Below are positions 1 through 48,634 of a stretch of 48,634 nucleotides of DNA, one piece after another. The stretch covers positions 1 through 48,634 of the IMG/VR virus record IMGVR_UViG_3300037193_000509, one strand, 5' to 3'. This DNA comes from a virus. The position numbers and the translations under genes are program-made. Numbering within the stretch: the stretch's first letter is position 1; every line of letters starts with the position of its first letter. A model generated the notes under the pieces. The model saw nothing but the letters and a program-made list of their open reading frames with translations. It did not search any database and had not been told where the DNA came from.

Positions 1-390
1 TCCTTTGGCAGGTGGCCAGCGGCCTTCTTCTTCCGGAAGCAATCCCATATTTTGACAATCACAAGCTCCCTTCGAATGGTTTCGGGTGTGGCATCGTAAT
101 TCCTGCGGGCACGGGTCGGGTTTATCCTCCTGTGCGCTGTCGGTGATTAGGCCTTCGTCTTTTAGGTAGGTTTCGATAACATCTTCTTGACACCCCCATC
201 TTGATAGTGCCACGCTTACCGCTTCCGCTGTGCGCTTTACTTCTGTTCGCGCAAAATGGATGGCATCATTTATCCAGGGAGCTTTATTGGCGTTATCTTT
301 CCATGATATAGTGAAAAGCTTTGTTTGGTATATTAATGGGGCCATCTCCGTAGCAATCGCCCGGACACGTTCTTTATACTTGTCGCTCAT
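1..390 (-). CDS. Hypothetical phage protein, cut by left edge
   Basis: The frame is open from the ATG at 390 to the window edge (130 codons), so the C-terminus is missing. The protein begins MSDKYKERVRAIATEM. Near residues 93-111 it has four Cys and two His (CPQELRCHTRNH...CDC), which could bind a metal. The start overlaps the stop of the upstream gene in an ATGA tetramer, the usual sign of translational coupling in this arm. I do not recognise the family. Confidence 0.7.
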   Translation of the reverse strand, partial: MSDKYKERVRAIATEMAPLIYQTKLFTISWKDNANKAPWINDAIHFARTEVKRTAEAVSVALSRWGCQEDVIETYLKDEGLITDSAQEDKPDPCPQELRCHTRNHSKGACDCQNMGLLPEEEGRWPPAKG

Positions 391-836
391 GGTTGTAAAT
401 TTTGTTTTTTAGTCATTTGATCCTCCGTAATCAGCCCCAGTTTTAATAGCAGTTCTTCTACCTCAGGGCCTTCATTGCCTACAAAGTGATATAGATCGCT
501 GCTAGTTGCATCACTTATGCTGGTCCCGTCTGTAAACATGAACTCATTAGCCCTACAGATCAACCGGTAGGCAGATAGCAGTAGATCGGCAGCCCTGTCC
601 CGTTCTTTGGTTAGTCTATAAAACCCCTCACCAAGTACGGCACCTGTATTGCCAAGCTTTTCATTCGACTCCTTGATCTCCTGCACCTGCTGAGCGGCGT
701 ATGTTTCCATTGCCTGAAGGCATATCTTATAGGGCTGGCAGTCAGGTAGTTTTCTCTGAAGGTCGTTCCGATGGTTTGGCGGCACATTGACCACTGTCTG
801 ATCAATTACCCTGTTTAGTGTTTCTTTTGCAGTCAT
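387..836 (-). CDS. Hypothetical early protein (149 aa)
   Basis: The start is the ATG at 836, 4 bases inside the end of the upstream zinc-ribbon gene (ATGA) and preceded by an AGGAGG-like site. The frame runs further upstream, but that part is antisense-like sequence inside the neighbour. The protein is mostly helical and soluble, with a charged central stretch (KERDRAADLLLSAYRLI) and an acidic C-terminus. It has no motif I recognise. It belongs to the long leftward early operon, so an accessory role during infection is likely, but the function is unknown. Confidence 0.7.
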   Translation of the reverse strand: MTAKETLNRVIDQTVVNVPPNHRNDLQRKLPDCQPYKICLQAMETYAAQQVQEIKESNEKLGNTGAVLGEGFYRLTKERDRAADLLLSAYRLICRANEFMFTDGTSISDATSSDLYHFVGNEGPEVEELLLKLGLITEDQMTKKQNLQP

Positions 837-1063
837 GACTCTACACCCTCCTTGGCTTCGTTTTCTCGGTTCTTTAATAAAGTTTTGAAAATGCGCCACC
901 ATGCACGACGGAGAGTCTTGTTGGGGAATGGTCCAAATCCACCCCATCTATATCCACAACAAACTTTGCAGCCATCGATCCCAGGCGCGTCACTATTGCA
1001 TTGGGGACAGAATCCAAATAATAGCCGCCACCTACCATTTAGTAATAAAAAAACTTTTTTCAT
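833..1063 (-). CDS. Small zinc-ribbon protein (76 aa)
   Basis: The short protein has two Cys knuckles, CPQC at about residues 19-22 and CKVCC at 32-36, as in a treble-clef or zinc-ribbon fold. The N-terminus is hydrophobic (MKKVFLLL) but no clear signal or membrane segment follows. The C-terminus is basic. The gene overlaps its downstream neighbour by 4 bases and abuts the next gene upstream. It could bind nucleic acid or protein; no specific family is recognised. Confidence 0.65.
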   Translation of the reverse strand: MKKVFLLLNGRWRLLFGFCPQCNSDAPGIDGCKVCCGYRWGGFGPFPNKTLRRAWWRIFKTLLKNRENEAKEGVES

Positions 1064-1447
1064 TTAAATATTTTCTAGCGTTAAATATCGTTCCACGGAT
1101 AATATCCCACCTCCGGATGGATGCGGATCATGAAACAGTTTTCCATCCTTATAAATAACCTGGTGCATAACACCTCTGGGAGACGGCCCGATTGCGAAAT
1201 AATAATCTGACCATCCAGACAAGTGAGGATCAGATTCATGAGAGACCTCCCGTTTGTACTTGTATTCAGATAGCCATACTTCCAGCGCCCTATACCAGAA
1301 CCCTTCTGGTTGACAGTCAAATAAGTCTTCTATATTTGGCACTTCTTGCACATCACAATCAAAATAACACGCATAGGTAGTCATCATACAATTGCCCCTT
1401 ACGCCGTTCTCTGGACTATGTAGTTTTGTTTGGTGCTGAATCTTCAT
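1064..1447 (-). CDS. Papain-like fold small protein (NC...H...HDPHPSG type)
   Basis: The protein has 127 aa. Residues 19-20 are NC, followed by a helix and VPNIEDLF. Later come MHQVIYKDGKLFHDPHPSG (about 94-111) and a C-terminal hydrophobic strand. A Cys near the N-terminus, a His about 75 residues on and a VHDPHPS-type strand recur in small phage proteins and resemble the Cys-His-Asp layout of NlpC/papain-like folds. Candidate residues are C20, H95 and D107. Whether it cuts anything is unknown, and it lacks a signal peptide, so it would act in the cytoplasm. Confidence 0.65.
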   Translation of the reverse strand: MKIQHQTKLHSPENGVRGNCMMTTYACYFDCDVQEVPNIEDLFDCQPEGFWYRALEVWLSEYKYKREVSHESDPHLSGWSDYYFAIGPSPRGVMHQVIYKDGKLFHDPHPSGGGILSVERYLTLENI

Positions 1448-1452
1448 ATTTG

Positions 1453-1650
1453 TTATTTACTTGTTAATGATTTTTCAGTTTCTTCCTCAGACCAGTAGTT
1501 CATTTTTGATTCAAGTGTGTAATAAACCCTTACATCCTTCCCTGGAAACATCCTATACCATCCATCGGCTACCTCCTGTCTTCGTATATAGTCTACTTCT
1601 TCTGATCGGTCAATATGTCCTCTTATTTCGAGGTGTAGTTTGACTTTCAT
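1453..1650 (-). CDS. Hypothetical protein (65 aa)
   Basis: Small charged protein starting MKVKLHLEIRGHI. Its ATG overlaps the stop of the upstream gene by 4 bases (1647-1650), which supports this start and shows it is part of the operon. A beta-rich N-terminus and an acidic tail are all that can be seen. The function is unknown. Confidence 0.6.
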   Translation of the reverse strand: MKVKLHLEIRGHIDRSEEVDYIRRQEVADGWYRMFPGKDVRVYYTLESKMNYWSEEETEKSLTSK

Positions 1651-2237
1651 TCCGGCTTATATGATGTACGGATCTTTCCAGGAGAATAGCTGACAGGCCG
1701 ATGATCCTTTATTATTTTATTTAGCTCGTCAAGTTTAGACAGGAGTTCTTTTGACAAAATGCTCTCAGGATCGCAGTCAGGGGGAAAGACGTCATCCCAA
1801 TATTCGAAATCAATTTCACTCAGATGATTAGCCTCGCAAAACACAAGCATAAGCCCATCCGGTTCACATTCGTGGTTTTCGCAATAGTCTAGCAAGTCTT
1901 CCTCACAAAAGAAGTATTCCTGTTCGTCCGCATCAATCAGGCAGATAGGTCTTACTCCGTCCCATTCTTCATGTGGCATCTTTAGCCATCGGTCGCGGGT
2001 CGCTTCCCGCTGACAGCCATCACATTTATAGTACCCGTTAGGCATTTCTTTGCCACATCCACACAATTTGTGGGTAGAATTGTTTCGCCTAGCCGAATCC
2101 TCATCTGAATAGTGCCTGCCATCCCGTGCCCCTTTCCATACGGGGAATTCTTTCACTACATCTCCATTGTCATTGTAGACTTTAGCCAGCATTTGTTCTG
2201 CAGCGTCAGCGTATAGTATTTTTACTTCCTGTTTCAT
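1647..2237 (-). CDS. Hypothetical protein with Cys4 zinc knuckle (196 aa)
   Basis: Residues 59-75 carry CGCGKEMPNGYYKCDGC, a four-Cys zinc site. The rest is acidic, especially residues 105-165, with scattered Cys and Trp. A C-terminal helix (SKELLSKLDELNKIIKDH) precedes a basic tail. The acidic body with a zinc knuckle would suit a protein-binding or nucleic-acid-mimic role, but that is speculation. It is coupled by ATGA overlap to the 65-aa gene. Confidence 0.65.
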   Translation of the reverse strand: MKQEVKILYADAAEQMLAKVYNDNGDVVKEFPVWKGARDGRHYSDEDSARRNNSTHKLCGCGKEMPNGYYKCDGCQREATRDRWLKMPHEEWDGVRPICLIDADEQEYFFCEEDLLDYCENHECEPDGLMLVFCEANHLSEIDFEYWDDVFPPDCDPESILSKELLSKLDELNKIIKDHRPVSYSPGKIRTSYKPE

Positions 2238-2282
2238 TTATCAAACCTTTTAGTTTTCATTCTTGACTTTTTGAAACCCAGT

Positions 2283-2960
2283 TTACCATCCCTCCATTGG
2301 AAATTCCAGATATACCTGTACCTGGCTACGTATCTCATTGGTAATCTTGTTCACGCGGTCCGTATTCCTACTGATCCTGCCGAACCAGCGCCAGCCATTG
2401 CCCGTTGCCTTAACGCCACTGTGAAATGTGTCGCAATCGAAGTAGATAAGCGTATTGCTTTCCGTTCGGTATTGTGTCATCTTTCCTTCTGCTAATAGCC
2501 GCTCGACTTCAGGATGCCATTTTCTGTAGATCAATTCCCCTTCTTCAACTGCGGGCATCGTGCATTCTCCCAGAGCAAATACAGTAGGGCAGATGTCGCC
2601 GTTTACGAGGCCCAGGATATGCTCTGAACGGTATCGCGGGTTTTCGTAATCCGGCTGCCCAGCGGTAATAAAGTGCTGTCCTGCCGGAATTTCCGGACGT
2701 GGAACGTCGTCATGGTGAAATCCAGGGATTGCTGGGTACCAACCAGGCATTAACATGTGAACGCGACTATCGAAAACAGTATCATCTCCGCACCAATCCA
2801 TCGGAAGCGCGTCCAAAAAAGCCCTGGTTATGGGTCCACCATTTTGCCAGGCGAATAGTGGGGCGCAGTTAAAAAACATCGGTTCGTTCTTTATGTCTGT
2901 CAGACCCTCACCGAAGGGATTAAGAATTTTAATTTGTGAGTTGAAATATTTTTCCTTCAT
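2283..2960 (-). CDS. 2OG-Fe(II) oxygenase-like protein
   Basis: The 225-aa protein shows the metal-binding pattern of the 2-oxoglutarate/Fe(II) dioxygenase fold: HHD (residues 82-84, an HxD), a distal His in CDTFHSG (about 180), and Arg about 11-15 residues later (GNGWRWFGRIS) that could bind the carboxylate of 2OG. The substrate cannot be read from sequence; phage relatives of this fold act on nucleic acid or protein. It lies between an HNH-like gene and a zinc-knuckle gene, close to the large methyltransferase fusion, so a link to DNA modification is possible. Assignment rests on motifs only. Confidence 0.6.
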   Translation of the reverse strand: MKEKYFNSQIKILNPFGEGLTDIKNEPMFFNCAPLFAWQNGGPITRAFLDALPMDWCGDDTVFDSRVHMLMPGWYPAIPGFHHDDVPRPEIPAGQHFITAGQPDYENPRYRSEHILGLVNGDICPTVFALGECTMPAVEEGELIYRKWHPEVERLLAEGKMTQYRTESNTLIYFDCDTFHSGVKATGNGWRWFGRISRNTDRVNKITNEIRSQVQVYLEFPMEGW

Positions 2961-2961
2961 T

Positions 2962-3312
2962 TTATTTTTTATTTAATCGTGATCGTTTTAGTCCCATTTC
3001 CCGCGCCTTCGCGTCATTTGCCTCAATCCAGCTGTTACATGGGTTGCAGCAGGCCATCATGTTGTCAGGGTCCAGTAGTTTCTCTGTAGTCTCTTTTCCC
3101 TCCGGATGATGAATCCCCTGCGCCCGCCCTGTACATACCGGTGTTCTCGCCGCGCAGGGCTTACCTACCCATATTGGCCGGGAGATCTTGGCGTATTCCT
3201 GGTTGATCACCGCCCGCTTCTTGCTGACCTTCGGTATCTTCTTCCGGGGCTTCTTCTCTGGCTGGAGCTGGCCGAGCTTCAGGGCGCGGCGGTATTCGAG
3301 GTAGGAGGTCAT
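2962..3312 (-). CDS. HNH-like zinc protein (116 aa)
   Basis: A basic N-terminus (KKPRKKIPKVSKKR) is followed by C53/C60, HH at 68-69, and CC-N-PC at 88-92 with NSWIE after it. This is the arrangement of a compact HNH/treble-clef nuclease with two Cys pairs and a central His-His. The protein is short for an HNH enzyme, and the final catalytic His of the fold is not obvious, so it may be a DNA-binding rather than cutting protein. It sits 3 bases after the stop of the large methyltransferase fusion, which it follows in the operon. Confidence 0.6.
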   Translation of the reverse strand: MTSYLEYRRALKLGQLQPEKKPRKKIPKVSKKRAVINQEYAKISRPIWVGKPCAARTPVCTGRAQGIHHPEGKETTEKLLDPDNMMACCNPCNSWIEANDAKAREMGLKRSRLNKK

Positions 3313-3315
3313 ATA

Positions 3316-5856
3316 CTACAGAGTGTCAAATAGCGTCGGCATTTGCACATTCTCTTCAGCCGCTTTGCAGTATGCCGCGCCGTCCAGGAAGTAGTTATGA
3401 TTGAGCTCCCAGGCCATGCCGAACCGGCCCAGCTCCACAGCTATGGACGGCACAGTCATAATCCCGCCGAAAGGATCCAGCACGATCTCCCCTTTGTTTG
3501 ACAGTTGCCTGATCACCCGCTGCGCCAGATCGATCTGCATAGGGCATAGGTGCATTTCCTTGCCTTTATTGTATTGGGAACTGTTCAGGGTTCTCATACG
3601 GGTAATGTCTGTCCAAACATCATCAGACCAGCTTTGCGGCTGCAGAAGCATGAACGTCGTGGGCAACTTGCCGGTAGCTTCCAGGGCATCACCGATAGCA
3701 ACGTGGTAGTCGAAGTCGTACACATTATTCAGGGAGTGATCCTTGAAAACTTTGAAGATCTTGTCGTGCTCCAGGCCTGATATTTCTGCAGGGCTAAGTA
3801 AGCGATCGCCAGATGAGCGAGCAAAGCCGTGTGCATCCACCTGCCATTTGGAAAGGGAATAATCAGATTTCTCCTTCACTACCGGAATGTCTGCATAGCT
3901 GTTCGATGTATCGGTGGGTGGCTTCCTGAAAAGTAGTAGGTACTCTGGCATGCCCACGCCCATCTTGCTGCCGTCTTTACACTGCTCGGACCAGCCCAGG
4001 CGGTAGGTTTGGTTATTCTCCCTCACCACGTCTGTAACGATCGTTTTCATGCCCATATAAGCGAATCCGTGCTTTTGGAAGTGCATAATAGTATGACAGT
4101 GGAAGGGATAAGCAGTCTGTGTTCCCAGGCCTGTCATTCCGATCGGCACAATCCGGTCTTTCACGTGAATGGCGGCGATCCTTCCAGGCATCAGCGACCG
4201 ATACAGTTCAGGCGTTAGGTAATCCATCTGCTCGAAGAACTCTTCGTTATTTTCGCTATGGCCAAAGTCGGAATAGTTGGGGGAGTACTCGTACTGAGTA
4301 GCGAAGGGAATGCTGGTAAGGATAAGCCCAACACTGTTAGACTCCTGGCGCCTGGACTCCAATACAGCATCGTTGTACACAATGTGGTACCGGCTGCTCT
4401 TAATCTCTATCCGTTCTACTCCTATCTTTCTGGTAAGCAAATTGGCCATAGCCGCCTGAGATAGGCCAAATTCTTTAATTATGTCTGTCATTGTCTGTAC
4501 TTCTTTGATGTGATTTCGCCATTTAGTTTCGAGTATCTTCCGTACTTCTCGCTCTGCTTCCGTGTAGACGAGGTCTATACGTACCTGGTATTGCTGCAGG
4601 AATCGCAGCAGACGGTGTATTGATTGAATAAAATCGTTGAATTTGAAGCCGATCCCTAGGTATATTGCCCAGTGACAATACCGCTGTAGATTGGTACCAG
4701 ATCCGAGCATGCAGGGTTTAGCAGCCAGCTCCTGAATGTGTCCATGTGCGAATGAAGCCACTGTATCTTCTCGTACTTCAATCGGCTGGGAGCCGTACAC
4801 GGTTGCGCAGGTGGGTATTAATCTCTCAATTGCCTGCCTTTCGCTTTCCAGGTCGTGCCATATTATTCGGTGAGCGGTAGGATCCTCTGCACGCAGTTCC
4901 AGTAGCTTTGAAATGCGAGCGGGCAAACTATCACGCTTCTCCTTTGCAGCGCCAGCGAGCCCCATGGCTACATCCTTATACATTCTTATCTGACCGCTTT
5001 TCTCTACGCCGGCGTCGCTATGATCAGTTGGGAGTTCATGCCAACGCAAATCCAGTTCAGGTAGGATATACCCTTCGTCATCGGCAGGGTTGCCGGTCAG
5101 GTCCGAAGGCTTTTGAACGAATAGGGCCCAGCTGGCTACCCACAGCCAGAACTCTCTTTCCTTGTGCGAATGCAGGGTGAGCTTGTCGGCCTTCGTGCTA
5201 TCGCGTTTAAAGAAGCGGGTTTTGGCCTGGCTGATATCCATTATGCCCAAGAAGTCGGCATATGCCAGCAGTTCTATATAGTCGTTTGGTGAAGGCGTTG
5301 CCGTGGCCACGAACCGGTATGGTACGCATTCAGTGCCGCGACGGTTTCCGAGCGGCCCCCCGTCACCGGTAAATAACCGCATAAACTCCCGGAAAGTCTT
5401 GCTGCCTCCGAATCCACGCAGGACGCTGGCTTCATCGAGGGATGCAGCCTGGAACAATCGCGGATCCAATTTACCGTCCCGCACTGTTTCATAATTGGTG
5501 ATATAGATACCAGTATCCTCACACTCGCCAATAGTGCGAACGAATTTCGGGGGCGCCTGCCATCCCAGTATATTTTTTGCATCGTTTATAAATTCCTGGC
5601 GCACACCAAGCGGAGCGATGATCAGCCCGCGGCCGCCAGTTCTGGTAAGAATGATACGGATGGTTTCTAATTGCGTCACGGTCTTATGAAGGCCAAAGGA
5701 TGCAAAGTTCGCACGCTGACCACCTTCCACATTCCATTTTACCATCAGACGGTTGTGCGGTTTCAGTGCCGGGTTGATCTCGTTTATATCGATCTCAAAG
5801 CCAGTTGATTTCGCCAGCTTAACTTTTCGTTTCAGAAAATCTTCGTATGGTATCAT
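3316..5856 (-). CDS. SF2 helicase-like / DNA methyltransferase fusion
   Basis: The 846-aa protein has two parts. Residues 1-440 look like a SNF2/SF2 helicase: a degenerate motif I (FGLHKT at 54-59, where GLGKT is expected), DEAS at 141-144 (motif II), TATPSP at 185-190 (motif III) and QSIHRLLR at 411-418 (motif VI). Residues 500-840 are an amino-DNA methyltransferase: TSIPF at 514-518 (the catalytic motif IV, usually [S/D]PP[Y/F]) comes before LDPFGG at 793-798 (SAM motif I), the order of the beta class. It probably methylates exocyclic amines of A or C, protecting phage DNA. The altered Walker A and TSIPF motifs may mean reduced or specialised activity. No nuclease domain is visible. Confidence 0.8.
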   Translation of the reverse strand: MIPYEDFLKRKVKLAKSTGFEIDINEINPALKPHNRLMVKWNVEGGQRANFASFGLHKTVTQLETIRIILTRTGGRGLIIAPLGVRQEFINDAKNILGWQAPPKFVRTIGECEDTGIYITNYETVRDGKLDPRLFQAASLDEASVLRGFGGSKTFREFMRLFTGDGGPLGNRRGTECVPYRFVATATPSPNDYIELLAYADFLGIMDISQAKTRFFKRDSTKADKLTLHSHKEREFWLWVASWALFVQKPSDLTGNPADDEGYILPELDLRWHELPTDHSDAGVEKSGQIRMYKDVAMGLAGAAKEKRDSLPARISKLLELRAEDPTAHRIIWHDLESERQAIERLIPTCATVYGSQPIEVREDTVASFAHGHIQELAAKPCMLGSGTNLQRYCHWAIYLGIGFKFNDFIQSIHRLLRFLQQYQVRIDLVYTEAEREVRKILETKWRNHIKEVQTMTDIIKEFGLSQAAMANLLTRKIGVERIEIKSSRYHIVYNDAVLESRRQESNSVGLILTSIPFATQYEYSPNYSDFGHSENNEEFFEQMDYLTPELYRSLMPGRIAAIHVKDRIVPIGMTGLGTQTAYPFHCHTIMHFQKHGFAYMGMKTIVTDVVRENNQTYRLGWSEQCKDGSKMGVGMPEYLLLFRKPPTDTSNSYADIPVVKEKSDYSLSKWQVDAHGFARSSGDRLLSPAEISGLEHDKIFKVFKDHSLNNVYDFDYHVAIGDALEATGKLPTTFMLLQPQSWSDDVWTDITRMRTLNSSQYNKGKEMHLCPMQIDLAQRVIRQLSNKGEIVLDPFGGIMTVPSIAVELGRFGMAWELNHNYFLDGAAYCKAAEENVQMPTLFDTL

Positions 5857-5886
5857 GCTGCCTTTACTTTAATGATTCAATTAGGT

Positions 5887-6300
5887 TTATATCTCCTTTA
5901 TTATTATTCCGTGAACCTTTTTCATTAACCGGCGTTTTTTCTTATACTCGCGGGTGCGAAATCCTTTCGCATCTTCTACGATAGTTTCACCCGTTTTCAC
6001 TACCATGTAAACAAAGTCGGCCTTGTATGCCAACGAGTGCGTCCCATTTGGATTCAGCTCGTATTTTACCTGGCGCCGAAGTAAGCCGATTTCTCCAGCT
6101 TTCAACAATAGCCGTAGCTCACCCCATCTGTTTGCCTCCTTTTTGCTATCAAAAACCTCCCCATCGACTTCGACCTTCTCATTGCCGTACTTTGACCGCT
6201 TCTGCTTAGGCTCACCTTCCAGCTCCGCTATAACTTCCTGGTTCAGGATGGCGGCTGCACATTTCTTCAGCTGTTCTTTAGTCATGTGTGCCCCTTTCAT
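5887..6300 (-). CDS. DUF1064 family protein (nuclease-like)
   Basis: The 137-aa protein matches the DUF1064 pattern seen in many phages: KYGNEKVEVDGEVFDSKKEA, then AGEIGLLRRQVKYEL, ADFVYMV and IVEDAKGFRT (about 108-117). The E-x-K-like DAKG strand and the order of motifs resemble a PD-(D/E)XK restriction-endonuclease fold, and the family is often placed in recombination or replication modules. Two starts are possible: 6300, which overlaps the previous stop (ATGA), or 6285 (MTKEQ), which has an AAAGGGG sequence before it. Confidence 0.75.
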   Translation of the reverse strand: MKGAHMTKEQLKKCAAAILNQEVIAELEGEPKQKRSKYGNEKVEVDGEVFDSKKEANRWGELRLLLKAGEIGLLRRQVKYELNPNGTHSLAYKADFVYMVVKTGETIVEDAKGFRTREYKKKRRLMKKVHGIIIKEI

Positions 6301-6587
6301 TTCTCTATTACCAGTTTAGGCCCTTGTTCAACAATCCTTTCCAGATTAAACCCATCCCGAACCACATACCACTTTTTAATATCCGTTCTAACCAGTACAT
6401 CCAGAGTAATATCGAAATGCTCAGCTATTTTTACCAGCTCTTCTAATTTTGGCCGCGCTCGCCCTTCTAACCAGGAAGACAAGGCACAGCAGGTCACATC
6501 TAACATTCCGGCCATCTGTTTCCGGGTGTAGTTTCTGGAACGCCTAAGAAATTGCAGATTGGATGATATTGTTTCGTAGATGTTCAT
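6297..6587 (-). CDS. XRE-family HTH protein
   Basis: The 96-aa protein has a Cro/CI-type helix-turn-helix: LRRSRNYTRKQMAGMLDVTCC then LSSWLEGRARPKLEELVKIAEHF (from the ATG at 6587). That ATG overlaps the stop of the upstream gene (ATGA); an in-frame ATG also exists at 6599. Its C-terminus (VVRDGFNLERIVEQGPKLVIEK) is short, so it is a minimal DNA-binding regulator. Lying in the early operon behind the helicase, it may act as a second early-gene regulator besides the repressor at 18.5 kb. Confidence 0.75.
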   Translation of the reverse strand: MNIYETISSNLQFLRRSRNYTRKQMAGMLDVTCCALSSWLEGRARPKLEELVKIAEHFDITLDVLVRTDIKKWYVVRDGFNLERIVEQGPKLVIEK

Positions 6588-6766
6588 ATTGGCGACCATT
6601 TATTCCGTTCTTCTCTAACTTCCCGGTGCCTCCGGTTTACATCCGGGTTAAGGCATGATTTGCATCTACAAGCGCGTCCATCCGATGTGCCTCTGTTCCT
6701 GTGAAAATCTTCCAGCGGCTTTTCGATCTTGCATCCGGTGCAAACTTTTGTTTTAGAATGGTTCAT
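6584..6766 (-). CDS. Small zinc-finger protein (60 aa)
   Basis: Carries CTGC (9-12) and CRCKSC (33-38) around EDFHRNRGTSDG, the shape of a small zinc ribbon common in phage early regions next to HNH genes. The gene overlaps the end of dnaB by 14 bases and the HTH gene by 4, so it is translationally linked to both. The remainder is strongly basic. It probably binds nucleic acid; it is too short for a full HNH nuclease. Confidence 0.6.
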   Translation of the reverse strand: MNHSKTKVCTGCKIEKPLEDFHRNRGTSDGRACRCKSCLNPDVNRRHREVREERNKWSPI

Positions 6767-8159
6767 CTTGCGTTGTTTGTGGTTCGTAATAGTTTTGCAT
6801 CTTGATTGCCTTGAAAGGGGATGAGGGCGGTCGATCCATGAAGGTCATGCAAGGAGCATTGAAGTAAAGGGGAATAGCCTTTGCCGATCCATGCCGATTC
6901 TTGGCAACCTTGCAGATAACCAGATCTTTCGAATCGTATTCCTGTCCGCCTATTTCTACCGGTCCGATCATCTCGTAATATTCAGGCCGCATAAGGAAAA
7001 TAACCTCGTCCGCATCTTGCTCAATACTTCCTGACTCCCGTAAATCGGAGAGCTGGGGCATTTTGTCCGGGCGGCTTTCTACGGCCCTGCTAAGCTGGGA
7101 GAGAGCAATTACGCTGATGTTTAATTCCTTTGCTATCACCTTTAAGCCCCTGCTTATTTCGCTGATGATATTCTCCCTGGATTTGCCGCGTTCGTCCACC
7201 CCAGACATTAACTGCAGGTAGTCAACAACAAGATGTTTAATACCGTGCTTTCGCTTCATGATGCTGGCCGCCGTTCTTAACTCCCGAATGTTTAACCCCG
7301 CGTGGTCGTCAATGTGAATACCTGCCTTTGCGAGAATAGCATCAGCCTTATCGAGGTGTATGCGCTGCGATTCGGATAGGTCATTCTTCCGGATTTGTTC
7401 ATGATTTATACAGCTCTCTATGCTTTCCAGTCTTGTAACCAGCTGCGCAGCTGACATTTCTAAGGAGAATATTCCAACCGGTTCGCACTTTTCGATTGCG
7501 ACATTTCGGGCTAGGGTAAGAGCAAGTGCCGTTTTACCCATCCCTGGTCGCGCTGCCACGATTATCAGATCGGGAGGTACAAGACCGCTGATTACTTCAT
7601 CCAACCCGGTAAGTCCTGTTGACGTGCCGAGCGTTCCCTTTTGGGATATAGCCTCACGGTCTTTATTTGCCTGGACGATGTGATCAGCAATGGTCTTTGT
7701 ATAGCCCTTTAGGGCCTGTTCCTGAAGTCGGAGGATGTCGGCCGCTACACTGTTCAGGGTGTCGAATGGATCAGAGTTATACCCGTTAAAAATCATTTCA
7801 TTCCCCAACCTTATTGCCTCCCGCTGTAAATAGTACTGCTGCAGTATAAGGATATGTGCTTCAATATTGGCAGAGGACACTACTGAGTTGGTAATTACGG
7901 TCAGGTCATAGGGCGTAACGGATTTATCAAACAACCCCATTCTACTCATTCGGTTTGTCACAGTCACCAGGTCGGCCGGTTGAGATTGATCATAAAGGCT
8001 CATAATGGCCTTATATGCTCTGCGGTGTAACTCGTGATAAAATACCGCTTCATGCAGACGAGAAACGACCAACGGGAGGCAACCAGGTTCCATCATGATG
8101 GCGCCTAAAACCGATTCTTCCAAATCCTTACTTTGCGGCAATCCTTTTAAATCGCTCAT
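6753..8159 (-). CDS. dnaB: Replicative DNA helicase (DnaB-like)
   Basis: The 468-aa protein is full length for the DnaB family. The N-terminal domain (DLEESVLGAIMMEPGCLPLV) is followed by the RecA-like core: Walker A ARPGMGKT at 203-210, IFSLEMSAAQLVTRL, Walker B VVDYLQLM at 311-318, and SQLSRAVESRPDKMPQLSDL with ESGSIEQDAD. It unwinds DNA ahead of the replication fork. The gene directly after the DnaD-like loader (ATGA overlap at 8156-8159) completes a phage-encoded helicase loading set; polymerase and primase would come from the host or from beyond the window. Confidence 0.95.
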   Translation of the reverse strand: MSDLKGLPQSKDLEESVLGAIMMEPGCLPLVVSRLHEAVFYHELHRRAYKAIMSLYDQSQPADLVTVTNRMSRMGLFDKSVTPYDLTVITNSVVSSANIEAHILILQQYYLQREAIRLGNEMIFNGYNSDPFDTLNSVAADILRLQEQALKGYTKTIADHIVQANKDREAISQKGTLGTSTGLTGLDEVISGLVPPDLIIVAARPGMGKTALALTLARNVAIEKCEPVGIFSLEMSAAQLVTRLESIESCINHEQIRKNDLSESQRIHLDKADAILAKAGIHIDDHAGLNIRELRTAASIMKRKHGIKHLVVDYLQLMSGVDERGKSRENIISEISRGLKVIAKELNISVIALSQLSRAVESRPDKMPQLSDLRESGSIEQDADEVIFLMRPEYYEMIGPVEIGGQEYDSKDLVICKVAKNRHGSAKAIPLYFNAPCMTFMDRPPSSPFKAIKMQNYYEPQTTQDEPF

Positions 8160-8839
8160 TTAACCTTTATTTTTGTATTTTGTTTTGTTTGAGGCTGTGT
8201 ATCGCCTTTGAAGTTATCATCTCTTTTTGCCCAGGTTGCGAGCCGTTTAGACACCTCCCACGTTTCTTTAAGCTCCCATTTCATTTTTGTTTGTGATCGG
8301 TTCCATTCTGACCAGTAATTGTAAAACTCTCTTAGCATTTCCTTCCCGTACTTCTCCAAGTGAGGGACTAATGAATCATAGAAACTTTTAGCGCGGGCCT
8401 CTCTTTCTTTATCTTTATTATCTTTATTTAATTCTTTTATTTTGTTCGGTCGCTGTCTGGTGTCTGTACGGTCGCTGTCTGGTTTACTGTATGCTTTTGG
8501 GTTGTAATCATCATATTTACAGAGTGTTATGCGTCCGATCCCCTGTTCGGTATCTATTATAATCATCTTTTGGCTACGCAATAATTTCAAGTAACAGGTT
8601 ACCTTGTCAAGGCTCTTCCAATACCAGCGCTCTTGGAGGTAACGGACGCTTGCAATTGTCTGACCGCGTCCCCATCTGACTATCTTTCCTTTGACCATCA
8701 TGCTTTGATTGTCCTCAAATGCGCATACTTGAATTAAGTCCAGCCACGCTTCGAATTTGCTATACTCCCTTTTCTCTGTAAAAAATTCGTGTTCGAATAA
8801 CTTACGGCTGATTGTTATATATCCCTTCCTTTCCTGCAT
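8156..8839 (-). CDS. DnaD-like replication initiator / helicase loader
   Basis: The N-terminal third (GYITISRKLFEHEFFTEKRE, then FEAWLDLIQVCAF) is the winged-helix start typical of phage replisome organiser proteins. A lysine-rich linker of repeated KDNKDKE type follows, and then a helical C-terminal part with HLEKYGKEMLREFYNYWSEW, as in the DnaD/DnaB2-like domain. It would bind the phage origin and recruit the DnaB helicase encoded immediately downstream. No origin repeats were recognised inside the gene by eye. The start overlaps the end of the HNH gene by 38 bases. Confidence 0.75.
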   Translation of the reverse strand: MQERKGYITISRKLFEHEFFTEKREYSKFEAWLDLIQVCAFEDNQSMMVKGKIVRWGRGQTIASVRYLQERWYWKSLDKVTCYLKLLRSQKMIIIDTEQGIGRITLCKYDDYNPKAYSKPDSDRTDTRQRPNKIKELNKDNKDKEREARAKSFYDSLVPHLEKYGKEMLREFYNYWSEWNRSQTKMKWELKETWEVSKRLATWAKRDDNFKGDTQPQTKQNTKIKVK

Positions 8840-9266
8840 TCTTACAAAGTTTTCTGAACAGGTCGCTTAACGCTTCGGCCACATCTTCTTGGCGGTTTTT
8901 AAGCTCCCAGAGGGTATATACTAAACCATGTAAATCATCCCATTGGCTAAAAGTCTCTATTGCACAATTCCAAATAAAAGAATCATGTAGGGATAGCTTA
9001 AAAGGCAACAGAAGTGATTTTGTAACCTCTGGAAGAAAATTAGTTATTTCTGCATGGCAGTCTTCACATAGGACAATAAGGTACTTATCCTCATATTCCC
9101 AGGGATCTCTGCCAGAAATATATTCGCTATGGTGGACGTGCAATGTTTTATCACCTCTTCCGCATGTTCTGCATAACCACTCATCCCGTTCTAGAATTTG
9201 CAGGCGCTTTTTCTGCCACCGCGGGTCTTTTAATTTTTCCGAGTATGTTTTGTTCTCCCTTCCCAT
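8802..9266 (-). CDS. HNH endonuclease-like protein
   Basis: Residues 7-75 carry a clear HNH/treble-clef pattern: DPRWQKKRLQILERDEWLC (C32, C35), LHVHHSEYISGRDPWEYED (HH 45-46) and LIVLCEDCHAEI (C67, C70, H71). The C-terminal 80 residues are helical and unlike known nucleases. It is not next to the terminase, so a packaging role like that of the HK97 gp74-type HNH proteins is less likely; a homing or recombination nuclease fits better. Confidence 0.75.
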   Translation of the reverse strand: MGRENKTYSEKLKDPRWQKKRLQILERDEWLCRTCGRGDKTLHVHHSEYISGRDPWEYEDKYLIVLCEDCHAEITNFLPEVTKSLLLPFKLSLHDSFIWNCAIETFSQWDDLHGLVYTLWELKNRQEDVAEALSDLFRKLCKNAGKEGIYNNQP

Positions 9267-9269
9267 AGG

Positions 9270-9671
9270 TTATTCCTCCCATTCAATTTTAATCGCTTTT
9301 ACGAATCCTGGGAATGACTTGTTAATAGCATCATTCGCCGCCTGCTCACTCAGGTAAACATCTTGACCTAATTCATATTCTTTATTAACCCCTGTACCCG
9401 GTTTCCCACCTGGTTTGGCAATTAGCACCCACTCCTGGCGTTTAACCGGTGCCATGAAAAGGTCTTGTTTATAAAGGCCTTTCCCGTTCTCGTTGAAAGC
9501 GTATACTTGTTCCTGCTCAGCCTCATCATCAATTACAAGAACAATTAAATTGTAGCCATCTGCCTGTATCCTGTCTGTACATATAATCCTGGCTGGAAAT
9601 ACCTTTTCTTCTTCTACGCAAATTATTGGCTCCCCCTTCTTAGCTCTTTCTAAATCAAATTCTTTATACAT
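9270..9671 (-). CDS. Hypothetical protein (133 aa)
   Basis: Soluble protein starting MYKEFDLERAKKGEPIICVE, with VFPARIICTDRIQADGYNL and a C-terminal helix (SEQAANDAINKSFPGFV). The opening resembles small Bacteroidota phage proteins that begin with FDLE.A..G.P. No catalytic motif is visible. It lies tightly between two other early genes. Confidence 0.65.
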   Translation of the reverse strand: MYKEFDLERAKKGEPIICVEEEKVFPARIICTDRIQADGYNLIVLVIDDEAEQEQVYAFNENGKGLYKQDLFMAPVKRQEWVLIAKPGGKPGTGVNKEYELGQDVYLSEQAANDAINKSFPGFVKAIKIEWEE

Positions 9672-9682
9672 TATTATTTATT

Positions 9683-9973
9683 TTAGTGTTGAAATGGTTG
9701 TAAACTGTATTCCCTTACCGTTACTTCGTTGCCGTCCGTGTCCTTTACTTTCTTCCAGCGCTTAAATAAATCCGATCCTTGTTCCCGGAGCTCCCGGCAG
9801 ATGTCCGCACAACGGCTGTTGAGATACCCTATCCGTAATTCTTTCATTGCTGGGTGGAAACAATGGATGGTGTTCCCTGCAGCTAAGTAGTCAAATAACC
9901 GTTTGTTCTGCCCCTTCAGGCGGTCGGCATTTATCGGGCTTTTGCTCTCAAAATCAAGTGACATCTGCTGCAT
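9683..9973 (-). CDS. Winged-helix-like small protein (96 aa)
   Basis: The frame reaches a TTG at 10000, but the first ATG at 9973 (MQQMSLDFES) avoids overlap with the upstream gene and is preferred. The core GQNKRLFDYLAAGNTIHCFHPA followed by LNSRCADICRELREQG looks like the small winged-helix proteins of Bacteroidota phages and mobile elements that start GQ.KR.YDYL. A DNA-binding role is likely but not proven. Confidence 0.65.
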   Translation of the reverse strand: MQQMSLDFESKSPINADRLKGQNKRLFDYLAAGNTIHCFHPAMKELRIGYLNSRCADICRELREQGSDLFKRWKKVKDTDGNEVTVREYSLQPFQH

Positions 9974-9983
9974 GGGGAATGGT

Positions 9984-10919
9984 TTAAATATGACAATCAA
10001 CTACAGTAAGCAGGGTATCATCTGGAACGGAGTCGATGAGCGCTTGAAATTTCCGGTTCCATTCGTCCTGCCCTTTGTCATCTGATACCAGTCCCCACCA
10101 TCCCATTTTGCCTTTTTCATACCATTGGCCGTCTTTTACAACAGCGAATGTCACACCAGCGCTATTTACTGCCTTAGTCACATAATCTTCTTTTGGAATG
10201 AAGTAGTCTTCAACTTTGTCCCAAACACCCCGCTTAATGTTATTAAAATGCTGTACTTCCGGCTGGGACCTATAGGCAGCTCTCTGTTCGTCGCCGTAAT
10301 TCTTGCCTTCCGTTATCTCCTCCCAGGTTCTAAAGCCCTCTGATTTAGCGATTACATCGTTGACAGAATGCCATTCTTTCTCTGCCTCCAATCGCTTTGT
10401 CATCCGCATGCTGTCAAAGTCAATATCCCTTTTCAAGGCGCTGTCACAGTATCCCGGCATGGCTATCGGCGTCATTAGTCCCGGCTTTCCTGTTTCTCCT
10501 ACGGCGCCTTGTTTTAGTTTGAAGAATCCTGTCCATCGTCCTCCTACCACCCACCAGTCCCATTTATCATTTGGGTTGGTGTGTCTTATCCATTGATTGC
10601 CACGTTTCGTATAACCATGCCATTCCTCAATTTCTTTATCAATATCTAATCCTGAGTTATTGAAATATGACCTGCGGGTATCGAGCTTTATGTCAACTAG
10701 ATTTTCAATTGCGCCTTCCTCTTTATACTCGTAATCCCATACGCCTCCATTTTTCGTTTTACCAAACCATATAAATTCCTTAAGCCAGCTTTCTACTTCT
10801 TCTGTTTTGTCTACATCGATGACGTATTCATCGTCTATTCCCGTGCATTCGTATTCATGGTATGGCTGCAGCTGCTTTTCAATGTTGTCTCCTATTACTA
10901 ATACTGTGAAATGCGACAT
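9984..10919 (-). CDS. Conserved phage protein, MSHFTVLVIGDN type
   Basis: The 311-aa protein begins MSHFTVLVIGDNIEKQLQPY with HEYECTG soon after, the hallmark of a widespread but uncharacterised phage/prophage family. It also carries WDWWVVGGRWTGFF (about 121-134) and a C-terminal WWGLVSDDKG motif, both typical of that family. No known enzyme motif is seen. The W-rich, acidic composition suggests a soluble globular protein. The function is unknown in all members I know of. Confidence 0.7.
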   Translation of the reverse strand: MSHFTVLVIGDNIEKQLQPYHEYECTGIDDEYVIDVDKTEEVESWLKEFIWFGKTKNGGVWDYEYKEEGAIENLVDIKLDTRRSYFNNSGLDIDKEIEEWHGYTKRGNQWIRHTNPNDKWDWWVVGGRWTGFFKLKQGAVGETGKPGLMTPIAMPGYCDSALKRDIDFDSMRMTKRLEAEKEWHSVNDVIAKSEGFRTWEEITEGKNYGDEQRAAYRSQPEVQHFNNIKRGVWDKVEDYFIPKEDYVTKAVNSAGVTFAVVKDGQWYEKGKMGWWGLVSDDKGQDEWNRKFQALIDSVPDDTLLTVVDCHI

Positions 10920-10936
10920 TGTTATGCGTTATGAGG

Positions 10937-11194
10937 TTATTCGAAAATGTTTTGAAGTTGTTTACTCCTTATTGTCTTTCCTTTGTTCTTCTTGTCACGG
11001 ACGACCGGCATGCTCGATCTGTGTTTAAATATCCGGTCGAAGATGTCGGCAATAGCCGTAGTGCGTTCCTTTGTGACCAGGTTGAGGAGCCGGTACAACC
11101 GTTTACTGCCCTCGTAGAGCTCCTGTATTACCTTTCTGTCTGCCGTAACCCCGTGATGGGTGTAGGAGAATGTGCGGCCTATTAGTGTGCTCAT
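10937..11194 (-). CDS. Hypothetical protein (85 aa)
   Basis: Basic small protein starting MSTLIGRTFSYTHHGVTADR. The C-terminus is rich in Lys/Arg (RDKKNKGKTIRSKQ), which suits nucleic-acid binding. The ATG overlaps the upstream stop by 4 bases. No family recognised. Confidence 0.6.
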   Translation of the reverse strand: MSTLIGRTFSYTHHGVTADRKVIQELYEGSKRLYRLLNLVTKERTTAIADIFDRIFKHRSSMPVVRDKKNKGKTIRSKQLQNIFE

Positions 11195-11598
11195 GGGTTA
11201 AAGTTTTGGTATTGTGAAATCTTCATTTCTTCTTTCAGGGTCGACAGAACGGAACGGAGAAAGTCAAGGGCGTGAACTATTGAACGGTTAGCGCGTTCGC
11301 AGAGATCATAATTGTACATTTCCTCACAGCACTGGGCGTTTACGTAATCCTTCATTGTGGAAGGGTAAACAGGTTGATTCAGCGATCGCTGAGTAAATAC
11401 GAGCTGATCGTATGCCTCTTTCCGCTTCTGATTCATAATCTTCTTTGCCAGTGCCATCTGCTGACCGGTGTAAGGAAGGTATGCGGCAAGCCGTAGGCCG
11501 ATTTCGATAACTACTTCGGAACTTTGTATCCGATCCGCGTTCAAGCCTTCCACTTCGGTGTGAATAGCCATCACCCTTGACATTTCTAACTGTTCCAT
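11191..11598 (-). CDS. Hypothetical helical protein (135 aa)
   Basis: Mostly helical, with a cluster of acidic and hydrophobic residues (LNADRIQSSEVVIEIGLRLA) and a C-terminal helix (RSIVHALDFLRSVLSTLKEEM). It is coupled on both sides: TAATG with the nuclease-like gene upstream and ATGA with the 85-aa gene downstream. Its place directly after the nuclease and ATPase suggests involvement in recombination or replication, but there is no motif to prove it. Confidence 0.6.
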   Translation of the reverse strand: MEQLEMSRVMAIHTEVEGLNADRIQSSEVVIEIGLRLAAYLPYTGQQMALAKKIMNQKRKEAYDQLVFTQRSLNQPVYPSTMKDYVNAQCCEEMYNYDLCERANRSIVHALDFLRSVLSTLKEEMKISQYQNFNP

Positions 11599-12260
11599 TA
11601 TGCCTCAATTTCTTCGTTAGCAAATAGCTTCTTATCCGTAATATGGTGCTGGTGATCTGTAATAAACCTAATCAGATGTTCGCATATCAACCGCAAATCC
11701 AGCTCGTATTCGTCGCGCCAAACGTATTCTTCCTTATACACTTCCTCAAAGTCAGTTACCGTGTACTGAAAAGTATCGATTCCGGACTCCTTCAGGCAAT
11801 ACAGATAAACACGATGTTGCCAGTTATTGATATACTTCCCGAACTCATAATTTTTGGTTGTCTTAATGTCGCTGATCAGATAGGCCATAAGTTCATCTAT
11901 GTAGCCATAAAGCAGCACAGGTCCATATTGGGTCTCAATAATCTTTTCTACGTAGACCTGGGGCACAGCAGACGAGAATATTTCTACGTATTCACTTACG
12001 ATTTTACCGGGAAACTCGAATCCATTGTGATGGTAGACTTCCGATCCAGCCTGTAAATCATCTGGGGTTAAAATCATTTCATCTACCAGCTCATTGAACG
12101 CCGTGCCCTTGTCAGCCGCCTCGCTACTGAACGGCACCCGGTTAAGTTTATCCAGGAACCCCTGGAACGCCTCGTCGGCTTCACTTTTCAAATACCAAGT
12201 AAAGGCGTCCAGGAGTGTGGCGTAGAACTTATACTTAGGCTGCTTTGTCAGCTGGTTCAT
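11598..12260 (-). CDS. PD-(D/E)XK nuclease-like protein (RecB/Cas4 type)
   Basis: The 220-aa protein has the RecB-type nuclease motifs in order: KGTAFNELVDE at 51-61 (motif I), YGYIDEL at 118-124, ISDIKTTK at 129-136 (the D...ExK-like core, here DIKTTK) and QHRVYLYCL at 148-156 (the QxxxY motif). This is the exonuclease fold used by phages to resect DNA ends before annealing. It overlaps the Sak4-like ATPase gene by 26 bases, so the two are probably co-translated as an end-processing and strand-annealing pair. Confidence 0.75.
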   Translation of the reverse strand: MNQLTKQPKYKFYATLLDAFTWYLKSEADEAFQGFLDKLNRVPFSSEAADKGTAFNELVDEMILTPDDLQAGSEVYHHNGFEFPGKIVSEYVEIFSSAVPQVYVEKIIETQYGPVLLYGYIDELMAYLISDIKTTKNYEFGKYINNWQHRVYLYCLKESGIDTFQYTVTDFEEVYKEEYVWRDEYELDLRLICEHLIRFITDHQHHITDKKLFANEEIEA

Positions 12261-13164
12261 ATTTCTTTGATTTATTGAGCTTTAATCCCAATTCTTCAGC
12301 CTTGCTACGAAGCAGGTAACCCGCCTGTATTTTACTATCCCAAATATGCCCGGTGTAATTACCGGCCCATTCAGTTACTTCATTTGCCGTTTCCGCGTCG
12401 ACAATGGAATCTACCTTTTCACGGATGGTCTCCATAAGCTCGGTGTATTGTTCGGCCATAGCCCTACGCCCTTCCAGTCCTTTTTCGTACTGTACCAGAA
12501 CTTCAGTAAGAAAGATGTTTGGCGTTCCGGGCGTTAGTTCTTGAAGCTCTATAAGGCTCGGTAGCTGGCAGGTGTTCTTGCCGTAGTACTTTTCGCAAGG
12601 ATCAAAGCTGATTGTGCGCTTCTTGCCAATGGCTTCCATGTAACCTACCAGGTCGATTTCTTTTATCAGGTCGGCTCCGGAACTTCCTCCTACGTCTGGC
12701 CTGATGAACTTACTGTCTGAATCCTTTTCCTCTTTATCGTGCGCTACAAAGACCAAGTGTTTTTGCAGTTGACTAATCTTCAGGAAGAATGATTTAAAGG
12801 CAAGTTTCCTGGCTCCAAAACCCTGTTGCGTTAACTGACCGTCGCCACGTTTGTACTTTGGGTTTTGACGGATCATGTAGTCTGAAACATAGTCCAACAT
12901 TTTCCCAGCCGTGTCGATAATCAAGGTCTTGTAGGCTGTTAGATCTTCTTCTAGGACTTCCAGTACATCTTCCCATTTTTCAATGGGCACGGTATCTGTC
13001 TGATGCAACGTGTTTACGCGGTGAATGCCATTGTCGAAATCCAGGATAAGAGGGGAGGGGGCCGAAAGGGCGACCGTGGTCTTCCCGATACCCGGTTGGC
13101 CATAAATTAGCACCTTTACCAAAGGTTGCAGTTTCAATTCGAACGGTTTTTTAATTTTACTCAT
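12235..13164 (-). CDS. Sak4-like recombination ATPase (AAA_24, RecA fold)
   Basis: The 309-aa protein opens with KVLIYGQPGIGKTTVALSAP (Walker A about 22-30) and LILDFDNGIHRVN, the signature of phage nucleotide-binding proteins of the AAA_24/Sak4 group, single-domain RecA-like annealases. TLIIDTAGKMLDYV supplies Walker B. LVFVAHDKEEKD is the sensor region, and a basic C-terminal helix follows (KAEELGLKLNKSKKYEPADK). It would pair homologous strands during phage recombination with the nuclease encoded next. Confidence 0.8.
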   Translation of the reverse strand: MSKIKKPFELKLQPLVKVLIYGQPGIGKTTVALSAPSPLILDFDNGIHRVNTLHQTDTVPIEKWEDVLEVLEEDLTAYKTLIIDTAGKMLDYVSDYMIRQNPKYKRGDGQLTQQGFGARKLAFKSFFLKISQLQKHLVFVAHDKEEKDSDSKFIRPDVGGSSGADLIKEIDLVGYMEAIGKKRTISFDPCEKYYGKNTCQLPSLIELQELTPGTPNIFLTEVLVQYEKGLEGRRAMAEQYTELMETIREKVDSIVDAETANEVTEWAGNYTGHIWDSKIQAGYLLRSKAEELGLKLNKSKKYEPADKAA

Positions 13165-13270
13165 TGTTTTCGTTTTTAGTTTTCAATTTTTCTTTCTTAG
13201 AGGGGATGACCGGCAGCGATCCGGTTACGGCCTTATAGAAACAAACTGTATCATCCTCTGCACCCCCTTA

Positions 13271-13441
13271 TTATTTCCAGGAAACGTCAATAAAGTTGTT
13301 AGCCCACTCCATCGCCATTTCCTCTTTTTCTTTTTCAATTTCCTCTTCAGATGCGCCGTCTTCAACTTCTAATCCCAGCTCATCTTTACGTGTTGCACCT
13401 GGATATCCTATGCTTAGTGATACGGTGAATTTGATGGTCAT
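13271..13441 (-). CDS. Small acidic phage protein (56 aa)
   Basis: Starts MTIKFTVSLSIGYPGATRKD, continues with a Glu-rich middle and ends WANNFIDVSWK. The opening (a beta strand followed by SIGYP.A.R.DE) and the EW..N.I ending recur in small Bacteroidota phage proteins of unknown role. It ends with a tandem TAATAA. It lies just upstream of the Sak4-like gene in the operon. Confidence 0.7.
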   Translation of the reverse strand: MTIKFTVSLSIGYPGATRKDELGLEVEDGASEEEIEKEKEEMAMEWANNFIDVSWK

Positions 13442-13471
13442 ATATCGAGTTATTATTTGCTTTCAAAATAA

Positions 13472-13512
13472 CCAGGTCGGCCGTCCTTCGATCCCTGTCT
13501 TTGCCGACCTGG
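13472..13512. repeat. Perfect 10-bp inverted repeat, hairpin
   Basis: CCAGGTCGGC (13472-13481) and GCCGACCTGG (13503-13512) form a 10-bp stem with a 21-base loop, between the 39-aa and 56-aa genes. Read leftward it is followed by TTATTTTG, a weak U-tract, so it may attenuate transcription or process mRNA. Confidence 0.5.
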
Positions 13513-13534
13513 CTGCGTACTCTTTTGTTTTTCT

Positions 13535-13654
13535 TTAAGCTTCTGGCCCGTTTACCAGGGCGGCGCCTTCTTCTGCAGGTGTTTCCTGATTAACTGCTGA
13601 TTCTCCGTTTACCGGGTCATCGTACTGGTTGTGAAACTCTCTGTACTTTTTCAT
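13535..13654 (-). CDS. Candidate tiny protein (39 aa)
   Basis: Open frame from the ATG at 13654 beginning MKKYREFHNQYDDPVNGESA, acidic in the C-terminal half. It is framed by a terminator-like hairpin upstream and a 10-bp inverted repeat downstream, and continues the leftward gene order. Composition is protein-like, but no homology is recognised; it could be a chance frame. Confidence 0.45.
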   Translation of the reverse strand: MKKYREFHNQYDDPVNGESAVNQETPAEEGAALVNGPEA

Positions 13655-13669
13655 TGAGAAAATTGATGT

Positions 13670-13705
13670 TTAAAAATGATCACTTGTGCATCACGGGGAC
13701 AAGTG
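13670..13705 (-). terminator. Candidate rho-independent terminator (leftward)
   Basis: CACTTGT (13681-13687) and ACAAGTG (13699-13705) pair perfectly. Read leftward, the stem is followed within a few bases by ATTTTTAAA. It would end transcription coming from the tRNA-like locus at 13.9-14.3 kb. Confidence 0.5.
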
Positions 13706-13827
13706 TTACCCGCTAATTGTCAAATTCTACCTTTGCTGTTAAATCCGGTTGCTCTTCCCGGCAATATCCCCGCACGAAGCCCAGGGAGAAGCGGTTTTAA
13801 TACAACTGAGTTTAATACATCGGGGCC

Positions 13828-13867
13828 GTGCCGCGAATCAGCGATGCTTTCCATCGATTCTTGGCAC
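13828..13867 (-). other. Nested hairpin just 3' of the tRNA-like gene
   Basis: GTGCC/GGCAC encloses GAATC/GATTC, which encloses GATG/CATC with a GAAAG loop: three stacked stems separated by short bulges. It starts 5 bases beyond the encoded CCA of the tRNA-like sequence, so it could stabilise or process that transcript. Confidence 0.55.
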
Positions 13868-13871
13868 CCCC

Positions 13872-13968
13872 TGGTGAACAGGGCAGGAGTCGAACCTGCA
13901 ACCAATTTAAACCCGTAAGTATTGGTAATACTCTCTCGTATTAGCGTCTACCGTTTCGCCACCTGTTC
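13872..13968 (-). tRNA. tRNA-Leu-like with abnormal anticodon loop
   Basis: The acceptor GAACAGG/CCTGTTC pairs fully and is followed by A and an encoded CCA. The D-arm GCGAAACGGTAGACGC is Leu-like, the T-arm GCAGG-TTCGACT-CCTGC is perfect, and there is a long variable arm (CCAAT/ATTGG). The anticodon hairpin is TAATAC-GAGAGA-GTATTA, giving a 6- or 8-base loop without U33. GAG in the loop would be a Leu anticodon. The body is clearly tRNA, but the anticodon arm is not normal, so it may be non-decoding, mutated or repurposed. Confidence 0.6.
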
Positions 13969-14523
13969 ATTTGTCCCGGCCATGTAGAGACAAGACCGGT
14001 TCGAAAACTATCCCTATGAAATTGCTCCCGGCCGACCTTCGAGATCATAGCCCTTACACTGCCGGGAAACCACACCTAAACACTCACACGATATGGAAAG
14101 AAGTTGCGGGGGCTAGGTTGCTTACACCAGGTACATTTCAACTCATGCGTAACAGTATCTTTCGAGTTTCCCACCTTTCGGCGTGCCGTTTCAAAGACAA
14201 TCTTTCGATTCGCGGCTTACTGGCTGTCCTGTTTTCGTTAGTGTCAGACCACCCCGATATGTACATCGGCGTCAACTACCACCCAATGGGCCGTACAGCA
14301 TCTTTCGTTGTTGTGCCATAACCTTCCTCCCGCAATATTTTTAACCCGTATTTGAAAGAACTTTTTTCTGAAATGAACCCGCCAGACTAAACAGAACAGC
14401 GGTTATCCTAAATCCTATGAAAACCCCTATAACTCTACTGTGAAAAATCTATTTAAAAGTCCCCAGCGAGTCTATACAAGCCGGGTTTTTCTATCCACGT
14501 TATGAAAAACCAACTGTAGTTAC
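13969..14523 (-). other. 555-bp non-coding, hairpin-rich region
   Basis: No convincing gene is present. TCCCGGC-type segments at 13974-13980 and 14026-14032 can each pair with GCCGGGA at 14061-14067, so two stems exclude one another. Further hairpins include AACTC/GAGTT near 14140-14170, CCGC/GCGG near 14375-14405 and an imperfect GC-rich hairpin ending in TTTTT near 14460-14495. The stretch lies between the tRNA-like gene and the next early gene, and its base use differs from coding neighbours. A structured non-coding RNA is plausible, but no known family is recognised. Confidence 0.5.
14272..14319 (-). CDS. Candidate 15-codon leader peptide
   Basis: ATG at 14319, 15 codons (MAQQRKMLYGPLGGS), preceded by GGAGGAAGG at ideal spacing, one of the strongest Shine-Dalgarno sites in the window and unusual for a Bacteroidota element. 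It precedes the mutually exclusive stems and the tRNA-like gene, as a leader peptide in an attenuator would. It could be chance. Confidence 0.3.
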   Translation of the reverse strand: MAQQRKMLYGPLGGS

Positions 14524-14769
14524 TTATGCGCTTCTACGTACCCAGTCACTATCTTGATCAGGCCCAGGGTAAATAATATCGCTGACACCCCGCCGCTTAA
14601 TAGTAGTATCCCATCTGTTAATCGGCTGTTCATCGGCAGTGATCGTGATTTCCGGATTCTTGAATGACACTTGCGCATCGTTTATAATGTTTTTAAGGTA
14701 TTTAAGTGTAAACCAGGGACGCTCATCTACTACCACTCCGTCAACCTCTATCTTTATTCTTCCAGGCAT
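14524..14769 (-). CDS. Hypothetical protein (81 aa)
   Basis: Starts MPGRIKIEVDGVVVDERPWF, a beta-strand-rich N-terminus, then LKYLKNIINDAQVSFKNPEI and a polar tail. Its start overlaps the end of a 30-aa membrane peptide gene by 29 bases. No family recognised. Confidence 0.6.
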   Translation of the reverse strand: MPGRIKIEVDGVVVDERPWFTLKYLKNIINDAQVSFKNPEITITADEQPINRWDTTIKRRGVSDIIYPGPDQDSDWVRRSA

Positions 14770-14833
14770 AATATTGTCTTACTGTTTGAAAGGCAATTAC
14801 TGCCAGGATCATTGCGAGAAGATGCGGTATCAT
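14741..14833 (-). CDS. Tiny single-span membrane protein (30 aa)
   Basis: The ATG at 14833 overlaps the stop of the preceding gene in an ATGA tetramer, and 30 codons follow. MIPHLLAMILAVIAF is a hydrophobic membrane segment, followed by QTVRQYYAW and a basic tail KNKDRG, an N-out/C-in type layout. The length is below most gene-finder limits. Role unknown; small membrane peptides in phage early arms often act in superinfection exclusion or membrane modulation. Confidence 0.5.
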   Translation of the reverse strand: MIPHLLAMILAVIAFQTVRQYYAWKNKDRG

Positions 14834-15048
14834 CTATTCAGTTTTACTTCGTTTCTTCTGGTATGTCGTAAGTCCTCCCATTTTATATCCGTATTCCACT
14901 CTCTTCCTGTTCCTGGTGACTTCATTCGGCATGTTTTAGAATCATGATTAACAGAAATGCACCTACCTACTATTCCTCTCTTATTTGCCCAACTGACATG
15001 GTATAGTGTCCCAATTACCGGGACTATTACGTTCTTAAAGTTTTCCAT
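14830..15048 (-). CDS. Small beta-rich protein (72 aa)
   Basis: The preferred start is 15048 (MENFKNVIVPVIGTLYHVSW), because an upstream ATG at 15093 would overlap the next gene. The pattern LYHVSWANKRGIVGRCISV, then RMKSPGTGREWNTDIKWEDLR resembles SH3-like small phage proteins with V.W..GK.GR and KW.DLR motifs. The function is unknown. Confidence 0.6.
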   Translation of the reverse strand: MENFKNVIVPVIGTLYHVSWANKRGIVGRCISVNHDSKTCRMKSPGTGREWNTDIKWEDLRHTRRNEVKLNR

Positions 15049-15058
15049 CCCTATAGTT

Positions 15059-15247
15059 TTAAATCCCCATCCATTCATCCTCCATCCAATCATCGTCTAC
15101 GCCTTCTGGCCTGTAGATCACGCGGCTTATAAAGCGGATCATCACCTCCCGCGCCCTTGAACCAGCATATAGTAAGAGCTGCGGCAAGCAAAACAACCAG
15201 TAAGCCAAATAGTATAATAGTCCACATTTTGAGCGTTTTTGTTTCAT
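15059..15247 (-). CDS. Small membrane protein (62 aa)
   Basis: The ATG at 15247 (MKQKRSKCG) gives a basic N-terminus, then one hydrophobic span (LLYYLAYWLFCLPQLLLYAG) and an acidic C-terminus (DDDWMEDEWMGI). The start lies just before the stop of the upstream gene (15249). A longer frame to 15310 exists but intrudes into that gene. Role unknown; it is one of three tiny membrane proteins in this part of the early arm. Confidence 0.55.
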   Translation of the reverse strand: MKQKRSKCGLLYYLAYWLFCLPQLLLYAGSRAREVMIRFISRVIYRPEGVDDDWMEDEWMGI

Positions 15248-15248
15248 G

Positions 15249-15755
15249 TTAGGCAGGTTGAAGGGATTTGTGTTCACGGAACTTAGCTGCGTATTTTGGA
15301 TCAGGTTCAATGCTGTCGAGTTTAAGCATCACATTCACAACGGCGCTTAGTCCACGATATTGATCTTCCAGGATGTCTTGTTCGTCGCGCATATAGTAGT
15401 CATAGTGATGTATGCGCGTATTCGTTTCAAATGTGAATTCGATGTGAGCCATCTCGGCTTCAGAATATCCAGTAAGCTTCTTTAGACGGGTCGCCAATTT
15501 ATTATATTGGCTGTTAGACAACTTAGACCATCTCTTGTCTTGACTGCCCGCATCACTACAAAACAAATGGCGCCAGAAATCATTCTTTGTACTGCAGTGG
15601 GGATGTATAGGCTCTTTTATTTTACTTATGACACCTCCCTGAGCGTCCGCCACAATATTGCCCACCGCGCACGCTGCACAAGTGCCTTTTGCTAGTGTCC
15701 CTTCAAAGAAGCCCTTTACTAAGGCGTTATAAGCTTTTTCAAATCTTGGTGTCAT
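15249..15755 (-). CDS. Conserved Bacteroidota phage protein (168 aa)
   Basis: Starts MTPRFEKAYNALVKGFFEG with TLAKGTCAACAVGNIVA, a well-conserved opening in proteins of Bacteroidota phages and prophages that are sometimes mis-annotated as NADH-quinone reductase subunits. Cys residues C26, C29 and later HC/C pairs might bind a metal. GYSEAEMAHIEFTFE follows. The function is not established; I see no reductase motif. Confidence 0.7.
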   Translation of the reverse strand: MTPRFEKAYNALVKGFFEGTLAKGTCAACAVGNIVADAQGGVISKIKEPIHPHCSTKNDFWRHLFCSDAGSQDKRWSKLSNSQYNKLATRLKKLTGYSEAEMAHIEFTFETNTRIHHYDYYMRDEQDILEDQYRGLSAVVNVMLKLDSIEPDPKYAAKFREHKSLQPA

Positions 15756-16051
15756 ATAGGTGAGTTTACTGGTTTAGTAGTTCTGTTGTTCAGGTAATTG
15801 GACACTATGGCTTTAGCAAGTTCCTTGTTAAGGTGGCGCCTTAAATAATCCTCTATTGATACCTTGGCATATGCCGTCATTACCGATCTATCATTTACTA
15901 CCAATCCAATGTCACTAAGGTGATTCAGCAGCTGCCGGTCGGAAAGAAGTAAAACGGCAGGCTTATCATCACAGAAGTAGCCGATACCGATTCCTTCCCC
16001 TTCATAGGCCAATTCTGAAGTGATGATTATGTCTTTTGCGGTGTATTTCAT
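15752..16051 (-). CDS. Hypothetical protein (99 aa)
   Basis: Starts MKYTAKDIIITSELAYEGEG, alpha/beta composition with a basic C-terminal helix (EDYLRRHLNKELAKAIVSNY). It is ATGA-coupled on both sides (16048-16051 and 15752-15755). No recognised family. Confidence 0.6.
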   Translation of the reverse strand: MKYTAKDIIITSELAYEGEGIGIGYFCDDKPAVLLLSDRQLLNHLSDIGLVVNDRSVMTAYAKVSIEDYLRRHLNKELAKAIVSNYLNNRTTKPVNSPI

Positions 16052-16398
16052 GGCTGGGTGGTATTGGTGGCTTTTGCAATAGCGGCTTTGGCTTTATGAT
16101 ACCATTTGGGGTGCTCATATGGTCCTTGATCCGGGAACTGATGTTCTGCCAGATCTTTCATATCTTCTGCATCTTCCACTGCCTCCATGAGTGCAGAGAG
16201 CAGGAGAGGAGCAGCGGCGTATAGATAGCCTATAGAGTGAATATGCTGATCTGTAGTATTGGGCCGAAATGCGGCCGTATCTTGTCCCGCACGACCCAGA
16301 ATAGCTACTGCCCACTGGTCATCAGACTCATAGACTGTTTTGTATTCTGGTGAATAGTCACAATTGGGAAGCGTATGTTTTAATTCAATCTTTTCCAT
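16048..16398 (-). CDS. Hypothetical protein (116 aa)
   Basis: The N-terminal beta region is followed by IGYLYAAAPLLLSALMEAVE and DQGPYEHPKWYHKAKAAIAK. The AAAP.LL.AL..A motif is shared by many uncharacterised phage early proteins that seem to be short helical domains. No membrane prediction follows, because the hydrophobic part is amphipathic. The function is unknown. Confidence 0.6.
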   Translation of the reverse strand: MEKIELKHTLPNCDYSPEYKTVYESDDQWAVAILGRAGQDTAAFRPNTTDQHIHSIGYLYAAAPLLLSALMEAVEDAEDMKDLAEHQFPDQGPYEHPKWYHKAKAAIAKATNTTQP

Positions 16399-16457
16399 TA
16401 TATTTGTGCTTTAGGTATTACTAATCTTTTGAGATAGCCCGTAGTTAGCGCTGCGGG

Positions 16458-16721
16458 TTATTTTGTTTCTGAGAAATGAGAATCATCAAGTCTTACGCTT
16501 CCGATTACTTTCCCATCTTTCATTATTTTGTGGTGTCCAAGGTATCCGTTGTTAATCGAGCCAACCATTTCCCCAGCTTCATTGAAAAGCCCCCATTTAT
16601 CTATCCTTCCGCCTCCTTCGCCCTGGTTGTTGAGGTTCTTTGAGTATCGTTTCCCGTATCTTCTCACCTCGCACATTTGGCCGTTAAATTTTATTTTCAT
16701 CCCTGCTGAATGGTTATTCAT
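16458..16721 (-). CDS. Hypothetical beta-rich protein (87 aa)
   Basis: Contains KWGLFNEAGEMVGSINNGY and DGKVIGSVRLDDSHF, alternating short strands like a small beta-sandwich. An alternative start lies at 16700 (MKIKFNGQMCEV). The stop is followed by a small hairpin (CCCGTA/TGCGGG near 16438-16457). No family recognised. Confidence 0.5.
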   Translation of the reverse strand: MNNHSAGMKIKFNGQMCEVRRYGKRYSKNLNNQGEGGGRIDKWGLFNEAGEMVGSINNGYLGHHKIMKDGKVIGSVRLDDSHFSETK

Positions 16722-16953
16722 TGTTAGCCGTTTCGCTGTGGTGAAGACGATAGATTTTCTCTGCCAGTTTCTTGCTCCGGGCCTTGATGGCTATTCCGTT
16801 TACCACGAAACGTCGCATAGGTGTATAATCCTTGAATTGGCCCGGACTGTGAGGCTCTGCATGACGATCGTGGTCTATGTATGTTCGTATGCTATCCTTC
16901 ATTCCAGATGCTACAAGCAGCGCAGCGGCCATAAAAGAGCTAGGTATTTTCAT
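16714..16953 (-). CDS. Hypothetical protein with hydrophobic N-terminus (79 aa)
   Basis: Starts MKIPSSFMAAALLVASGM, which could be a weak signal or membrane segment, then a basic region (RRFVVNGIAIKARSKKLAEK). It is ATGA-coupled to the 43-aa membrane gene upstream. Role unknown; the two may act together at the membrane. Confidence 0.5.
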   Translation of the reverse strand: MKIPSSFMAAALLVASGMKDSIRTYIDHDRHAEPHSPGQFKDYTPMRRFVVNGIAIKARSKKLAEKIYRLHHSETANNE

Positions 16954-17081
16954 TTCGCAGCCGTTTTATTGGTGAACAGATCCCGTAAGCCGGGCATAAT
17001 AAAAAGGTCAATACCTCTGTAGATAAAACCAAAGGCAAAAGAGCCTGCTAAAATGTAAGAGGGTAGAAGTGAGTAGTTCAT
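16950..17081 (-). CDS. Tiny membrane protein (43 aa)
   Basis: From the ATG at 17081, MNYSLLPSYILAGSFAFGF begins one membrane span with IYRGIDLFIMPGL after it and a polar end. Its stop overlaps the next start (ATGA, 16950-16953), supporting expression. Too short for common gene finders. Unknown role. Confidence 0.55.
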   Translation of the reverse strand: MNYSLLPSYILAGSFAFGFIYRGIDLFIMPGLRDLFTNKTAAK

Positions 17082-17092
17082 GTGAGTGGTGT

Positions 17093-17587
17093 TTATTGGT
17101 TTATAATGGCCCTACTCCCGGATGGTTTCGGGCTACGTTTGAAAGAGTTATGCCCAAAGGCGTTTTGCCAATTCCAGTTTATTTGCCATCTCGTTAACGT
17201 CCTTTTTGGCGTAGGGGAGAGAGAATTGGTGATCGCGTTCAATTTTACCGGTTCGCTATGGTGTCCAACCTTTATAGGTTCCCCCAAGCTCAGAAAGTCT
17301 TTATCTTTGTTTGACCGGTCGTAATATTCATTGCTCTTAGCTTCGGCACTAGCTGCATACACTGAGTATCTTTCCGCCTTATTCTTGGCCCTTTCCTGCG
17401 TGTTAAATCCGTCTGCCCTGGTGATAGAGTAGAAGAAAAACCCCTCCTTTTCATAGATAAGGTTGTGAACGATGCTGGCATTTTCTTTGCCATACTTGGT
17501 TGTGACAGGAATCTCCTCACCTTTCTCATGGGGTTCCGGACATTTCGCGAGAAAGACATTAGCGTCGTATTTGGAATAAGTGTTCAT
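17093..17587 (-). CDS. DUF3560-like protein, C-terminus probably frameshifted
   Basis: The N-terminal about 115 residues look like DUF3560: a helix rich in Ala/Glu/Arg (QERAKNKAERYSVYAASAEA) and LGEPIKVGHHSE. After GHHSE the family usually continues with a basic, Ala-rich helix. Here the frame instead gives an unlike tail (NAITNSLSPTPKRTL). In the -1 frame, entered at AAAA (17243-17246), the sequence reads IERDHQFSLPYAKKDVNEMA and ends at 17148, which fits far better. So this gene probably lost one A, uses slippage, or contains a sequencing error. The function of DUF3560 is unknown. Confidence 0.6.
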   Translation of the reverse strand: MNTYSKYDANVFLAKCPEPHEKGEEIPVTTKYGKENASIVHNLIYEKEGFFFYSITRADGFNTQERAKNKAERYSVYAASAEAKSNEYYDRSNKDKDFLSLGEPIKVGHHSEPVKLNAITNSLSPTPKRTLTRWQINWNWQNAFGHNSFKRSPKPSGSRAIINQ

Positions 17588-17611
17588 ATTTAGGTGATTT
17601 ATAAGGGGTGA

Positions 17612-17947
17612 TTAAATAGCTTTCTTAAAAGGGTCAAAGAAGCTGCTTATAGCAGATACCACATCTACTGGCTTGTTATTGGCCTCATAGTAGGCAATAA
17701 CTTCAGGATAAGCCTGTACCCGAACCTCCCGCAGCTTATTGATGAACTGCCAGAGCTCAACTTCTGCATGTGCATTTTCGAAGGTCATTTCATCCAGTAC
17801 CCAGGCATTGCCCTGGTAAACCAGCAGCCCATGAGCGGTTATTGTGCCCCAAGGAAGGGGGTAGTCAATCTGTAACCTATATGCCCCGTCTATTTTGTCG
17901 GTTATCTCAAACCGGAAGCCGTAGTTGTTAATTGCTATAGTTGTCAT
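17612..17947 (-). CDS. Hypothetical protein (111 aa)
   Basis: Beta-rich first half (MTTIAINNYGFRFEITDKID) and helical second half (ELWQFINKLREVRVQAYPEV). The second gene of the leftward transcript. No known motif. Confidence 0.6.
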   Translation of the reverse strand: MTTIAINNYGFRFEITDKIDGAYRLQIDYPLPWGTITAHGLLVYQGNAWVLDEMTFENAHAEVELWQFINKLREVRVQAYPEVIAYYEANNKPVDVVSAISSFFDPFKKAI

Positions 17948-17966
17948 GGTAAGTGGATTATAGTGG

Positions 17967-18212
17967 TTAGAGTGATTTTGTTGAAACTTTGCCTTTCTCA
18001 GGTAAACGACCTTCTTCTTCCAAGAATGCCCAAGCTGCAGTGATTACTTTCTGTGAAAACAAGGGATGCTTTTCGTTCAGGGTGTCAGCAGCTGCCCGAT
18101 AGCTAACGCCGGCAGCCTCAGATATTTTCTTTAACTCCCCCTGTTCCAGTAATCCCTTGATCTTCCTGATCTCTTCCTTCCTCTTTTTATTCCTGTTTGT
18201 TATAAATGACAT
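17967..18212 (-). CDS. Small HTH protein, first leftward gene (Cro-like position)
   Basis: The 81-aa protein is very basic at the N-terminus (NRNKKRKEEIRKIKGLL), then GELKKISEAAGVSYRAAADTL forms a plausible helix-turn-helix and KVITAAWAFLEEEG ends it. Being the first gene of the leftward operon, opposite the repressor, it sits where Cro-type regulators sit. Similar small proteins in Bacteroidota elements precede early operons. A switch role is inference from position and the HTH-like stretch. Confidence 0.65.
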   Translation of the reverse strand: MSFITNRNKKRKEEIRKIKGLLEQGELKKISEAAGVSYRAAADTLNEKHPLFSQKVITAAWAFLEEEGRLPEKGKVSTKSL

Positions 18213-18341
18213 TTACCTGTATGTTTTATTAACTTTTGATATTACATTTGCTATATCATTGTCTATTGCAATACAATGTTACAAACAATTCAGTAAATAA
18301 ACAAACATTTAATACAGAAATTTGTAATTATTTTTGTAATT
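18213..18341. promoter_or_regulatory. Divergent lysis-lysogeny control region
   Basis: AT-rich gap between the leftward HTH gene and the repressor. TTTGTAATT occurs twice in tandem 12 bp apart (18321-18329 and 18333-18341), and an inverted TTACAAAC lies at 18279-18286: likely operator half-sites. TATTTTTG at 18329-18336 fits the Bacteroidota -7 box (TAnnTTTG) for the rightward repressor transcript, though no good -33 TTTG lies at 19-21 bases. No clear leftward -7 box was found by eye. Confidence 0.5.
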
Positions 18342-18486
18342 GCTAACAATCAATGATAAACAAATGGAACTTTTTTGTACTAACATTAGTAATATTGGCC
18401 TTTTGGCAGAAAGTATAGCTGAAGAATTGCCTACAAGGGGATATATAAGAATCAAAAGGCGAGTTGATACTACAAACATTTCAGTG

Positions 18487-18915
18487 ATGAAATCCGAAAT
18501 GCCAGGCGCCAACCAGCGCATTAAAGAATTAGTGGACATTTATGCACAGGGGAATGTGTCCCGTTTCGTGCGACTACTGCACGAGGCAGGACATGAAGTT
18601 TCGCAGCAGAAGTTCAACAGGATATTTAACATTGATACGCGAACGGACAAGTGGCCCGGAGTACCAACCGATGTGATCAAGGCAATAATAGCCGCCTTCC
18701 CGGAAGTGAGTTATTCCTGGCTGCTAACAGGTGAAGGCCAAATGAAAGAGGAGTTAATTGAATATGATGCCGGGGCTGCTATACGTAAAATTGAAGCTAC
18801 AACAGCCGTTATTCTGGCTGCTGCTGCTGAGATTTTGGCGAAGGTTTCGAGTCAGTCTGTGACGGTTCTGAGAGATCAATTAGAAGATGCGGTAAGGAAA
18901 AGACTAAGTTCTTAG
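18487..18915 (+). CDS. Phage repressor, Bacteroidota XRE-like
   Basis: From ATG 18487 (or 18499, MPGANQR) about 140 aa: RIKELVDIYAQGNVSRFVRL starts a five-helix DNA-binding domain that ends with FPEVSYSWLLTGEGQMKEE. The W.LTGEG(E/Q)M ending is typical of repressors of Bacteroidota prophages. A helical, Ala-rich tail may oligomerise. No RecA-type autocleavage site or peptidase domain is seen, so induction must be different. The frame is open further up to an ATG at 18364, but the added part has no domain. It faces away from the early operon, as CI-type repressors do. Confidence 0.75.
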   Translation: MKSEMPGANQRIKELVDIYAQGNVSRFVRLLHEAGHEVSQQKFNRIFNIDTRTDKWPGVPTDVIKAIIAAFPEVSYSWLLTGEGQMKEELIEYDAGAAIRKIEATTAVILAAAAEILAKVSSQSVTVLRDQLEDAVRKRLSS

Positions 18916-19283
18916 GAGTCCTAACAACAAATACGTGTGGCTCTGGGCCTGCACTAACGCGGGGTTTGCTTTTTGCTTTCTTGTGTTTCATACTCTGGTG
19001 TACTTTTCGGTTACGATAATAGGATTCCCTTAGGTCTTACGACCGGTTAAAATCGAAATAGAGGAGTTATTAGGGGGTTACGGGTATCCAGTTAGACAGG
19101 ATCAGCATAGGATCGATGCGAACAGGATTGCTAATTTAGCGAATTAATAATTCTGGCCAAACCGGTCAGGAATAATCAAACGAAAATGTTAGTAGAATAA
19201 TTGTATGACGTTGATAAATCGAATATCCGGACCTTTACTGCAGCGTATATGCGTAGCAAATGTTAAAACCAAAATACACCTAT
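18916..19283 (+). other. Intergenic stretch without clear gene (368 bp)
   Basis: I see no convincing gene in either strand. The only features are short imperfect inverted repeats, for example CTGGCC-AAA-CCGGTCAG near 19152-19168 and an ACCGGTTAAAA segment near 19040. It could hold a promoter for the secreted-protein gene, an attachment site or nothing of note; no tRNA-like 3' end or repeat supports an att site. Confidence 0.35.
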
Positions 19284-19736
19284 ATGAAAAAACTAGTACT
19301 ATTTACCCTGCTATGCCTGCCGGCAGCCGTTAATGCCCAGGGATACCATCTACCACAGAAAGGAGTCAAGCGGGCCGTCTGTGAGTACGGAGCATCAGGA
19401 GATAGTTTATTTACCTTGGTTTCCCAGCAGCTATTGGGTGCTGGATATACGATAGACAAGAGGGATAAGGAGCTGCATTTGATCACCACAGAAGGGAAAG
19501 ATATAAGGCACGGTATTTATAAGCTTAGAGTGGTAGTGAATGAAAATAAGGTAGATATTTCGTCTAAATGGATGACGGCCGTTACCTTGTCTTTCGGAGG
19601 CGTTAAAACGGAACAAACCTGGTATGATGTGGAAATGGCGAATGCGAAGGGTAACATTCAAAATGCCATCTGGCGGGAAATGATGGCCTTCATTGAGAAA
19701 ACTAAACCTGTAACTGTAAATTACGCAAAACAATAA
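19284..19736 (+). CDS. Secreted hypothetical protein (lysogeny unit)
   Basis: The start at 19284 gives a textbook Sec signal: MKKLVLFTLLCLPAAVNAQ, with cleavage expected after NAQ or nearby. The mature part, about 130 aa, is beta-rich with VVVNENKVDISSKWMTAVTL and a C-terminal helix. This looks like the small secreted DUF4468-type host proteins of Bacteroidota, though I cannot confirm the family. Its stop overlaps the ATG of the methyltransferase gene (TAATG). It lies in the same transcript as the repressor, so it should be expressed by lysogens. Confidence 0.65.
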   Translation: MKKLVLFTLLCLPAAVNAQGYHLPQKGVKRAVCEYGASGDSLFTLVSQQLLGAGYTIDKRDKELHLITTEGKDIRHGIYKLRVVVNENKVDISSKWMTAVTLSFGGVKTEQTWYDVEMANAKGNIQNAIWREMMAFIEKTKPVTVNYAKQ

Positions 19737-20464
19737 TGAACGAACTGTTACTTAAAGCCTGTGAAACCCGATCATTTACCAACAGTAAGGGGCAGCTGAT
19801 AAAAATGGACTCTGAAACTCCTGCGGGACAGTGCGTCTTCCTGCAGCAGGTGATCAGAGAAAACAAGGTGAAAACGTCGATAGAAATAGGGATGGCTTAC
19901 GGGACTTCCACGCTGGCAATAGCGGAGGGGATAGATAAAAACGGAGGAACCTCTTGCGTAGTCATAGACCCATACGAGAATAGCTACTGGAAGGGCCACG
20001 GGCTGGAATTATTAAAAGTAGGTGGTTACGGCCATATGATAGACTTTTACGAGCAGCCGTCTTATTCGGTGCTCCCGAAGTTCCTGGAAGAGGGGCGAAA
20101 GTTTGATTTCGCTTACATAGACTCTACGAAGCTAATGGATTGGATAACAGTAGATTTCTTTTACCTAGATAAGCTAATGGACGCCGGAGGTATTATTGTA
20201 TTTGATGATGTATCTTATGTATCAATTAAGAAGCTCATTAGATATTTGGCCCAGCTACCGCATTATGAAGTTGCCGCCGTTTATCCGAAAAATAAGATAC
20301 TGCCGTCCGTCCGGAAGCTAATTCTTAAGAACTTTGTACCCGGTTTCCTGCTGAAAGAGGATTTAAGGGTAACAGATCACAAGCTTGGAATTAATGCCCA
20401 TTGCGTAGCGCTGAGGAAAATAGGCCATGATACACGGAATTATGACTGGCATGTACCATTTTAA
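19736..20464 (+). CDS. SAM-dependent methyltransferase (class I, Methyltransf_24 type)
   Basis: The 242-aa protein shows the class I fold: motif I SIEIGMAYGTSTLAIAEGI (about 47-65), motif II VIDPY, motif III FDFAYIDSTK (about 121-130) and GGIIVFDDVSYVSIKKL. The IDPY/ID...DD pattern fits O-methyltransferases of the CmcI/Methyltransf_24 group that act on sugars or small molecules. The C-terminus is basic. No DNA-target domain is seen, so genome protection is unlikely. It sits between the secreted protein and an HTH protein in the lysogeny unit. Confidence 0.75.
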   Translation: MNELLLKACETRSFTNSKGQLIKMDSETPAGQCVFLQQVIRENKVKTSIEIGMAYGTSTLAIAEGIDKNGGTSCVVIDPYENSYWKGHGLELLKVGGYGHMIDFYEQPSYSVLPKFLEEGRKFDFAYIDSTKLMDWITVDFFYLDKLMDAGGIIVFDDVSYVSIKKLIRYLAQLPHYEVAAVYPKNKILPSVRKLILKNFVPGFLLKEDLRVTDHKLGINAHCVALRKIGHDTRNYDWHVPF

Positions 20465-20467
20465 ATA

Positions 20468-20887
20468 ATGAAGAAAAAAGAATCATATAAAGCAGGCTTG
20501 CGGCACCGCTTCCTGGCAGTCTTTGATGAGGTCAAAACAAAGAAAGGCGTAACTGATGTGGCTATCTGCCAGGAAATCGGTATGATACCCAGCGTATACG
20601 CTCAAGTTAAGGGCGGAGATAGAGGGCCGACTATTGAGCAAGTAATCAGCATCTGCGACAAATACGGCTATGATCTTCTTTATGTGATCCGGGGAGATGA
20701 TAAGATAGGTGGCCGGAAGCCGGCAGATAAAAAGGTTACGCTGGAAGACCTTCATAAGGAGATACAGGAACTCAAACAGGTAGTAGAAGACCTGATCACT
20801 CCAATGATAGAGGGAACAGTGCGCCTGGTTAAGAAGGAGAACCCGCTTGATCCCAAGGAATGGGCAAAGAAGCTGGGGAAGCAATAA
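20468..20887 (+). CDS. HTH DNA-binding protein with coiled coil
   Basis: Residues 10-75 form an XRE-like domain (VTDVAICQEIGMIPSVYAQV, then GPTIEQVISICDKYGYDLLYV). Residues 88-115 are a coiled coil (LEDLHKEIQELKQVVEDLI) that would dimerise it. A basic tail ends KKLGKQ. Such regulators are common in Bacteroidota mobile elements. As the last gene before the terminator it may modulate the repressor operon or late genes. Confidence 0.75.
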   Translation: MKKKESYKAGLRHRFLAVFDEVKTKKGVTDVAICQEIGMIPSVYAQVKGGDRGPTIEQVISICDKYGYDLLYVIRGDDKIGGRKPADKKVTLEDLHKEIQELKQVVEDLITPMIEGTVRLVKKENPLDPKEWAKKLGKQ

Positions 20888-20910
20888 CACCATGTTAAAA
20901 TAATCTCAGA

Positions 20911-20938
20911 AAGCGGCCATTTCAAGCCGCTTTTTTTG
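20911..20938 (+). terminator. Rho-independent terminator
   Basis: AAGCGGC (20911-20917), an 8-base loop, GCCGCTT (20926-20932), then a T run to 20937. Strong hairpin with U-tract, ending the repressor-HTH unit before the late promoter. Confidence 0.9.
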
Positions 20939-20992
20939 TGTTATGGCTATTCGCCGTCGGCGATGTGATATTAAATTAACGCTTCATGAAAT

Positions 20993-21037
20993 ACCAAAAA
21001 GTAAATTTCATACCAAAATAGTAATTGTTTATATTTG
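20993..21037 (+). promoter_or_regulatory. Late promoter P1 with tandem TACCAAAA elements
   Basis: TATATTTG at 21030-21037 matches the Bacteroidota -7 consensus. ACCAAAA occurs at 20993 and again at 21012, exactly 19 bp apart. A good -33 TTTG is lacking, so the TACCAAAA pair probably binds an activator. It drives the terminase block beginning at 21100. Confidence 0.6.
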
Positions 21038-21099
21038 TGTAGGTTAAGACCGTTTATGCGGGCTGTTTAGGTTCATAGTTTGGGATTTATGATTTCTGG

Positions 21100-21351
21100 A
21101 TGTCTACTACACATAAGTTAAGGGCCTGTTATCTCAGATGGGCAATGTATGAGGGCAAAGGCGGTGAGCGCCGTCTCTCAGGCACTGATATTGATTTCTG
21201 CATTAAGGTTGACGAGTTTATTAAGGAACTGGAAGCTGCCAAAGAGCTGAACGTTGTTGATAACAACGGCTGGCTTAATCTCCGTATTGTAGAAAACGCA
21301 ACGCCGGAGGGGAAAGGACAGTATAGCCACAAGCTGAAGATAATAATCTGA
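21100..21351 (+). CDS. Hypothetical protein before terminase (83 aa)
   Basis: First gene of the late arm, starting MSTTHKLRACYLRWAMYEGK. Mixed alpha/beta, no motif. Its last base is the first base of the next start. The place before terS suggests a packaging accessory role, but this is only position. Confidence 0.6.
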   Translation: MSTTHKLRACYLRWAMYEGKGGERRLSGTDIDFCIKVDEFIKELEAAKELNVVDNNGWLNLRIVENATPEGKGQYSHKLKIII

Positions 21352-21593
21352 TGGAGGAAGCTCAAAAATATCAGACAGGTAAAGGTGGGACGCTTTTTGG
21401 ACCTCAGATTGCCCTGATCGGCAATGTGGACAATGACCCTCCTGAATATATAATCCCTCCGTCTCAGTCGGAAAGGATGTTATTACGGGCTGACGGGATA
21501 AAACACCTATTGGCGCATAATCCATCCGCTACTGAGCCGATTTTAAGCAGAAGTGAATTACTGGAAATCCTTAAGAGGTATGGCAAAGGGTAA
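21351..21593 (+). CDS. Hypothetical protein before terminase (80 aa)
   Basis: Starts MEEAQKYQTGKGGTLFGPQI, proline-rich middle (DPPEYIIPPSQSE), helical C-terminus (RSELLEILKRYGKG). It overlaps the terS start by 14 bases. No family recognised. Confidence 0.6.
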   Translation: MEEAQKYQTGKGGTLFGPQIALIGNVDNDPPEYIIPPSQSERMLLRADGIKHLLAHNPSATEPILSRSELLEILKRYGKG

Positions 21594-22125
21594 GAAGGAA
21601 AATGGGCAGGAGGCCCAAGGGAAGCACCCTGGAGGGAGGCCAACAGCCTTTAAGCCCGAGTATTGCCGACAAGCCGAAAAGCTTTGCCGTTTGGGTGCCA
21701 CCGATAAAGAGCTGGCTGATTTCTTCGGAGTAGTAGAACAAACAATCAATAACTGGAAGGATATTCCCGAGTTTTTGGAGTCCCTAAAAAAGGGGAAAGA
21801 CCTTTCTGACGCCAATGTAGCAGATCGCTTATACAAGCGAGCTATGGGATATAGCCATAGGGCGGTAAAGATATTCAACGATAATGGTGAACCTATGCGG
21901 GTTGACTACATCGAGCATTATCCCCCTGATACCACAGCAGCTATATTCTGGTTAAAAAACCGGCAGCCCAAGAAGTGGAGGGACAAGATAGAGCAGGGCT
22001 TTACCAATGGTGAAGGGGAGGACGTGAGCCCGATAACAATATTCCAATTACCGGACAATGGCAGAACAAAGGATAATTCGGCCGCAAGAGGGGTATCAAA
22101 TGAGAGCCCTCAGCAGTCCGGCTGA
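21580..22125 (+). CDS. terS: Terminase small subunit
   Basis: The start at 21580 (MAKGKKENG) is preferred over an upstream ATG at 21553. The protein has HPGGRPTAFKPEYCRQAEKL followed by LGATDKELADFFGVVEQTIN, an HTH typical of terminase small subunits, and then YKRAMGYSHRAVKIF and WLKNRQPKKWRDK. It recognises phage DNA and hands it to TerL. It overlaps terL by 68 bases, which couples their translation. The length (181 aa) is normal. Confidence 0.85.
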   Translation: MAKGKKENGQEAQGKHPGGRPTAFKPEYCRQAEKLCRLGATDKELADFFGVVEQTINNWKDIPEFLESLKKGKDLSDANVADRLYKRAMGYSHRAVKIFNDNGEPMRVDYIEHYPPDTTAAIFWLKNRQPKKWRDKIEQGFTNGEGEDVSPITIFQLPDNGRTKDNSAARGVSNESPQQSG

Positions 22126-23560
22126 TATTGTAATAGGCGGGGCGGCCGCCGGCGTAGGGAAGACGTTCTGTCTGCTTATGGACCCGCTCCGGGATATAGG
22201 TGTTAAAGGGTTCGGTGGCGTGATCTTCAGGCGTACGTCACCACAAATAAGAAACGAGGGGGGCTTATGGGATACATCCATGGGCCTTTATCCATATGTA
22301 GGGGCAAGCCCTAAAGAAAGTGTGTTAGAGTGGCATTTCCCAAAAGGGCCAAAGATTAAGTTCAGCCACCTGGAGCATGAGAAAAACATCTTCGACTGGC
22401 AGGGGGCGCAGGTGCCATTTATAGGGTTTGATGAGCTGACACACTTTACAAAAAAAATGTTCTTTTACTTATTGAGCCGTAACAGGTCCGTATGTGGTGT
22501 TAGACCTTATGTCCGCGCTACCTGCAACCCTGATCCAGAAAGCTGGGTATATGAGTTGATAAAGTGGTGGATTGATGAGGATACCGGCTACCCAATACCT
22601 GAGCGAGATGGTGTAATACGCTACTTCGTTGTAGACGGAGAATCATATATCTGGGGGGATACGGAAGATGAAGTAATAGAAAACGCCTGGCATCTGCTGG
22701 AAGAGCAGGTTAATCGGTCTGGCATTTCAGCGCGGGAGTTTGTAAAATCTATTGCTTTTGTCTCAGGATCTATATATGACAATAAGGAGCTGCTGAGTAA
22801 AGACCCTGGCTATTTGGGTAATCTGATGGCGCAGGACGAACAAACGAAGCTGCAGCTATTGGGCGGTAACTGGAAGGTAGTTCTTAACGAGAATGATATA
22901 TATGATTTCTATAAGTTCTCTGGCATGTTTAACAACCTCTATGAGGTTAACCGAGTTGGCAAATTCATTACGGGTGATATTGCCCTGGAAGGGAAAAACA
23001 AGCTGGGTGTAGGATATTGGGAGGGTTTTGAGCTGGCGGATTTGGCTGTAGTAGACAAGAGCAAAGGGGATAAGGTAATAGAGGTGATCGCAGATATGGC
23101 CAGGGCATACAAAGTGGAGAACTGTAATATAACATTCGACGCTGATGGGGTAGGCGGTTTCGTGGACGGCTTTATTAAGGGGGCAATCCCATTTCACGGA
23201 GGCGCGCCGGTTATCGAGGTAAAAGATCCGGTAACAGACAAGGTGATAAAGGAGAATTACTTCAACCTGAAGGCCCAATGCTACTATCGTAGCGGTAAAA
23301 GGGTAGGTCGGGGAGAAACGAAGGTGAGTGAGAAGGTTGCAAATATGATGTATGATGACAACATGACCGTCCGCCAGCGCTTCATGCACGAGCGGAAGGC
23401 CATCAAAAAGGATAAGGTTGATATGGATGGCAAACATCGTTTAATCAACAAAAAAGCCATGAAGGCCGCGCTTAACGGCGAATCCCCGGACTTGATGGAC
23501 ATGCTGATGATGAGAGAATTATTTGAATTGAAACCTAAACCGGTGTGGGAAATCTTCTAA
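22058..23560 (+). CDS. terL: Terminase large subunit
   Basis: The 500-aa ATPase/nuclease motor has Walker A GGAAAGVGKT at 27-36, FRRTSPQIRNEGGLWDTS, Walker B FIGFDELTHF at 121-130 (D125, E126), and RATCNPDPESWVYELIKWWI as coupling motif. The nuclease half has FITGDIALEGKNKLGVGYWE and FDADGVGGFVDGF, which hold the acidic metal ligands. It packages DNA into the prohead and cuts it. Neighbours TerS and portal confirm the role. Confidence 0.95.
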   Translation: MAEQRIIRPQEGYQMRALSSPADIVIGGAAAGVGKTFCLLMDPLRDIGVKGFGGVIFRRTSPQIRNEGGLWDTSMGLYPYVGASPKESVLEWHFPKGPKIKFSHLEHEKNIFDWQGAQVPFIGFDELTHFTKKMFFYLLSRNRSVCGVRPYVRATCNPDPESWVYELIKWWIDEDTGYPIPERDGVIRYFVVDGESYIWGDTEDEVIENAWHLLEEQVNRSGISAREFVKSIAFVSGSIYDNKELLSKDPGYLGNLMAQDEQTKLQLLGGNWKVVLNENDIYDFYKFSGMFNNLYEVNRVGKFITGDIALEGKNKLGVGYWEGFELADLAVVDKSKGDKVIEVIADMARAYKVENCNITFDADGVGGFVDGFIKGAIPFHGGAPVIEVKDPVTDKVIKENYFNLKAQCYYRSGKRVGRGETKVSEKVANMMYDDNMTVRQRFMHERKAIKKDKVDMDGKHRLINKKAMKAALNGESPDLMDMLMMRELFELKPKPVWEIF

Positions 23561-25023
23561 CGAAAGCGATTAACAGTCTTATAGGCCCATCTAACCGCCA
23601 AATAGCGGCCATGCAGGCGCAGATGCAGCAGTCAGCGCAGCTATATATCAATCAGTGGCTGGAACAGCGGGTAAACTGGTTTCCGCAAGCCCCGATATAT
23701 CCGCATATTGACCAATCCGAGGCGGTTACAGAGGGTTACGCAAGTAATGCGGATGTTTACTCGATCATCTCCCGCAAGTCGCAAATGGCGGCCTCTATTC
23801 CGTTTTACGTGTATAAGGTCAAAGGGGCTGAGGGAAAGAAAATGCTGCGGGAGTATAAAACCCTGATGGGTGGTGAGCGGCTAACGGAAAGAGCCCTACA
23901 GCGGGCGGCATTCCTGAAAGTAAAGGCCCTGGAAGAGGTAGCCGAAGACAACCCGCTCAATCAGCTGCTGCAGAACCCAAACCCGGAGGAATCGCAGGCT
24001 GAATTCCTTGAAAAGTGTTACGGGTTCCTGGATATTACCGGGAATGCCTATATCTACAAAGAACGCCTCTCAATGGGGGCTAATGAGGGGAAGGTAAAGT
24101 ACATCCAAACCCTTCCCTCTCAGTTTATGAAGATCGTTCCTGACGGTACCGCCCCCACGTTGGGCATCGCCGGTTACATTATGTTCCTATGGGGAGAATA
24201 CGGCATCAAGAAAGAGAATGTTATCCACCTAAAATACTTTAATCCGGACTACCAGCCGGACGGATCACACCTATATGGCATGCCGCCACTACAGGCAGGG
24301 GCTAAGACCCTAGCCCGGTCAAACAGCGCGGTAGACAGTTCGACAGCTCAGTTCCAGCACGGAGGCCCGGCGGGGTTTGTTTATAACGAATCTATAGCGC
24401 CAGACGAATCCAACGCCGGACAGGTAGGTAAAATGAAAAAACTGTGGAATAACGAGCTGGAAGGCGACCGGAACCGGGGCAAGGTCTTTTTTTCCGCTGG
24501 CAAGCTGGGGTACATACAAACCGGCCTTTCCCCGGTGGATCTCAAAATCCTGGAATCTGAAGTATATACCTTCCGCCAGCTGTGCCGGCTGTTCAAGATG
24601 CCCTCTGCGATCTTCAACGACAACGAACATTCTACCCTAGCTAATATGGAGCAATTCTACAAGGACGCCTATATTAACGGGGTGATGCCGATGGTCATTA
24701 AGATGAGGGATTCACTGAACAGCTTTTTACTTCCTGAGTTCGGCGAAAAGGGCGAATACTTCATAGATGCCGACTACTCCAATGTGGCTGTTCTTCAGCA
24801 GGACATGAAGGCTCTGGCTGAGATGTTAGAAACGGCCTGGTGGATTAACCCGGATGAGAAACGGGAAGCTATGAAGTACGGCGAGATGGGCACACCAGCC
24901 ATGCAGCAGATTTATATCAAATCCGGCTATCAGCTGATAGAAGATCTGAGTATGCCAGCGGAGGACATAAGTGGCGATGTGGAGGAATTAAATAAAGCGG
25001 GGTTGAATCCATATGGTAAATAA
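23545..25023 (+). CDS. Portal protein (HK97 family)
   Basis: The start is a GTG at 23545 (MGNLLTKAINSLIG), overlapping terL by 16 bases. The 492-aa protein shows portal-type features: YSIISRKSQMAASIPFYVYK, NPLNQLLQNPNPEESQAEFL, GNAYIYKER, HLKYFNPDYQPDG and FRQLCRLFKMPSAIFNDNEH, with a helical C-terminus. It forms the dodecameric DNA channel at the head vertex. The next gene, a glycosyltransferase, overlaps its end by 11 bases, a most unusual neighbour for a portal gene. Confidence 0.9.
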   Translation: MGNLLTKAINSLIGPSNRQIAAMQAQMQQSAQLYINQWLEQRVNWFPQAPIYPHIDQSEAVTEGYASNADVYSIISRKSQMAASIPFYVYKVKGAEGKKMLREYKTLMGGERLTERALQRAAFLKVKALEEVAEDNPLNQLLQNPNPEESQAEFLEKCYGFLDITGNAYIYKERLSMGANEGKVKYIQTLPSQFMKIVPDGTAPTLGIAGYIMFLWGEYGIKKENVIHLKYFNPDYQPDGSHLYGMPPLQAGAKTLARSNSAVDSSTAQFQHGGPAGFVYNESIAPDESNAGQVGKMKKLWNNELEGDRNRGKVFFSAGKLGYIQTGLSPVDLKILESEVYTFRQLCRLFKMPSAIFNDNEHSTLANMEQFYKDAYINGVMPMVIKMRDSLNSFLLPEFGEKGEYFIDADYSNVAVLQQDMKALAEMLETAWWINPDEKREAMKYGEMGTPAMQQIYIKSGYQLIEDLSMPAEDISGDVEELNKAGLNPYGK

Positions 25024-25981
25024 AATTGTCCCAATACTACGCCATGGCCCATCCTGTGACTATCACCGGGTGGTATTGCCGTTTAAGTACATAGGATACG
25101 ACACTCAGGCGAAGCCCATAGATTATCAAACGGCAGAGGTTATAGTCTTCAACCGCCTAGCACACGAACCACCCGAAAGGTTTTTCGCCAATCAGCGCAA
25201 GTTCGGGTTTAAGTACGTGGTAGACGTAGATGACTATTGGCACCTGTACCCGCATCACTATATATACGCCAACTGGCAGAAAGCCAGGTTTACAGAAAAG
25301 ATAGAGGCCTTTATCAAGGGGGCTAATATCGTAACCACCACCCATGCCGCACTTGCTATCAAGATAAGGCCACTGAACAAAAATGTTGTTATTATCCCGA
25401 ACGCGTTGCCGTTTGACCAGGACCAGTTTTCTGCGGCTCGCACTGAAGCTGGTCAGACAAGGTTTATTTATGCGGGCGGCAGTTCACATCTTCACGACTT
25501 CGAACAAGTAGCGCCGGCCATACGGGCAACAAAGGGTATAAAGTTTACCCTTGCGGGTATTGAGGCTAATGATCAATGGAATAAGATGCAGGCGCTTCTG
25601 CAGGGCTATAATTATGTTCGGCATTCATTCAAGCCCATTGGCGGCTACATGCAGGTGTATAATAACTCAGATGTGGCCCTGGGGCCGCTTCAGGGTAATG
25701 TATTCAATTCGTTAAAGAGCAATCTTAAGATGCTGGAAGCTGGGTGTAAGAACATGGCCTTTATCGCAAGCAAGGTCCACCCATATTTGAATGACCTGGA
25801 TAAGCGATATGTGATGTATGCGGAAACGGAGGCAGAATGGAGGGAGTTAATAGGCGAATGTATAAAAGACCCTGCATTAACCAGGGAGGCCGGATTACAG
25901 CTGGGAGAACACGTAAGAGAGCATTATGATTTGATCAAGGTAAACGAAATACGGCGCCAGGTTTATGAAAGTTTACTATAG
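25013..25981 (+). CDS. Glycosyltransferase (GT-B/GT4-like)
   Basis: The 322-aa protein starts IVPILRHGPSCDYHRVVLPF, then KYVVDVDDYWHLYPHHYIYA (an acceptor-side loop seen in GT4-like enzymes), TTTHAALAIKIRP, VVIIPNALPFDQDQF, FIYAGGSSHLHDFE, and a second domain with SDVALGPLQGNVFNSLKSNL and KMLEAGCKNMAFIASKVHPYL, which resembles the nucleotide-sugar end of GT-B folds. It transfers a sugar to an unknown acceptor. Overlap with portal (11 bases) and the next transferase (17 bases) shows co-expression with the head genes. Confidence 0.75.
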   Translation: MVNKIVPILRHGPSCDYHRVVLPFKYIGYDTQAKPIDYQTAEVIVFNRLAHEPPERFFANQRKFGFKYVVDVDDYWHLYPHHYIYANWQKARFTEKIEAFIKGANIVTTTHAALAIKIRPLNKNVVIIPNALPFDQDQFSAARTEAGQTRFIYAGGSSHLHDFEQVAPAIRATKGIKFTLAGIEANDQWNKMQALLQGYNYVRHSFKPIGGYMQVYNNSDVALGPLQGNVFNSLKSNLKMLEAGCKNMAFIASKVHPYLNDLDKRYVMYAETEAEWRELIGECIKDPALTREAGLQLGEHVREHYDLIKVNEIRRQVYESLL

Positions 25982-26498
25982 CAATCCGTATGCAAGGGAT
26001 AAGAATATAGGCAGAGCGTTAAATGAGTTTTGCGCTATGGTTCCAGGGGATTCCTGGATCGTTCTTCAGGATGGGGATATAATGTATCTGACAGACTTTT
26101 GGGGCGCTCAAATAGAAGATATCATATCAAAGAACGGGGATTATGACCTAATAGGATGCATGACCAACCGGTTAAGGAATACGCACCAGTTACATGAAGG
26201 AAGGGTATCTGAAGATACAGACATTATGAACCATATGAAGATAGCTGAACATCTGCATAAAGAACATTATGACGCTGTAGAGCAGACATTTAAACCTATC
26301 GCCGGAATGTTTATGCTCTTCCCAAAGAAGACATGGGCGAGTATCCGGTTCCGGGAGAATACGCCAGCTTTCGATACCTTTTTCAGTAAACAGTTGATCG
26401 CCAATGGCGGTAAAGTAGGCATAGCGAAGGGGTTGTATATCTTCCATAAGTACCGGCTTGGCAAACCAGATATTAAAAACGATAAACATTTAAGATGA
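25965..26498 (+). CDS. Glycosyltransferase, GT-A-like (short)
   Basis: The 177-aa protein has VPGDSWIVLQDGDIMYL (DGD at about residues 37-39, a DxD metal motif), DLIGCMTNRLRNTHQL, KPIAGMFMLFPKKTWASIRF and HKYRLGKPD. The latter two parts are usual for the acceptor half of a GT2-type enzyme, but the N-terminal nucleotide-binding strand is short. It may be a compact GT-A enzyme. It overlaps its neighbours by 17 and 4 bases. Confidence 0.65.
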   Translation: MKVYYSNPYARDKNIGRALNEFCAMVPGDSWIVLQDGDIMYLTDFWGAQIEDIISKNGDYDLIGCMTNRLRNTHQLHEGRVSEDTDIMNHMKIAEHLHKEHYDAVEQTFKPIAGMFMLFPKKTWASIRFRENTPAFDTFFSKQLIANGGKVGIAKGLYIFHKYRLGKPDIKNDKHLR

Positions 26499-27283
26499 GT
26501 TTAATAGCTATGGCGGTATTCGACACCAAGGAGAATAACCGTACCTGGATGACAGCAGAGACGCTTAAGTCGTTAGCGCTAAGGGTAGACTTCACTAAGC
26601 ACCGTTTGTTTGTTATTGATAATGGCTCCTGTGAAGAAACGAAGCAGTTATTATCATGTTACAGCGAAATCCGACCCGTAACGGTAATAACCAATGAGAC
26701 TAATATAGGCACCGCCAATGCCATCAATCGGGCCTGGGCGCAACGTATGCCCGGGGAACACCTGATCAAGATGGATAATGACGTGGTTATTCATCAAGAA
26801 GGATGGGTGGATCTGCTGGAAGAAGTTATAGCCCGCATGGAGAGCACCGAAACTCCCGCCGGTATAGTCGGACTAAAGCGCAAAGACTGTATAGAATCGC
26901 CAAACAGAGAAGCCGGGGACTTTTACCACAGTGAATTGGTTATGACCCCGGCGCCGCTCGGGCATAAATGGATTGTGGCAGAAAAGGTCAATCATGTGAT
27001 GGGTACCTGTCAAATGTACAACCACAAGCTGATAGATAAGATTGGCGGGCTATATCAAATGCAGGGGCTATACGGGTTTGATGATGCCCTAGCTGCTATA
27101 CGCTGCCAGATAGCCGGATTTCATAACTATTTCGTCCCTGAGGTGGTGATCGATCATATAGACCCGGGAGATACCGGTTATCAAAAGTGGAAAGAGGGCT
27201 ACGCTGGGGAGCGCATGAAAGAATACAACGACCTCAGGGAGCAATATTTAACCGGTAAGACATCAATCTATCACCCGCTATGA
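26495..27283 (+). CDS. Glycosyltransferase family 2
   Basis: Classical GT2: HRLFVIDNGSCEETKQLL, NETNIGTANAINRAW (about 67-81), IKMDNDVVIHQEGWVDLLEE (DND at 94-96, the DxD motif), GIVGLKRKDC, NHVMGTCQMYNHKLIDKIGG, and LYGFDDALAAIRCQIAG. It is full length (262 aa) for a soluble GT2. It needs a nucleotide-sugar and metal. ATGA overlaps on both sides place it in the cassette. Confidence 0.8.
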   Translation: MSLIAMAVFDTKENNRTWMTAETLKSLALRVDFTKHRLFVIDNGSCEETKQLLSCYSEIRPVTVITNETNIGTANAINRAWAQRMPGEHLIKMDNDVVIHQEGWVDLLEEVIARMESTETPAGIVGLKRKDCIESPNREAGDFYHSELVMTPAPLGHKWIVAEKVNHVMGTCQMYNHKLIDKIGGLYQMQGLYGFDDALAAIRCQIAGFHNYFVPEVVIDHIDPGDTGYQKWKEGYAGERMKEYNDLREQYLTGKTSIYHPL

Positions 27284-27933
27284 GAGTGAAATTGATAGCC
27301 ACGGCCACAGACCTAAGCCATCAGGGGTTGCAAATGCTAAAGAAATCCCTTGATCTGTTCGGCTGGGATTACGAAATATTAACCGGAAAGTATCTGGCGT
27401 ATGGGTCAAAGATGGTGAATGCATATAATTACGCAAAACAAACCGATTGCACTCACCTGTTTATAGTTGATGGATATGATATTGTTGTTCTGGGCACCAT
27501 GGGCGAGGCGCTACAGAAAGTAGGGCATCTTGATTGCATACTATTTAACAGCGAAAAAGGTTGCTGGCCCTATCCGGAATGGGCCGAAAGATACCCTGCG
27601 GTAAATTCAGATTGGAAATATCTTAACGGTGGGGCATGCTTCGTAAAAACAGATCTATTTGTTAGGATGTTTGAGGGGAATCCTATTGACCATAAGGATA
27701 ACGACCAGGTTAATTTGGCAGATATTTACCTGAATAATCGCGACAGGTATAATATGAGACTAGACACCGGATGCGAGGCGTTTCAATCAATAGCTTTTGA
27801 GCGCCCTGGGGATTTCAAATATGAGGGTAACAGGCTCATAAATAGTAAGCTCAATACATTGCCGGTAATTATTCACGGAAATGGCAAAACTGATATGAGC
27901 CGCATCTATGCACTTATAAACAATCAGGTATGA
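27280..27933 (+). CDS. PLOD/procollagen-type glycosyltransferase
   Basis: The 217-aa protein has THLFIVDGYDIVVLG (DGYD at 64-67), CILFNSEKGCWPYPEW (about 86-101) and LNGGACFVKTDLFVRMF, the markers of PLOD-like and LPS-type glycosyltransferase domains (FSAE..CWP..). The later HGNGKTD matches the metal/UDP-binding HGN motif. It would use a UDP-sugar. The ATGA overlaps fix its place as the fourth transferase after the portal. Confidence 0.75.
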   Translation: MRVKLIATATDLSHQGLQMLKKSLDLFGWDYEILTGKYLAYGSKMVNAYNYAKQTDCTHLFIVDGYDIVVLGTMGEALQKVGHLDCILFNSEKGCWPYPEWAERYPAVNSDWKYLNGGACFVKTDLFVRMFEGNPIDHKDNDQVNLADIYLNNRDRYNMRLDTGCEAFQSIAFERPGDFKYEGNRLINSKLNTLPVIIHGNGKTDMSRIYALINNQV

Positions 27934-28637
27934 CATTAAATGACATTCGGGACAATTGGCACGACAGCCAGCAGGCGCATCGGCTACTAAATCAGGTGTT
28001 CATTAGTGCCGTAAATGATATACCCACCCTGAAGGCACACCGCGATTTTGTAGAGAATAATATTTGGGGCTTCGGAGAAAGGTCTTTCCACTGGATGCAC
28101 AAGCTAATAGTGGATGAAATGCCACAATCGTTTTCTTTCCTGGAAATAGGGGTATTCAAAGGGCAAGTACTGTCCTTATACCAGCTATTGGCCGATATGG
28201 CAGGCAAAACAGTGTTCCGTTACGGCGTTACGCCCCTTTCAACCGCCGGGGGCGTATGGGAATCCGACTACAGGAAAGACATTGAAGTAATTCACGATCA
28301 GCTTGACCTGTCAAAGGGTTATACTATCCTGGAAGGGTTTAGTACCGATCCTGCTATTATATGCCAAGCGCAGCAGTTACAAATCGACGTGCTTTATATC
28401 GATGGCGGCCATGATTATAAGACCGTAATCAATGACTTCACGCATTACCTGTCTATTCTAAAGCGAGGTGGCATATTGGTAGTAGATGATTGTTGCAATA
28501 ATATGAATCTGCCAAATGGATACTTTGCCGGTCATAAGGAAGTGACAGATGCGACAAATTTTATCATGGCTGGTAACCAGGATTACGAGTTCTTATTTAA
28601 TGTGGTTCATAATAAGGTTTGGAGGAAATTAAACTAA
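27930..28637 (+). CDS. SAM-dependent methyltransferase of the sugar cassette
   Basis: Methyltransf_24-type: SFLEIGVFKGQVLSLYQLLA (motif I), IDVLYIDGGHDYKTVINDF (about 150-168) and GGILVVDDCCNN. The IDGGHDY signature is typical of enzymes that O-methylate sugars or other small acceptors. Being fifth in a run of overlapping glycosyltransferases, it probably methylates the transferred glycan. It resembles in layout the methyltransferase at 19.7 kb but is not a close copy. Confidence 0.75.
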   Translation: MTLNDIRDNWHDSQQAHRLLNQVFISAVNDIPTLKAHRDFVENNIWGFGERSFHWMHKLIVDEMPQSFSFLEIGVFKGQVLSLYQLLADMAGKTVFRYGVTPLSTAGGVWESDYRKDIEVIHDQLDLSKGYTILEGFSTDPAIICQAQQLQIDVLYIDGGHDYKTVINDFTHYLSILKRGGILVVDDCCNNMNLPNGYFAGHKEVTDATNFIMAGNQDYEFLFNVVHNKVWRKLN

Positions 28638-28642
28638 GTACC

Positions 28643-28897
28643 ATGGCCATCAAACAAGACAAAGATTTCGAAGCTCACGGACGTTTTATGGTGGATCAAT
28701 TCGGATTGCATGTTGTTCCGGACCGCAAACGAAGTACAAAAACAGGCCTTGTAGTTACAATAAAACGGCGCTCAATGCCTGGTCGGCTAAAGCGGCTTCC
28801 AAAGTACATGGTAAAGAATTGGCAATTCTCCAAAGGCGCTCCGCTATTAGATCGCATTTCGTTTTGTTTTCATGCAGTCAAAACCCTCCTGCTATGA
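28643..28897 (+). CDS. Small basic protein (84 aa)
   Basis: The start at 28643 (MAIKQDKDFEAHGRFMVDQF) is chosen because the upstream part overlaps the methyltransferase end. Many Lys/Arg residues (RKRSTKTGLVVTIKRRSMPG) and a C-terminal hydrophobic stretch. No family. Its stop overlaps the next start (ATGA). Confidence 0.5.
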   Translation: MAIKQDKDFEAHGRFMVDQFGLHVVPDRKRSTKTGLVVTIKRRSMPGRLKRLPKYMVKNWQFSKGAPLLDRISFCFHAVKTLLL

Positions 28898-29046
28898 ATA
28901 TAAAAACCATCCTTGACAAGGCCCTGCCCATTACCCCAGGAGATAAGGGCTGCCGGTTTAAGCTGGAAGCAAAGAATAAGCTACGGGCTGAAGTGCAGAG
29001 AATGATTGAGCAGCTGATAAGTGAGAAAGTAAAAAGCCCATCCTAA
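28894..29046 (+). CDS. Small helical protein (50 aa)
   Basis: The ATG at 28894 overlaps the preceding stop. MNIKTILDKALPITPGDKGC then LRAEVQRMIEQLISEKVKS: basic and helical, possibly a DNA-binding or scaffolding helper. The larger frame upstream of it is antisense-like. Last gene before the next promoter. Confidence 0.5.
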   Translation: MNIKTILDKALPITPGDKGCRFKLEAKNKLRAEVQRMIEQLISEKVKSPS

Positions 29047-29114
29047 AAAGGACAGGCTATGTCATTTGGACAAATCGTCATTTACCACTTCATTCGCAAT
29101 CAAAGATAATTTAT

Positions 29115-29148
29115 ATTTTGGTATGTTCATACCAAAATAGTATTTTAG
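29115..29148 (+). promoter_or_regulatory. Late promoter P2 with TTTTGGTAT palindrome
   Basis: ATTTTGGTAT (29115-29124) and ATACCAAAAT (29129-29138) form a perfect 10-bp inverted repeat with 4 bases between. TTTG at 29117-29120 is 20 bases from TATTTTAG (29141-29148), one mismatch from TAnnTTTG. The palindrome overlaps the -33 box and spacer, so a regulator could act here. Confidence 0.6.
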
Positions 29149-29244
29149 CTAATCAGTTTGACTTCCGGTAGCGGATGGCGGGTTAACATAGAGTGCATTT
29201 GGTGGCTACCGGATTTCTTTTAATCCTGGTGGCTTTTTTATTTT

Positions 29245-29430
29245 ATGTCAAACGATAAAAAATATCCGGTAGAGCTTATTGAATCAGAACGCGGCTGGGG
29301 GCAACGCTTGGACGAGACAAAAGAGTTTGATACAGAAGGAGAGGCGCTGGAATATATAAAGCAGTTCAACGCAAAGAACAACCTTACATATGTTCCAGAT
29401 TGGTACATGTATGCCAGACAAGCATGGTAA
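29245..29430 (+). CDS. Small hypothetical protein (61 aa)
   Basis: MSNDKKYPVELIESERGWGQ, then EGEALEYIKQFNAKNNL. Typical of short Bacteroidota phage proteins with a WG..L.E.K.FDT.GEA pattern. No known role. First gene after promoter P2. Confidence 0.6.
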   Translation: MSNDKKYPVELIESERGWGQRLDETKEFDTEGEALEYIKQFNAKNNLTYVPDWYMYARQAW

Positions 29431-29442
29431 AGATAATATAAT

Positions 29443-29520
29443 GTAGACATAGCTCATTTGGTAGAGCGTCAGATTTTGGATCTGAAGGTAGCGGGTTCGA
29501 TCCCCGCCATCCTGTCAACA
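29443..29520 (+). tRNA. tRNA-Gln(TTG)-like, irregular acceptor/T-arm
   Basis: D-arm GCTC-ATTTGGTA-GAGC, anticodon arm TCAGA-TTTTGGA-TCTGA (anticodon TTG, codon CAA) and T-arm GCGGG-TTCGATC-CCCGC are all good. The acceptor GTAGACA/TGTCAAC pairs 6 of 7, but five extra bases (CATCC) lie between the T-stem and the 3' acceptor strand. It may be a degraded or specialised tRNA. No CCA is encoded. Confidence 0.5.
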
Positions 29521-29530
29521 GTGAAACTAT

Positions 29531-29725
29531 ATGAGATGCGGTAAGGTGCCATTTTTGAGCCGTAAGGCGGCAAAGGAAGAAATGAAGGTGATCAACCATC
29601 ACCACAAGACAGATAAGACGATCAAAGACGTGTATTACTGCGATGATTGCTCAGCGTGGCATCTTACCTCCATGAACAAGAAAAAGAGCCGGGATTTCCG
29701 GCGGAATCAAAATAAGAGAGCTTAA
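29531..29725 (+). CDS. Small zinc-ribbon-like protein (64 aa)
   Basis: MRCGKVPFLSRKAAKEEMKV and VYYCDDCSAWHLTS. The C-x2-C with WHLTS and the early Cys match short phage proteins that copy part of a zinc ribbon. Very basic end (KKKSRDFRRNQNKRA). Probably binds nucleic acid. Confidence 0.65.
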   Translation: MRCGKVPFLSRKAAKEEMKVINHHHKTDKTIKDVYYCDDCSAWHLTSMNKKKSRDFRRNQNKRA

Positions 29726-29734
29726 AACGTCTAT

Positions 29735-29983
29735 ATGAAGAAAGTACTTGTATTACTATTAGTAACTATATGCTTATATGCCTGTACAGGTAATAAAGAG
29801 CATATAAAGGAAATACTCAAAGCAGATGGCTGTCACCAAATCGAGCTAACCGGATACGATCTTCTGGGTTGCTCCGATGGAGATACATATTCCTGCGGAT
29901 TCAAGGCGGTTAAGAATGGAATTAGAGTCAAGGGGGTGGTGTGTTCGGGTATTTGGAAGGGGTCAACTATTCGTTACTACTAA
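29735..29983 (+). CDS. Small lipoprotein (82 aa)
   Basis: MKKVLVLLLVTICLYACTGN is a lipoprotein signal with Cys at 17 as the lipidation residue. The mature part holds four Cys (GC, GC, SC, VC), which could form disulfides in the periplasm. CSDGDTYSCGFKAVKNGIRV follows. A phage-encoded lipoprotein next to membrane proteins suggests superinfection exclusion or envelope alteration; no homologue is recognised. Confidence 0.7.
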   Translation: MKKVLVLLLVTICLYACTGNKEHIKEILKADGCHQIELTGYDLLGCSDGDTYSCGFKAVKNGIRVKGVVCSGIWKGSTIRYY

Positions 29984-29993
29984 ATTTCCACAT

Positions 29994-30539
29994 ATGAAGA
30001 AATCAGCAATTATCATTTCACTTCTGTTAGTCCCGCTCATTACCGGTATCGGGATGTTCATTTCTTACTCTAATTCAGAGGTCAAGCTACGGAACCGCTT
30101 CACTCAGAAGTACAGTGAGCGCACCGCCTTCTACGATAAGATGTGGAAGACCCTGAGCCAGAAAGGCCAGATAGCCTTAAAGAATGATTCATCCTTCCGG
30201 CAGAACATCGACATTATCATGCAGGGGCGTAAAGACGCTCCGGATCTGGTTATGAAGTGGATTACCGAAACCAACCCTAACGCCAATTATTCTGAAGTTT
30301 CAGCGCTGTACAAAGACCTGAGCCGGTCAGTTGAAGCAGAGCGGGAGGGATTCTTTAATCAGGAGAAAATGTTGCAGGATCTGAAGCTTGAACATGATAA
30401 CCTGCTGGATGTGTTCCCATCCTCTGTGGTCCTTTCCATGATGGGCAAGAATAAACATATCGAATACAAGCCTATAACATCTACCATAACAGACGCAGTA
30501 ATCACTGCTGGAAAGGATGACAATGTAAAAATATTTTGA
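29994..30539 (+). CDS. LemA-like membrane protein (181 aa)
   Basis: The start at 29994 gives one N-terminal span (IIISLLLVPLITGIGMFIS). It continues with SEVKLRNRFTQKYSERTAFY and a long helical body, then KPITSTITDAVITAGKDDNV, in the order of LemA proteins (Y...V.LRNRV...). LemA proteins expose a helical domain at the membrane; their role is poorly known. It precedes a large Cys-rich membrane protein, a pairing also seen in other large phages. Confidence 0.65.
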   Translation: MKKSAIIISLLLVPLITGIGMFISYSNSEVKLRNRFTQKYSERTAFYDKMWKTLSQKGQIALKNDSSFRQNIDIIMQGRKDAPDLVMKWITETNPNANYSEVSALYKDLSRSVEAEREGFFNQEKMLQDLKLEHDNLLDVFPSSVVLSMMGKNKHIEYKPITSTITDAVITAGKDDNVKIF

Positions 30540-30541
30540 CC

Positions 30542-31753
30542 ATGGGAGTGGAATGGTTCGCTTTGGTGGTGCCGGTTCTGTGCTGTGTGATTATGCTTTT
30601 GTTGTTCAGGAAGAAAATAGTGTGGTGGGAACTGGCACTCCCTACAGCGGTGACAGCTGTAGTAATATTGCTCTTCAAGTGGGCGGCATTCCGTTATAAC
30701 ATCTATGACGTAGAATACAGGGGAAGTGTCATTGTTTCGGTCCGGTATTACGAATATTGGGAAACATGGGTGAGTCAAATGTGTACCCGGCAGGTGGCAT
30801 GTGGGGAGAATTGTAGTACGGATGCCAACGGAAACCGAACCTGCACCACTGTATACTGTACTGAATATTATGATTGCTCCTACTGTGACCATAATCCCGC
30901 CGAATGGTATGCCTACGACAACTACGGGAACAAATATCCGATCAGTGAAGCATATTACAATGAGCTGAAAGCCCGTTGGAAGGCTACACCTGAGTTCATA
31001 GAATTAAACAGGAGTATATCGCATCACGGCGGGTGTGGTAAAGACGGGGACGCCTACTCAATCGCTTGGGACGGCAATCCTCATAGTGCCGATGCCGCAG
31101 TAAGGGAACATTCCTACAAGAACTACGTGCAGGGCTCGCATTCCGCCTTCAAAATGCCCTACGTTTCAGATAAGGAGGCGAAAAAGCTGGGGCTTTACAA
31201 ATACCCTGAGCTATACCGACCATATAAACAACCCGCTATCTTAGGTCTGGATAGCCTTAAAATGGCTCAATCAGCTAAGGATAGCATACTGGCCCTATAC
31301 GAGTATTTCAACGGCTACTACGGCTCAGAAAAGCACGTAAAGATGTTTATCCTGCTATTCCCGGATAAGCCTATAGGAATTTCCTTCCAACAGGAATACT
31401 ATTGGGACGGCGGTAACGATAATGAGCTGGTGGTTGTCATTGGCTACGACAGTCGGACTAACCGTCTTTCTTGGGTTCGCCCTTTTGGCTGGGCGGATGA
31501 AAAGCGGGTATTTATCGATGTTCGGGAAGATATTATGGAGATCGGCGTACTGGACTTTTATCGGTTCTATCAGCCATTGGGGCAAGATATTGAAAAGTAT
31601 TGGAAGCCTAAAAATTTCCGTGACTTCAATTACCTACATGTTGATTTAAGCACAACGCAGCTTATTTGGCTATATATCCTAACGACTCTCGTTTCGGTGG
31701 GCGTATCGATCTATTGCGTTAAAAATCAGTTTGAATATGATCAAAGATACTGA
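30542..31753 (+). CDS. Cys-rich multi-span membrane protein (403 aa)
   Basis: Two N-terminal spans (WFALVVPVLCCVIMLLLF and ALPTAVTAVVILLFKW), then a 300-residue soluble domain with a Cys cluster (MCTRQVACGENCSTDANG, TTVYCTEYYDCSYCDHN), and a C-terminal span (LIWLYILTTLVSVGVSIY). The Cys-rich part should face the periplasm, where disulfides form. HHGGCGKDGDAYSIAWDGN and YPELYRPYKQPAIL are distinctive. I know such proteins only as conserved phage membrane proteins beside LemA-like genes; the role is unknown. Confidence 0.6.
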   Translation: MGVEWFALVVPVLCCVIMLLLFRKKIVWWELALPTAVTAVVILLFKWAAFRYNIYDVEYRGSVIVSVRYYEYWETWVSQMCTRQVACGENCSTDANGNRTCTTVYCTEYYDCSYCDHNPAEWYAYDNYGNKYPISEAYYNELKARWKATPEFIELNRSISHHGGCGKDGDAYSIAWDGNPHSADAAVREHSYKNYVQGSHSAFKMPYVSDKEAKKLGLYKYPELYRPYKQPAILGLDSLKMAQSAKDSILALYEYFNGYYGSEKHVKMFILLFPDKPIGISFQQEYYWDGGNDNELVVVIGYDSRTNRLSWVRPFGWADEKRVFIDVREDIMEIGVLDFYRFYQPLGQDIEKYWKPKNFRDFNYLHVDLSTTQLIWLYILTTLVSVGVSIYCVKNQFEYDQRY

Positions 31754-32204
31754 GCTCCGCAAAGGCAACCTGGTCACCGTTGACGATTACTGCCCGGATG
31801 ATTCTAATCATCTTTTGGCGGAGAATCTTATAGTGGTGACCGTGGAGCATGATAAAGCCTATTTGCAACGGTCATGCGGGTGTTGTCATGAGGAAGTTGA
31901 GTATAAGCATCTATCAGGCCTCCCATTATCCAGAGAGATCCTTATAGAATTGGAATTGGCAAGAAAGATTAGCCGTGGCACACAGCCTGACTGCTTTACA
32001 GTTTCAACCGTGAGCTATCATATTACCCTGAATGGATTTGATATAACGGTAAGGAACCTGGATGGTAAATGGTATGTGAATTTTAAAAATGGCTGGGCAC
32101 ATGTTGGGCATATGGATGGAGGAAAATTTATTTCATATGCTCATGAGCTTCAGAATCTGGTATTTGCCATTACAGGCGAAGAGCTCAAAATCAACAAAGC
32201 ATGA
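31737..32204 (+). CDS. Bacteroidota phage ELR.GN family protein (155 aa)
   Basis: The ATG at 31737 (MIKDTELRKGNLVTVDDY) is chosen over an upstream TTG. It ends with the family hallmark HELQNLVFAITGEELKI. Members pair an N-terminal ELR.GN strand with a C-terminal LQNL.FALTGEEL helix; the function is unknown. The middle holds a CGCCHEEVEY stretch that may bind metal. The next gene is a second member. Confidence 0.7.
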   Translation: MIKDTELRKGNLVTVDDYCPDDSNHLLAENLIVVTVEHDKAYLQRSCGCCHEEVEYKHLSGLPLSREILIELELARKISRGTQPDCFTVSTVSYHITLNGFDITVRNLDGKWYVNFKNGWAHVGHMDGGKFISYAHELQNLVFAITGEELKINKA

Positions 32205-32617
32205 TCAATCCATCGGAATTGCGGCTGGGAAGCCTTATTAACTACAACGGCAATCCAATGCCTGTTTATAGTATTGATCTCGGTGGGCATTCATTCTATC
32301 GGATAAATGATATAGCCGTAAACAAGAAAACAGGATGTACGATAAATGGCGGGGAAGATGTGTATGGAGCCATCGCTATCACCGAAGAATGGCTGCAGAA
32401 GTTAGGATTCACACAGGACTATGACGGATTCTTTCTACTCGAAGTAGGAAGAAAAGCATTCAGAATATCAACCACTGAGGATAATCACATGGTTTATAAG
32501 CACGATATCGGCAGGCCGTGGACTCCTATTCATGACGGAGTTGCATACATTCACCAGCTGCAGAATCTTTATTATGCCCTCAGTGGCCAGGATCTAACAC
32601 TAAATGAACCGATATGA
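32201..32617 (+). CDS. Second ELR.G family protein (138 aa)
   Basis: MINPSELRLGSLINYNGNPM, ITEEWLQKLGFTQDYDGFFL and HQLQNLYYALSGQDL follow the same family pattern as the gene before it, with low identity between them, so it is an old tandem duplicate or independent gain. ATGA overlaps at both ends. The function is unknown. Confidence 0.7.
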   Translation: MINPSELRLGSLINYNGNPMPVYSIDLGGHSFYRINDIAVNKKTGCTINGGEDVYGAIAITEEWLQKLGFTQDYDGFFLLEVGRKAFRISTTEDNHMVYKHDIGRPWTPIHDGVAYIHQLQNLYYALSGQDLTLNEPI

Positions 32618-32841
32618 GCATTACAGTAATTAAACCACCGGCATGCAAGAATTGTGAGCATTGGGACCCTTATACTGAAGAAGGACAGCAGGGGACATGT
32701 GATTTGGCATACGCAACAAAACCAGCGGGTGCAAATGCAGACGGCTTTCATGTTCTGGCTCCATGGAGCGAAACATTGCCTTCTTTAACTACCGGTCCCG
32801 ATTTCTATTGCTGTCACTTTAAACAAAAGGAGGGAGAATGA
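32614..32841 (+). CDS. Small Cys-rich protein (75 aa)
   Basis: CKNCEHWDPYTEEGQQGTC and FYCCHF: four to five Cys and two His in a short protein point to a zinc knuckle similar to small proteins of phages infecting Bacteroidota. ATGA overlaps on both sides. The function is unknown. Confidence 0.6.
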   Translation: MSITVIKPPACKNCEHWDPYTEEGQQGTCDLAYATKPAGANADGFHVLAPWSETLPSLTTGPDFYCCHFKQKEGE

Positions 32842-33173
32842 GCATAACCGTTAGACGCGATCCGTTGGGCGATATGCCATCGTTTATTGATTCCTGGCAA
32901 GACCAGTGTGTCCAAAGGTATCAGGACCAAATAAATGAAGCTATCCGCAAGAAATGTGAGGATATTGGACATGATTATCGCCCTGAACGCATCATATTGA
33001 TTAACGACCAAATAGGTAACAACCTTTACTACTACCAAACCGACACAGGCTCACTGGAGCCATTATTTGCCCATGCGCAAATGAATATGAAATGGAACGA
33101 CGACGGCAATAAGCTGACTGTTACATTGGAGTCAATGGAACTGCATCCAGATATATTCAAACCGAAAATATGA
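32838..33173 (+). CDS. Hypothetical protein (111 aa)
   Basis: MSITVRRDPLGDMPSFIDSW, helical middle, beta-rich end (KLTVTLESMELHPDIF). It shares the first four residues with its neighbour but little else. No family recognised. ATGA overlap with the RNA ligase gene. Confidence 0.55.
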   Translation: MSITVRRDPLGDMPSFIDSWQDQCVQRYQDQINEAIRKKCEDIGHDYRPERIILINDQIGNNLYYYQTDTGSLEPLFAHAQMNMKWNDDGNKLTVTLESMELHPDIFKPKI

Positions 33174-33832
33174 AGAAAATACCAACTCTGTTCGTAAGGG
33201 ATTACGAAACGATAATAACCGGCTTTGAGCCTATAGCGGCGTCCACCAACGTGGATGGGAGTCAATCTATAGCTCATAAAGTAACCGAGAGTAAGAAAGG
33301 CCGCTTCCTGGCAACTAACCAGATAACACCCGGCTGCGAGTGGGTGATAAATGGTGAAGGAATAGCTACCCGGAAATGGGATGGTACTTGCTGTAAGGTC
33401 GAAAACGGCATCCTGTACAAGCGATATGATGCGAAACACGGGAAGACACCACCGGAAGGGTTTATTCCTGCTCAGGAGCCGGACCCCATTACAGGGCATT
33501 GGCCGGGGTGGTTGAAAATAAATCCTAACGATCCAGCGAACAGGTGGCACATTGAGGCTTTGGGTAACACTATTAAAATGGCCCACCCGAATGGGCTGCC
33601 GGATGGTTCCTACGAACTTGTTGGGCCAAAAATTAACGGTAATCGAGACAATATACCAACACATCAATGGATAAGGCACGGGAGCCAGATATACCCTGAT
33701 GCCCCAAGGGATTTTGAAGGATTGAAGCGCTGGTTTACGGCGTTTAATCTATCGTGTGAAGGTATTGTGTTCCACCACCCTGACGGCCGCATGTGCAAAA
33801 TCAAACGCTCAGACTTTGGGTTAAAATGGTAA
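33170..33832 (+). CDS. RNA ligase (DUF5565 / RNA ligase 1-like)
   Basis: The 220-aa protein has the nucleotidyltransferase motifs in order: ATRKWDGTCC with the adenylated Lys in KWDG (K69), GSYELVGPKINGN (about 146-158, motif III), CEGIVFHHPDG (196-206, motif IV) and CKIKRSDFGL (209-218, motif V). It uses ATP to join RNA ends. The phage also has several tRNAs, so tRNA repair after anticodon cleavage is likely. No polynucleotide kinase partner is seen in the window. Confidence 0.8.
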   Translation: MKKIPTLFVRDYETIITGFEPIAASTNVDGSQSIAHKVTESKKGRFLATNQITPGCEWVINGEGIATRKWDGTCCKVENGILYKRYDAKHGKTPPEGFIPAQEPDPITGHWPGWLKINPNDPANRWHIEALGNTIKMAHPNGLPDGSYELVGPKINGNRDNIPTHQWIRHGSQIYPDAPRDFEGLKRWFTAFNLSCEGIVFHHPDGRMCKIKRSDFGLKW

Positions 33833-33834
33833 AT

Positions 33835-34083
33835 ATGAACGAATACCGGATCATAAAGCGATATTGGCCGCGTGAGAATAAGTGGTACTATTACCTTCAA
33901 CAGAAGGCGCATACACGTTCATTGGGTGTCCCAAGAGATTCTTGGTCCTATATGGAATCTGATATTGGGCGGCGGGTAAGCACATCTGATACAGAGTTTG
34001 CGAGGGAGTGGAATAGACTGTGTAGTGCTCCTGTATATAAAGAGAATCCTGCTACGGGGGAACTAAAGTTGTATAAATTGTAA
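33835..34083 (+). CDS. Hypothetical protein (82 aa)
   Basis: The start at 33835 (MNEYRIIKRYWPRENKWYYY) avoids overlap with the ligase. Basic and aromatic-rich, with WYYYLQQKAHTRSLG. No motif. It follows the ligase by only two bases. Confidence 0.6.
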   Translation: MNEYRIIKRYWPRENKWYYYLQQKAHTRSLGVPRDSWSYMESDIGRRVSTSDTEFAREWNRLCSAPVYKENPATGELKLYKL

Positions 34084-34086
34084 ATC

Positions 34087-34497
34087 ATGTACCGCAATAA
34101 CTCAACCCGGCAACTAGCCGAGCGCGTTGCCGCCTCCATGGATCAACCAATAAACCTGGACATTGATATTTCCGGATTGGAAATCGACTATTCGTTGAGA
34201 ACACTTATTGTTAAGTGCTATCAAAATAGTCAACCGTTCGCCCTGTCTAGTGAAGATGAGGGTGATGTCATCTACATGGTATTCTTTTTCCCCTCCCACG
34301 GTTGTGCAATATGGTGTGATGGAGGAGAAGTTAATTTGATCAGCTGCAAGGATGCGGAGCAATTCGAGAAGACCATAAAGGCCGCGCTGATCGCCCACCG
34401 AAAGTTTGTCGGTATTCGGCAGCTACAGGAGATGAGCCAGTATAAGGAAATTTGTGAACAGTTAAAACAGATAGGATGTTCCCACAAGACCTCATAG
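34087..34497 (+). CDS. Hypothetical protein (136 aa)
   Basis: N-terminal basic helix (NNSTRQLAERVAASM), then beta strands and a C-terminal helix (YKEICEQLKQIGC). No domain recognised. Confidence 0.55.
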   Translation: MYRNNSTRQLAERVAASMDQPINLDIDISGLEIDYSLRTLIVKCYQNSQPFALSSEDEGDVIYMVFFFPSHGCAIWCDGGEVNLISCKDAEQFEKTIKAALIAHRKFVGIRQLQEMSQYKEICEQLKQIGCSHKTS

Positions 34498-34688
34498 GAT
34501 ATAGAATCGTATTAAGTAACCGTGTCGAAGACGGACAAGCTATATGGGCTAAGAGTATCCAAACCGTATTTATGGGGCAGCTCCTATATCTGCATACGAA
34601 ATGGGCTCTTGGTGGCACAATCGACGATTTCATAGAATGGCGTTGCGCTCATTATTCCAGGCAGATCGACAAAAAGTACTACCTGTAA
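34476..34688 (+). CDS. Hypothetical protein (70 aa)
   Basis: MFPQDLIGYRIVLSNRVEDG and TIDDFIEWRCAHYSRQ. Overlaps the previous gene by 22 bases and ends 10 bases before a convergent tRNA gene. No family recognised. Confidence 0.5.
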   Translation: MFPQDLIGYRIVLSNRVEDGQAIWAKSIQTVFMGQLLYLHTKWALGGTIDDFIEWRCAHYSRQIDKKYYL

Positions 34689-34698
34689 CAATAAATAG

Positions 34699-34783
34699 CG
34701 GAAGGTAGAGGGCTCGAACCCCTGTCGGCTTTCGCCGCCGTCAGTTTTCAAGACTGCGCCATTACCAACTCTGGCAACCTTCC
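34699..34783 (-). tRNA. tRNA-Ser(TGA)
   Basis: Acceptor GGAAGGT/ACCTTCC, anticodon loop CTTGAAA (anticodon TGA, codon UCA), long variable arm (GGC-GAAA-GCC type) and T-loop TTCGAGC. G at the discriminator position is right for Ser. No CCA is encoded. It lies on the strand opposite to the genes around it. Confidence 0.9.
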
Positions 34784-34787
34784 ATAG

Positions 34788-34863
34788 AGAGCATGAGCAG
34801 AATCGAACTGCTGTATTCATAGTTTTGCAGACTATGCCCTATACCAACATTGGGTACATGCTC
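34788..34863 (-). tRNA. tRNA-Cys(GCA)
   Basis: Acceptor GAGCATG/CATGCTC, anticodon arm ATAGT-CTGCAAA-ACTAT (GCA, codon UGC) and T-arm CAGCA-GTTCGAT type. U at the discriminator position is characteristic of tRNA-Cys. No CCA encoded. Confidence 0.9.
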
Positions 34864-34868
34864 ATAAG

Positions 34869-34955
34869 CGGAGGGCAATGGAATCGAACCATCACCAGTG
34901 TTACCTGGAACATCTTAGCAGGATGCCGCAACAAACCAATATTTGCCTACCCTCC
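34869..34955 (-). tRNA. tRNA-Ser(GCT)
   Basis: Acceptor GGAGGGT/GCCCTCC (one G-U), anticodon arm GCATC-CTGCTAA-GATGT (GCT, codon AGC) and a long variable arm (CCAG-GTAACA-CTGG), as expected for Ser. G discriminator. No CCA encoded. Confidence 0.9.
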
Positions 34956-34961
34956 GAAGGG

Positions 34962-35047
34962 TGGGAGATATAGGATTCGAACCCATTACGTTTCTGATGT
35001 ACCGGATTTACAGTCCGGCACCACTCCATCATCGTAGCCGATCTCCC
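34962..35047 (-). tRNA. tRNA-Tyr(GTA)
   Basis: Acceptor GGGAGAT/ATCTCCC, anticodon arm CCGGA-CTGTAAA-TCCGG (GTA), a long variable arm as in bacterial tRNA-Tyr, T-loop TTCGAAT and A at the discriminator position. No CCA encoded. Confidence 0.92.
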
Positions 35048-35053
35048 AAATTG

Positions 35054-35127
35054 TACCCCTGGTCAGATTCGAACTGACAAACTTCAAGTCTTAAGCCTGA
35101 CGGCGTTCCCAGTTAGCCTACAGGGGC
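35054..35127 (-). tRNA. tRNA-Leu(TAA) with short variable loop
   Basis: Acceptor GCCCCTG/CAGGGGT (G1-U72), D-arm GGC..GCC, anticodon arm TCAGG-CTTAAGA-CTTGA (TAA, codon UUA), T-arm GTCAG-TTCGAAT-CTGAC, A discriminator. The variable region has only about 5 bases (AGTTT). Bacterial tRNA-Leu normally has a long variable arm, so either it is an unusual tRNA-Leu or its true acceptor differs. Confidence 0.8.
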
Positions 35128-35130
35128 TAG

Positions 35131-35206
35131 TACCTCCGGAGGGAGTCGAACCCTCAAAACTCCTGATCCTAAGTCAGGCGACTTTACCAAGTTTGCCCAC
35201 GGAGGT
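35131..35206 (-). tRNA. tRNA-Leu(TAG) with short variable loop
   Basis: Acceptor ACCTCCG/CGGAGGT, anticodon arm CCTGA-CTTAGGA-TCAGG (TAG, codon CUA), T-arm GAGGG-TTCGACT-CCCTC, A discriminator. D-arm GGC..GTC (one G-U) with a GG pair in the loop. The variable region is about 6 bases (AGTTTT), not the long arm of usual tRNA-Leu. First tRNA of the leftward cluster. Confidence 0.82.
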
Positions 35207-35214
35207 ATATAAAT

Positions 35215-35246
35215 TAAAAAAGCCCCCTGGAATACCAGGAGGCCTT
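35215..35246 (-). terminator. Hairpin with U-tract upstream of the tRNA cluster
   Basis: Read leftward, GCCTCCTGG, a TATT loop and CCAGGGGGC are followed by six T: a rho-independent terminator shape. It lies 5' of the tRNA cluster on the same strand, so it may stop leftward transcripts from further right, or act as attenuator of the tRNA promoter. Confidence 0.6.
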
Positions 35247-35265
35247 CAAATATCCTATGTTAAGA

Positions 35266-35323
35266 CATTATACACCCTCCTGGCTATCCTTGGAATAGCA
35301 CAGCGACAAGAGACTGTATAATG
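35266..35323. repeat. Inverted TGTATAATG pair (two outward -10-like boxes)
   Basis: CATTATACA (35266-35274) and TGTATAATG (35315-35323) are a perfect 9-bp inverted repeat 40 bases apart. Each reads as TATAAT outward, leftward to the tRNA genes and rightward to the head gene. A TTCCAA lies 17 bases upstream of the leftward box. Between them GCTAT-CCTTGGA-ATAGC forms a further small stem. Either two promoters or one folded RNA. Confidence 0.4.
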
Positions 35324-35365
35324 ATTGATTTTGCATGGCACAAAGATATATTCTTTTATGAAAGT

Positions 35366-35391
35366 ACCAAAATGTATATTTGATACCAAAA
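35366..35391 (+). promoter_or_regulatory. Late promoter P3 with tandem TACCAAAA elements
   Basis: TATATTTG at 35375-35382 is the -7 box. ACCAAAA occurs at 35366 and 35385, again 19 bp apart, as in P1. The gene starts at 35401, so the leader would be only about 10-15 bases. Confidence 0.6.
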
Positions 35392-35400
35392 CAGTAAGTA

Positions 35401-36354
35401 ATGACATCCAAAGAGCGCCGAGAATATTACGTTACCTGGTCCGCCTTCCAGATTAGGCAGGAAAAATCCTGGTTCCTCAAGATTTACCGCGCCCTCCAAT
35501 CAAATATGGATGCATTCGGCGATTATCTGCTCAAAAACGGCGTCCGGGATGCTTCGGCAATGATAGACTCCATCGTGAAGCCAGGGCCGATTATGGAGGC
35601 CTTACAGCGGCTTTACGTGCAGGTAGGAGTAAGAAGAGGGCGATTGGTTCGCCAGGAGATAAAGCGCGACACGCAGAAGCTACGGACGATGGGCGTGAAC
35701 GAGCAGCTAACCCAGGATATAGTGAAGTACTTCGAGCTGAACCTGCTCAATAAATCGGTAATCCCGATCACCAATACCCAGAAGCAGCACATATTACAGA
35801 TACTTTCCAAGGGAACGGAGGAAGGGTGGAGCGTGGAGCAGATGGCCCGTGAGATCACCGGTTCGCCATATACCCGCCGACACGCCCGGCTTGTAGTAAG
35901 AACAGAAACGGTCCGGGCCGCTAACGCTGGCGGCTACCTTGCGGCCCAACGTTCTGAATTTGTCCTGGATCATGAATGGATCAGCGCCCATGATGACAGG
36001 GTAAGACGGCCGCCGAAATCAAAGTTCGACCATTGGGATTTGGACGGCCAGGTTGTGCCAGGGGATAGGCCTTTCTTTTCCGGCGGGGAGGAACTTTGGT
36101 ATCCGGGAGACCCCAACGGGAGTGCGGGCAACGTGATTCAGTGCCGTTGTTGTGAAGCATATATCCCACGGAGGGACGCAACCGGACGATTAATCCGACG
36201 CCAGCCGAGGATTGCTACAGTTCAAAATCAGACTGCACCGGGGTTGCCGGTTGTTATCCCGGAAGCCCCGCAAGCCATTACGGTTCTGCAACCTGGGCCG
36301 AGTAATATAACAGAAATTATTACCGTGGGGCTCCGGGAATTGTTCTCCAATTAA
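35401..36354 (+). CDS. Head morphogenesis protein (SPP1 gp7 / Mu F-like)
   Basis: The 317-aa protein has a helical N-terminus and the Mu F domain: RLVVRTETVRAANAGGYLAA, HEWISAHDDRVRRPPKSKFD with HWDLDGQVVPGDRPF, and WYPGDPNGSAGNVIQCRCCE. It is a minor head protein that binds the portal and enters the prohead with or near the DNA. In related phages it follows the portal gene directly; here it lies 10 kb downstream. Confidence 0.9.
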   Translation: MTSKERREYYVTWSAFQIRQEKSWFLKIYRALQSNMDAFGDYLLKNGVRDASAMIDSIVKPGPIMEALQRLYVQVGVRRGRLVRQEIKRDTQKLRTMGVNEQLTQDIVKYFELNLLNKSVIPITNTQKQHILQILSKGTEEGWSVEQMAREITGSPYTRRHARLVVRTETVRAANAGGYLAAQRSEFVLDHEWISAHDDRVRRPPKSKFDHWDLDGQVVPGDRPFFSGGEELWYPGDPNGSAGNVIQCRCCEAYIPRRDATGRLIRRQPRIATVQNQTAPGLPVVIPEAPQAITVLQPGPSNITEIITVGLRELFSN

Positions 36355-36357
36355 TAT

Positions 36358-36388
36358 TTTGGTAATTAATTACCAAATTGTATATTTG
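36358..36388 (+). promoter_or_regulatory. Late promoter P4 with 20-bp palindrome
   Basis: TTTG (36358-36361), 19 bases, TATATTTG (36381-36388): a perfect Bacteroidota promoter. TTTGGTAATTAATTACCAAA (36358-36377) is a perfect 20-bp palindrome that covers the -33 box and most of the spacer, so a dimeric protein bound here would control entry of RNA polymerase. It drives protease and capsid. Confidence 0.7.
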
Positions 36389-36466
36389 TTTCCAATAGCG
36401 GGCTGTTTTCTAGGTTTCTCACTCTTTTAGGTTTTTCGCTTCGACCGCTACAGTCACTGACAGCCC

Positions 36467-37204
36467 ATGCAGGCGGCATTAGAGCGGAAGGTATTTGATC
36501 TCAAAACACTTGATGTAGACGCTAAGACAAAGAGCGTCAAAATTGCCATCGCTGAACTGGAAAGCGTTGACCGGGACAATGATATCTTCTCCGCAACTGC
36601 ATTTGATAAGACAATAAAAGAACGGGGGCCCCAGGGCACGAAAGAAATTTGGCACATGGCCGATCATGGATATTCCTTGACTTCTGCATTGAGCAAGTTT
36701 AAGGAATTGTACCGTGATGGCAAGTATGTCGTTGGTGTTTCCGAATACCGCGATACCGCGCTATGGCGGGACACCATATGGCCACTATATGAAGCCGGCG
36801 ACATAAACCAGCACTCTGTAGGGTTCCGTACAGTGAAATCAGGGCAATACTCTGAAACAGTAAGGGAGATTACCGAAGCGGCCCTGTGGGAGGGATCTGC
36901 AGTGCTGTGGGGGGCCAATCCATTCACACCGACATTAGGAGTTTCCAAATCCATGTTAAAACCGGAGCAGGTCGCGGCCGAAATCAAACGGTTCGACCTG
37001 CTTATTAAATCCATAAAACAAGGCCGTTTCGACGAGGATAACAGTCTGCTGCTGCTCGAATTAAAACGCCTTCAACAATTCACGATTGACCTTACTTCAA
37101 CCTCCACTGTGCCGGAAGAAAAGTCCACACAGCCGGATAGTGTAACGGACCTGATTGACATAGCGAAAGAGCTAAAGCACACTATCACAGGACTTTTCAA
37201 CTAA
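36467..37204 (+). CDS. Prohead serine protease (HK97 / U35 family)
   Basis: 245 aa: KSVKIAIAELESVDRDNDIF, TKEIWHMADHGYSLTSAL (H63 or H67 as catalytic His), WPLYEAGDINQHSVGFRTVK (S117 in QHSVGF as catalytic Ser) and EGSAVLWGANPFTPTLG match the U35 prohead protease. It cuts the capsid N-terminal scaffold during head maturation. It is followed by the capsid gene after 6 bases. Confidence 0.88.
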   Translation: MQAALERKVFDLKTLDVDAKTKSVKIAIAELESVDRDNDIFSATAFDKTIKERGPQGTKEIWHMADHGYSLTSALSKFKELYRDGKYVVGVSEYRDTALWRDTIWPLYEAGDINQHSVGFRTVKSGQYSETVREITEAALWEGSAVLWGANPFTPTLGVSKSMLKPEQVAAEIKRFDLLIKSIKQGRFDEDNSLLLLELKRLQQFTIDLTSTSTVPEEKSTQPDSVTDLIDIAKELKHTITGLFN

Positions 37205-37210
37205 CACACA

Positions 37211-38476
37211 ATGGAAGTTAAAGATATTAAAGGCGCGGTGGAGGAAGTTCTTGCCCCCGTAGCCGAACAGGTCAAGGAAGTAAAGGCCGCTGCCACTGCA
37301 GCAAAAACGGCCGCCGAATCTGCTGACACCGAAGCTAAAAAGGCAACCGAAAAGGCAACCACCATCGAAACAGAGGTTAAAGGCCTCAACGAGTGGAAGG
37401 CAACCAAAGACGAAGCCGACAAAAAAAATCAAGAAGCCCTGGATAAACTCATCCTGGACAGCCAGAAGCATCGTGTCATTGTTGGTACTGAACAGAAATC
37501 TTTTAAGTCCCTGCTGGCTGAATCCATTCAGGAAAACGCCTCAGCGATTGAAAACTTCGCTTCAAAAAAGCAAAAGGAAGTAGCCTTTCAGATGAAGGCA
37601 GTCGGCGACATGACGCTGAATAGCGCTACTACTTTCCCGACAGCGGACGTTTCTATCACGCAGCTTCGCCCTGGCATTATCGAGATGCCGAAAAGAAAAC
37701 TGCATATCCGTCAGCTGCTCTCTATGGGAAGCATGGATACCAGTCACTACGCATTCGTGAAAGAAATTGCCGGCGAAGGCGCACCCGCTCCTACAGCGGA
37801 AGCTGCACAAAAGCCGCAATTCGACATTCGCCTGCAGGAAGTAAGCGTACCCGCTGAAACCATTGCCGGTTACCTGAAGATCTCCCGCAAGATGTTGCGC
37901 GATGTGAAGGGTCTAACCACCCTGTTACAATCCCGCCTGCCGGAAAAACTGCTGACCGTAGAGGACAACCAACTGCTGAACGGCGACGGCAACGCGCCGA
38001 ACATTTCCGGTATTACTGATGCTGGCAACTTTACAGCTTATTCTGGCGATGCAACCGTATGGATCGAACAACTGGTAGAGGCAATTACCCAGCTGGAAGA
38101 GCAGAACCGCGACGTAAACGGCATCCTGGTCCGCCCTGCGGACTACGCAACACTGTTGCTGAACAAAGCAGCAGGTGGTGCCGGTACCTATGACCTGCCG
38201 CGCGAGTTGGTGACTTATACTAACGGACAGCTGTTTGTTAACGGAGTACCGGTGTTCAAGTCTACCGCAGCAAACGCTGGCCAGTTCATCGTAGGCGACT
38301 GGGTAATGGGTGCTAACCTGATAGTGAACGAGCCCCCGATCATCCAGTTCTTCGAACAGGACGAGGATAACGTTCAGAAGAACATGGTTACCGTTCGTAT
38401 CGAGGAAACCATTGCGTTCCCGATCTACGGTAACGACTACTTTGTGGTAGGCGATTTCCATGTTCCGACAACTTGA
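37211..38476 (+). CDS. Major capsid protein (HK97 fold, with scaffold domain)
   Basis: The 421-aa protein has an N-terminal coiled coil rich in Ala/Glu/Lys (about 1-95), which is the delta/scaffold domain removed by the protease, followed by the HK97-type shell domain: LHIRQLLSMGSMDTSHYAFV, EVSVPAETIAGYLKISRKML, LPEKLLTVEDNQLLNGDGNA and ETIAFPIYGNDYFVVGDF. It builds the icosahedral head. Codon use here is smoother than in the accessory island. A GC-rich hairpin follows the stop. Confidence 0.93.
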   Translation: MEVKDIKGAVEEVLAPVAEQVKEVKAAATAAKTAAESADTEAKKATEKATTIETEVKGLNEWKATKDEADKKNQEALDKLILDSQKHRVIVGTEQKSFKSLLAESIQENASAIENFASKKQKEVAFQMKAVGDMTLNSATTFPTADVSITQLRPGIIEMPKRKLHIRQLLSMGSMDTSHYAFVKEIAGEGAPAPTAEAAQKPQFDIRLQEVSVPAETIAGYLKISRKMLRDVKGLTTLLQSRLPEKLLTVEDNQLLNGDGNAPNISGITDAGNFTAYSGDATVWIEQLVEAITQLEEQNRDVNGILVRPADYATLLLNKAAGGAGTYDLPRELVTYTNGQLFVNGVPVFKSTAANAGQFIVGDWVMGANLIVNEPPIIQFFEQDEDNVQKNMVTVRIEETIAFPIYGNDYFVVGDFHVPTT

Positions 38477-38499
38477 TACGTGCTTTGTTTTTTGATAAC

Positions 38500-38531
38500 A
38501 AGGGCGGTGTGGTGCTATCTGCACCGCCCTT
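38500..38531 (+). terminator. Strong hairpin after capsid gene
   Basis: AAGGGCGGTG (38500-38509) and CACCGCCCTT (38522-38531) form a perfect 10-bp stem with a 12-base loop. No U-tract follows (AATATTTG), so it may be a weak terminator or an mRNA 3'-end stabiliser that keeps capsid expression high. Confidence 0.6.
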
Positions 38532-38542
38532 AATATTTGATC

Positions 38543-38905
38543 ATGAAGGTAAAGGTGATAAAGAACTACCGGGATAGAGAGACCTTGATAATAATGCGGC
38601 GTGGCAATGAGGCAGAATATGGACTACAGAGGGCGAAAGAACTGCATAAAGCAGGGTTTGTGGAGATGTTGTATGCGGTGGAAGAGGAGGATGTACAAGC
38701 AACGCAGCCGGTAATACCACCTGCAGAGGAGGTTCAGTCTTCTGATGGTGAAGAGCTGGCAGAAATGACAGAGGGTAGTAATGTGCTATCAGAGCCGGAG
38801 GAGAAACGAAAAGAAGAAATCGAATCTTTCCCTGAGAAGCAGGAATTAGATCCCTTTCCGGAAAAGTCGGAAGGCAAAAAACGCGGCCGCAAACCTAAGC
38901 AGTAA
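38543..38905 (+). CDS. Acidic protein after capsid (120 aa)
   Basis: MKVKVIKNYRDRETLIIMRR then a Glu/Pro-rich region (PPAEEVQSSDGEELAEMTEG and repeated FPEKQELDPFPEKSE) and a basic end (KKRGRKPKQ). The first 50 residues form a small alpha/beta domain like those found between capsid and connector genes. The low-complexity middle is disordered. Role unknown, possibly a head decoration or assembly factor. Confidence 0.6.
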   Translation: MKVKVIKNYRDRETLIIMRRGNEAEYGLQRAKELHKAGFVEMLYAVEEEDVQATQPVIPPAEEVQSSDGEELAEMTEGSNVLSEPEEKRKEEIESFPEKQELDPFPEKSEGKKRGRKPKQ

Positions 38906-39435
38906 TGTGCTATAACGCCATCATATCACAACGTGTCGTAACCGATGCAGCAGCCGAGCCGGTAAGCCTGGATGAAGCGAAGGATTGGATGAGTGTTGAT
39001 TACGAGGAGAAAAACGACATCATCACAAGCTTGATCACGGCTGCTCGCCGCTTACTGGAAAGGAAGTATGGTATCGGGATCATCGAAAAAGACATGAAGG
39101 TGGTGCTGAATAACAGCTGTGGAGGACACGACCTACCGGAACCGCCCGTTTCAGAAGTCACGGCGGTAAACGCAGATGATGACGCTGTAGAGCTGACCCT
39201 ATCGGGTGACTTTGATATCTATGTCGATTGCCCGAAGTGCGATAACCTGACGGTGACATATAAGAGCGGTTACCCTCTGGACGAAGTGCCAGAAGATTAC
39301 AAAACCGCAATCAAGCAGCAAGTTCTTTGGATGTTTGAAAACCTGGGGGATCAGGCCATGCAATCACAGGTTTGCCCTATGGCAGCCATGACACTTGCGC
39401 CGTACAAGCGTAACACCATGGGATTGTATCTATGA
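38905..39435 (+). CDS. Head-tail connector (gp6-like)
   Basis: 176 aa. EPVSLDEAKDWMSVDYEEKN and IITSLITAARRLLERKYG are the helices of the HK97 gp6/phiE125 gp8-type connector, followed by a beta region and LWMFENLGDQAM. It forms a ring under the portal. It starts on the TAATG overlap with the acidic protein. Confidence 0.82.
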   Translation: MCYNAIISQRVVTDAAAEPVSLDEAKDWMSVDYEEKNDIITSLITAARRLLERKYGIGIIEKDMKVVLNNSCGGHDLPEPPVSEVTAVNADDDAVELTLSGDFDIYVDCPKCDNLTVTYKSGYPLDEVPEDYKTAIKQQVLWMFENLGDQAMQSQVCPMAAMTLAPYKRNTMGLYL

Positions 39436-39770
39436 CGAAGATCCAAGCCATAGGGAAATTTAACAGGCGCTTAGAAGCGCAGAAACTAACATTGGTTCCA
39501 GATGATGCCGGCGGCCAGGTAGAGACATGGACAACGGTTTACACTACATGGGCATATGTAGGGCCGGTGAAGTCATGGCGGGCATTACAGCAGCTGCAAA
39601 ACGTACAGAATGCCAGTTACGAAGTTCAGATCAGGTATACAGAGAGCCACGAAGTGAGCAAGGATATCCGGTTTATTTATGAAGGTCAAACGCTCATCAT
39701 TAATAGTATGGAACAGGTGAAGGAGGGTAGGAAAAGATTTTGGTCACTCGTATTAACCGAGCAGTCGTAA
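39432..39770 (+). CDS. Head closure / head-tail joining protein
   Basis: 112 aa of mostly beta strands: GKFNRRLEAQKLTLVPDDAG, WTTVYTTWAYVGPVKSWRAL, FIYEGQTLIINSMEQ, RFWSLVLTE. This is the SPP1 gp16-like head-tail joining fold. It closes the head after packaging. ATGA and TAATG overlaps place it between connector and neck protein. Confidence 0.8.
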   Translation: MTKIQAIGKFNRRLEAQKLTLVPDDAGGQVETWTTVYTTWAYVGPVKSWRALQQLQNVQNASYEVQIRYTESHEVSKDIRFIYEGQTLIINSMEQVKEGRKRFWSLVLTEQS

Positions 39771-40261
39771 TGGCAAAGAGTTTTGTAGCGTTCGAGGCAA
39801 GTGGGTTAAAAGAACTCCTTCGAGGCTTGGATAAGGTGGAAGAAAGCATAGTAGAGGGCCTTGATCAAGAGATCGACGCCAGCGGGAAAACGATAGCAAG
39901 GGATGCAAAAAGAGGGGTGCCAAAGAACACCGGAACACTGGCGAACGCTATAAGCGTGGAGAAGAAAGGGAAGCTGGATTACGAGGTGGTGGCGCAAAAG
40001 CATTACGCGCCTTATGTGGAGTTCGGGACCGGTGGATTGGTAGATGTGCCTGCAGGACTTGAAGACTACGCAATCCAGTTTAAGGGAGCAGGAATAAAGG
40101 AGGTTAATCTCCCGCCTCACCCGTACTTATTCCCCGCATATGAAGAAGAAAGGAAGAAGCTGATTGACAGGATAAAGAAAACATTGCTAAACAACGCCAA
40201 ACGCGGAATAACGGTAATCATGCCAGGCAACAGCAATATTACCGGCACAACTACAATATGA
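39770..40261 (+). CDS. Neck/tail-completion protein (HK97 gp10-like)
   Basis: The start at 39770 follows the upstream stop (TAATG); the longer frame to 39740 is unlikely. SGLKELLRGLDKVEESIVEG, RGVPKNTGTLANAISVEKKG and KHYAPYVEFGTGG with HPYLFPAYEEERKKLIDR are clear gp10-family features. It links head closure to the tail. Confidence 0.85.
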   Translation: MAKSFVAFEASGLKELLRGLDKVEESIVEGLDQEIDASGKTIARDAKRGVPKNTGTLANAISVEKKGKLDYEVVAQKHYAPYVEFGTGGLVDVPAGLEDYAIQFKGAGIKEVNLPPHPYLFPAYEEERKKLIDRIKKTLLNNAKRGITVIMPGNSNITGTTTI

Positions 40262-40701
40262 TAGATTATCAGTACCATACGCGAAAGGGGTATTTCCAAA
40301 AGCTGAACGGCGCCATTCTTCTGAATGGTAACCCGGTTCCGGTTTATGACACCTTCGCTGTGAATGGGGCCGATTACCCTTACATCATATTGTCAACTCA
40401 AACCGCCGTCGATGATAGCGCTAAACGTTGCCAGGGACAGGAAGTTACAATGCTCCTGGATGTTGTAACCGGATTTACCGGCGCAGTCCAGCGGCTACCA
40501 TTGGACACTATTTGCAATCAAATATATCAACTCATTAATCCGGTAGATGGTACCAACTACATAGACGTTGGCCCTGATCTACAGGTAATATCAACACGAT
40601 TACTTTCTGATACGACGATGGAGGGTCAAAACGATGTGTGGAAGATCGTCCGCCGGCTGATAAGGTTTGGTCATAAAATACACGAACAAGTAACACTTTA
40701 A
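40258..40701 (+). CDS. Tail terminator-like protein (DUF3168-like)
   Basis: 147 aa: YPYIILSTQTAVDDSAKRC, VTMLLDVVTGFTGAVQRLPL, and a C-terminal WKIVRRLIRFGHKIHEQV. Position between gp10-like and the tail tube, and length, fit the tail terminator (gpU-type, DUF3168). Sequence similarity is weak, so the assignment leans on order. Confidence 0.7.
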   Translation: MIDYQYHTRKGYFQKLNGAILLNGNPVPVYDTFAVNGADYPYIILSTQTAVDDSAKRCQGQEVTMLLDVVTGFTGAVQRLPLDTICNQIYQLINPVDGTNYIDVGPDLQVISTRLLSDTTMEGQNDVWKIVRRLIRFGHKIHEQVTL

Positions 40702-40703
40702 CA

Positions 40704-41162
40704 ATGGCCGAAAGAAAGCCGGAAGTCGGTAGTATCGGAGTCTTTATTAAAACAGCCTCGCAATTCTTGATCCTCGTTTGTCAGACAGACCTGACATTCG
40801 ACCGCTCGCGCGACACTATTGACGCTAACACCAAATGTGGTCCCGACCAGATTCCATCCAATAACCCAACGTTTGAAATTAGCGGTACCGCTCAGGTGTG
40901 GTTATTTGATGACGATAACCCGGAGTCTGCAACAAAACTGTCGGAGGCAGGAGCTGACCGCCTACTTGTAAATAAGACGGTGTTCGAGTGGAAAATAGGG
41001 CCGTTAAGCGGCGTGCAAGTGCCGGGGGATGTAGTTTACACAGGCGAGGGCTTTTTCACCAACCTTTCCACCTCCTGGGGCAACGAAGACGCGGCGAGCT
41101 TCGATTTTACTATCTCTATTAAAGGTCAGTATGACCAGGAAATAGAGCCCGCTACTACGTAA
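40704..41162 (+). CDS. Major tail protein (tail tube)
   Basis: 152 aa: TDLTFDRSRDTIDANTKCGP, TFEISGTAQVWLFDDDN and FFTNLSTSWGNEDAASFDFT fit TP901-1-type tail tube proteins, which form stacked hexamers. It lies just before the chaperone pair and tape measure, the standard place for the tube gene. Confidence 0.82.
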   Translation: MAERKPEVGSIGVFIKTASQFLILVCQTDLTFDRSRDTIDANTKCGPDQIPSNNPTFEISGTAQVWLFDDDNPESATKLSEAGADRLLVNKTVFEWKIGPLSGVQVPGDVVYTGEGFFTNLSTSWGNEDAASFDFTISIKGQYDQEIEPATT

Positions 41163-41176
41163 GATAAATACCTGAT

Positions 41177-41569
41177 ATGATAGTTGAGATTAAGTTGGGC
41201 GGCAAGTACCGCACGTTAAGGTTTAATAACTACCAGAAGGAAGCTCTTGGGAAGTTATATGATAACGATCCGATTGAAAGCAGCCGGTTGTTGGGGGAAA
41301 AATGGGCGACCAGTGCATTACGGGCTGCAGGTGATTTGATTTACACTGGGTTGATCGGTGACTACGAAGCGAAGCTGAAGGACCGAGATTTCACCAGGGA
41401 AGACGTAGCAGAATGGGTAGGGGATGCATCCGATGAAGATCTGGCTAAGGTAATTAATACCTGGTCCGAAACGGATACCGTTAGGACCATCATCCAGTCG
41501 AAAAACGGTTCGGATACAAAAAAAAAGCAAGCTGGGAAGACGTTAAAGACTTCGCAATCGGAGAAATAG
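41177..41569 (+). CDS. Tail assembly chaperone (gpG-like)
   Basis: The 130-aa unshifted product starts MIVEIKLGGKYRTLRFNNYQ and ends with a short basic tail after the slip site. It is the G-type chaperone that binds the tape measure. The A9 run at 41518-41526 near its end lets part of the ribosomes shift into the next frame. Confidence 0.82.
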   Translation: MIVEIKLGGKYRTLRFNNYQKEALGKLYDNDPIESSRLLGEKWATSALRAAGDLIYTGLIGDYEAKLKDRDFTREDVAEWVGDASDEDLAKVINTWSETDTVRTIIQSKNGSDTKKKQAGKTLKTSQSEK

Positions 41570-41850
41570 GACTCCTTCCTAGCCAGTTCTATGCAATGTC
41601 GTGGGTGGATTACTCCCGCTATGCCCAAGGTTACTGGATACGTAACGCAAGGCAATTGGAGGGCCATAGAATGACCGCATACACGCTACTAATGGTCAAC
41701 AGAGTTAAGGGTAAATCACTCCCGCCAATGAGCCGTATTTGGCCCTTATGTACAGATGTGGAACCTGAGATCAAGCCTGCTCCGACCAAGGATGAATTTA
41801 AGGCAATAGCTAATCGATATTTAAAAACATGGCATCCGAAGAAGGTCTGA
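41177..41850 (+). CDS. Tail assembly chaperone fusion (gpGT-like, -1 frameshift)
   Basis: Slipping back one base on A AAA AAG at 41521-41527 joins gpG (117 codons) to SWEDVKDFAIGEIGLLPSQF and MSWVDYSRYAQGYWIRNARQ, ending at 41850: about 224 aa. The fused T part links the tape measure to tail tube subunits. Its end overlaps the tape measure start by 22 bases. A chance second frame is unlikely, as the joined sequence reads through smoothly and lies exactly where this pair always lies. Confidence 0.85.
41518..41527 (+). other. Programmed -1 frameshift slippery site
   Basis: Nine A followed by G (41518-41527), containing the heptamer A AAA AAG in the reading frame of gpG. The classic lambda-type slip site; poly-A runs are also used. 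Confidence 0.8.
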
Positions 41851-44063
41851 AAATATTGCTTAAGGGTGAAGTGCAGGACTTCTTAAAAGATATGAAGTCT
41901 GCAAAGGATGCCATTTTCGGAACCGCGTCAGCTGCTTCTGATGCGGTTAAATCATTCTTGGGCCTATCATCCGCTGCGGATGATACCTCTAAGTCCCTAA
42001 ACGAAGAGGCGACAGCGGCAACCAAAGCCGGGCAAGCAAACGCATCGGTAGGAAAGTTTATCCGGCAAATGACCTATGAGCGGAAATCTGCGCTGATAGA
42101 AATGCGGAATGGTACTAATGGATGGAAGCTGGAGAAGAAAGCAATAGAAGACACGATTCCGGCATATGATAAACTCCAAAAACAGACAGCGAAAACGGGA
42201 GCGGTTACCACAAGTTTGAATCGAATTGTTCAGGATGCGCCCTTCGGGTATATAGCTATCCAGAACAACCTCACCGAGTTGTTTGGCTCATATCAATCAC
42301 TTACTAAGCAACTAGGGAGTAGTCAGGCCGCCTTTAAGGCATTGGCATCCTCTCTTATAGGGGCTGGCGGAGTGGGCTTGGCGTTTAGTGCTGTAACATC
42401 TTTAATAACCTTTGCAGTTCAGAAATACGGCAGCCTTGAAAAAAGCATCATGGCGTTGTCAGGTGCATATGATAAACAGGCGCAACTACAAGACCAGGTT
42501 AATAAGGCCATCGCCGAGAACATAGGACAAGTAGAAGGAGAGATAACCAAAGTAGGAGCCTTATCAAAAATTATACTCGACGAGTCTAATAACAGGCAAA
42601 CGCGTGTTAATGCCCTGAAAGAGCTTAAAAAGGAATATCCTGGGTACTTTGACCAGGTTAACCTGGATAGCAGTTTGACAAAAACGCTCACTGCTAGTCA
42701 AACAAAGCTTATTGAGGTATTAAAACGTCACGCCCAAGCCAAAGCAATTTTGGCGCAGATAGAAAAGAACTATACCGAAATTCTGACCGTTCAGAACGAT
42801 AATGTTATTGAGAGTGCAAGCGCCTGGCAGAAATTTTCAAGCCTTGTTATAAATGGGGGCAATGTTGCAGCGGTAGCCTCAGAATTAGCACAACAAGGGG
42901 CCGAGAATCAGAAAAAGTCTATTGATGCTCTGAATAAGTCAAATGAGAGCCTTCTGGCCCAATACGACAAGCTGATCAAGCAAGATGCAATAAACAACAC
43001 ATTCCGCGATCCAGATAAGCCGGAAAAAGCCGGTAAGCATATTAAGACCGTCGCCGATATTTTAAAGGAATTGAATGCGGCACTTGCTGCGACAGATGCG
43101 CAAGCTCAGTTATTTGGTGGGACTTTTGACAACTTGGCAAACGAGAAGATCAAAGCGCTGAACAAAGCCTTTGATGACCTCGTAAAGTTGGGATTAAAGC
43201 CAACTGCCCCGGAACTAAAGGCGATAGCCGATCAGATTAATCGACTATCAGCTGGTATAATAGGCGTCAAACCTCTAACTACTATACTTTCTCAACCGCT
43301 TGGCAAGGCTATTAAAACAACGAGGGTAAAGCCGCTTACGACCGAAGAATTAGCGAAAATATTAGGCGTGAGTTCGGAGTCCAAACTGCTCCTGGAGCCC
43401 AAAGTAAAGGTTGAGCCTATATATCAAACTACCCCAGCATTAGAAAACCTGGACAAGTTTGCCGCGCAGTTTTCTGCGAAAATGAAAAAGATTTCAACTG
43501 GCGCCAAAGATGAATTTAAAAAGAATTTCATTGTATGGGGCGATGCACTTACGTCTGGTTTAGCCCCAGCACTTGCCAATCTTAGCGCAGCACTTCAGCA
43601 GGGGATATCAAATACCCTGTCAGGTTTCGGAGAAGGTTTGGGGAAGGCGATATCTGGAGGAGGCTTTACGGGTGCGCTGAATGCGATCATAAACAGTATG
43701 TCGCAGTTTATAATCAGTTTCGGTAAGCAACTGATTGAGGCCGGTACGCTTGCGCTGATCGCTCAAAAGTCACTCATTGCCAATCCGTACTTGGCTATTG
43801 CTGCCGGTATTGGAGCTGTGGCAATTGGCGCAGCGCTCAAAAACAGCGTTCCTGCATTCGCAACAGGCGGTAAGGTCACCGGACCAACCCTGGCAATGGT
43901 TGGCGACAACCCCTCCGGCGTGGAATATATGATCCCGAAAGAAGTGCTCGATAAAGTTGGCGGGGGCAATAATGGATTTATAGCCGAAACCCGCTTATCT
44001 GGTAGCGATATACTAGTGGTGGTAAAACGTGCAGGTCTAAACCAAAACAGAATTAACGGCTAA
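41829..44063 (+). CDS. Tail tape measure protein
   Basis: 744 aa. Coiled N-terminal half (for example KDMKSAKDAIFGTASAASDA), hydrophobic segments (LIGAGGVGLAFSAVTSLITF, and LIANPYLAIAAGIGAVAIGA at about 643-662), and PAFATGGKVTGPTLAMVGDN then VEYMIPKEVLDKVGG, a very common end of tape measures. It sets tail length and probably forms a channel in the host membrane. At about 0.15 nm per residue the tail would be near 110 nm. Confidence 0.92.
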   Translation: MASEEGLKILLKGEVQDFLKDMKSAKDAIFGTASAASDAVKSFLGLSSAADDTSKSLNEEATAATKAGQANASVGKFIRQMTYERKSALIEMRNGTNGWKLEKKAIEDTIPAYDKLQKQTAKTGAVTTSLNRIVQDAPFGYIAIQNNLTELFGSYQSLTKQLGSSQAAFKALASSLIGAGGVGLAFSAVTSLITFAVQKYGSLEKSIMALSGAYDKQAQLQDQVNKAIAENIGQVEGEITKVGALSKIILDESNNRQTRVNALKELKKEYPGYFDQVNLDSSLTKTLTASQTKLIEVLKRHAQAKAILAQIEKNYTEILTVQNDNVIESASAWQKFSSLVINGGNVAAVASELAQQGAENQKKSIDALNKSNESLLAQYDKLIKQDAINNTFRDPDKPEKAGKHIKTVADILKELNAALAATDAQAQLFGGTFDNLANEKIKALNKAFDDLVKLGLKPTAPELKAIADQINRLSAGIIGVKPLTTILSQPLGKAIKTTRVKPLTTEELAKILGVSSESKLLLEPKVKVEPIYQTTPALENLDKFAAQFSAKMKKISTGAKDEFKKNFIVWGDALTSGLAPALANLSAALQQGISNTLSGFGEGLGKAISGGGFTGALNAIINSMSQFIISFGKQLIEAGTLALIAQKSLIANPYLAIAAGIGAVAIGAALKNSVPAFATGGKVTGPTLAMVGDNPSGVEYMIPKEVLDKVGGGNNGFIAETRLSGSDILVVVKRAGLNQNRING

Positions 44064-46006
44064 TGGCATACGGAAGGAAATATTATTTCACCTTCAAAGA
44101 TACCCATGTATCAACTCCGGCCACATGGCGGGTGGATATACTGGATAGTGAGGGCCTTATTCCTGCTGAGCCGTTAGAATTAAAGCCATCGCCCACCCCG
44201 CTATTAACCGAAAGAATTGATACATCGGAACGGAAAGATAGTTACATCATTGGCCGGCAGGTAACGATTTCTTATGAATATGACGGGGAGTCCATAACTC
44301 CGCTGCCTTCGGAGTTCTTTGAACAGAATGAACGTCGTTTCCGAGTTGAAGTAAGAAAAAATAACGTTCTTGATGGAGTTTATTACATTAAACCGGACTT
44401 CTCAGAATATGACGATAAAAGCCAGCCCTTTACCGTTCAACTTAAAGCGGTTGATGGGTTCGCATATGCAAAGGCGATTCAGTTCAATATCTACGAAGAT
44501 GAAAGGATCTTCTATGATAAAGTAAGCTGGTATGAAGCAATAGTAACTCGTGCCCTCCTGGAAATAATGGACCCAGATACAAAACTAAATGTCATCAACT
44601 CCCTTTCACCTACAAACATCGCAGCGGGAGTCAAACTACTGTTTGGCTCATACGTCCATACGGATATATTCTATGACTTTGTCAAAGGCGCTTCAAGCGT
44701 ACATGATGTGCTTACGGCTTTCTGCCGGTCTATGTATTCTCGGTGTTATATCTGCAACAATGAAGTGTGGCTCGTAAGAACACAGGACTTAACTAGTGAT
44801 ACGTTTACAGTAGATCAGTATATTAATGACACAACAGTAAACGAAGTGGAGATACCCGGTTTTGTGTCTACCGTTGGCAATGATCCGGGACTTTACAATG
44901 GAGTCAGAATAGACAACGTACCACGTATAAGGATGGTGCCCGCTATCAAGGAAGCATCTTTTAAGGCAGACTATAAGGCAATAAACAGACTGACTAATTT
45001 TGATTGGTACGACTTCGGGGATTATGGTGTCGGCGACCAGTTTCAATTCTGGGGGCAGGTTACTGGTAATGCACAGGTAGGATCAGGAACAATTGACGAT
45101 CCTTATAGAGCTTACCTTCCTTATAACGATAGTTTACCAGGAGAAGAACATCTTCAGCAGCAAGTCCCCTCGTCAACTTCTCCCGGTCCAGCTCAATATG
45201 GCGATATTGTTCAACTGCAATTTAGGTGGAAGGTTACAAACGTAGAAGGGTTCAGGATTGCCGTCTGGATACAAAGCGCTAACCCTGGCAACCGCGCATT
45301 TCTGGATGCTAGTGGATCATGGGTGCCGGAGGTAGAAACGCTTATTGATATAAAGAGAACGAAAAGAAAGCGGCTGGGCTCATTTGATATTAAATCAGCA
45401 CCAATACCCAACAAAATCGGCGCATTTGGCCCGAGTAATTTTGACATTTTCGTACAGATTTATACACCTAATCCTAAAACTGATCCTGATACCCAGGACG
45501 GCCCTGATACTCCTAGTATAGAGATTTGGCCCATTAAACTTGGTATATCATCTAGTAGCTCAGTTAGTAGAATCAGCCGGGTTAAAAACACAGCCCTTTT
45601 CTCTCAGATTAAAGATGAGGCACCTTTCACCTTCTTTGATTCTGGGGATTTAAACCTGTCTAATACAATATTCGTTCAGCCCTTTACCGACTACGAGGCT
45701 GTAACTAGCTGGAACAACGATAAAACCGGCGTATCTCCGGCCGACATAGAGCGACATATGTCAGAGGCGCATATAGACCAATATCCCAGATCAATCATCA
45801 GCTGGGAGGCATCTCTTTATAGTAATTCTATTGAGTTCTACAACGTCTTTGATATCGACTCCCTGCCAGGGAAACGGTTCATGCAGATGAGCGACAAGTA
45901 TAACAACCAGAATTGCACGCACGATATTTTGCTGATGGAGGTATTTGAGGAAGGGAATGCTGATATAACATATGATGAATACGATATAGACGACGAAACG
46001 GACTAA
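44063..46006 (+). CDS. Tail tip protein (Dit/Tal-like)
   Basis: 647 aa. N-terminal part KYYFTFKDTHVSTPATWRVD and ITISYEYDGE-type strands with EQNERRFRVEVRKNNVLDGV and GVYYIKPDFSEYDD look like the ring-forming part of distal tail proteins of Bacteroidota phages. YSRCYICNNEVWLVR and a long beta C-terminus follow. Being directly after the tape measure, it forms the tip that plugs the tube. Confidence 0.75.
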   Translation: MAYGRKYYFTFKDTHVSTPATWRVDILDSEGLIPAEPLELKPSPTPLLTERIDTSERKDSYIIGRQVTISYEYDGESITPLPSEFFEQNERRFRVEVRKNNVLDGVYYIKPDFSEYDDKSQPFTVQLKAVDGFAYAKAIQFNIYEDERIFYDKVSWYEAIVTRALLEIMDPDTKLNVINSLSPTNIAAGVKLLFGSYVHTDIFYDFVKGASSVHDVLTAFCRSMYSRCYICNNEVWLVRTQDLTSDTFTVDQYINDTTVNEVEIPGFVSTVGNDPGLYNGVRIDNVPRIRMVPAIKEASFKADYKAINRLTNFDWYDFGDYGVGDQFQFWGQVTGNAQVGSGTIDDPYRAYLPYNDSLPGEEHLQQQVPSSTSPGPAQYGDIVQLQFRWKVTNVEGFRIAVWIQSANPGNRAFLDASGSWVPEVETLIDIKRTKRKRLGSFDIKSAPIPNKIGAFGPSNFDIFVQIYTPNPKTDPDTQDGPDTPSIEIWPIKLGISSSSSVSRISRVKNTALFSQIKDEAPFTFFDSGDLNLSNTIFVQPFTDYEAVTSWNNDKTGVSPADIERHMSEAHIDQYPRSIISWEASLYSNSIEFYNVFDIDSLPGKRFMQMSDKYNNQNCTHDILLMEVFEEGNADITYDEYDIDDETD

Positions 46007-46008
46007 CA

Positions 46009-46782
46009 ATGGCAATAGCAGGTAAGGACTTTATAATGGAAATTGATGTGGACGGAACACCTACGCCCATCTGCTATGCTACAGACTGCATTATCGATAT
46101 TCAGTGTGAGGCAAGGGAAATAATAGACCCTTCAAGCAATTGGAGGAATTACCTGGGAGATATGTTAGGATATACTCTTTCTGTTCCTGGATTAATAGTG
46201 TATAGCGACGTGGTAAACTGGGTGCAGATGGAGCAATGGATGGGGCAGAGAAAGAAATTAACCTGGTACGCCTCGGCCTTTGGTGATGGCGGCGTAACTC
46301 ATAGCGGAACAATGTTGATTACCGGTCTAAACCTTACCAGTCAGCAGAACGACGCAATGAAGTTTGATATGAACGCGGTCGGCTGCGGCCCCCTCGTTCA
46401 GCAACTTCTGCCGATCACCAAAGAAGTATACCTGTCAGACCTCGGCGGCGTTCGCCTTCCGGGTTGTCCGAATCCGTATCCGTGCGTGGTGCTGTGGTAC
46501 GATGGATCTGTAATAGGATTAGCCAACAATGCGGACGACGTAATGACCGTATTTAACGAATACGAAGGCAACGGGTATTATCAGTTAGTAGGTACTGACA
46601 CGGGATGCAACTTCACCATGTCAATAGCATGGAATGCTCCAGAGCAGCCTGATTGGGTACCTGCAGAACAGGGAGCAGGTTTTGTTTTAGGTAGGACCGG
46701 AATAGTTGGCGATAACGATGTTATAGGCCAAACCGGGGGGGTAGGTGATAATAATGTAATCGGTCCTTTTGAAACAGCATAA
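46009..46782 (+). CDS. Second tail-tube-like / tail tip protein
   Basis: The 257-aa protein starts MAIAGKDFIMEIDVDG, then SSNWRNYLGDMLGYTLSVPG, WVQMEQWMGQRKKLTWYASA and GTMLITGLNLTSQQNDAMKF, a tail-tube fold. This is the second tube-type gene and lies behind the tip gene, so it may form part of the tip. The C-terminus has a near repeat, GIVGDNDVIGQTG and GGVGDNNVIGPFE. No enzyme motif. Confidence 0.65.
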   Translation: MAIAGKDFIMEIDVDGTPTPICYATDCIIDIQCEAREIIDPSSNWRNYLGDMLGYTLSVPGLIVYSDVVNWVQMEQWMGQRKKLTWYASAFGDGGVTHSGTMLITGLNLTSQQNDAMKFDMNAVGCGPLVQQLLPITKEVYLSDLGGVRLPGCPNPYPCVVLWYDGSVIGLANNADDVMTVFNEYEGNGYYQLVGTDTGCNFTMSIAWNAPEQPDWVPAEQGAGFVLGRTGIVGDNDVIGQTGGVGDNNVIGPFETA

Positions 46783-48056
46783 TGAATCCGAACGTAGATG
46801 TAGTTGATATATTGAGTGTGCATGAACTCGCAGTCGCTCCTGGAACGGCCGATGCTACTTGGGAGCTGGTATTGTGCAATCCGGCTACGGGCACATCATA
46901 CCGGATAAACGGCTCAGATTATACGGCTATCATATCCGACATAATAGGCTCCGGAATAATTGAGCCTGACAGGGTATATGTTGTGGACCGTGGCCAGCCT
47001 GATGACCCCACATCGGGTACTGATACTGTAAATGACACTTTCCTTGACGGAAAGGTATTCAGTCTAGAGTTACGTGGCGTTGGTTTCCTTGAAAAGGGCG
47101 TAGAATGGGATAACGATGTAGTGGGCGGCGGCTGGCGGTTGCTTGGAGGAACTTTATTCAATTCGGCCGAGTTTTATACCGTCCACTTTCATCCCCAAAT
47201 ATCCGACGTAATTGCTTCACCAAATGCTATTGGCAAGTTCTCGGATGGTGTTCAGCTGATAGTAGGCAATACCTCTGTGACGTCTGGGATGTTCCGTAAG
47301 TTAATGGTTTTGACCAACGGTTATACTGTTGATTTAAATGCGTCATATCCTGAAAATATAATACACCCTTACACTCATAACGGGCCTACAAACAAACAAG
47401 GCGTTTTAACCGCACCAAGTGGGCAAACGTTCTCCTGGAATGGTGGCACTACAGATACTTTGTGGCTCGGGAAAAACGAACGCGTAGGACTTATCAGGTC
47501 AGGAGATACATGGTATGTAGTCTATGATACTATGGGTTATGATAAGGTAGGTCATATAGTACCCGGGAGGCTACCTGGAGCGAATCAAATAATCGCCCAG
47601 GGCCAGACAGTTCTTAGAGCTGATTATCCCCGTCTCCTGGATTATATCACGCGATTAAATGCCGCCTACCCTGGAGTAGTGGCAAATGCCGCTACGTGGC
47701 CTGCAAATAAAACATTATGGGGCTTTGGGAATGGAACAACTACTATACAAGTGCCGGACCTACGGGGGTATTTCCCTCGTTGGCTTGACCTTGGGGCCGG
47801 TGTAGATGCAGATAGAAATAGCAGTGGCCTTGCAAGTAAGCCAGGGTCATCTGAACCAATGGCCGTACAGTTGCATAATCATACTGACGGAGACTTTAAC
47901 AGGATACTACGCGCAATAAATGAAGGGACCGGAACATCGTTTGATCCTGGCTTACCGAATGAGCCAGACTTAAGAACATCTACCCCAATGCTTCCATACG
48001 GTGGAACGGAAACAAGACCGGTAAACGCAGCAGAGCTGCCTTTAATATATATATGA
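46782..48056 (+). CDS. Tail fibre with collar domain
   Basis: 424 aa. N-terminal strands bind the tail; the C-terminal half has the phage tail collar domain: VPGRLPGANQIIAQGQTVLR, WGFGNGTTTIQVPDLRGYFP, RWLDLGAGVDADR, LHNHTDGDF and ETRPVNAAELPLIYI. Collar-domain proteins are host-recognition fibres. It begins on the last base of the previous gene (TAATG) and ends on the next start. Confidence 0.85.
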   Translation: MNPNVDVVDILSVHELAVAPGTADATWELVLCNPATGTSYRINGSDYTAIISDIIGSGIIEPDRVYVVDRGQPDDPTSGTDTVNDTFLDGKVFSLELRGVGFLEKGVEWDNDVVGGGWRLLGGTLFNSAEFYTVHFHPQISDVIASPNAIGKFSDGVQLIVGNTSVTSGMFRKLMVLTNGYTVDLNASYPENIIHPYTHNGPTNKQGVLTAPSGQTFSWNGGTTDTLWLGKNERVGLIRSGDTWYVVYDTMGYDKVGHIVPGRLPGANQIIAQGQTVLRADYPRLLDYITRLNAAYPGVVANAATWPANKTLWGFGNGTTTIQVPDLRGYFPRWLDLGAGVDADRNSSGLASKPGSSEPMAVQLHNHTDGDFNRILRAINEGTGTSFDPGLPNEPDLRTSTPMLPYGGTETRPVNAAELPLIYI

Positions 48057-48634
48057 TGAAAAAGATAATAATAACATTTGCAATTGTTTTGATTGGACTT
48101 TCAGCGAGTGCGCAGTGGACATATCCTATTGGTACACCCACTTGGTATAAGAAAGTAAGGGTAGATAGTGTATTTTGGTTGAATACAGTGGATACGGTGC
48201 ATGTATATGCAACATTATATCCTGGTGCTCTGATGGCGCGCACAACGGGAGGTGATACATCACTTTATATGGCAACCGGCACGAAATGGGTAAAGATAGG
48301 TTCAGGAAGTGGAGGAGGGTTGGACAACTACTACACGAAATCAGAATCCGATTCCCGGTATCCTCCCATTACCCGCTCCATCCTCACCGCTTCCCCACTT
48401 TCCGGTGGCGGCGATCTCTCCGCTGATCGCACGATTTCCATTGCTAATGCCCAGGCAGACGGAGAGAATAAAGGAGCGGCGACTTTTAGGTCTGATCATT
48501 TCGATGATGATACGCAGGGAGCTATCTCCCTGGATACAGTAAATGGGCCTTTCCTTCGTAAGCTGGATTCTGCGGCAATGTTGTCCGGTTACGTCCGTAC
48601 CGGATATGCCCACTACGATACACTGATCCTGAAA
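48056..48634 (+). CDS. Secreted-type fibre protein, cut by right edge
   Basis: Open from ATG 48056 (or 48053) to the window edge, 193 codons. MKKIIITFAIVLIGLSASAQ is a Sec signal with a likely cut after SAQ. Then short strands, YYTKSESDSRYPPITRSILT and LSGGGDLSADRTISIANAQA, which are repeats typical of phage fibres. A signal peptide on a virion fibre is odd: it would put the protein in the periplasm. The C-terminus is outside the window. Confidence 0.75.
   Translation, partial: MKKIIITFAIVLIGLSASAQWTYPIGTPTWYKKVRVDSVFWLNTVDTVHVYATLYPGALMARTTGGDTSLYMATGTKWVKIGSGSGGGLDNYYTKSESDSRYPPITRSILTASPLSGGGDLSADRTISIANAQADGENKGAATFRSDHFDDDTQGAISLDTVNGPFLRKLDSAAMLSGYVRTGYAHYDTLILK

What the first reader, a model, noticed from the sequence alone, without database searches (positions are those of the whole stretch)
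25013..28637. Four glycosyltransferases and a methyltransferase coupled to the portal gene
Seen: GT4-like, GT-A-like, GT2 and PLOD-like genes, then a Methyltransf_24-type gene, overlap each other (17 or 4 bases) and the first overlaps portal by 11 bases. Established: such enzymes build or methylate glycans. Inference: they are expressed with head proteins, so they may decorate capsid or tail with a methylated sugar, or build a surface glycan that masks the virion. DNA modification is a less likely alternative.
Basis: partly seen in the sequence, partly recalled or inferred. Interest (0 to 1): 0.82.

Follow-up and report, generated by a model that had tools for sequence, protein, structure and literature searches.

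The report
Sugar-coat gene cassette in phage head operon
This bacteriophage, probably one that infects Chitinophaga-like bacteria, carries five linked enzymes (four that add sugars and one that probably methylates them) inside its head-building genes, and distant relatives carry interchangeable versions in the same part of the genome, which suggests that these viruses decorate their own particles with swappable sugar coats.

Summary
Downstream of the portal gene lie four intact glycosyltransferase (GT) genes and a Methyltransf_24 gene, with the stated overlaps. The interpretation, virion glycosylation, is the best-supported one but unproven.

New evidence here:
(1) The second gene (phrog_14179; predicted GT-A fold, pLDDT 92) lies beside or between head/structural genes in 83 of 85 related loci. 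They form about seven lineages and use several slots: portal|MuF, MuF|protease, MCP|head-tail adaptor, and upstream of a Clp-type head protease.
(2) A search seeded with a capsid protein found the cassette in 46 of 46 contigs that span the slot and no empty site. It is therefore a fixed part of the head operon of that freshwater lineage, not a sporadic cargo gene.
(3) There the GT is constant while its partners occur as two main interchangeable sets, swapped at least three times on the capsid tree. The window's own lineage also reshuffles partners around the same GT.
(4) The rivals lack their usual parts: no thymidylate-synthase/hydroxymethylase family in 26 records, no GtrA flippase, no membrane segment in any of the enzymes.

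Virion glycosylation by phage GTs is known (mycobacteriophages), as is capsid-sugar methylation (chlorovirus PBCV-1). This is a new variant: modular, methyltransferase-containing glycan cassettes in head operons. The acceptor protein is unknown.

The parts
23545..25023 (+). portal protein (upstream anchor of the cassette)
   Evidence: PF04860 2.7e-49; 60-90% identical in relatives
25013..25981 (+). GT1: GT-B-like glycosyltransferase, 322 aa
   Evidence: PF13524 1.4e-7, phrog_7162 1.1e-78; 70% in L003, 41-43% to Stephanstirmvirinae GTs
25965..26498 (+). GT2: small GT-A glycosyltransferase with DGD motif, 177 aa; the constant member of the cassettes
   Evidence: phrog_14179 6.2e-52; invariant D36, D38, N68, R69, H161 and others in 26 sequences; AlphaFold pLDDT 92, Foldseek GT-A enzymes; at least 80 viral loci
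26495..27283 (+). GT3: GT2-family glycosyltransferase (DND motif), 262 aa
   Evidence: PF00535 1.5e-10; 73% in L003
27280..27933 (+). GT4: PLOD/LH3-type glycosyltransferase, 217 aa; DxxD and HGNG motifs kept
   Evidence: PF25342 1.7e-28; PDB mimivirus R699 (9dyt) 3.6e-17 and LH3 GT domain 1e-16; only 36% to its L003 counterpart
27930..28637 (+). MT: Methyltransf_24 SAM-dependent methyltransferase, 235 aa, likely sugar O-methyltransferase
   Evidence: PF13578 4.6e-12, RMNT_CmcI 4e-4, below its curated cut-off; low-confidence model best matches MeT1 (6g80) 2.9e-9; same family as the Cellulophaga head-module MT, HHalign 93%
19736..20464 (+). second O-methyltransferase (caffeoyl-CoA-OMT type) upstream of the terminase genes; possible accessory
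   Evidence: PF13578 4.6e-16, PF01596 4.9e-13; PDB O-methyltransferases 6e-10
35401..36354 (+). MuF-like minor head protein (downstream head anchor)
   Evidence: PF04233 5.3e-9, phrog_2468 3e-37
36467..37204 (+). head maturation protease
   Evidence: phrog_80 3e-16
37211..38476 (+). major capsid protein (candidate glycan acceptor)
   Evidence: phrog_10 3e-38

Best explanation
The genes 25013-28637 are a late-expressed virion-glycosylation cassette. Soluble GTs use host nucleotide sugars to build a short glycan, sugar by sugar, on a head (or head-tail) protein in the cytoplasm during assembly, and the methyltransferase caps a sugar hydroxyl. The small GT-A enzyme (25965-26498) is the constant enzyme and probably makes the conserved linkage; the partners vary and set the final glycan type. 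Shown here: gene content, intact motifs, GT-A fold prediction, linkage to head genes in many lineages, fixation and purifying selection of the homologous cassette in one lineage, partner swapping. Inferred: late co-expression, protein acceptor, order of action, sugar methylation, and benefit (masking or altered surface binding).
For: 83 of 85 loci with a GT2-gene relative have a head gene on at least one side, in about seven lineages and several slots. Capsid-seeded scan: 46 of 46 spanning contigs carry a cassette, 0 empty. Two alternative partner sets, at least 3 swaps on the MCP tree, with flanks up to 94% (MCP) or 99% (Ad1) nt identical. dN/dS of the constant GT 0.084, as low as MCP 0.082. 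A methyltransferase accompanies the GT in most lineages. No thymidylate-synthase family in 26 records, no GtrA, no TM segment. Precedents: mycobacteriophage capsid and tail-tube glycans (Freeman 2023, as cited in PMC12619734); PBCV-1 A064R with two GTs and a sugar methyltransferase for its capsid glycan (PMC7826918).
Against: No glycan, acceptor or activity shown anywhere. In Stephanstirmvirinae relatives (L015) the homologous GTs sit near DNA polymerase genes, not head genes. In L008 the GTs are antisense to the head genes. In the window the portal-MuF interval also holds unrelated cargo (RNA ligase, tRNAs), so it is a tolerant insertion site. Linkage alone cannot exclude a late-acting host target.
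Confidence: 0.62

Rival explanations
1. The enzymes modify host surface or exported glycans late in infection (superinfection exclusion or release from receptors), or serve lysogenic conversion.
For: The closest relative in a named genome is a Chitinophaga prophage; the authors of the phi18:1 study proposed LPS modification for its GT (PMC11946311).
Against: No GtrA flippase in 17 records although 7 of 14 control genomes rang; no membrane segment in any enzyme; head-operon position argues against expression in a lysogen (inference).
Confidence: 0.2
2. DNA hypermodification: the GTs glycosylate modified bases to resist restriction.
For: Precedent of T4-type GTs and of newer DNA-glycosylating phage GTs (Pyle 2024, as cited in PMC12619734); the Cellulophaga MT is annotated as DNA methylase; Stephanstirmvirinae GTs lie beside DNA polymerase.
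Against: No PF00303 hydroxymethylase family in 26 records including the complete Cellulophaga genome, control rang in 9 of 14; Tet/JBP also absent but its control was silent; no sequence match of GT1 to the T4 GTs in PDB; the MT family resembles small-molecule/sugar O-MTs.
Confidence: 0.08
3. A cargo (moron) cassette in a tolerant site, unrelated to the virion; position reflects only where insertions survive.
For: The window's portal-MuF interval carries other cargo such as RNA ligase and tRNAs; partner genes differ between relatives.
Against: No empty site in 46 of 46 contigs of one lineage; low dN/dS; the same GT recurs in several different slots of the head module.
Confidence: 0.1

Closest known systems
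Mycobacteriophage virion glycosylation (Freeman et al. 2023, Cell Host Microbe)
   Same: Phage-encoded GTs; glycans reported at the C-termini of capsid and tail-tube subunits (as cited in PMC12619734).
   Different: Here several GTs plus methyltransferase(s) form one swappable cassette inside the head module of Chitinophaga- and Cellulophaga-type phages; no glycan shown. Sequence relation to the mycobacteriophage GTs was not tested.
Chlorovirus PBCV-1 capsid glycan machinery (A064R, A111/114R)
   Same: Virus-encoded GTs plus a sugar O-methyltransferase that build a methylated glycan for a major capsid protein (PMC7826918).
   Different: Eukaryotic virus, N-linked multidomain enzymes, not located in a head operon; no homology tested gene by gene.
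Cellulophaga phage phi12:1/phi18:1 (Helsingorvirus) MT-GT pair
   Same: Homologous GT (46-48%) and MT (HHalign 93%) between MuF and head protease; the paper reports the GT in all phages of the genus (PMC11946311).
   Different: Two genes instead of five; authors proposed LPS or DNA modification, not virion.
LH3/PLOD and mimivirus R699 GT domains
   Same: GT4 is a PLOD-family GT with DxxD and HGNG motifs.
   Different: No fused or separate 2OG oxygenase matching PF13640 and no collagen repeats in the window, so hydroxylysine is an unlikely acceptor.
T4 alpha/beta-glucosyltransferase DNA modification
   Same: Phage-encoded GTs.
   Different: No hydroxymethylase family, no detectable sequence similarity of GT1 to solved T4 GTs.

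Membership tests
Phage virion glycosylation system | phage-encoded glycosyltransferases with intact motifs | tested here: met
Phage virion glycosylation system | conserved association with virion structural genes | tested here: met
   83 of 85 loci flanked by head genes; 46 of 46 spanning contigs with cassette
Phage virion glycosylation system | glycan present on a virion protein and lost on GT deletion | not testable with these tools
   needs mass spectrometry and a mutant
Capsid glycan with methylated sugars (PBCV-1-like) | sugar O-methyltransferase encoded with the GTs | tested here: inconclusive
   Methyltransf_24 present; nearest fold MeT1, from a model of pLDDT 60
T4-type DNA glucosylation | nucleotide hydroxymethylase (thymidylate synthase family) | tested here: not met
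   0 of 26 records, control rang in 9 of 14 genomes; the window itself may be a fragment
T4-type DNA glucosylation | Tet/JBP-type base hydroxylase as an alternative | tested here: inconclusive
   0 of 17 records but the control was silent
Gtr-type O-antigen conversion | GtrA flippase and membrane-bound GtrB/Gtr | tested here: not met
   0 of 17 records for PF04138; maximum KD19 of 1.36 or less in all enzymes
Collagen-type hydroxylysine glycosylation (PLOD) | PLOD GT domain | tested here: met
   PF25342 1.7e-28
Collagen-type hydroxylysine glycosylation (PLOD) | lysyl hydroxylase and collagen-like acceptor | tested here: not met
   no PF13640 match; no GXY run of 5 or more in the window

The most novel reading that the evidence does not exclude
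Many tailed phages, including Bacteroidota phages, carry an obligatory capsid-glycotype locus: one constant GT with swappable sets of partner GTs and methyltransferases inside the head operon. It generates alternative, often methylated, sugar coats on otherwise near-identical capsids, analogous to O-antigen serotype loci but on the virus particle.
Probability: 0.38. Interest if true: 0.83.

Novelty: new variant of a known kind. Interest (0 to 1): 0.64.

Why it matters
If true, virion glycosylation is not a mycobacteriophage curiosity but a built-in, changeable trait of phages from several environments. It would offer a genetic handle, deleting one cassette behind a constant capsid, to test what sugar coats do for a phage. 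It would also correct the LPS or DNA-modification reading of the homologous gene in cultured Cellulophaga phages.

Tried and rejected
DNA search of the cassette against phages found nothing. A single-sequence scan of 84,980 prokaryote genomes with the GT2 gene found no relative; a portal scan found one, a Chitinophaga eiseniae prophage. PDB sequence searches with GT1, GT3 and the MT gave no trustworthy hit. The hydroxylysine/collagen idea for GT4 was rejected. The Bacteroidota -33/-7 promoter scan was not above chance (3 matches, 1.2 expected) and had none near the cassette. The MT structure prediction was of low confidence. Profile comparison could not identify the 213-aa partner x15. A dN/dS run stopped before its last gene, GT231. 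The Freeman 2023 and Holmfeldt 2013 papers are not held.

Full report
What is there. Between the portal gene (23545-25023) and the MuF minor head gene (35401) lie, immediately after portal and on the same strand, five intact overlapping genes: a GT-B-like GT (PF13524/phrog_7162), a small GT (phrog_14179), a GT2-family GT (PF00535), a PLOD-type GT (PF25342) and a Methyltransf_24 methyltransferase (PF13578). Overlaps are 11, 17, 4, 4 and 4 bases. The rest of the window is a tailed-phage genome with terminase, portal, MuF, protease, HK97-type capsid protein, connectors and tail genes. The best relative in a named genome is a prophage of Chitinophaga eiseniae (portal 60%), so the host is probably Chitinophaga-like (inference).

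Are the enzymes likely active? The phrog_14179 protein has no Pfam hit, but an AlphaFold model from 26 sequences (pLDDT 92, pTM 0.89) matches GT-A enzymes (LARGE1, RmlT, ppGalNAc-T2, TarP, LH3). Its DGD motif aspartates and about 15 other residues are invariant across the 26 sequences. The PLOD-type gene keeps the DxxD and HGNG motifs seen in its alignments to LH3 and mimivirus R699. None of the enzymes has a membrane-like segment.

Conservation. The whole set recurs in one other phage population (L002/L003): GT1-GT3 70-73%, MT 64%, but the PLOD gene only 35-36% and an extra methyltransferase inserted next to it, so the cassette is reshuffled internally. The other close relatives keep the phrog_14179 gene but with different partners: methyltransferase plus a 483-aa GT in the Chitinophaga eiseniae prophage (L018/L026), a 494-aa GT-cluster protein in L025. 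L024/L101 begins at this gene, so its upstream partners are unknown.

Wider family. A profile of the phrog_14179 protein found 196 relatives in IMG/VR, of which 80 loci were kept. Clustering of all ORFs shows a head gene on at least one side in 83 of 85 loci, counting the Clp-type head protease of L027/L029/L030/L031. Slots differ: portal|MuF (window lineage), MuF|protease (Cellulophaga phi12:1, phi18:1 and others), MCP|head-tail adaptor (a freshwater lineage and L007), upstream of the Clp-type head protease. By single linkage at 50% identity these are about seven lineages. The two exceptions are Stephanstirmvirinae-type (L015, L046), where two such genes precede GT1 homologues; in L015 they lie near DNA polymerase. 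In L008 the GT genes are antisense to the head genes, so co-transcription is not universal. The lineage count is a rough guide, not a formal test: 55 of the loci belong to one lineage, and many contigs are fragments.

Unbiased test. To avoid selecting for the GT, the freshwater capsid protein was used as bait. Of 80 loci, 46 contain both capsid and head-tail adaptor genes, and all 46 have a cassette between them; none is empty. The cassette comes as MT-x15-GT (26), MT-GT-GT-GT (19, in 6 of which the MT was not recognised) or another version (1). The phrog_14179 gene is in all 46. Flanks of different versions can be 94% (capsid) or 99% (adaptor) identical at DNA level. On the capsid tree the version is mostly inherited but changed at least three times on strongly supported branches (4 changes at minimum). 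dN/dS is 0.08 for the constant GT and 0.08 for the capsid, about 0.1-0.2 for partners. A sporadic cargo gene would leave empty sites and looser constraint; this looks like a required head-operon function with a variable part. The test was made in the freshwater lineage, not in the window's own, where only a handful of relatives exist.

Mechanism. The best reading is virion glycosylation: a constant GT probably makes the conserved linkage, variable GTs extend, and a methyltransferase caps. The methyltransferase family recurs in the Cellulophaga head module (HHalign 93%), where it is annotated as a DNA methylase, but its low-confidence fold is nearest to MeT1 of Mycobacterium hassiacum, which from my own knowledge is a mannoside O-methyltransferase. 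Order of action, acceptor and sugar identity are inference.

Rivals. DNA glycosylation of the T4 type needs a hydroxymethylase; none of 26 records has the family, including complete Cellulophaga genomes, while 9 of 14 control genomes rang. Tet/JBP was also absent but its control was silent. Host-surface conversion of the Gtr type lacks its flippase and membrane anchors. A host-directed soluble GT remains possible.

Comparison with the known. Phage-encoded virion glycosylation is published for mycobacteriophages (cited in PMC12619734) and virus-encoded capsid glycans with a sugar methyltransferase for PBCV-1 (PMC7826918). The phi18:1 paper notes its GT in all phages of the genus and suggests LPS or DNA modification (PMC11946311); the present data favour the virion. 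In the public record of phi18:1, portal, MuF, capsid and connector proteins are marked as found in virions, the GT and MT are not, as expected for enzymes that act during assembly. No paper found here describes head-operon glycan cassettes with swappable partners, but the search was limited to open-licence papers.

Verdict. Observation confirmed, interpretation partly supported and strengthened, claim of portal coupling narrowed to head-module linkage. New variant of a known kind, worth a direct mass-spectrometry test in cultured Cellulophaga phages.

Noticed in passing
22058-23560: The large terminase matches relatives only over residues about 230-500 at 31-33%, even in L009 whose portal is 90% identical, so the terminase was probably exchanged right next to the portal gene.
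   Followed up: partly
34698-35206: Six tRNA genes (Ser, Cys, Ser, Tyr, Leu, Leu) lie antisense inside the head module, with a -33/-7-like promoter match just upstream (35341-35371, minus strand).
   Followed up: no
33170-33832: RNA ligase (phrog_14301) in the same interval as the tRNA cluster; possibly tRNA repair.
   Followed up: no
3316-5856: 846-aa fusion of a DNA helicase-like protein and an N6/N4 DNA methylase domain.
   Followed up: no
19736-20464: Caffeoyl-CoA-type O-methyltransferase upstream of the terminase genes; not detected in the relatives then in hand, so it may be a further decoration gene or unrelated cargo.
   Followed up: partly
30536-31753: 405-aa Cys-rich protein with apparent membrane segments (phrog_2087, unknown function) in the cargo interval between cassette and MuF.
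   Followed up: no
L015:8702-11846: E. coli Stephanstirmvirinae phages (nepoznato, phAPEC8 group) carry homologues of both GT2 and GT1 in a four-GT cluster; the searched genome has no thymidylate-synthase-family gene, so T4-type DNA glucosylation is unlikely there too.
   Followed up: partly
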